IMG/VR virus record: IMGVR_UViG_3300036785_000259
Coordinates: 1-28,613 of that record
Length of the DNA stretch: 28,613 bases
Direction: 5' to 3' (one strand)
From: a virus
Positions within the stretch are counted from its first letter, which is position 1; the number at the start of each line of letters is the position of its first letter. The notes under the pieces are model-generated. The model was not told the DNA's origin. It did no database searches and saw only the letters and a list, made by a program, of their open reading frames with translations. Below are positions 1 through 28,613 of this stretch, piece by piece. The position numbers and the translations under genes were made by a program.

Positions 1-616
1 CGCTGATCCTGAGCGGCCGACAGGCTTCGACGACTTGCCGGGTCATGTCGATGTCGGCGCTCGATGGCGTCGGATCGCCGCTGGGGTGGTTGTGGCAAAG
101 GATGATGGCGCTGGCGGACGTCTCCAGGGCGCGGCGCACCACCTCGCGCGGGTAAACCGGGGCGTGATCCACTGTGCCGATGTTCATCACCTCGTCGGCG
201 ATTAGCTGGTTCTTCTTGTCGAGGAAGAACACCCGGAATTGCTCGCGCGCCTCCTGGGCCATCGCGACGCGGACATAGGCGAGCAAGGCGGACCATGAGG
301 AAATGACCGGGCGCCGCTTGGCCTGGTTGCGGGCGGCGCGCACCATCAGTTCATGGATGATCGCCAGTTGCCGGGCGGCGGCCTCGCCGGCCAGGCGCCG
401 CACCTCGGGGCCATCGGCGCCGAAGATTTCCGCCAGGCCGCCAAAGCGGGCGAACAGGGCGGTGGCGGCGGCGCCGCCGACAAGTTCACCCAACAGGGGG
501 CGATCCGGGGCGGCGGTGATCGGGCCTAGCGCGCCCCGGCCTGGGAAGTCGATCACGCGCGCCGGTTCGGCCGTGGCGGCCTGGGGGTCGTCGGGGAAGT
601 CGAAAGTCTGCTGCAT
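1..616 (-). CDS. RadC-like JAB/MPN-domain protein (3' end outside window)
   Basis: Partial gene reading leftward off the window; 205 codons are visible from the ATG at 616. About the last 90 visible residues match the RadC/JAB fold: a Glu in AQEAREQF, then the metal-site signature HNHPSGDP with its two His at residues 175 and 177, followed by PSSAD and an Asp that completes the JAMM-type motif (HxHPSGDPxPSxxD). RadC-family proteins are often carried by mobile elements and phages; despite the old 'DNA repair' name their activity is not firmly established. The N-terminal 100 residues are poorly recognisable and rich in Ala, Pro and Gly. The gene lies 25 nt downstream of an intergenic repeat copy and is the last visible gene of the leftward cluster. 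Family assignment is confident, function is not. Confidence 0.88.
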   Translation of the reverse strand, partial: MQQTFDFPDDPQAATAEPARVIDFPGRGALGPITAAPDRPLLGELVGGAAATALFARFGGLAEIFGADGPEVRRLAGEAAARQLAIIHELMVRAARNQAKRRPVISSWSALLAYVRVAMAQEAREQFRVFFLDKKNQLIADEVMNIGTVDHAPVYPREVVRRALETSASAIILCHNHPSGDPTPSSADIDMTRQVVEACRPLRIS

Positions 617-640
617 TGAAGGCGGGTCCTGTTCCGTGGC

Positions 641-723
641 GCCGGGACCTATTCCCGGCGGGTGAGCGATGGCGCTCGGGATCGGGGCGCGGCCGAAACC
701 GCGCCCCGCGCCCCAGCGTCAGG
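641..723 (-). repeat. Intergenic hairpin repeat, copy 1
   Basis: The copy nearest the left edge of a three-copy intergenic element (others at 1059-1143 and 1898-1980). Read on the minus strand it begins at the stop codon of the 719-1036 gene. It contains a 54-nt block identical in all copies (670-723) that folds as GGGGCGCGG-TTTCGG-CCGCGCCCC. After a 13-nt variable linker comes the invariant GGGAATAGGTCCCGGC (641-656), which can itself form a small hairpin. The RadC-like start codon is 25 nt further on. No T-tract follows the strong stem. Confidence 0.85.
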
Positions 724-1036
724 CCTGGGCGACAAGCCAGGGCTTGGGCTCGCCCTGGTAGTCGGTCCAGAAGGCGTCCACCTGGGCCTGGGCGGCGTCG
801 CGCTCGCGCTCCAGCTTTCGCGCCCTTGCCAGGGGCGCCAGGGCCGAATCGTCGCCGGCGGTGGCCAGGGCCTCCAGGGCGACAACGCGGGCCTTCCAGC
901 GGGCCACGTTCAAGCCGTTGGCGTAGGCGCCCGCGCTGTCGTCGAAGTCCTCCTCAATCGGGGCGGTCCCGCCAAGCGGGACGCCATGAATTGCGATCTT
1001 CCAGAGGGCGGCGCGGAGAATGTCTGTCGAGTTCAT
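719..1036 (-). CDS. Hypothetical protein (105 aa)
   Basis: No family recognised. The protein begins MNSTDILRAALWK and has a charged, probably helical C-terminal half (KLERERDAAQAQVDAFW, roughly residues 74-90) that could form a short coiled coil. No signal peptide, membrane segment or Cys cluster is seen. The start is supported by an AAGGAA ribosome-binding site 9 nt upstream on the minus strand. Both ends touch intergenic repeat copies: copy 2 ends 23 nt before the ATG and copy 1 starts at the stop codon. This isolates it as its own cistron within the leftward cluster. It is probably a phage accessory or early protein. Confidence 0.7.
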   Translation of the reverse strand: MNSTDILRAALWKIAIHGVPLGGTAPIEEDFDDSAGAYANGLNVARWKARVVALEALATAGDDSALAPLARARKLERERDAAQAQVDAFWTDYQGEPKPWLVAQA

Positions 1037-1058
1037 AAGTCCAGTTCCTTGATGATCG

Positions 1059-1143
1059 GCCGGGACCTATTCCCGGCCGCGAACGCGCGTGGCGCTCGGG
1101 ATCGGGGCGCGGCCGAAACCGCGCCCCGCGCCCCAGCGTCAGG
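1059..1143 (-). repeat. Intergenic hairpin repeat, copy 2
   Basis: Second copy of the three-copy element. The 54-nt invariant block is at 1090-1143 and includes the stop codon of the 1139-1375 gene. A 15-nt variable linker follows, then the invariant GGGAATAGGTCCCGGC (1059-1074 read on the minus strand), here extended to GGCCGGGA-ATAGG-TCCCGGCC with an 8-bp stem. The next start codon (1036) is 23 nt downstream. Placement between stop and ribosome-binding site matches the other copies. Confidence 0.87.
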
Positions 1144-1375
1144 GCCTGGGCGCCAGGGCGTCGGCGAATAGCTGGGCGATCTGCATCAGGGAATAGACCG
1201 ATCCATCAACCACAAAGCCCGCCTGATCGTGGCAAAGGTCATAGAGTTGGGTGGACCCCCAGCTGGGCCGCTCGCGCGCCTTCTCAATGAAAAAAGGCAG
1301 GCGGGCGGCGCCAAGGAACAGGCGCCAGGAAGGTTCCAGGCCTTCGCGGGCCTCGCGCTTTTTGGCGACCTTCAC
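1139..1375 (-). CDS. Hypothetical protein (78 aa)
   Basis: No family recognised. The N-terminus is basic (MKVAKKREAREG), followed by a mixed region and an Asp/Leu-rich C-terminus. No motif, signal peptide or transmembrane segment is evident. Its ATG overlaps the stop of the preceding gene in an ATGA arrangement (1372-1375), so it is probably translationally coupled to it. Repeat copy 2 begins exactly at its stop codon. Support comes from tight packing and uninterrupted reading in the direction of the cluster rather than from homology. Confidence 0.65.
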   Translation of the reverse strand: MKVAKKREAREGLEPSWRLFLGAARLPFFIEKARERPSWGSTQLYDLCHDQAGFVVDGSVYSLMQIAQLFADALAPRP

Positions 1376-1635
1376 GCCGTCACCTGGGCGGCGTTCCAGG
1401 CCGCTTGCAGGCGGCGGTGACTGTCCAGGCCAAAGCGGTCTGAGGTTTCGAGGCGCTGATAGAGACAGGCGAAATATTCGAGGTGGTGGGCAGTCATCGC
1501 CTCGCCGATCCTCTGATAGCGCCAGAATTCGCGGGCGCGTGACCGAACATCGGCCATGTTGCGGAAGGGAAGGTCAGTCTCGTCGCGGGCGACTGCTCCG
1601 CAGGCGTCGGTGAGTTCTCGTGTCCAGATGGTCAT
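1372..1635 (-). CDS. Hypothetical protein (87 aa)
   Basis: No family recognised. An 87-residue soluble protein (begins MTIWTRELTDACG) rich in Arg, Ala and aromatic residues, with a central helical stretch around FWRYQRIGEAMTAHHLEYF. No metal motif or membrane segment is seen. The start is supported by AAAGGACCCC about 5 nt upstream on the minus strand, the same ribosome-site style as the gene starting at 3138. It sits 14 nt after the stop of the 1650-1874 gene and overlaps the next gene by 4 nt. It is likely part of a small three-gene block (1874 to 1139) bounded by repeat copies 3 and 2. Confidence 0.7.
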   Translation of the reverse strand: MTIWTRELTDACGAVARDETDLPFRNMADVRSRAREFWRYQRIGEAMTAHHLEYFACLYQRLETSDRFGLDSHRRLQAAWNAAQVTA

Positions 1636-1649
1636 TTGTCGGGGTCCTT

Positions 1650-1874
1650 TCAGGAAGTGGCGTCGGTGAGGTCGATGTTGCTGAGGTCGTCGGCGGCCTG
1701 TTGCAAGGCGTCGGCCGCCTCCTGGGCGCGGTCGCCGCGCTCGCCCTGCTGGATGCTCTCGGGCATGTTGTCGTGAAAATCCTGTTCCTCGCTGGCGGCG
1801 GTGGAAAGGATGTCCATCGCCTCGGCGATCATGGCCTCGGCGCGCTTGATGTCGGCTCTGCGGGCGTTGTTCAT
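1650..1874 (-). CDS. Small acidic helical protein (74 aa)
   Basis: No family recognised. It begins MNNARRADIKRAEAM and is dominated by Ala, Asp, Glu and Gln, giving a predicted long helical, strongly acidic protein; the last 30 residues (EAADALQQAADDLSNIDL) have coiled-coil character. A longer in-frame reading exists back to 2006, but it would run through intergenic repeat copy 3. The ATG at 1874, 24 nt downstream of that repeat as in the other two cases, is therefore preferred. No strong Shine-Dalgarno sequence is visible before this start. Possibly a regulatory or inhibitor-type early protein, but that is speculation. Confidence 0.68.
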   Translation of the reverse strand: MNNARRADIKRAEAMIAEAMDILSTAASEEQDFHDNMPESIQQGERGDRAQEAADALQQAADDLSNIDLTDATS

Positions 1875-1897
1875 TTGGGTCGTTCTCCGATGATCCG

Positions 1898-1980
1898 GCC
1901 GGGACCTATTCCCAGCCGTCGAGCGTTGGCGCTCGGGATCGGGGCGCGGCCGAAACCGCGCCCCGCGCCCCAGCGTCAGG
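1898..1980 (-). repeat. Intergenic hairpin repeat, copy 3
   Basis: Third copy of the element. The 54-nt invariant block is at 1927-1980 and contains the stop codon of the 1976-2134 gene. A 13-nt linker follows, then the invariant GGGAATAGGTCCCGGC (1898-1913 on the minus strand). The stem of the small hairpin has one changed flanking base relative to copy 2. The start codon at 1874 lies 24 nt downstream. On the minus strand the order is always stop codon, strong hairpin, linker, small hairpin, ribosome site, start. Confidence 0.86.
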
Positions 1981-2134
1981 GCCTGCGCTTTGCCGCGCGC
2001 TCGCACTCGGCGCGGGTGGGGTAAAGGCGGCTGTCAAAGTGGCCGTCCGGGGTCGTGTAGCGCCAGCCTGCGGCGCCATCCTTCCAAACAAAGTTCGGCT
2101 CTTTCGGCGGTTGCCATGCGGGTTTGGCGTTCAT
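1976..2134 (-). CDS. Small hypothetical protein (52 aa)
   Basis: A 52-residue protein (begins MNAKPAWQPPKEPNFVWK) with several aromatic residues in a WRYTTPDGHFDSRLYPTR core, which could form a small beta hairpin or sheet. No family recognised. The ATG at 2134 overlaps the stop of the SprT-like gene as ATGA (2131-2134), indicating coupled translation. A longer in-frame reading to 2257 would lie entirely inside the SprT gene and is not favoured. Intergenic repeat copy 3 starts at its stop codon. Confidence 0.65.
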   Translation of the reverse strand: MNAKPAWQPPKEPNFVWKDGAAGWRYTTPDGHFDSRLYPTRAECERAAKRRP

Positions 2135-2742
2135 TGGTCGTCGTCTCCTTCGTCCTGGGTTTCGGCCTTCATCGCGCCGTGATTGGGGCAATGCGGGGCG
2201 CCGGCCTCGTCCAGCCATTTGCGGGTGACGCGGGCGACATAGCCACACTCGCCGCACTCCACCTTCACAAGCCGGGTGGTCTGTTTCTTGCGGCCTTCGT
2301 CCGGGTTGACCTTGCCGGCGGGGTAGGCGCCGACGCGCTCGGCGTAGCGTTTAAACGTCGCGGCAAGTTCGGGGCCGGCCTGGGTGGCGGTCATCTTGCC
2401 TTCCAGGCCGACAGCCAGGGCGGCCTTGCGAAAGGGCGCCTTGTGGCCATGCTCAACCCCGACCGCCGCATGGCAAAGCTCGTGAATGAGCGTCGCCAGG
2501 ATTTCGACGGAGTCGCTGAGAACGGGGCTCACCACGATTTCAAAGTGTCCATCGGATGATCGCTGGGCCGGCCAACATTGGCCAATCGCGCGCCGGGTTC
2601 CGAACGCAAAGCCGATGCTCACCCGGACCTTGTTGGGGACCGGGTGGGCGGCCTGGGCGAGCAAGTCGGCGCAATGGACGGTCGCGGCTTCAAGCCAAGC
2701 GTGGCGCGCTTCGCTGGTCGCCTTGGGGGTGTTCTGTTTCAC
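2131..2742 (-). CDS. SprT-like zinc metalloprotease-fold protein
   Basis: A 203-residue protein from a GTG start at 2742, chosen because GGAGG lies 8 nt upstream and the GTG overlaps the stop of the preceding gene (GTGA). The zincin signature HELCH is at residues 87-91, followed by GVEHGHKAPF with further His residues (98, 100) suited to be the third metal ligand, as in the SprT/Spartan family. A C-terminal zinc-ribbon-like module follows (CGECGYV, then CPNHG, roughly residues 160-193), also typical of SprT proteins. Spartan family members act on DNA-protein crosslinks; phage SprT-like proteins have no settled function. Protease activity is inferred from the motif. An in-frame ATG further upstream (2910) would overlap the zinc-knuckle gene and is rejected. 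Confidence 0.88.
   Translation of the reverse strand: MKQNTPKATSEARHAWLEAATVHCADLLAQAAHPVPNKVRVSIGFAFGTRRAIGQCWPAQRSSDGHFEIVVSPVLSDSVEILATLIHELCHAAVGVEHGHKAPFRKAALAVGLEGKMTATQAGPELAATFKRYAERVGAYPAGKVNPDEGRKKQTTRLVKVECGECGYVARVTRKWLDEAGAPHCPNHGAMKAETQDEGDDDQ
2349..2356. repeat. GTTTAAAC octamer inside sprT-like gene
   Basis: One of five copies of the palindrome GTTTAAAC in the window, here within coding sequence. Its flank GTAGCGTTTAAACG is shared with the intergenic copy at 4060. Confidence 0.6.
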
Positions 2743-2954
2743 AGACAGACCCTCCGCATCTGGTGACGGTTGAAGGCGCGGTTTCGATGGATGTCCGCCC
2801 ATGATTGGCGGCCTGATCCGCGACAGGCGTTGCAGCGGCCTTCGTGCGCCGGCTGGCCGTTCACCACGGCGCCCCAGCCGTAGCGCCCGGACCCTCGACA
2901 CTTTTCGCAAGCGCCTGGGCGGTCGTTGGGGACTGAAAAATCAGTGAAGGCCAT
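2739..2954 (-). CDS. Twin CxxCxGxG zinc-knuckle protein (71 aa)
   Basis: A small protein with two DnaJ-type CxxCxGxG motifs: CEKCRGSG and CNACRGSG, separated by about 20 residues, enough to bind one structural zinc as in the DnaJ cysteine-rich domain. The rest is a short N-terminus (MAFTDFSVPNDRPG) and a basic C-terminal tail. The ATG at 2954 is preferred over a longer in-frame start at 2990 because it begins 5 nt after the preceding stop instead of running into that gene. It overlaps the SprT-like start by 4 nt. Proteins of this type are frequent in phages, mostly uncharacterised. A second gene of this kind lies at 9734-9979 on the other strand. Confidence 0.8.
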   Translation of the reverse strand: MAFTDFSVPNDRPGACEKCRGSGRYGWGAVVNGQPAHEGRCNACRGSGRQSWADIHRNRAFNRHQMRRVCL

Positions 2955-2958
2955 CGGA

Positions 2959-3138
2959 TCAGGCCTCCGCAAAGTAGCGGGTGGCGACATCGGCGCGGAT
3001 GGTGTCGCTGATGATGTCGGACTGTTCGAGCAAGTCGATCAGCCGGATCGCCCACTGGGCGGCCTGGGCGTGCTTGCCGCAATCCTTGAAGGCGCAGGCC
3101 TTGGCTAGAGCGCGGCTGACTTCGGTTCGGTCGATCAT
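2959..3138 (-). CDS. Small hypothetical protein (59 aa), first gene of the leftward cluster
   Basis: A 59-residue protein starting MIDRTEVSRALAKACAF and ending at the TGA at 2959-2961. It is helical by composition, with two Cys (CAFKDC) and a central segment AAQWAIRLIDLLEQ. No family recognised. The start has AAAAGGACCCC immediately upstream on the minus strand, an excellent ribosome site of the same style as the 1635 gene. It is the promoter-proximal gene: a TTGACA/TATTCG promoter lies about 50 nt upstream. The other reading frame across this region (2861-3082) has an implausible Arg/His-rich composition and no ribosome site. Confidence 0.72.
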   Translation of the reverse strand: MIDRTEVSRALAKACAFKDCGKHAQAAQWAIRLIDLLEQSDIISDTIRADVATRYFAEA

Positions 3139-3188
3139 TCGGGGTCCTTTTCCCTTGGCGCCGTCTGCGTCATTGCATCGGCTAACGC

Positions 3189-3217
3189 CGAATAGCGGTC
3201 GTTTAAACGGGTGTCAA
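3189..3217 (-). promoter_or_regulatory. Sigma70-like promoter for the leftward genes
   Basis: On the minus strand TTGACA (3217-3212) is followed by a 17-nt spacer and TATTCG (3194-3189). The -35 is a perfect consensus match, the spacing is ideal, and the -10 is weak at its 3' half, as is common in alphaproteobacteria. The predicted start of transcription is near 3181, about 40 nt before the ATG at 3138. The spacer carries the palindrome GTTTAAAC (3201-3208), an attractive operator position. Confidence 0.55.
3201..3208. promoter_or_regulatory. GTTTAAAC palindrome in leftward promoter spacer
   Basis: An 8-bp palindrome lying between the -35 and -10 of the leftward promoter. A protein bound here would block RNA polymerase. 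Operator role is inferred from position and from the repetition of the octamer elsewhere. Confidence 0.4.
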
Positions 3218-3327
3218 CCCGGACCCTGTTTCATCCGTCATGCCCGGACCCTGGGGCATAATGAGAAAGCGGACATCGGATGGCCTGGCGCGGCGGCCAT
3301 CCATCGGTTTAGCCCGCGATTTCAATC

Positions 3328-3437
3328 ATCGGATGGATGGACGGACGGATGGCGCATCGCGCGCCTGGTGATCTGTTTTGCCGGGTGGTTTTCGCTATCG
3401 CGAGACTAGGGGCCATCCGTCCGTCCATCCATCCGAT
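3328..3437. repeat. Perfect 26-bp inverted repeat in the divergent region
   Basis: The left arm (3328-3353) and right arm (3412-3437) are exact reverse complements over 26 bp, separated by 58 nt. Each arm is made of GGAT/GGAC-type short repeats (ATCGGATGGATGG, then ACGGACGGATGGC). Related shorter copies occur near 3274, 3294 and 3481. The spacer contains TTGCCG and GCTATCGC, which could be a weak rightward promoter. The structure could be a paired operator, a terminase recognition site or a large hairpin in RNA. Confidence 0.85.
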
Positions 3438-3521
3438 CAATGATCGACAGAGGGAAAAGCCGCGAAAAGGGCCTAGAATGATCGGATCGATGGATGGCCG
3501 GGCATTAAAAATGGGTCGGAA

Positions 3522-4058
3522 ATGGCGGACCTGGTTCTAACCCCTCCAGGGGAGGCCACCCGGCCGAGGCGGGGGCGGCCGCCTGGGCGGCGCAACCGGC
3601 GGTCGATAGACCTCGCTCGCTACATCGAGGCGCGATTTTCGGGGCTGACGCCTGGGCAGGTGCTGGCGGAAATGGTCATGCCAACCCCGGCCGATCTGCG
3701 GCGCGCCAGGGGGTCGATGATTCAGGCGATGGCGGACAAGGCGGCGGAGATTCAGCGGGCCTTGCACCTCGGATCGCGGGCCGATGGCTTCGCGGTGCTG
3801 TCGCGGCTGCTGATTGAACTCGCACCCTACGTTCACCAACGCCGCGCCCTGGCGCCGGCCGAGCCGGCCGAACCGACCTTGGCGAGGGTGATCGTGCTGG
3901 CGGCCGGCGAGAACGCCGATGGCGTTGATTTCTCAGGGGAAAATGACGGCGACCTGTTCCAAGTCTCCCAGCCGATGTCTCCCAGTGATAGCCAAGCGGC
4001 TGAATTCGCTGAGGATTTGCCACCCGATGCCGATGATGGCGAATTACCTGAGCCGTAG
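3522..4058 (+). CDS. terS: Putative small terminase subunit
   Basis: A 178-residue protein. The N-terminus is strongly basic (RPRRGRPPGRRNRRSIDLARYIEARFSGLTPGQVLAEM, about residues 15-50), compatible with a DNA-binding helix-turn-helix; the middle is helical (ADKAAEIQRALHLGSRADGFAVLSRLLIEL); and the C-terminus is very acidic. This basic-to-acidic layout and the position directly before the large terminase are the case for a small terminase, which recognises the packaging start site and stimulates the large subunit. No decisive sequence signature is seen, so a packaging-linked DNA-binding protein of another family remains possible. The ribosome site is weak (GGTCGGAA). It follows the divergent region with the 26-bp inverted repeat, a candidate binding site for it. 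Confidence 0.6.
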   Translation: MADLVLTPPGEATRPRRGRPPGRRNRRSIDLARYIEARFSGLTPGQVLAEMVMPTPADLRRARGSMIQAMADKAAEIQRALHLGSRADGFAVLSRLLIELAPYVHQRRALAPAEPAEPTLARVIVLAAGENADGVDFSGENDGDLFQVSQPMSPSDSQAAEFAEDLPPDADDGELPEP

Positions 4059-4059
4059 C

Positions 4060-4067
4060 GTTTAAAC
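4060..4067. promoter_or_regulatory. GTTTAAAC palindrome after terS
   Basis: This octamer begins 2 nt after the terS stop and is part of a perfect 14-bp palindrome, AGCGTTTAAACGCT (4057-4070). No clear promoter elements overlap it. It is likely a protein-binding site by analogy with the copy at 3201. Confidence 0.4.
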
Positions 4068-4161
4068 GCTTCGCAAGAGAGAAGCACCCGCGCGCGGCGG
4101 CGGCGAAGCCGCCGCACTGAGCGAACCCACCTCCGACGCCGACCCCCCCAGCCGACCCCCA

Positions 4162-4204
4162 CCCCCCCCTCCGGGCCTCGCGGGCGCGACGCATGGGGGT
4201 TTTT
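4162..4204 (+). terminator. Possible terminator in the terS-terL gap
   Basis: A C-run (4162-4169) can pair with GGGGG (4195-4199), which is directly followed by TTTTT (4200-4204). The loop of about 25 nt is long, though G+C-rich and itself foldable, so this is not a classic terminator. The preceding C-tracts (4143-4169) give the minus strand several long G-runs able to form a G-quadruplex. Confidence 0.35.
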
Positions 4205-4227
4205 CCGTCAGGCATAGTGGTTTCGGG

Positions 4228-4238
4228 TCATCCGACGC
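4228..4238 (+). promoter_or_regulatory. TCATCCGACGC motif ahead of terL
   Basis: One of four exact copies of this 11-mer on the plus strand. It ends 54 nt before the terL start. See the copies at 9947, 15997 and 28205. Confidence 0.45.
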
Positions 4239-4292
4239 GGGTGCGGTGCGCCGACACTACAGGAAGGGAAAGGGTCGGGGTCAGGAGCCGCC

Positions 4293-5888
4293 GTGGCCGC
4301 AATCGTCCGCGCCGATCAGGGCCGTCTGGCCGTTTGGACCTACGCCGGGCCGAAGGCGGAGGCCTACGAAAATTGCACCGCCCCGGTGGCGATGATCGAG
4401 GGACCATTGGGTGGGGGTAAATCGACGGCGAGCGCGCACCGCTGTCTCCGCATCGCAACCTGGCAGCACCCTAGCCCTGTGGACGGGATTCGCAAGGCGC
4501 GGATCGTCTGTGTTGCCCCTACCTACCGGCGCGCCTGGGACCAGGTGATCCCGACATTCTTTGAAGTCTATCCGAGGGACGGCGACGGCGTGCTGTGGCG
4601 GGCCGCGCGCGGCGATCCGGCCGACTACACCTGGGACACGAAGGTGCGGTTGAAGGTCGGCGGCCCCTGGTGGCGGGTGCATCTGGAGGTGCTGTTTCGG
4701 GCCGTGTCCGAGGGCCAGACCATCGAGGATTTCTTCCGGGGCTTCCAGTTCACCGCCATGTGGCTCCCCGAGGCGGACACCAACAAAGACCTCGACAGCA
4801 TCCTGTCGCTGGGCGCGAGCCGCGCCGGGCGCTATCCCTTGCCGCCGGATCGGCCGCCCGAGGCCCCTGACGCCTATGTGGGCGTGTTCGGCGACAGCAA
4901 CGCCCCGGTGATCGGGACGCCGTTCTTCCGCCGGTTCCACGAATATAAGATGCCCGATGGCGGCAAGGCGCCGCGCAGCGATCGGCTGATCAAGCAGCCC
5001 TCGGGCTTCAGCCCGCACGCCGAAAACCTGCAAAATCTCAATCGCATCCGCAAAAATTTCTACGCCTACCAGATGCAGCAGCTGTCGAAATACGACATCC
5101 GCCGCCTACTGATGAATCAGCCGGGCTTCAGCCGCGAGGGCGAGCCGGTCCACTTCAATTTTGATCCAGACACGCACCTTGTCGATAACCTGACGGTCGA
5201 TCCGTTCGGGATGGTGATCATTTCCATCGACGCCGGCAGCGGGACGCTGAAGCCGGCAGCGGTGTTCTGGCAGCGATCCGGGCGCCAGTGGCGCGCCCTG
5301 GCGGAAATCTACCTGCCAGACGGTATCCAGATGGGGACCCAGGACTTCTGCATCGAAGTCCGGCGCACCCTGGCGCGGCGATTCCACGAGATCCGCCGGC
5401 CCACGGCGCTGATCGCCATCGACCCGGCGGCGCTGAGCCCCCAGGCGGCCAGCCAATACACGACCGCCCAGGAAATCCAGCACCACACGCAGATCGAGGC
5501 GATTCCGGCGCCCCGGAATGACCGCTCGAGCCGGTTCGGGGCGCTCGACAGGCTGTTCACCGCCAGCGTCGGGCCAGGTGAGCCGGCGATGGTTATCGAC
5601 CGGGGCGAGTGCCCCGGCCTGGTGGGCGGCCTGGCCGGTGGCTACCACTATCGGCGGATCGGGCAGATTCTGAGCCCGCAACCGGTCAAGAATTCCTACA
5701 GCCACGTCTGCGAGGCGGCCGAATATGGCCCGCTGACCCTCGACGGCATGGACCCGCGCGAGGGCAGCTTCATCCGACCGGACGACGCCGATGGTTACGC
5801 TCAGGCGGTCGGACTCTACGAGGATGGCCGCTTTGAGGCGGCCCAGACGTGGCGCCCGGCGCGGTCCAGCGACGGAGGCCCCTGGTAA
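4293..5888 (+). CDS. terL: Large terminase subunit (ATPase-nuclease)
   Basis: A 531-residue packaging motor. The ATPase domain has a Walker A GPLGGGKST (residues 37-45) and a Walker B-like strand FTAMWLPEAD with the catalytic Glu at 160. The C-terminal RNase H-like nuclease has acidic residues in IISIDAGSG (Asp313) and LIAIDPAA (Asp377), and a late NSYSHVCEAAEYG segment typical of this domain. It cuts concatemeric DNA and pumps it through the portal into the prohead. The length compares with T7 gp19 (586). The start is GTG at 4293 with AGGAG 5 nt upstream. The 234-nt gap from terS is long for this compact arm and contains candidate control sequences. Its stop overlaps the next start (TAATG). 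Confidence 0.93.
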   Translation: MAAIVRADQGRLAVWTYAGPKAEAYENCTAPVAMIEGPLGGGKSTASAHRCLRIATWQHPSPVDGIRKARIVCVAPTYRRAWDQVIPTFFEVYPRDGDGVLWRAARGDPADYTWDTKVRLKVGGPWWRVHLEVLFRAVSEGQTIEDFFRGFQFTAMWLPEADTNKDLDSILSLGASRAGRYPLPPDRPPEAPDAYVGVFGDSNAPVIGTPFFRRFHEYKMPDGGKAPRSDRLIKQPSGFSPHAENLQNLNRIRKNFYAYQMQQLSKYDIRRLLMNQPGFSREGEPVHFNFDPDTHLVDNLTVDPFGMVIISIDAGSGTLKPAAVFWQRSGRQWRALAEIYLPDGIQMGTQDFCIEVRRTLARRFHEIRRPTALIAIDPAALSPQAASQYTTAQEIQHHTQIEAIPAPRNDRSSRFGALDRLFTASVGPGEPAMVIDRGECPGLVGGLAGGYHYRRIGQILSPQPVKNSYSHVCEAAEYGPLTLDGMDPREGSFIRPDDADGYAQAVGLYEDGRFEAAQTWRPARSSDGGPW

Positions 5889-6364
5889 TGAAAAACTGGC
5901 TTGTGGGGGCTCTCCTGGGCCTCGGAGTGGCCATCCTGGCGCTGGTCGGCGCTCCAGCGGCGCAGGCCGCCGCCACGAACGTCTATGGCCTCGATCCGGC
6001 CAACGGCAACGCGATCTGCCTTGTGGCGGCGGCGGGATCGTCGCCAACCTGCATCCTGCCGACGACCGGGGGCGGGACCGGGGGCGGCGGGGCGGCCATT
6101 CCAGGCAATTTCACGCCCAATCAGGTGACGTGCGGCACCGCCGCAACCCTGATCGTCGCCTCGCGCAGCGGGCGCCAGCTGCTCTCCATCGTCAACACGA
6201 CCGCCACGCCCATCTATGTCGGCGGATCGGCGGCGGTGACGGTCCTGACCGGCCAGCTGCTCCCCGGCATCATCGGGGCGAGCATGACCGTCCCCTATTC
6301 GGGCGCGCTCTACTGCATCGTGGCCTCGGCGCCATCGGCGGTGACGGAAGCCGAGATTTACTGA
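5888..6364 (+). CDS. Sec-signal protein with phage beta-domain (158 aa)
   Basis: Begins with a textbook Sec signal peptide: MKNW, a hydrophobic core (LVGALLGLGVAILALVG) and an APAAQA-A cleavage site near residue 27. A Gly/Thr linker (TGGGTGGGG) follows, then a domain of about 80 residues ending RQLLSIVNTTATPIYVGGSAAVTVLTG and SGALYCIVAS. That pattern resembles small beta domains often found in phage head or fibre proteins. Four Cys remain after cleavage, suiting an oxidising periplasm. The start at 5888 overlaps the terL stop and has GGAGG 9 nt upstream. The gene is 1 nt before the large secreted protein, so the two are probably made together. Function unknown; it may be a partner or cap of the following protein. 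Confidence 0.8.
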   Translation: MKNWLVGALLGLGVAILALVGAPAAQAAATNVYGLDPANGNAICLVAAAGSSPTCILPTTGGGTGGGGAAIPGNFTPNQVTCGTAATLIVASRSGRQLLSIVNTTATPIYVGGSAAVTVLTGQLLPGIIGASMTVPYSGALYCIVASAPSAVTEAEIY

Positions 6365-6365
6365 C

Positions 6366-9300
6366 ATGCGGCTGATCGCGAGCCTCATCGCGGCGCTGGC
6401 GCTGAGCGGGGCAGCGCAGGCGCAGAAGCTGGGCGTTTCCTCGCCGACCTCGCCGTTTGTCGGCAAGGTGATCGGGATCAGTCTGCCGAACGGCCTCAGC
6501 GGCCCGACCGGCGTGGTGACGGCGATCACCGTCTCCAGCGCCAACTGGTCATCGCCCACGGACCTGCTGCCGAACACCCAGTATTCCAGCAGCTGGACGG
6601 CGGATGTCACCCTGTCGAACATGGCCCCGGCGGGGGTGACGACCGCCTATGCGTTCGGGGCGCCCAGCCCGTCGAACAATAAGCTGGCCTTCACCGCGAC
6701 GTCGCCCGGCTACACCTCGGCGGCGGCCCCGACGACGGTGAACCGGACGATCTACGCCACCTCGTGGCTCAGGCAGGTGTGGCCGAACTACACCCTCCCC
6801 ACGGAGCGGGCGAACGGGGGCAATGCCGAGATTGCGCTGACGCTCAACGATTTCGTCTATTCGGCCGACGTGCTTTCGACGGCGACCGTGGGGGCCGGGC
6901 TCTACACCTCGGGGTCGGCGAGCCTGGCGGCGACCGGCGTGACGGTGACGAACAATTCGACGCTGGCGTTTCCGCGTCCCATCGGGGTCTGGCTCACGGA
7001 ACCTGGGCGGCGCTACGACGGAACCGCCCCGGCGGTGGTGGAATTCTTCGCCGCCCACGCCTTCGCCCAGGGCCGCTCCCCGGTCGCGGCGGTGGTGTTC
7101 ACGGCGACGGACGGGGCGGCCCACAGCGTCTCCCACACTGTCTCCGTGCAGACGCCCAGCACCCGCCAGCTTTCGACCAGCTGCACGGCGACCAACGGCT
7201 CGCCGACGCTGACCGGGTGCGCCTCGACGGCCGGGTTCCTGCCGGGGATGCGGGCCACGGTCCTGGGCATCCCCGGCCAGCCGATCATCCTCTCCACCAC
7301 GCCGACCAGCCTGACCTTCGGGGTGACGAACCTCAACTGCACGACGACGCTCAACAGCGGCGACATCACCCTCACCAACGCGGCGGTGGGCCTGGGGCAA
7401 GGGCTGGCGGACGGGGCTTTCGTCGGGGCCTCGATCAGCGACGCCAACATCACCACGCCCGCCGGAACCGCGCCGATCACCTCGGCGACGGTGACAGCGG
7501 ATGTGACCAATGTTTCCGGCAAGGCGACGGCGGCCAAGGTCCACACGAGCGCGACCGGCGTGACCGCCGCGACCAATGCCGCCTGCACGGTCAATCAGAA
7601 TTTCCAGGGGACGACCGGGACGGTGACTGTCACCCTGGGCAACCCGGTCCCGGTCTATGCGGCGACGTTCACGACCGCCGATCTGGCGACCCTGAACGAT
7701 GGCGTGATCGCCTTCCGCGCCAGGGCCTATCCGAACATCGGCAACGTCATCCTCGACACCCAGGGCGGAGCCGATGGAACCGGCGTCGATTGGAACGGGG
7801 TGGCCTTCAACACCTTCGGCACCGACATCAGCGCCAACCTCCACAACCTCTGGGCCTACAAGGACGCGGGCCTGAACTACCGGCCGGTTTATGCCTGGGT
7901 GTCGGGGACGGCGGGGGGCGCGCCTGCGGTTTCGACCAGTGCGGCGGACCCCGGATCGGGGGCCTATTTCGCCTCGGTTTCGACGGCGGTGGCGGCGCTG
8001 AAAGCCTATTACAACACGACCCCGACCATTCACCACAACGATGCCAACGGCGGGATCATCTGTCTCTTGGCGGCGGGTTCGCCCTACTCGGGGTTCGGCG
8101 GCACGATCTACACGTCCTATGCGGCGAACGAACCGCCGGGGGTGATCACCTCGGCGCTCGCGGGCGCCAGCTGCCCGGCGAGCGGGGCGGCGGGGTCGGA
8201 CATCACGGTGACGGTGACGCACAATGCGACGACGCTTAATTCGGTGGTCGCGGCCTTCACCCACGTCAACAATCTCACCCTCGCGGACACGGCCCAGCTG
8301 ATCCAGGGGCTCGACGGCCAGAACACGACCTCGATGCCCACCTATTCGGCGATTTTCGAGGGCGACATCCTGCACCCGATCAGCGGCGGCAATCCGATCA
8401 TCTACAAGCTGGGCGCGTGGTGGCTCTACAACAACCTGATCAATGGCTCGACGGCGAGCGGGAGCGTGCTGACGCCGTTGAGCGTGACCGGCGAGCCCGC
8501 GCTGGTGCTGGGGAACACGATTGTCTGCGGGACCTTCGCCACCGGCAACGTGATGGCCTGGGACAGCCTCAATGACCTCGGAAACGATGCGTGGGCGTGC
8601 GCCCAACAAGACACGAAGGGACCGGAGGCGCTTTCCTACGTCGTCAGGCCCCTGAGCAGCGTCAAGGCGTTCAACCGGATCATGGGGGAAACCAACACGT
8701 CGGGCTTCTGCGTGACCAGCTGCCAGAATGAAGCCTTCGTCGCGAATATCTTTGAGGTGATCAACGACAGCGTGGGCCAGCCCGCCTGGAGGATGAGCCC
8801 CGACAACACCAACACCCCGGCCTCGAACATCGTGCGCCAATACAACACCGGGGCAGGCAACCGCTTCAACGGCAACTATCTTGAAGGCATCCCGACCAAT
8901 ACGGCGACGGGCTTGGCGACCGGCGGCGCGCTTCCTGCGGGGACCTACTTTTTCCAGATCACCTATGCGGTGAAATCGGCGCCCAGCCCGGAAACTTCGA
9001 CCGATGGCGTCAATATCAATTCGGTCGTGGTGGGTGGAACGGGCGCGGGCTCGATCAACCTGCAAATCCAGAGCGACCCGAATTACGTCGCCTACGTCTA
9101 TGCGGACACGGTGAACCCGCCCGCGCACTTGGCGACGATCAACGGCGCCGACGCCAAGCAGCTGGCGATGGGGCAGGCCTACGTCATCACTGGCCTGGGA
9201 AGCGCCCAGGCCGCGCCGGTCATCAATGTCGGCGGGATCACCGGCCACAACGAACAGAAGTTCTCGTTCTTCCAACGATTCAACATCGACGAAAACTACA

Positions 9301-9737
9301 ACACCAAGAACGACACCTATGGCAGCTCGGGGGCGACATCATCGGGCGGTCGGGTGGGGAATTGGGCGTCGCGGTGGTTCGTCTCCGTCATCGGCAATAT
9401 CTCGGCGACCGGCACGCTGATCGGCAGCGGCTTCAGCCCGACCTCGGGCTATGGCGAAATCAACTGCTACCTCTGCACGTCAAACCCGGCCAATTCGCAA
9501 AGCGACCTGTCGTGGGTCAAATACAAGTCTGACCGCTCCGCTGGCGCCAGCGGCACGATCCCGGTTGCGCCCGCGCTCAATCTCGGCGAGGGCGACTATT
9601 GCCCCGACAGTTCGGTGACGAACGCCGGATCGGTCGTGCCCTCGGGCTTGGCCGCGTCTCCCACGGACATCAGCGGCGCGGTGCGGCTCAACAACGGCGC
9701 GGGCTGGGCCGGGGCCTACGAGACGGGGTGCCTGTGA
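6366..9737 (+). CDS. Large Cys-rich Sec-signal protein, putative beta-helix (1123 aa)
   Basis: The N-terminus MRLIASLIAALALSGAAQAQ is a classic cleavable signal peptide (cut near residue 20). The mature protein is rich in Thr, Ser, Asn, Gly and Val and looks all-beta. The N-terminal 400 residues resemble repeated beta-sandwich modules. The middle (about 460-880) has the short-strand, Asn/Gly-turn texture of right-handed parallel beta-helices seen in tailspikes and polysaccharide lyases (NVILDTQGGADGTG, HNLWAYKDAGLNYRP, WWLYNNLINGS). About 14 Cys are spread along it, far more than in the structural genes around it, suggesting disulfides outside the cytoplasm. No catalytic residues are assigned. 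It may be a secreted enzyme or adhesin, or a tailspike with an odd N-terminus. It starts 1 nt after the previous stop and overlaps the next gene by 4 nt. Confidence 0.75.
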   Translation: MRLIASLIAALALSGAAQAQKLGVSSPTSPFVGKVIGISLPNGLSGPTGVVTAITVSSANWSSPTDLLPNTQYSSSWTADVTLSNMAPAGVTTAYAFGAPSPSNNKLAFTATSPGYTSAAAPTTVNRTIYATSWLRQVWPNYTLPTERANGGNAEIALTLNDFVYSADVLSTATVGAGLYTSGSASLAATGVTVTNNSTLAFPRPIGVWLTEPGRRYDGTAPAVVEFFAAHAFAQGRSPVAAVVFTATDGAAHSVSHTVSVQTPSTRQLSTSCTATNGSPTLTGCASTAGFLPGMRATVLGIPGQPIILSTTPTSLTFGVTNLNCTTTLNSGDITLTNAAVGLGQGLADGAFVGASISDANITTPAGTAPITSATVTADVTNVSGKATAAKVHTSATGVTAATNAACTVNQNFQGTTGTVTVTLGNPVPVYAATFTTADLATLNDGVIAFRARAYPNIGNVILDTQGGADGTGVDWNGVAFNTFGTDISANLHNLWAYKDAGLNYRPVYAWVSGTAGGAPAVSTSAADPGSGAYFASVSTAVAALKAYYNTTPTIHHNDANGGIICLLAAGSPYSGFGGTIYTSYAANEPPGVITSALAGASCPASGAAGSDITVTVTHNATTLNSVVAAFTHVNNLTLADTAQLIQGLDGQNTTSMPTYSAIFEGDILHPISGGNPIIYKLGAWWLYNNLINGSTASGSVLTPLSVTGEPALVLGNTIVCGTFATGNVMAWDSLNDLGNDAWACAQQDTKGPEALSYVVRPLSSVKAFNRIMGETNTSGFCVTSCQNEAFVANIFEVINDSVGQPAWRMSPDNTNTPASNIVRQYNTGAGNRFNGNYLEGIPTNTATGLATGGALPAGTYFFQITYAVKSAPSPETSTDGVNINSVVVGGTGAGSINLQIQSDPNYVAYVYADTVNPPAHLATINGADAKQLAMGQAYVITGLGSAQAAPVINVGGITGHNEQKFSFFQRFNIDENYNTKNDTYGSSGATSSGGRVGNWASRWFVSVIGNISATGTLIGSGFSPTSGYGEINCYLCTSNPANSQSDLSWVKYKSDRSAGASGTIPVAPALNLGEGDYCPDSSVTNAGSVVPSGLAASPTDISGAVRLNNGAGWAGAYETGCL

Positions 9738-9979
9738 CCGACCCGCGCCAGCGGCGCTATGAGGCGAAGCGCCGGGCCTGGCGGCGGGCGCATCCGCTGG
9801 CGGACGTGCCGCCTGGGCCGCCCGCCCTGCGCCTGACGCCCTTCCCAGGGCCGTGCGCGCGGTGCGCGGGCTCGGGGAAGGTCCCGGCCACGGCCATCGA
9901 CCTCGTGGGCGTGTGGATCACTTGCCCGGCCTGCGGTGGGGAGGGCTCATCCGACGCCGTGGTTGCGACCGTAGGCTGA
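9734..9979 (+). CDS. Zinc-knuckle protein with two CxxC-type motifs (81 aa)
   Basis: A small protein from a GTG at 9734 that overlaps the previous stop (GTGA). The N-terminus is highly basic (TDPRQRRYEAKRRAWRRAH). It then has CARCAGSG and CPACGGEG, a DnaJ-like CxxCxGxG pair separated by about 19 residues, able to hold one zinc. An upstream in-frame start at 9599 would lie inside the preceding gene and is rejected. It is similar in layout to the leftward-strand gene at 2739-2954, though in the late operon. The basic tail suggests nucleic-acid contact, but no function is known. Confidence 0.72.
   Translation: MTDPRQRRYEAKRRAWRRAHPLADVPPGPPALRLTPFPGPCARCAGSGKVPATAIDLVGVWITCPACGGEGSSDAVVATVG
9947..9957 (+). 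promoter_or_regulatory. TCATCCGACGC motif ahead of the small pre-portal gene
   Basis: Second copy of the 11-mer, inside the 3' end of the zinc-knuckle gene and ending 26 nt before the ATG at 9984. It shares 15 bp, GCTCATCCGACGCCG, with the copy at 28205 and is followed by a short hairpin (GGT-TGCG-ACC). Confidence 0.45.
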
Positions 9980-9983
9980 TCCG

Positions 9984-10184
9984 ATGTCGCAATGGTTCTC
10001 GCCCAAGGTCCCCCAGCCGATTGCGCCGCCGAACCCGGCGGACGCCTCCAACCGGGCCAACATGGCGCTCGTCAATCAGCTGGCGACCCAGGGCTACAAC
10101 GCCGACGTGATCCCAGGCAGTAGCTCGGGCGGGACGGTGGCCACAGGCGCGCCGCGCATGTCCACTCTGACGGGCTTGGGTTAG
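9984..10184 (+). CDS. Small protein preceding the portal (66 aa)
   Basis: Begins MSQWFSPKVPQPIAPPNPADASNRANMALVNQ and continues as a Gly/Ser-rich tail (SSSGGTVATGAP). It is Pro-rich and probably disordered, with no motif recognised. Small Pro-rich proteins of this kind often sit just before the portal in podovirus-type gene orders; some may be minor head proteins. The ribosome site is weak. It is 4 nt upstream of the portal start and 26 nt downstream of a TCATCCGACGC copy. Confidence 0.68.
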   Translation: MSQWFSPKVPQPIAPPNPADASNRANMALVNQLATQGYNADVIPGSSSGGTVATGAPRMSTLTGLG

Positions 10185-10188
10185 GCGC

Positions 10189-11967
10189 ATGGCGGACGGT
10201 GAGGTTCGGGACCGCAACGACCGGATTCAGGAGTATCTGGCCGAATTCGAGGCTCACCGCTCGGAGCGCATCGAATATGACGTGAAGTGGCAGCTGGTCA
10301 GCGACTACATCCTGCCCAGGCGCGATTTCACCGTCACCCTGCGGCCCAACCAGATCAGGCCGCACCGCGTCACCTCGTCGCTGGCGACCAACGCCAATTC
10401 GCGGATGTCGGCGATGCTGCTGACCTACGCCATCGACACGTCCCGCCCGTTCATGATGCCCAACGTCAAGCACGGCCTGGGCCTGGTCGGACGCAGCACG
10501 CAGCTGTCGGACGCGGCGATCAACTACCTCGACGGCGTGCAGGACATCGCCTTCGACGCGACGCTGCGGCCCAAGGCCAACTACCTGATGCGGATGACGG
10601 CGATGCTGCAGGAATTCTGCAGCTTCGGCCCCGGCATCACCTTCACCGGGCGCCAGCCGGGTTTCGGGCCGATTTTCACCTCGCGGCCGGTCAATGCCTG
10701 CTGGTGGGGGATCAACGAGAACGAGGACATCGACAACCTGCACTACCGTTTCAGACTGCCGATGTATCGCGTGCGGGACCGCTGGCCGGAGACGTTCGCC
10801 AAGCTCTACCCCGAATATGACGACCGCCAGGACACCCTGCTCAGCTACGTGGACATCCTGCAGGTGACGCGGCCCCGGCGGGGCGGCCGGCGGGGCGCGG
10901 TCCCGTCAGGCAAGTCTTTCGAGCATGTCTCGATCTGCATGGAGGGGGGGCGCGAGGCGCTGCTCGATGAAAGCGGCTTCGATGACTTCCCCTACAACGT
11001 GTTCCGCTTCAACCCGCGTCCGGGCACGGCCTACTGCGAGGGGCCGGGGTGCCAGGTGCTGCCCGACGTGATGGTGCTGAATCACCTGATCCAGGCCATC
11101 GAGAACGCCGCCAGCCAGAAGGCGGAGCCGGCCGTCGCCATGCCGGCGCGGATGTTCGCCAAGAACGTGCTGGACCGGCGGCCGGGGGCGATCAACACCT
11201 ACAATCCGGCGGGCCTGGGCCTGCAGCGGGCCGATCAGGCGATCATCAAGCTCGATCTGACCGGCGATCCGACGATGGCGATGCAATACGCCAAGGAGCT
11301 GATGGACAACATCCGCGAGGGCTACATGTGGGACGTGTTCCAGCTTCGCGAGGCGGGCGATATGACCGCCGAGGAAGTCAACGCCCGCATGGACCTCAAC
11401 ATGCGCGGGGCGGCCTCTGTCGTCTCCTACATGGGCGCGGAAATGTCGCGCCAGGCTGACCGGATTCTCGACATTCTGGTGAAGGATGGGAAAATCCCGC
11501 CGCCGCCGCGTGAGCTTTCCGGGGCGAGCGTCGATTGGGAATATGCCGGGCCGCTGCAGATCGCCCAGCTGACCAAGAACGCCGACAACATCATGCAGAT
11601 GATCAACGCCCGCGCCCTGGTCATGCAGCAAGGGCCGGAAGGGCAGGCGGCGGCGATGGCCATCGACCTCGAAACTTGCCTGCGGGTGCTGCACGACTAC
11701 AAGGGCGCGCCGCCGGGGATTCAGAACAGCCACGCCAAGGTCGAGGCCTATCGGCAGGCGATGCAGCAGGCCCAGGCCCAGGCCCAGGGGGCGGACAACT
11801 TCGCCAAGACCGCCAAGGGCGCGTCCGACGCCTCCAACGCCGCCTCGACGGCGATGGGCGCGATCAAGGACTACGCTGGCGCCCCCGGTGGCGCAGCGCC
11901 TGGTGGCGGCGGCCCGGCCCCGCAAGCCCCGTTCGCGCCGGCCGCGCCCTTCGCCCAGGCGGCGTGA
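10189..11967 (+). CDS. Portal protein (head-to-tail connector)
   Basis: A 592-residue protein of the podovirus head-tail connector family (T7 gp8 type, 536 residues). Diagnostic stretches are the N-terminal RSERIEYDVKWQLVSDYILPRRDF, the conserved GINENEDIDNLHYRFRLPMYRVRDRW region (about residues 168-193), and the DDFPYNVFRFNPRPGTAYCEGPGCQVLPDVMVLNHL segment (about residues 265-300), which is typical of this family. The C-terminus after residue 520 is a Gln/Ala and then Gly/Pro-rich tail (repeated QAQAQAQ, APGGAAPGGGGP), probably flexible. Twelve copies form the ring through which DNA enters and leaves, with TerL docking outside and the tail tubular protein below. The start overlaps nothing upstream (4-nt gap) and its stop overlaps the next ATG. 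Confidence 0.92.
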   Translation: MADGEVRDRNDRIQEYLAEFEAHRSERIEYDVKWQLVSDYILPRRDFTVTLRPNQIRPHRVTSSLATNANSRMSAMLLTYAIDTSRPFMMPNVKHGLGLVGRSTQLSDAAINYLDGVQDIAFDATLRPKANYLMRMTAMLQEFCSFGPGITFTGRQPGFGPIFTSRPVNACWWGINENEDIDNLHYRFRLPMYRVRDRWPETFAKLYPEYDDRQDTLLSYVDILQVTRPRRGGRRGAVPSGKSFEHVSICMEGGREALLDESGFDDFPYNVFRFNPRPGTAYCEGPGCQVLPDVMVLNHLIQAIENAASQKAEPAVAMPARMFAKNVLDRRPGAINTYNPAGLGLQRADQAIIKLDLTGDPTMAMQYAKELMDNIREGYMWDVFQLREAGDMTAEEVNARMDLNMRGAASVVSYMGAEMSRQADRILDILVKDGKIPPPPRELSGASVDWEYAGPLQIAQLTKNADNIMQMINARALVMQQGPEGQAAAMAIDLETCLRVLHDYKGAPPGIQNSHAKVEAYRQAMQQAQAQAQGADNFAKTAKGASDASNAASTAMGAIKDYAGAPGGAAPGGGGPAPQAPFAPAAPFAQAA

Positions 11968-12338
11968 TGAGCGACGGCGCGGACCCGATCCCCTACTCGC
12001 CAGCGGATCTGGAAAGACTTGTCCGTCTGAAAGACGCGCGGGCCATCGACCAGGCCTATCAGATGACCTTCGGATCGTCGCTGGGCCGTCTGGTGCTGCT
12101 GAATTTCCTGACCGACTGTCAGGTCGGCGCGCGAACCGGGCGGGGCGCGCATGGCTACGATCTTCAATATCTGGCCGGGCAGCAAGACGCGGCCCTGGCC
12201 CTGGCGGCGCGGGCGGGCTTCGGACCGGAGACTGTGGCGCTGAGCACCCTGACCAAAACCTTGGAGGAACGACGTGAACCGAATGACGATGACCGACCCA
12301 CTGGCGTTTTTGAGGACGATCTGCCGGGCGGAGAATGA
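11967..12338 (+). CDS. Bbp19-like phage protein (123 aa)
   Basis: The start ATG at 11967 overlaps the portal stop (TGATG). The central region MTFGSSLGRLVLLNFLTDCQV followed by YDLQYLAGQQDAALALAARAG has the spacing seen in Bbp19-type phage proteins, named after a Bordetella phage and usually found between portal and scaffold: a short phenylalanine-glycine start, a helical leucine core, then a xxxGxxxxxLxL helix. The C-terminus is acidic. Function unknown; a minor head or assembly factor is the usual guess. Its last 65 nt overlap the scaffold gene in another frame, which is unusual for this compact arm. Family match is from memory of the pattern. Confidence 0.6.
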   Translation: MSDGADPIPYSPADLERLVRLKDARAIDQAYQMTFGSSLGRLVLLNFLTDCQVGARTGRGAHGYDLQYLAGQQDAALALAARAGFGPETVALSTLTKTLEERREPNDDDRPTGVFEDDLPGGE

Positions 12339-13290
12339 TGCTGGTGGCGGAGCCCCTGCTGGAGGAAGTGGCGGGACGCCTCCTGCTGGCGGCGGTGGCG
12401 GCGGCGCTCCTGCTGGCGGTGGCGGGACCCCTGCTGCTGATGGCGGCGGCGCTCCTGCTGGCGGCGCTGGCGAGGGCGCTGCTGCTGGCGGCGAGGGCGG
12501 CGGTGGCGGCGGCGCTCCACGCGCCTTCTACGAGGATTTCACCTCCCAGGACCTGAAAACCAATCCGAAAATCCAGGGCTTCGGCACGCCCGAAAAGCTG
12601 GCCGAGGCCTACCTGACGCTGGAGAAGCGATTTGGCACCGCGCCTGACCGGCGGATCGACCTTCCCGAGACGCTGGACAGCGATGCGATGGCGCCGATTT
12701 GGCAACGGCTGGGCGCGCCTGAGAACGCTGAGGGATATGGCCTCGCCCTACCCGACACGGCGACCCAGGCGGACAAGGACTTGCTGGGGACGTTCACGGC
12801 GGCGGCGGCCGGGGCGCACATGCCCAAGGTGTTCGCGGACCTGGCGCTCAGGGTTTTCAGCGAAATGTCGGCGTCCGAACTGGCCAAGCAGGCGTCGGCG
12901 GCGGAAGCGACGCGCGGCGACGGGCTGGCGGCTCTGCGCAAGGAATGGGGCGGCGCCTTCGATCAGAACGCCACGCTGGCGCGCAATCTCGCCCGGCAAG
13001 TGTGGGGCGATGACATGGCCAAGAGCCTGGACGGCGAGGACATCGGCTCCTGGGCGCCCTTCGCCAAGGGCCTGATCAGCCTTGTGGAGCGGATGAACGA
13101 ACCGGGCGGCGGCGGCCTCATGGAGGGCGCGCGGGGCGGCGGCGGTCAAACGGTGCTGACGCCCGCCCAGGCGGCGGCGAAGGTGCGCGAGATTGAGGCG
13201 AACCCGGCGTTTCGCGATCCCAAGCACCATCAGCAAAAGGCCCTGTTGGCGCAGCGAAACGAACTGCTCAAGCAGGCGAACGCCGCCTGA
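12274..13290 (+). CDS. Capsid scaffolding protein
   Basis: A 338-residue protein placed between portal and capsid, as in T7 gp9 (307). The first 25 residues are followed by a Gly/Ala/Pro-rich tract (about residues 22-85, coded by GGCGGC-type repeats and repeated PAGG units). A helical body follows (FYEDFTSQDLKTNPKIQGFGTPEKLAEAYLTLEKRFG...), with an Ala/Glu-rich coiled middle and a basic C-terminus (REIEANPAFRDPKHHQQKALLAQRNELLKQA), the part that usually contacts the coat. It would guide prohead assembly and then leave. The GTG at 12274 is chosen because GGAGG lies 6 nt upstream. The Gly-rich tract also reads as a hydrophobic peptide in another frame (12335-12556). Confidence 0.8.
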   Translation: MNRMTMTDPLAFLRTICRAENDAGGGAPAGGSGGTPPAGGGGGGAPAGGGGTPAADGGGAPAGGAGEGAAAGGEGGGGGGAPRAFYEDFTSQDLKTNPKIQGFGTPEKLAEAYLTLEKRFGTAPDRRIDLPETLDSDAMAPIWQRLGAPENAEGYGLALPDTATQADKDLLGTFTAAAAGAHMPKVFADLALRVFSEMSASELAKQASAAEATRGDGLAALRKEWGGAFDQNATLARNLARQVWGDDMAKSLDGEDIGSWAPFAKGLISLVERMNEPGGGGLMEGARGGGGQTVLTPAQAAAKVREIEANPAFRDPKHHQQKALLAQRNELLKQANAA

Positions 13291-13487
13291 AATCGCAAAC
13301 GGATCGTAACTGTTTAGGTGTTGACGGCTGGCGCTAACCGGCGGCGAAATCCACACCTCTCGCCCGCGTTCGCTCAGGCCCGCGCGGGCGACGGCCAGGG
13401 CCGTTAATCCAGGCTCGCGCCCGGACTCGAAGCCGGGGAACGCTGCCGACCTCCCTCTTTGGTCAGCACGCCCCCGGAGCGCCCATC
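13291..13487 (+). promoter_or_regulatory. Structured leader before the major capsid gene, with a weak candidate promoter
   Basis: A 197-nt gap. TTGACG (13321-13326) is followed 17 nt later by GCGAAATC (13344-13351), resembling the alphaproteobacterial -35 TTGACG and -10 GCTANAWC, although the spacing is a little long. Two hairpins follow: CGCCCGCG (13361-13368) pairing with CGCGGGCG (13383-13390), then ACGGCC-AG-GGCCGT (13391-13404). The capsid ribosome site is GGAG about 9 nt before 13488. This would let the coat protein be made in excess or be regulated separately, but the promoter is only suggested. Confidence 0.35.
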
Positions 13488-14459
13488 ATGGCCGCAGAAG
13501 ATTCAGTCCTCGCCGAATATAGCCAGGGCTTTCGCGCCAACCTGAACCTCGCGCCGCAACAGCGCGACAGCCGCCTGCTGGCGGCGGTGGATGGCTCCCT
13601 CAGCTACGACACGCCCGGCGAAATGTTCAACGCCGACGACGTGCAGATCACCGACCCGCAGCCGCGCCAAGGGCGCGCCGGGGCGACCCCCGACAGTTTC
13701 CCCAGCTTCGTGCGCCGCGTGGGCGTGTTCGCCCCGTTCGAGGACAGCAAGTGGCTGGATGACGTGGACAAGGCCCGCGAGTTGGTGGACCCGACCACGA
13801 AGGTGATGGCCGCCATGATGGCGGGCCGCTATCGGGCCATCGACCGGCTGATCCTGCAGGCGGGGATCGGGTCCGCCAGCGGGATGGTCAACAACACCCC
13901 AGGCGCCGCCTCGGCGCTGACGCAGACGCCGCTCCCGGCCGCGCAGATCGTCGCGGCGAGCGATGTCTCCTATGCCCACGACGCCGAAATCGTGCCGACC
14001 AACGGCTCGCAATACGGCATGAGCGTGGGCAAGCTGATCCACGCCAAGCAGCTGGTGGAGGAAAGCGAGCTTGAGGGGGAATATCACTTCGCCGCTGCTG
14101 CGGAACAGATCGCCGACCTGCTGCGCCGCACGCCCACGACCTCGCGCTACTATTCGGATGTCCAGGCGCTCGCCAGCGGCAAGATCGACAAGTTCCTGGG
14201 GTTCAACTTCCATCGGGTGAACAAGACCCTGTTCTCGACCTTCGTGGGCCACGATGGCGTCACGCCCGTTCGCCAGTGCATGGCCTGGGTGGAGGATGCG
14301 ATCATCTATCGCGGCCGTCCGATCACCGATGCGCGCATCTGGATCAGGTCGGACCGGCGCGGCATCCCGCAAGCCTACTACAGCCTCGAACACGGTTGCG
14401 TCCGCCGCTATGACACTCCGGTGGTCGAAGTCGATTGTTACGAAGGCGCGCCCTACTAG
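13488..14459 (+). CDS. Major capsid protein
   Basis: A 323-residue protein of podovirus coat length (T7 gp10A is 345). The N-terminus is typical of such coats: MAAEDSVLAEYSQGFRANLNLAPQQRDSRLLAAVDG. The middle contains the HK97-like pattern of long helix and beta regions, including a DDVDKARELVDPTTKVMAAMMAGRYRAIDRLIL segment (about residues 88-121) conserved in this group. A late WVEDAIIYRGRPITDARIWIRSDRRGIPQAYYSLEHGCVRRYDTPVVEVDCYEGAPY stretch is also typical of phage coats. It would form the icosahedral shell around scaffold and core. The gene has its own leader and is followed by a probable decoration gene 11 nt on. The assignment rests on position and on these patterns. Confidence 0.85.
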   Translation: MAAEDSVLAEYSQGFRANLNLAPQQRDSRLLAAVDGSLSYDTPGEMFNADDVQITDPQPRQGRAGATPDSFPSFVRRVGVFAPFEDSKWLDDVDKARELVDPTTKVMAAMMAGRYRAIDRLILQAGIGSASGMVNNTPGAASALTQTPLPAAQIVAASDVSYAHDAEIVPTNGSQYGMSVGKLIHAKQLVEESELEGEYHFAAAAEQIADLLRRTPTTSRYYSDVQALASGKIDKFLGFNFHRVNKTLFSTFVGHDGVTPVRQCMAWVEDAIIYRGRPITDARIWIRSDRRGIPQAYYSLEHGCVRRYDTPVVEVDCYEGAPY

Positions 14460-14470
14460 GAGACTGAGCA

Positions 14471-14962
14471 ATGACCCTTCGTTTCGGCTCCCTGGCGGGC
14501 GCCCCGTCGCAAGCTGGCGTCTATACGCAGATCGACGCCGCCTACTTCGACAGCATCACCAAGACGGTGGTGCGGGACACGATCACCCTGGCCGCCGCGC
14601 CAGCGGCCGACACGATCCTGGCCTGCCCGGCGGGCGGGCTGGGATGGGAAAGTATCCTCGACCCGGATGAGTGCTGGGCGCATTGGAGCGCGCTGGGCGC
14701 CGGGGTGACGGTGAGCCTGGGCGATGCGACCTTTCCGACCGCCCTGGACAACCTCGTGGCGATGGCGGCGGCCGGTAAGGCCAATCTGCTGTCTGCGGTG
14801 ACGCCGCCGAACTACTACCTGCCGCTGTGGCAACAGCTGGGCTACGCGACGCTCGCCGCCGCCCTGGCCGTGGCCAAGCAACCCACCCTGATCTTCACGA
14901 CCAGCGGCGCCGCCGCGACCGGCACCCTGACGTGGCGCCTGGAGGGATCACCCAGGATTTAG
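14471..14962 (+). CDS. Putative capsid decoration or minor head protein (163 aa)
   Basis: It follows the coat gene after 11 nt with a good ribosome site (AGGAG). The sequence is small and beta-rich (VVRDTITLAAAPAADTILACPAGG, LIFTTSGAAATGTLTWRLEGSPRI), with a central Ala-rich helix. The final 60 residues resemble an added beta sandwich. No family is firmly recognised; position and beta content favour a decoration or head-fibre protein. A hairpin terminator lies 58 nt beyond its stop, so it ends the head gene block. Confidence 0.62.
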   Translation: MTLRFGSLAGAPSQAGVYTQIDAAYFDSITKTVVRDTITLAAAPAADTILACPAGGLGWESILDPDECWAHWSALGAGVTVSLGDATFPTALDNLVAMAAAGKANLLSAVTPPNYYLPLWQQLGYATLAAALAVAKQPTLIFTTSGAAATGTLTWRLEGSPRI

Positions 14963-15019
14963 CTCGGCCCGGCGTCGCTCCGCATTGCAACCGCCTTCGG
15001 CGCGAGATCGGGCAGGGAA

Positions 15020-15079
15020 AGGTGAAGGGCGGGGTTATCCGCAGGCCCCCGCCAGCCCCCCCGCCCTTCACCGGCTTTT
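15020..15079 (+). terminator. Hairpin terminator between head and tail genes
   Basis: GGTGAAGGGCGGGG (15020-15033) pairs perfectly with CCCCGCCCTTCACC (15059-15072), a 14-bp stem with a 25-nt loop, followed by GGCTTTT (15073-15079). It is a plausible intrinsic terminator or attenuator lying just before tail tubular protein A. The T-run is short, so partial read-through is likely. Confidence 0.6.
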
Positions 15080-15090
15080 CGAGGCTCTGA

Positions 15091-15849
15091 ATGGTGGACC
15101 TCACCGCCCAAACCGAAATGGTCAACGACGCGCTGATCTACTGCGGCAAGGAGCCTGTGGCGGACCTGTCGCAGACCTCGCTCGGCAAGAGCATCGCCGC
15201 GCAGAAGATCATGCGGGTGATCGAGAAGGCCAGGCGCACGGTGCTGGAGGCCAACGGCTGGGCCGTGGCCCTGGAATACGCCACGATCCTGCCCTCGGTC
15301 CTGCCGAACGCGCCCTTCGTGCCGCGCTACCCCACGACCTTCCTGATGCCGGGCGATTTCGTGCGCGCCTGGGAGGTGGAGGGCGTCCCCTGCGAATGGG
15401 ATTTCACGACCAGCACCTATCCACAGTTCGCCTGGGAGCCCCGCTGGCAGATCGGCACGACCGAGGTGAACGGATCATCGCAATGGTTCATGCGGGCCGC
15501 CAGGGGCGCTGGGGCGGGCCTGTTCGCCGATGGCGTCGGCTACGCCCTGGGCGATTGGGGCGGGACCTATCCGCCGGAAAGCAACACCGTCGCCCAGCTG
15601 AACCCGCTGGTCTATGTCCGCCTCGCCGATTGGGGGTCGATGACCCCGACGATGCGGGACCTGATCAGCCGCGACGCGGCGCGCCGGGCCGGATGGGCGA
15701 TCACCGGGAACATGCAGCTGGCCCAGGCGCTCAAGTCCGACTACGGCGAGGCCCTGGCCAAGGCGGTCGGCCCCGACGCGATGTCCGAGGGCGGCCAGCC
15801 GTCGATCATGCCCTCGCTGCCCCAGCGGCTCAGGGACTACAGCCGATAG
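15091..15849 (+). CDS. Tail tubular protein A (gp11-like adaptor)
   Basis: A 252-residue adaptor related to T7 gp11 (196 residues). The N-terminal region MVNDALIYCGKEPVADLSQTSLGKSIAAQKIMRVIEKARRTVLEANGWAVALEYATI is the family hallmark: an 'iNdAL..lG' motif, then a helix and a 'vLe.n.W..A' motif. It then has beta-rich segments (FPMPGDFVRAWEVEG-type loop and WDFTTSTYPQFAWEPRW). The C-terminus is helical. It would form a ring under the portal that carries the nozzle protein. The ATG at 15091 follows a hairpin terminator and has GAGG 7 nt upstream. A 185-nt gap with control motifs separates it from the nozzle gene. Confidence 0.86.
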   Translation: MVDLTAQTEMVNDALIYCGKEPVADLSQTSLGKSIAAQKIMRVIEKARRTVLEANGWAVALEYATILPSVLPNAPFVPRYPTTFLMPGDFVRAWEVEGVPCEWDFTTSTYPQFAWEPRWQIGTTEVNGSSQWFMRAARGAGAGLFADGVGYALGDWGGTYPPESNTVAQLNPLVYVRLADWGSMTPTMRDLISRDAARRAGWAITGNMQLAQALKSDYGEALAKAVGPDAMSEGGQPSIMPSLPQRLRDYSR

Positions 15850-15956
15850 TCCGAAATCGAGGCCCAGGGATGAGGCGTGGGGCCGATTGGCGGGGTGGGC
15901 CTGTGTCATTCCATCGGAGGCGCACGAAGGCCGCCTAGCGCGCTCCCAGGCGCGAT

Positions 15957-15964
15957 GTTTAAAC
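15957..15964. promoter_or_regulatory. GTTTAAAC palindrome before tail tubular protein B
   Basis: This octamer lies 70 nt before the tail tubular protein B start. No recognisable promoter elements flank it. It could bind a regulator, as suggested by the copy inside the leftward promoter. Confidence 0.4.
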
Positions 15965-15996
15965 GGATTCGTGGAGAAGCGTGGAAGCGCCTGACC

Positions 15997-16007
15997 TCAT
16001 CCGACGC
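15997..16007 (+). promoter_or_regulatory. TCATCCGACGC motif ahead of tail tubular protein B
   Basis: Third copy of the 11-mer, ending 27 nt before the ATG at 16035 (nearly the same distance as at 9947). It is followed by a hairpin with stems ACGCGC and GCGCGT. Confidence 0.45.
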
Positions 16008-16034
16008 GCCCCCCGCGCGTGAGAGCTTGCCAGG

Positions 16035-18371
16035 ATGGGCGCAAGCTACCTGGCACAGGGGTTTTCCAACAATTGGACCAGCGGCGAAGTCAGCGATCGC
16101 CTGGATGACCGCGTGGGCGACGTGCAGGTGGTGGCGCAAAGCTGCCGCAAGGCGCAGAACCTGATCGTCACGACCCTCGGCCCCCTGAAAAAGCGCCGGG
16201 GCTTCTGGCTCCTGGGACCCACGGCCGATCCGACCCAGTTCGCCAGGCACGTCCCCTTCCGGCGCAGCGTCAACGACGCCCTGCAGCTGCAGTTTTCCAA
16301 CCTGTCGGCGTCCAACGGCCAGGGCCAGGTGCGGGTTCTCTACGCCAACGGCGCGCCGGTCCTGAACGGGACCGTGCAAGTGACCTTCACCCACCCCTTC
16401 ACCAACGCCCAGCTGGCGCTGATGCGGTGGAAACAGGTGGCCGATGTCATCTACTTCTTCCTGGCGGACGGCTCGATGGCGCCAGAGGCGCTGGTGCGGA
16501 ATTCCGATGTCAGCTGGCAATGGAACGTCCTGACCTATCCGAACGGGCCGTGGCTGACGGAGAACATCGACCAGCTGTCGAACATCACCCTCTCGGGCTT
16601 CACGCAGACGGCGGACGTGAACCCGACCGGCTATGGCGCGGCGACGATCATGCAGGGGCCGACCGTGGGGACGGCCACGGCGAGCAAGGCGATCTTCAAC
16701 GCCGGCATGGTCGGCGACATCATCCGGTTGCGCCAATCGACCGGCAATCCGTCGATGCGCAGCTGGTTCTCGGGCTCCTACCTCCCGGTCGGCTGGTTCG
16801 TGACCTACGCCGGGAATATCTACCTCTGCACGGCGACGGCCGGGAGCGCCGAACAGGGGTCGATGTCCACGCCGCCGGTCCACATCTCGGGCTCGGCGAA
16901 CGATGGCTGCAACACCCTCGAATATCTGAACGATGGCGCCGGGCAGATTCAGATCACGGCCTACATTTCGCCGACGCAGGTGAGTTGCAAGGTCATCCAG
17001 AACACGCCGGTCGGGAATGGCCAGGCGACCTACTGCTGGGCGCTGCCGGGCTATTCCAATGACAACGGCTGGCCGCGCGCGTGGCCCGCGTCGGTCGAGG
17101 AGCGGCTGGCGACGGGCGGGGCGGCCGTGACGCTCGACGTGCTGGACCTCACCCGGATCAGCGGCTTCACCCCGACGACGCTCGATTATCACCCCGGCAT
17201 GGGGAGCGGGCAGGTGATCGGCACGGACGCCATCCGCCGCCGATCCGGCGACACCGGGGCGGAAATCTATTGGTTCCTGCAATCCAGCTTCCTGCTGTGC
17301 GGCACGGCGGACGGCGAGCATGTGATCAGCGGGGGGATGTTCGGCGATCCGATCACGCCCTCCACCGTTTCGGTGCGCCAGCTGAGCGCCTTCGGGTCCA
17401 GCCCGGACGTGTTCCCGGCGCGGGTGGACACCGGCATCGTGTTTGCCACGCGGGGCGGCGGCAACGTGCGCTTCCTGGGGCTCGACCAGCAACAGAACAA
17501 GCAGGAGCGCGACCTGGCGTTCATGGCCCGCCACCTCTTTCAGTCGGCGGGCCTGCCGCCGCCGGCCGGAACGGCGGTGGCGGCGCGCAAGCCCGTTCGC
17601 CAGTTCGCTTGGCTTCCCGACCCCGATTATCAGCTGTGGTCGCGGTTCTCGGATGGGTCCCTGGCCTGCTTCACCATGCACGATGAGCAAAAGGTGTTCG
17701 GCTGGACGCGCCAGTATTTCTCAAGCGGCTGGATCGTCGAGGATCTGGTTTCGCTGCCCGGTCCCGACACCCTCGAAACCCTGTGGCTGATCGCCTCGCG
17801 GGTGGACGCGAACGGGCACACCCAGCGCGTGGCGATGATGCAGAGCCGCCTCGAGGAAGGGATGTTCATGGACGCGGCCCAGTTCTACTCGGGGCCTGGC
17901 GTCGCGCAGATCGGCGGCCTCAGCCTGCAGGTGGGCCAGAGCGTGCGGGTGCTGGCCAACGGCGTCCAGCTGACGCCCGATCCGGTGGTGGACGCCAACG
18001 GCAACATCACGGTCCCGGCGGGCACGACCTACGCGATGGTGGGCGAGCCCATGCCCATCGACTTCATCACCGGCAAGCTCACAACGCCCTTCCCGCCGCC
18101 CGGAACGGACGCCCAGCTGCGGGAAATCCCCGAGGTGATCATCATCGCCCTGGCCGCCGAATATCAGGTGGGCATGTTGAATTCGACGCTGCCCTACGAG
18201 GTGGTGGTGAACCGCCTGGTGGGCGGGCCGCCCGCCTCGGTCAAGCGCATCTGGCGAAGCGGCCTCTCGGGCGGCGACGACCGCGACCCACGCATCCAGA
18301 TTCTGGAGAACACCGCCTTCGACTTTGAACTCTATGTCATCAAGCCTGCGGAGCTTGCCGGTGAAATGTGA
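16035..18371 (+). CDS. Tail tubular protein B (gp12-like nozzle)
   Basis: A 778-residue protein, close to T7 gp12 (794). The N-terminus SYLAQGFSNNWTSGEVSDRLDDRVGDVQVVAQSCRKAQNLIVTTLGPLKKRRGFWLLG is characteristic: 'q.f.NgevSp.l.gR.D...y..g...ceN.i....Gp..rRpG'. A beta-propeller-like body follows, with the family marker LDQQQNKQERDLAFMARHLF at about residues 483-502, and a C-terminal beta region that includes NRLVGGPPASVKRIWRSG. Six copies would form the tube and nozzle of the short tail. It begins a block in which genes up to 28203 overlap or touch. The last 11 nt overlap the next gene. Confidence 0.9.
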   Translation: MGASYLAQGFSNNWTSGEVSDRLDDRVGDVQVVAQSCRKAQNLIVTTLGPLKKRRGFWLLGPTADPTQFARHVPFRRSVNDALQLQFSNLSASNGQGQVRVLYANGAPVLNGTVQVTFTHPFTNAQLALMRWKQVADVIYFFLADGSMAPEALVRNSDVSWQWNVLTYPNGPWLTENIDQLSNITLSGFTQTADVNPTGYGAATIMQGPTVGTATASKAIFNAGMVGDIIRLRQSTGNPSMRSWFSGSYLPVGWFVTYAGNIYLCTATAGSAEQGSMSTPPVHISGSANDGCNTLEYLNDGAGQIQITAYISPTQVSCKVIQNTPVGNGQATYCWALPGYSNDNGWPRAWPASVEERLATGGAAVTLDVLDLTRISGFTPTTLDYHPGMGSGQVIGTDAIRRRSGDTGAEIYWFLQSSFLLCGTADGEHVISGGMFGDPITPSTVSVRQLSAFGSSPDVFPARVDTGIVFATRGGGNVRFLGLDQQQNKQERDLAFMARHLFQSAGLPPPAGTAVAARKPVRQFAWLPDPDYQLWSRFSDGSLACFTMHDEQKVFGWTRQYFSSGWIVEDLVSLPGPDTLETLWLIASRVDANGHTQRVAMMQSRLEEGMFMDAAQFYSGPGVAQIGGLSLQVGQSVRVLANGVQLTPDPVVDANGNITVPAGTTYAMVGEPMPIDFITGKLTTPFPPPGTDAQLREIPEVIIIALAAEYQVGMLNSTLPYEVVVNRLVGGPPASVKRIWRSGLSGGDDRDPRIQILENTAFDFELYVIKPAELAGEM

Positions 18372-18798
18372 CCCGCCGCTGGCCGTGCGCGTCTTTATTC
18401 AGGGCGATCAGGTGCGCTTCACGCCGCGCGAGGACTTCAGGCTGGCCGATGCGATCGAGCCGCTGAACGCCTGCCAGCACGAGAACATCATCTTCACGCT
18501 GCTGGATGGCGACGCCGTGCGGGGCGTCGGCGGCGTCACCCTGTGGGACCCGCCCAACGGCTGGCATCTGTGGGCGCGGATGGCGGACCTCCGGCCGCGC
18601 GAATGGCTGCAGGCGTCGATCCTGGCGAGCCATCTGCTGTTGAGCTTCCACATGAACTATCCCGACGCGGTGGTGACGGCGAGCGCCAACACCGAGGCGG
18701 GCCGCCGGCTGCTGGAGCGCCTGGGCTTCTATGAATTCGAGGATGACGAACTGCAGGCGATGGCCGGGGCCTATCGGATTCTGCGGAGGGCCGCCTGA
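18361..18798 (+). CDS. GNAT-like internal virion protein A (gp13-like)
   Basis: A 145-residue protein from GTG at 18361, chosen because GGAG lies 7 nt upstream. The body matches a GNAT acetyltransferase fold in outline: a beta-rich N-terminal half (IIFTLLDGDAVRGVGGVTLWD), a helix, then the acetyl-CoA-site-like ending TEAGRRLLERLGFYEFEDD (residues 111-129). T7 gp13 is a similar GNAT-fold protein of 138 residues at the same position, needed for virion assembly but of uncertain enzyme activity. Here too the pyrophosphate-loop glycines (Q/RxxGxG/A) are not evident, so an assembly role is more likely than catalysis. It sits between the nozzle and the gp14 analogue, starting the internal-core group. 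Confidence 0.72.
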   Translation: MKCDPPLAVRVFIQGDQVRFTPREDFRLADAIEPLNACQHENIIFTLLDGDAVRGVGGVTLWDPPNGWHLWARMADLRPREWLQASILASHLLLSFHMNYPDAVVTASANTEAGRRLLERLGFYEFEDDELQAMAGAYRILRRAA

Positions 18799-19355
18799 TG
18801 GCCGGATTCCCACCGCTGGGGCTGATCGGCGGCGGCCTGGGCGCCATCGGCGGCGTTATGAGCGGGCTCACCTCGCTCTTTTCCGGCAACGCCCAGGCGA
18901 CGGCCCTGCGCAACCGGGGCATCCAGGCGTCGATGGACGCCGGGGTGAATTCCCAGCTGGAAATCATCAAGGGCAATTCGGCGGTGGGCGACGCGGCGGC
19001 GCGGTCGGCGGCCAATGGCGGCGGCTTCACGGGATCGTCCACCGGCCAATTGGCGAACCTGGCGGCGCAGGCGATGTATAACGCCCGCACCCGCATCTAC
19101 ACCGGGCGCACGGAAAAGCAGGCGGACGACTACCAGGCGGACGTGGCGAGCGCCCAGGGCAAGATGGGGCTGATCAGCGGCCTCATCGGCGGCGCCGGGC
19201 AGGCGGCGGCGGGCGGGTTGCGCCAGAGCTTCATGAACCAGCTGGGCAATCCCTGGCCGGCGGCGGCGGGGACGCCGGGCGGCGGCGGCGGCGGCGGCGG
19301 CGGCGGCCTGGCCGCTTTCGGACTTCCCGATCCTGAAACGGTGCCCCCCTACTGA
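18798..19355 (+). CDS. Internal virion protein B-like (gp14-like, 185 aa)
   Basis: A small protein between the GNAT-like and the gp15-like genes, matching T7 gp14 (196 residues) in size and place. The N-terminus is hydrophobic and Gly-rich (LGLIGGGLGAIGGVMSGLTSLF, about residues 7-28), compatible with membrane insertion, as expected for an ejected protein that forms an outer-membrane pore. A helical Ala-rich body follows, including AARSAANGGGFTGSSTGQLANLAAQAMYNARTRIYTGRTEKQADDYQ. The C-terminus has a run of ten Gly (nt 19278-19307) before LAAFGLPDPETVPPY. GGAGG lies 8 nt before its ATG, which overlaps the previous stop. Its own stop overlaps the next start. Confidence 0.7.
   Translation: MAGFPPLGLIGGGLGAIGGVMSGLTSLFSGNAQATALRNRGIQASMDAGVNSQLEIIKGNSAVGDAAARSAANGGGFTGSSTGQLANLAAQAMYNARTRIYTGRTEKQADDYQADVASAQGKMGLISGLIGGAGQAAAGGLRQSFMNQLGNPWPAAAGTPGGGGGGGGGGLAAFGLPDPETVPPY
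19278..19307 (+). repeat. (GGC)10 trinucleotide run
   Basis: Ten consecutive GGC codons encode the poly-Gly segment of the gp14-like protein. Gain or loss of units would keep the reading frame and only change linker length. Confidence 0.9.
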
Positions 19356-22300
19356 TGGCCGACCTCCCGCAAAGCCTCGAACTCGATCCGGCGCAAGGCC
19401 AAGGCCTGCCCGACGCGGCCATCCGGCCCACGGACCTCGGCTTCGGCCAGGCGACCCAGGCCATCGAGAGCACCAGCTATCTGGCCACCCGCGCCCTGAT
19501 GGAGAAGGCCCGCGCCCAGCGCGAGGCGGACACGCGCTCCGTTGCCACGCCAATCGCCAACATGCAGGCGGCGAACGAGGCTGATTTCCGGGAGACGTTC
19601 GCCGATCCGACCAAAGCGGCGAGCGACGGCGTGGTGGGCGATCTGTCAGACCGGATCAATCAGCGGATCGAGCGCACGGCGGGCATGGAAGGGCTCACGC
19701 CAGGCCAGCAATCGGCGATCCGGACGCTGGGCGCGCAGCACGCGACGACGGTGCTCAACGCCGCGACGGTCGAGCATGGCAAATATCTGGCCCAGCCGTT
19801 TGTGGAGAATTTCGAGGCGGCTCAGAACGCCAAGTCGGCCGCCGGCCTGCAGGCCTACAGCGACGACATGGGGGCGCGAGAGGCGCACCTGAAAAGCAAC
19901 TACGTGGTGGGCGATCCGAGCCTCGGCGTGGCGATGCTGGGGGCGGCCAAGGATGCCCAGGCGAAGGCCCTGCAGGGCCTCGATCCGATGACGGCGGCGG
20001 ATGTCAATCTGGCGATTTCCAAGGAATTTCCCCAGCTGATCGCCAGGACCGAGGACTTCGTGGTTCAGCACGGCAACACGGCCCTGCTCAGGACCGCCGC
20101 CGACAACAACGCGGCGATCAACAACGGGCTCTACAACAACCCGAACACGCTGCAATTCGCAATTGATAACACGATCCCGAAGATGCTGGGAGGCATGGAC
20201 AGGGGCACGGCCAAGGACAATGAGGAGTCGGTTTACAGGGGCGCCGTGACCTCGGCCGTGCATGGCCTGCTCTATGGCAAGGGCGACCCGGACAATGCGG
20301 CGGAAGTGGCCAAGTCCCATCAGGATATGCTGGGCGACGGCTACCAGCCGCTGATGGACGAAATCACCCGCGAGAAGATGTCGAGGACGCCGCGCACGCC
20401 GGAACAGGCGGCGGCCCAGGCGCAGCAGGCGTCGGCGGCGGACATGCACACCGTCGAAATCCAGACGGGCCAGGCGGCGGGACCGGACACGGACATATCG
20501 GCCCTGTCGGCGCCCGAGGCGGCGAAAAAGCGACAGGATTGGGCGACGGCGGGGGCGATGGCGGCGGGCCGGGGCGCGCTCAGCGGCATGACCAACGCCG
20601 AACTGGCGGGGGTCAAGACGAAGCCTGCGCCGAACTTCGCGGATTTCCACGGCGACACCGGCGCCTATGCGACAGCCTCGGCGACCGATCTTGCGGAAAA
20701 GGCGGGGGTGGATGCGGAAATGGCGGCGCGCGCTGACGGGGCGCGGTGGGCGATGGGCGATGAAAAGGGCGGCGTCAAAAGCGGGGCGGGGATCGCCGGA
20801 TCGCGGGGCTCCGTCGTGCGAAACACTTTCACCGCCTGGACGGCGCCCGGCCAGAAAACCCCGGAGCAATACGGCCAACAGGGGGCGAGCTACGCGACGG
20901 CCTCGCTCAGCGCCCAGCAAGTGGCGGGGATTGCGAACCCCAGGGTGCTGCCGACCTACTTCGCGAAGAATCTGGCGGAGAGCGTCGAATTCGCGCCGCC
21001 GGATCAGAGGCTGGCGGCGCTGCAGCACCTGGCGATCACGCTGAACTCCGTCCCCCTTTCGACGCGCCTGGCGGACGGCTCGATGGCGGAGCCCCGCGCG
21101 ATGGTGACGCGGGAATTGCACGCGGCGGGATTGGGCGAGGCGAACCTGTCGGCGATCACCGACTTCGGAGACGACAAGGGACGGTTGGGGAAGTGGGTGT
21201 CGGCGATGAACAATCCCCAGGCGATGAAACCCCTGCCCGACAAGAACGACGAGCGGGCAATCGAGGGGAGCGTGCGGCGGTATATGGCCCCGGAATTCAA
21301 GGCGACGCAGCTGCTGAGCGGGGGCCTCACGACGTTCAATCAGGCGCGCTACGACCGCACCTTGGGAATCGCCAAAGACATATTCCTGAACGGCAGCGCG
21401 CATGACCCGGACGCGGCGGCGAAGGCGGCGGCGGCCGACCTCGCGCCAGGCTGGAGCTATAACGCCGATGGCTGGCGGATGCCCACGGCCCAAGCGGGCG
21501 GCTTCGGCTTCAGCAAGGGCGTGATCGGCAGCGGCATGGACGCGGTGGCGATGGGGGCCTCAGTCGTCAGGGGCGAACTGGCCAAGGGCGATAGTGACAA
21601 GGGCTTTCCGAACCTCAACCCCGGCACGGTCAAGAAGGATTCGACCTGGGCGGCGAGCGTCCGCAGCGGCACTTGGGTGAACACCCCGGACGGCAGCGGC
21701 CTGACCCTGATGACGCGAGGCCCGGATGGCGGCGGCCAGCCGGTGCATGACAAATATGCCAACACGCAGAGCTACAGCTGGTCGCAGCTGGAGGACATCG
21801 GGCGGGGCTTCCAGCAACCGCAGTTCAACCCGCCGCCCCATGCCTTCGTGCCGCCGACGCCGCAACATCCGAACCCGGCCGTCTCGCCGATGCCGGGCTT
21901 TTCCAGGCAGTCGATGTCGAAGGCGCTGAGCTATGCGATCGGGCGGACTGAATGGAGCGGGCGGGGGCCGGCGCCCGACTCCTACGCCGGGGCGGTGGGC
22001 TCGCGGCAAATGACCCAGCCGTTCGTCAACACCTATGCGCCGCGCCTGGGGATGCCCACCGACCTCGACCACTACAGGGCGAGTGCGGCGGACAGCGAAA
22101 AGCTCTCCGACTACGGGCTCGCGCAGATTTCCAACAAATACGGCTCCCAGGCGGGGGCCTCGGGGATGCTGCTGACGGCGCTGGAGTATTTCGAGGGACC
22201 GACTGAGACGGGCAATCTGATGGCCCGATATGGCGATCCGCGCCGGCCAGGCACCGACCTGACGGGCTGGATCAACGGGCTGGACAAGGCCCCCAAGGGC

Positions 22301-22366
22301 CGCAATTACCTGGTCAAGGTATTCCATCACGCCGCCGACTATCTCCGGGGTCAGCCGAATGGCTGA
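19355..22366 (+). CDS. Internal virion protein C-like with C-terminal transglycosylase-like domain
   Basis: A 1003-residue protein at the place of T7 gp15 (747). Residues 1-850 are mainly helical and Ala/Gln-rich, fitting a core tube protein. The last 140 residues look like a lysozyme-superfamily (SLT) domain: a helix ending AIGRTEWSG with candidate catalytic Glu866, then a GAVGSRQMTQPFVNTYAPRLG stretch that fits the SLT 'GA.G..Q..P.t...a..lG' pattern, and LLTALEYFEGPTETGNLMARYG in place of the usual AxxxYNAG region. In T7 this activity lies at the N-terminus of gp16, so here it would be moved to the gp15 analogue. Its role would be local peptidoglycan digestion during DNA ejection. The start overlaps the previous stop (TGATG). 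Confidence 0.72.
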   Translation: MADLPQSLELDPAQGQGLPDAAIRPTDLGFGQATQAIESTSYLATRALMEKARAQREADTRSVATPIANMQAANEADFRETFADPTKAASDGVVGDLSDRINQRIERTAGMEGLTPGQQSAIRTLGAQHATTVLNAATVEHGKYLAQPFVENFEAAQNAKSAAGLQAYSDDMGAREAHLKSNYVVGDPSLGVAMLGAAKDAQAKALQGLDPMTAADVNLAISKEFPQLIARTEDFVVQHGNTALLRTAADNNAAINNGLYNNPNTLQFAIDNTIPKMLGGMDRGTAKDNEESVYRGAVTSAVHGLLYGKGDPDNAAEVAKSHQDMLGDGYQPLMDEITREKMSRTPRTPEQAAAQAQQASAADMHTVEIQTGQAAGPDTDISALSAPEAAKKRQDWATAGAMAAGRGALSGMTNAELAGVKTKPAPNFADFHGDTGAYATASATDLAEKAGVDAEMAARADGARWAMGDEKGGVKSGAGIAGSRGSVVRNTFTAWTAPGQKTPEQYGQQGASYATASLSAQQVAGIANPRVLPTYFAKNLAESVEFAPPDQRLAALQHLAITLNSVPLSTRLADGSMAEPRAMVTRELHAAGLGEANLSAITDFGDDKGRLGKWVSAMNNPQAMKPLPDKNDERAIEGSVRRYMAPEFKATQLLSGGLTTFNQARYDRTLGIAKDIFLNGSAHDPDAAAKAAAADLAPGWSYNADGWRMPTAQAGGFGFSKGVIGSGMDAVAMGASVVRGELAKGDSDKGFPNLNPGTVKKDSTWAASVRSGTWVNTPDGSGLTLMTRGPDGGGQPVHDKYANTQSYSWSQLEDIGRGFQQPQFNPPPHAFVPPTPQHPNPAVSPMPGFSRQSMSKALSYAIGRTEWSGRGPAPDSYAGAVGSRQMTQPFVNTYAPRLGMPTDLDHYRASAADSEKLSDYGLAQISNKYGSQAGASGMLLTALEYFEGPTETGNLMARYGDPRRPGTDLTGWINGLDKAPKGRNYLVKVFHHAADYLRGQPNG

Positions 22367-25109
22367 CCCCCCTTTTCCCGGCGGCTTCGGCGGCGGCACG
22401 ATCAACGACGGCGGCGTCGAGCAAGAGGAAGAAAACGCGCCCTACGCCCCGGTTTCCCAGAGCGCCCACAGCGACGTGGTGTTCGGCGACGCAATCTCGG
22501 GGACGGCGAAGTTCTGGGGCCATATCCTGGGCGATCAGCGCGTGTGGGCGGGCCTGGCCAACACGGCCATGCCTGGCATGAACGCGGGCGCCCCCAGCCT
22601 CTCACAGATGCGCGGCGATCTGCCGCCGATCACACCGCCCGACGACACAATCAGCGCCGAGGAAGCGAACGCCCGCTATGGCAGCCGCAGCCTGCGCTGG
22701 AATACTCCGGTGAGCGACTATGACGCCGCCTGGGCCGGGGTGCAGGACCGCGAACAGGCCTGGAAGGATTCGATCTTCGCCAAGACCAATCCCCAGCCGC
22801 TCACGGACTTCGGGCTGAGCCTGGCCGGCGGAATCCTAGATCCTGGGAATCTGCCGCTGATGTGGATGGGCGAGGGCCTGGGCGCGGGGGTTCTGGACGC
22901 GGCCGGCGGGGCGATAGGGGCGGGCCGCGATGCGCTGGCGGGGCTCGGCTGGACCCTGCCGGGGACGCCGCCCCTGGTGGGCCGCCTGATGAACGCGGCG
23001 CGGGTTCCGGTCGAGGGGGCGCTGGACTTCCTGCCGTTCGCCGGCCAGCACGCGCTCGAAAGCGAACAGAAGGGCGAGCCCTACACGCCGGGCGACGCCC
23101 TGGAGGACATGGCCTTCGGGGCGATCATGCACACCGGAAGCAAGATTTTCGGGGGTGCGCTCAAGCGGCTGTTGAGTTCGGACGCGAAGGCGAAGATCGG
23201 CCAGCTGGATCAGGAAGCGAACCCGGACACGCCCGACGTGGCGCGGATCAATGACGCGGCGGAGAAATTGGTGCCGCCCGAGGGCGTTCCGCCCGAGGTG
23301 GAGCGGCTGTCGCCAGAGGCGCGCGCGGGCGCCTGGGGGAAGGCCTTGGACGATGCGAGCCAGGACCGCGACACGGACGTGGCCAAGCTGATTGATCAGG
23401 AAACCGAGCAGCCGGATTTGGACAGGCTGAGCGAAACGACGGCCCAGTTGCAAATCCCCAGCTTTCGGCCGGTCGACGAAAACTTCGCCAGGCCCCTGGC
23501 GATTTCCACGGAGGGGACGGAAACGCCTGTGCGCTACGGCCTGGTGGAAGCCGACGATCTGGTCACAAGCCACAGCGACGCGATGCAGGAAAACCCGGCC
23601 TTTCCGCCGGAACTGCAACCGCGGGACCGGGCGACCATGGGCTCCCAGGCGGCCAACATGCGGCTGCAGAGCGTCTTGAACGTGAAGCGGATGTTCACCG
23701 AAACGGCGGCGGAAGGCGGCGCGCCCATCGTCAGCCCGGACGGGGTGGTGGAGAGCGGCAACGGCCGGGTGATCATCCTGCGGCGAAGCTCAAGGGGCGC
23801 CGGGCCGGGAGGGCGCGCGCGCTATGAGGAATATTTGGCGGAAATGAAAGCGCACGGCCTCGACGTCGAGGGCATGAAAACCCCGATCCTCGTGCGTGTG
23901 CGGACCGAACCCCTGACCGGCTCGCAGCGCGCCAAGCTGACGAGTGAATGGAACAACCCGGTCACTGAGACGCTGACCCCCACCGAACAGGCGATGAGCG
24001 ACGCCAGGCGCGTCGGCCCGGACATGCTGAGCAAGCTCGCCGAAGGCCGGGGCGCGGTGAGCGAGCGGGAATTCGCCAAGGCCTTCCTGGCGCGCGTGGC
24101 GCCCGAAGCGATGGGCTCGCTGGTGGATGACAATGGGTTCCTGACGCAGAAGGGCGCCGACCGGGTGGACGCCGCCCTGGTGGCCAAGGCCTTCGGGAGC
24201 CCGCAGCTGGTGAGCGCGATCTTCGAGTCCAAGGACACGGACATCAAGACCATCGGCGACGTGTTGCGGGAGGTGGCCCCGGCCTGGGCGATCATGCGCG
24301 ATGCGATCGAGCGGGGCGAGGTGGACGCGCGCATGGACCCCACGGCCTCGCTGCGCAGCGCCATCGCGCTCATCGACACCGCCAGGGGCAAGGGCATCAA
24401 GGGCGCGAAGCTCGCCAAGCTGATCAAGGAGCAGCTGGAGGAACAGGCGCTGTTCACAGGCGTGGGGATCAGCGACGAATCCAAGGCCTTCCTGCAGGTG
24501 CTGCTGGGCGAGAACTTCACGCGGGCGACCGCGAAGTCTAAGGTCGCCGCCGCGCTGGAGTGGATCGCCGAGGAAATTCAGCGGTTCGATCCCAGCCCGG
24601 ATTTGTTCGGGGAGAAACTTGAAGATGCGCCAACCGCGCTCAACATCGCCAAAGCCGCCTTCGACAAGTTTGTCAGCAATGACCCCAGCGACGACTCCGG
24701 GCGGCTCCCCGGCATCGAACGCGAGCCCGGCGCTACAGAGCCTGAGCCCGGCGGCGGCGAAGGCGGCGCGTTTGACGATCTTGTCGGGGGCGCTGGACCG
24801 GCTGGGGATGCCGAAGGCGGCGCGGGACGCGGCGGCGGCGGCGGCGTCGGCGAACCCGCTGCGGCCGAGCCAGCCGCTGGCGAGCGAGCCCCCGGTCCCG
24901 CCGGAACAGGAACCGCCCGCGTAGCCAAGGCCAGGGGGCCGGCGCTGCTGGCCGCTGCGATCCATGACGATCCAGAGCTTGGCCAGCTGGCGGCGGACAA
25001 CGCGAGGATGGGGATCGAGACGCCCACCGAACCGGGGGCCGACAATCCCACGACCCTGGCCGAAGCCTTCAACGCGGCGGCCGAGTGCCTGATCGGAGGC
25101 CTGGAATGA
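22359..25109 (+). CDS. Putative ejected core protein with DdrB/ParB-like domain (916 aa)
   Basis: A large protein with a domain I recognise as DdrB-like ParB superfamily (about residues 390-560). It contains RYGLVEADDLVTSH, then LQPRDRATMGSQAANM, then GGAPIVSPDGVVESGNGR with ESGNGR at 465-470, followed by MKTPILVRVR and LTPTEQAMSDARR. ESGNGR is the conserved nucleotide-binding-type core. Such domains are known from phage and plasmid 'polyvalent' proteins that enter the cell with DNA. The N-terminal 390 residues include a weakly amphipathic or hydrophobic segment (LAGGILDPGNLPLMWMGEGLGAGVLDAAGGAIGAGRDALAGLGW, about residues 154-197), and the region after 780 is Gly/Pro/Glu-rich and disordered. 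It overlaps its neighbours by 8 and 4 nt. The domain call is good; the virion location is inferred from context. Confidence 0.75.
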   Translation: MADPPFPGGFGGGTINDGGVEQEEENAPYAPVSQSAHSDVVFGDAISGTAKFWGHILGDQRVWAGLANTAMPGMNAGAPSLSQMRGDLPPITPPDDTISAEEANARYGSRSLRWNTPVSDYDAAWAGVQDREQAWKDSIFAKTNPQPLTDFGLSLAGGILDPGNLPLMWMGEGLGAGVLDAAGGAIGAGRDALAGLGWTLPGTPPLVGRLMNAARVPVEGALDFLPFAGQHALESEQKGEPYTPGDALEDMAFGAIMHTGSKIFGGALKRLLSSDAKAKIGQLDQEANPDTPDVARINDAAEKLVPPEGVPPEVERLSPEARAGAWGKALDDASQDRDTDVAKLIDQETEQPDLDRLSETTAQLQIPSFRPVDENFARPLAISTEGTETPVRYGLVEADDLVTSHSDAMQENPAFPPELQPRDRATMGSQAANMRLQSVLNVKRMFTETAAEGGAPIVSPDGVVESGNGRVIILRRSSRGAGPGGRARYEEYLAEMKAHGLDVEGMKTPILVRVRTEPLTGSQRAKLTSEWNNPVTETLTPTEQAMSDARRVGPDMLSKLAEGRGAVSEREFAKAFLARVAPEAMGSLVDDNGFLTQKGADRVDAALVAKAFGSPQLVSAIFESKDTDIKTIGDVLREVAPAWAIMRDAIERGEVDARMDPTASLRSAIALIDTARGKGIKGAKLAKLIKEQLEEQALFTGVGISDESKAFLQVLLGENFTRATAKSKVAAALEWIAEEIQRFDPSPDLFGEKLEDAPTALNIAKAAFDKFVSNDPSDDSGRLPGIEREPGATEPEPGGGEGGAFDDLVGGAGPAGDAEGGAGRGGGGGVGEPAAAEPAAGERAPGPAGTGTARVAKARGPALLAAAIHDDPELGQLAADNARMGIETPTEPGADNPTTLAEAFNAAAECLIGGLE

Positions 25110-25537
25110 TGGATTTTCCCTCTCGTGAGGAAATGCGGGCGCGAGGAAAGCGGGCGCTGGAACGGGCGCGGCGGGACTGCGCCATTCTGCGGGATGATCG
25201 GATCAGTTATCGCCTTTGCGGCGGGGCGACTGGCCATGCTTGGGTTCGTGGTTGGAGCGAGGCGCTTCCCGCCTTCATCGAAACGCGAAGTGGTCAGCTG
25301 GTTCACCCGATCAATATCTATCGCCGGAACGGTTGGACGATTTCGTTTGATGATCCCGAGCCGGTGCGGCCGGTCATCGTGTCGGAATCGGACCTCAAAC
25401 GGGTGAAGGGCAGCATGGGGGCGGCGCTGGCTGAACAGGCGAAGCGACTGCACGGGGAGGGTTATGGCCTAATCGAGATAATAGAACTCAACGGCCACCA
25501 CGCCATGATCGAGGCGTGGCTTCCCGAGGATGCCTGA
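25106..25537 (+). CDS. Small hypothetical protein between core genes (143 aa)
   Basis: Starts at ATG 25106 with GGAGG 7 nt upstream; an in-frame start at 25085 is less likely. The protein begins MMDFPSREEMRARGKRALERARRD, is basic at its N-terminus, has a compact mixed alpha/beta body (ISYRLCGGATGHAWVRGWSEALPAFIETRSG), and ends with ELNGHHAMIEAWLPEDA. No family recognised. Base composition is visibly less G+C-rich than the genes around it, so it may be a later insertion. It overlaps the previous stop and the next ATG by a few nt, so it is expressed with the core genes. It may be a chaperone or a processing partner of them, but this is speculation. Confidence 0.68.
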   Translation: MMDFPSREEMRARGKRALERARRDCAILRDDRISYRLCGGATGHAWVRGWSEALPAFIETRSGQLVHPINIYRRNGWTISFDDPEPVRPVIVSESDLKRVKGSMGAALAEQAKRLHGEGYGLIEIIELNGHHAMIEAWLPEDA

Positions 25538-28203
25538 TGGCGCGCGGTCCTTGCCACGAGGCCATCGCCAAGAGTGTCGGCGACATCTTCTCGGACGAGG
25601 AAATCGACGGCCTGGTGAAGCGCCTGCAGGCCTCGGCCGAACGCAAACTGAAGGCCGATCCTTCGCTCACCTCCGAGGAAGCGATCCGCCAGGCGCAATT
25701 CCGGCTGACGGTGGACGAGGCCAAGACCCAGCTGGAGAGCGCCCGCCAGAAGGCGGCCAAGACGGCGGCCGATGGCAAGTGGAACTACGAAGTCAACCGG
25801 ATGGCCGGGACCGAATCCCAGCGCCTGTCGGCCTATGACCTGGGGACTGAGCGCCAGGGGAAATATTCAAGTTCCAGCACCGACGCGGTGGGCCGCCAGT
25901 GGGAAGCCAGGCTGTGGGGGCAGATGGAGATAGGGTTTAAACAGTTTCCCGGCCTGATGGAGCGGCTGAGCAACTTTTGGGGCATGACCAGCCCCGAATT
26001 CGAGGACAAGTTTTTCCGTGAACTGGCCCGGCTGAACGGCGCCGGCCAGGTGGAACCCACAGGCGACGCGATGGCGATGCACGCCGCGCAGATCGTGAAG
26101 CTGGCCCTGGATGCGGCGCGGAAAATCCAGAACGATTACGGCGCGTTCATCGGCAAGCTGCCGGGCTACGTCGCCCGCCAGAGCCACGATCCGCTCAAGA
26201 TCGCGGGCGGCTATTGGGCGGAGATAAAGGAAGCCGGCGAGCGCGCGAAAGCGACCGGGACGCTCGCGGATTTGAATTGGCAAGAGGTGCGAATGGCCGC
26301 CTTCAAGCGCGCCTTCCGCACCTGGCGCGATTTCATCCTGCCGCTCTTGGATCACGAAAAGACCTTCGGCGACCTCGACCCGAACGACGTGAACCTCGAT
26401 GACAGCGTGAAAATCCTCGGCGGCCTGGAGGGCACGTCCCTGGTGGACAACCCGGCCGATCCCAAGGAGCGGATGCTGGCGCGCATCTTCACCGACATCC
26501 TGACCAGCCAGCACGAGGTGCTGAAAGGGGCGAACGACGAGGCCGATTTCAGGCCCACCGTTGGCAAGGCCACTGTCGTCTCGCGGCCCCGCGTCCTGCA
26601 CTTCCTCGACCCCACGGCCGACGAGGTTCCGTGGCTGACCTACAATCGCAAATACGGCAAGGGCAACCTGTTCAACACGATCAAGGACCAACTGTCGCGG
26701 GCGGGGCGCAACGCCGCGCTGATGCGATCGTATGGGCCGAACCCGGAACTGGCGCGCGAGGAACGGATCGCCCAGCTGCAATCGAGCGCCAGGGCGCGGG
26801 GCGATGTCGCCACGGCCAAGAAGCTGGGCGGCTGGTGGCAGACGGCCGATTGGGACATGCTGAACGGCCAGGCGAACGCCCCGGAGAATTTGCGCCTGGC
26901 GACGACCTTCCGCCTGCTGCGCGGCTGGGCGTCGATGACCAAGCTGGGCGGGATCATCCTCTCGCACGTCTCCAACCTGCCGCTCTCGGCGCAATCCTTC
27001 GCCCGCGTGGGCGGCACCTTTCTCGACGGCTACAAGGGCGCGATCAGCGGCATCGCCCATCTGCCCGATCCGGCCAAGGGCGAGGCGGCCGATCTGCTGG
27101 ACATCGGCGCCCGCGCCTTCGCCGGCCACCTGGGCGGGCAGTTCAACGCCAACGACGGGGCGCTGGGCTGGAGCGCCTGGGCGAGCCGCATGACCTACAA
27201 GCTGGGCGGGTTCGAGTGGGGGATCAACGGACTGCGCCAGGGCACCGCGTCGATGCTCGCGCGCCATCTGGCGGTGGAGCATGACAAGGGCTGGGACAAC
27301 ATCGAACAGGGCCTGCGCGAGACGTTCGAGCGGTTCGGCATCGAGCGCGACCATTTCGAGTTAGGCGGTCAGCACATCGGCGAGGTGGAGGGCAAGCGAT
27401 ACTACACCCTGGCCGGCCTAGATCCTTTTTCCGACAACCCGGCCGAGCGCGAGGCGTCGATCCGCCTGCGCACCTTCATCCATGACTTCGTGGACACCAC
27501 GGCCTCCGAGGCGCGGCTGCGCGAGCAGAAGGGCCTGGTGGCCGGCACCAAGGCGGGGACGCCCCTGGGCGAGGCGATGCGCAGCATGAGCCAACTCAAG
27601 GGGTTCCTGATGACCATCTTTGGCCGTCAGCTGATGCCGGCGATCCGGGGCTTCGGCGGTCGCCAGCCGCCGTGGCTGCTGGCTCACCTGATCCTCTCCA
27701 CGGCCATCGCCGGCTATATCAGCATGAACATGAAGCGGCTGGTGGCGGGCGAGGAAGCGCGGCCGATCATGGGGGCCGATCTGCAGGACACCGGCAAGAT
27801 TTGGCTGGCCGCGATGAGTCAGGGCGGCGGCCTCGGCATCTACGGCGATTTCCTGTTTGGCCAGGCGAACCGCGACGGGCTCGATTTCTCGTTCACCTCG
27901 CTCATGGGACCGTCGCTGGGCGACGGCGAAAAGGTGCTGCAGATCGTGCAACAGGCGATGAGCGGCAACGCCATGAATCTGGAGACGGGCAAGAGCGCCA
28001 TCCCAGGCGAGGCGGCCAAGCTGTTCGCCGGCAACATCCCTATGGTGAACCTCTGGTATACGCGGCTGCTGCTGGACTACGGGCTGATCTGGCGAATGGA
28101 GGAAGCGGCCTCGCCGGGCTATCTGCAGCGGCGCGAGGAAAACATGCGCCGGGCGGAACACGGCCGGGGCTACTGGCTCCCACCCACTTCGGCCGCGCAC
28201 TAG
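25537..28203 (+). CDS. Internal virion protein D-like (gp16-like, 888 aa)
   Basis: An 888-residue protein, last of the core group and directly before the tail fibre, the place of T7 gp16 (1318). It is mostly helical, with a charged N-terminal part (KRLQASAERKLKADPSLTSEEAIRQAQFRL). The C-terminal third includes a conserved-looking block around FIHDFVDTTASEARLREQKGLVAGTKAGTPLGEAMRSMSQLKGFLMTIFGRQLMPAIRGFGG and a membrane-like segment PPWLLAHLILSTAIAGYIS (about 711-729). The transglycosylase domain normally found at the gp16 N-terminus is absent, consistent with its apparent move to the gp15-like protein. It would be ejected and help form the channel across the inner membrane. ATG 25537 is chosen because GAGG lies 7 nt upstream and it overlaps the previous stop; an in-frame ATG at 25516 is less suited. 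Confidence 0.75.
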   Translation: MARGPCHEAIAKSVGDIFSDEEIDGLVKRLQASAERKLKADPSLTSEEAIRQAQFRLTVDEAKTQLESARQKAAKTAADGKWNYEVNRMAGTESQRLSAYDLGTERQGKYSSSSTDAVGRQWEARLWGQMEIGFKQFPGLMERLSNFWGMTSPEFEDKFFRELARLNGAGQVEPTGDAMAMHAAQIVKLALDAARKIQNDYGAFIGKLPGYVARQSHDPLKIAGGYWAEIKEAGERAKATGTLADLNWQEVRMAAFKRAFRTWRDFILPLLDHEKTFGDLDPNDVNLDDSVKILGGLEGTSLVDNPADPKERMLARIFTDILTSQHEVLKGANDEADFRPTVGKATVVSRPRVLHFLDPTADEVPWLTYNRKYGKGNLFNTIKDQLSRAGRNAALMRSYGPNPELAREERIAQLQSSARARGDVATAKKLGGWWQTADWDMLNGQANAPENLRLATTFRLLRGWASMTKLGGIILSHVSNLPLSAQSFARVGGTFLDGYKGAISGIAHLPDPAKGEAADLLDIGARAFAGHLGGQFNANDGALGWSAWASRMTYKLGGFEWGINGLRQGTASMLARHLAVEHDKGWDNIEQGLRETFERFGIERDHFELGGQHIGEVEGKRYYTLAGLDPFSDNPAEREASIRLRTFIHDFVDTTASEARLREQKGLVAGTKAGTPLGEAMRSMSQLKGFLMTIFGRQLMPAIRGFGGRQPPWLLAHLILSTAIAGYISMNMKRLVAGEEARPIMGADLQDTGKIWLAAMSQGGGLGIYGDFLFGQANRDGLDFSFTSLMGPSLGDGEKVLQIVQQAMSGNAMNLETGKSAIPGEAAKLFAGNIPMVNLWYTRLLLDYGLIWRMEEAASPGYLQRREENMRRAEHGRGYWLPPTSAAH
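25935..25942. repeat. GTTTAAAC octamer inside gp16-like gene
   Basis: Fifth copy of the palindrome, inside coding sequence where it spells part of GFKQF. It may be coincidental here. Confidence 0.55.
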
Positions 28204-28204
28204 C

Positions 28205-28229
28205 TCATCCGACGCCGCGCGCGCGCGGC
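28205..28229 (+). promoter_or_regulatory. TCATCCGACGC motif plus palindrome ahead of the tail fibre
   Basis: The fourth 11-mer copy (28205-28215) starts just after the stop of the gp16-like gene. It runs directly into a perfect 16-bp palindrome, GCCGCGCGCGCGCGGC (28214-28229). It is 79 nt before the short reading frame at 28295 and 141 nt before the fibre start. Confidence 0.45.
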
Positions 28230-28294
28230 GATGATGGCCATCCCCGCGATATTCCAACACCCGATGGCCGGGCGCGGGTGCGAAGGCCGACCTG

Positions 28295-28360
28295 ATGGAT
28301 TCACAAGCGTTCGCGGGGCTGCTGACCCAGTTGCGCTCAAGGTCGGCAAGCCCGGCATGA
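28295..28360 (+). CDS. Possible 21-residue leader reading frame before the tail fibre
   Basis: ATG at 28295 with GAAGG 8 nt upstream opens a 21-codon frame (MDSQAFAGLLTQLRSRSASPA) whose TGA overlaps the fibre ATG as ATGA. The fibre gene itself has only a weak ribosome site, so translation through this short frame could set its expression. It may equally be a chance reading frame. Confidence 0.35.
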   Translation: MDSQAFAGLLTQLRSRSASPA

Positions 28361-28613
28361 CCACCGTTCCCGCCGTCACCATCGTCAACTACACCCTGGC
28401 GGGCGGGAACAGCCTGGGGCCGTTCAACAGCGTCTTTCCGATTGAACAGGCGCCCGATCTGCAGGTGATGATCTACACGCCGACGGCGCCCCCGGCGCCG
28501 CTGGTGCTGGGGCGGGACTACACGGTGAACCTGCCCGCCTCGCCGGGGCCGGCGACCGTGACCCTGCTGGCGGCGGTGCTGGCGACCTACGACACGCAGA
28601 CGGTGGGCGTGTG
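28357..28613 (+). CDS. Tail fibre protein, N-terminal part (3' end outside window)
   Basis: 85 codons are visible. The sequence TIVNYTLAGGNSLGPFNSVFPIEQAPDLQVMIYTPTAPPAPLVLGRDYTV matches the N-terminal domain of short-tailed phage fibres: 'Y.a.G.t..f.v.fp......v.V......t.L..g.DYtv', followed by a strand-rich ending (ATVTLLAAVLATYDTQTVGV). In T7 gp17 this domain fixes the fibre to the tail. Receptor-binding parts would lie beyond the window. It comes directly after the core genes, as in T7-like orders. The ATG at 28357 lies in an ATGA overlap with the short frame before it. Confidence 0.78.
   Translation, partial: MTTVPAVTIVNYTLAGGNSLGPFNSVFPIEQAPDLQVMIYTPTAPPAPLVLGRDYTVNLPASPGPATVTLLAAVLATYDTQTVGV

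Follow-up and report, generated by a model that had tools for sequence, protein, structure and literature searches.

Why would a tailed phage carry two genes for apparently exported proteins between its terminase and portal genes? The structural proteins of tailed phages are assumed to fold and assemble in the cytoplasm. The two genes, which we will call S and L, lie in the window (the whole stretch of DNA that we analysed, a virus contig of 28,613 nucleotides, or 28.6 kb; IMG/VR record IMGVR_UViG_3300036785_000259). The virus is a virus of bacteria, and its late module is of the podovirus type, with BcepC6B and BPP-1 as relatives.

Features of the S-L locus (positions are those of the window)
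Feature	Position	Strand	Remarks
TerL, large terminase subunit	4293..5888	+	Left border of the insertion; identified by tblastn
Gene S	5888..6364	+	158 aa, predicted exported small beta-module protein, 4 Cys; Shine-Dalgarno sequence and TAATG coupling
Predicted Sec signal peptide of S	5888..5968	+	27 aa, AQA^A
S residues 80-151, putative small phage beta-module	6125..6340	+	Weak match to phrog_30212
Gene L	6366..9737	+	1123 aa, predicted exported, 14 Cys; no Pfam, PHROG, NCBIfam or PADLOC family
Predicted Sec signal peptide of L	6366..6422	+	19 aa, AQA^Q
L conserved block 1, residues 77-271	6594..7178	+	[W/Y]PN and NNST..P..I..W motifs
L conserved block 2, residues 379-846	7500..8903	+	Solenoid-like core, putative beta-helix
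L conserved block 3, residues 962-1118	9249..9719	+	RFNID..YNTK.D and C-terminal D..G...GAYE
81-aa CxxCxGxG zinc-ribbon-like protein	9734..9979	+	Third gene of the insertion; no signal peptide
66-aa small pre-portal gene	9984..10184	+	Right border of the insertion; identified by position and C-terminal motif
Portal / head-tail connector	10189..11967	+	PF12236 (E = 2e-53), phrog_332
Major capsid protein	13488-14459		PF19821

By tblastn, the window's TerL matches TerL of BcepC6B (31% identity over 87% of the query) as well as 17 other records. Downstream of the capsid gene, tube and internal virion proteins are encoded. S and L had been described in an earlier note on this DNA, and its coordinates, lengths, cysteine counts and junctions for the two genes were all correct. 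The coupling that it reported also stands: TAATG (5886-5890) joins TerL to S, and GTGA (9734-9737) joins L to the next gene. The stop codon of S (6362-6364) is followed by the start of L at 6366, and GGAGG lies 9 nt ahead of the ATG of S. The 81-aa protein has weak matches to DnaJ_CXXCXGXG (the DnaJ central domain) and to Anti-TRAP. A large reverse-strand ORF (6549-9275) was dismissed as a GC-rich shadow frame. Elsewhere in the window, positions 1-3500 hold no convincing genes or PHROG matches, the exception being a possible small terminase gene at 3522-4058. A 916-aa protein (22359-25109) has strong matches to phrog_5143 and phrog_2299, which are both PHROGs of unknown function, and weakly resembles an internal virion protein that carries an endolysin domain.

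To place the locus among its relatives, we used an alignment of three TerL proteins to fetch 80 TerL relatives from IMG/VR. Both genes are present in 29 of the fetched loci, where the gap between TerL and portal ranges from -43 to 992 nt, versus 4283 nt in the window. The 66-aa gene occupies the position of gp04 in BcepC6B and of bbp22 in BPP-1, which makes S, L and the 81-aa gene the additions. This comparison of gene order shows that the three genes are a cargo insertion of roughly 4 kb. The slot itself seems to be a cargo site of this podovirus lineage, because in BPP-1 it is occupied by the GNAT acetyltransferase gene bbp24 (L103 23173-24092) and because two IMG/VR relatives have ORFs there that, judged from sequence, are GNAT-like (L017 2171-2632 and L032 1658-2182). 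In GC and GC3, S and L match the remaining phage genes. In a scan, S-L and its surroundings showed no terminator-like site, and same-strand promoter-like sites were likewise missing there and everywhere before 11468. The late modules of the annotated relatives (BcepC6B, BPP-1, VA-RY-3, TM3_14A and Rollin) lack an exported gene of the S or L type (0/5).

The earlier note had also given both proteins cleavable Sec-type signal peptides. We called signal peptides with a simple rule-based scan for n-h-c organisation and AxA, and both proteins score, while none of 16 other genes in the window does. The predicted signal peptides and cleavage sites, MKNWLVGALLGLGVAILALVGAPAAQA^A for S and MRLIASLIAALALSGAAQA^Q for L, have the canonical n-h-c organisation with AxA. 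The 80 TerL relatives gave 750 ORFs of 150 aa or more, of which only 2 score by the same scan (about 0.3%); one is a genuine analogous gene (in L025, discussed below), and the other seems spurious. (A match in L021 was dismissed as a likely non-gene.) Nor is the signal peptide of L the product of a mis-called start codon, because the frame opens just 21 nt upstream of the ATG. In neither protein did we see a lipobox, a membrane anchor or an outer-membrane domain. Export of S and L, as predicted from their signal peptides, is well supported.

The mature proteins are also rich in cysteine. Together, mature S and L have 18 Cys to 1217 other residues, versus 34 to 6493 in the remaining genes, counted from TerS to the end of the window (2.8-fold, Fisher p = 8e-4). 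Furthermore, across S, L and the analogous or homologous proteins described below, the mature cysteine count is even in all seven exported proteins (4, 14, 2, 10, 10, 8 and 2, the last being the archaeal protein) and odd in all three signal-less relatives (5, 1 and 1). This parity, a pattern that we spotted after the fact, fits disulfide pairing.

What kind of protein is L? It does not match any Pfam, PHROG (including the tail models in Pfam and PHROG), NCBIfam or PADLOC model, and it has no match among PDB sequences; in Pfam, NCBIfam, PHROG and PDB sequence comparisons, it contains no recognised lyase or hydrolase domain. When we compared L to 50,697 phages by tblastn, there was one weak match, to ORF51 of the Cobavirinae phage PQ867845. 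Pairwise, L and ORF51 share three collinear blocks (114-260, 402-579 and 950-1117 of L). With ORF51 as the query, we found a 786-aa protein of the Synechococcus siphophages Ssp-JY42 and Yong-M4-211, and a scan of 85k species genomes, which used two short patterns as the query and may miss members, found a 1079-aa protein in a Pacearchaeota MAG. An alignment of the family (A3) shows three collinear conserved blocks that are common to the members. The leave-one-out profile scores L at 138 bits, versus at most 4 bits for shuffles, and such profiles score the members at 124-186 bits each, versus at most 9 bits. The full-length family is small, with homologues of L in phage Ssp-JY42, the Cobavirinae phage and the archaeon. 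No further members turned up in IMG/VR when the queries were S, L, ORF51, the 786-aa protein of JY42, the small protein of L025 and another alignment (A2), and a search of plasmids found none.

The claim in the earlier note that L is beta-helix-like was not confirmed by domain models. Neither Beta_helix nor DUF1565 has a match in the window, and choice_anch_Q (NF041518) scores 13.3 bits at 9603-9725, below its threshold of 25 bits. When the L profile was compared by hhalign to three beta-helix-type proteins, two were at the level of shuffles; the match to P15 covers the C-terminal part of the profile and is uninformative about the core. AlphaFold gave low-confidence models, because homologues are lacking (pLDDT of 26.6 for L with one homologue and of 40 for S alone). 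Still, the motifs YA.V.G......FATV..A......GGII.L and D..G...GAYE make a beta-helix fold of L plausible. For S, the claim of a C-terminal domain that resembles a phage module held in part: there is a match (phrog_30212), but at E = 1e-3 it is weak.

The homologues of L differ in how they begin and in their surroundings. The 786-aa protein of JY42 and Yong-M4-211 is like L over its length and has a signal peptide. As in the window, a small signal-peptide gene lies directly upstream and the pair is in a late structural cluster; unlike the window's virus, JY42 is a siphovirus, and its pair is located after the tail genes. The upstream protein (138 aa) starts with the signal peptide MNMLKRAALAAACALLCAAPAYS^G and contains a small module with Cys, but it has no detectable homology to S. 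(Directly 3' of the pair, the frame of a 351-aa protein, L010 11971-13026, matches Pfam Beta_helix and has no signal peptide.) ORF51, from a podophage, is a 729-aa protein whose three blocks are collinear with those of L, but it has no signal peptide and 5 Cys. Its gene comes after those for internal virion proteins and ahead of the endolysin gene. Over its first 60 residues, ORF51 has a weak match to gp42 of RIO-1, another Zobellviridae phage, in which gp42 belongs to the structural region. The earlier note had reasoned that close homologues among ordinary tailspikes would speak against a secreted protein. A tailspike has a virion-attaching N-terminal domain and no export signal, unlike L, which starts with a signal peptide; and a single distant, signal-less homologue, ORF51, sits among virion genes, with a candidate role there.

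No BLAST match of L scores higher than the Pacearchaeota UBA73 surface protein (L011 9962-13201; 107 bits, 31% identity), which is also the best match of block 1. It shares the signal peptide. However, it is cellular (its neighbours on the contig are gyrA, gyrB, tsaD and a MoxR operon), it has 2 Cys and a C-terminal extension with a transmembrane anchor, and it has no S partner. Among 147 genomes of the Pacearchaeota phylum, only the starting genome contains a homologue of L, so the gene was probably acquired laterally; gene exchange between phage and archaeon is possible.

A pair of this design is also found in L025/G148, a relative of the window by its TerL. There, just 3' of the capsid genes, a 537-aa and a 681-aa protein with signal peptides flank a signal-less fibre-like gene. 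As with S and L, an exported small-module protein and an exported large protein are encoded in the late region; unlike S and L, the two are separated by one signal-less gene, the insertion site is another one, and homology is not detectable, including between the large protein and L. The earlier note's view that both proteins are exported, which we also predict, is strengthened by this recurrence in JY42 and L025. The design is known from three phages only, at three different sites in the late structural region, and it may be partly coincidence, because we detected no homology among the small proteins of the three phages. The recurring pairs suggest an undescribed route by which phages act outside the cell.

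We propose that S and L are a cargo pair that would be transcribed late, along with the structural genes, as expected from where they are inserted, with TerL on one side and the small pre-portal gene on the other. Both would be exported by Sec, their signal peptides would be cleaved, and disulfides would form in the periplasm. Because the pair lacks an outer-membrane or secretion domain, both proteins would be confined to the periplasm, and lysis would free them. L may be an adhesin-like or glycan-active protein, large and built of three blocks, with a core that recurs in a signal-less phage protein from a tail-gene region and in an anchored archaeal surface protein. S would be its small exported beta-module partner, although contact between the two is a guess. 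Their target would be glycans of the host's surface or matrix, outside the cytoplasm (both the glycan target and any enzymatic activity are guessed), and the effect might be to aid the escape of progeny or to block re-adsorption to debris. Comparisons of genes and proteins show the insertion, the signal peptides, the cysteine enrichment, the family membership and the recurrence of the pair; a depolymerase role for L would have no fold, active site or family in support. Overall, our proposal of a late-expressed, Sec-exported, disulfide-folded, adhesin- or depolymerase-like pair that is freed at lysis and acts on glycans may equally prove right or wrong. The roles named in the earlier note (depolymerase, surface modifier, superinfection barrier or release aid) are candidates that the evidence here does not separate.

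We also considered that S and L might be exported, mature in the periplasm with disulfides, and mount on heads or tails at lysis, with S docking and L serving as a fibre or spike. All of the pairs are housed in structural gene clusters, and the weak resemblance of the S domain to a phage module, the location of the signal-less ORF51 among Cobavirinae virion genes, and a module shared by the 537-aa protein of L025 and a signal-less, capsid-adjacent protein of cyanophage S-SRP01 would all fit. However, tailed phages assemble their virions in the cytoplasm, the literature that we searched contained no precedent for mounting after export, and the L025 phage has a separate 795-aa gene that, judged from its N-terminus, resembles a tail fibre. 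We find such mounting rather doubtful. A broader form of the idea is that some tailed phages make part of their extracellular fibres via Sec. A small beta-module adaptor and a large fibre-like protein would fold in the periplasm with the help of disulfides, and only at lysis would they be mounted on virions or deployed next to them; one core with swapped N-termini would then give virion-mounted, phage-secreted and cell-surface-anchored forms. This too is a tentative idea that we tend to disbelieve.

Another idea is that the pair alters the surface or the periplasm of an infected cell, or of a lysogen, and so keeps further phages out, by superinfection exclusion or by masking receptors. S and L have signal peptides, and known exclusion proteins act in the envelope. 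The TerL relatives BPP-1 and BcepC6B have integrases, as does JY42. But S and L are in a late operon without a promoter of their own in our scan, as noted above they show no lipobox, anchor or outer-membrane domain, and every exclusion protein that we know of is far smaller; we consider this role unlikely. Instead of being export signals, the hydrophobic N-termini could also be retained in ordinary virion proteins, as segments that act on membranes or in assembly. The positions of S and L among structural genes, and of ORF51 among virion genes, are consistent with this. Yet both N-termini have the canonical organisation with AxA, ORF51 lacks the segment altogether, S and L are enriched in cysteine, and the archaeal homologue carries a signal peptide, so this explanation seems very unlikely.

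If our proposal is correct, phages would have a new extracellular arm in the recurring pairs of exported, Cys-paired, fibre-like proteins that are encoded among late structural genes. Such pairs would also be a source of surface-binding proteins that disulfides stabilise. Missing from Pfam, PHROG, NCBIfam and PADLOC, the family of L ties phage cargo to an archaeal surface protein. The exported phage proteins that are already known have mainly lysis or exclusion roles, and our literature search, with little coverage of subscription journals, turned up no account of fibre-like pairs with signal peptides in structural operons. Sec-exported phage endolysins (Lys44 and SAR) and the secreted antiholin RI have been reviewed (PMC6116005). 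Like S and L, as predicted, the Lys44-type and SAR endolysins and RI of T4 are exported by the host's Sec system; unlike them, S and L have no match to lysis families in Pfam or PHROGs, while the endolysins and RI serve lysis. Phage-exported proteins are already known, and the predicted exported, fibre-like kind would be new.
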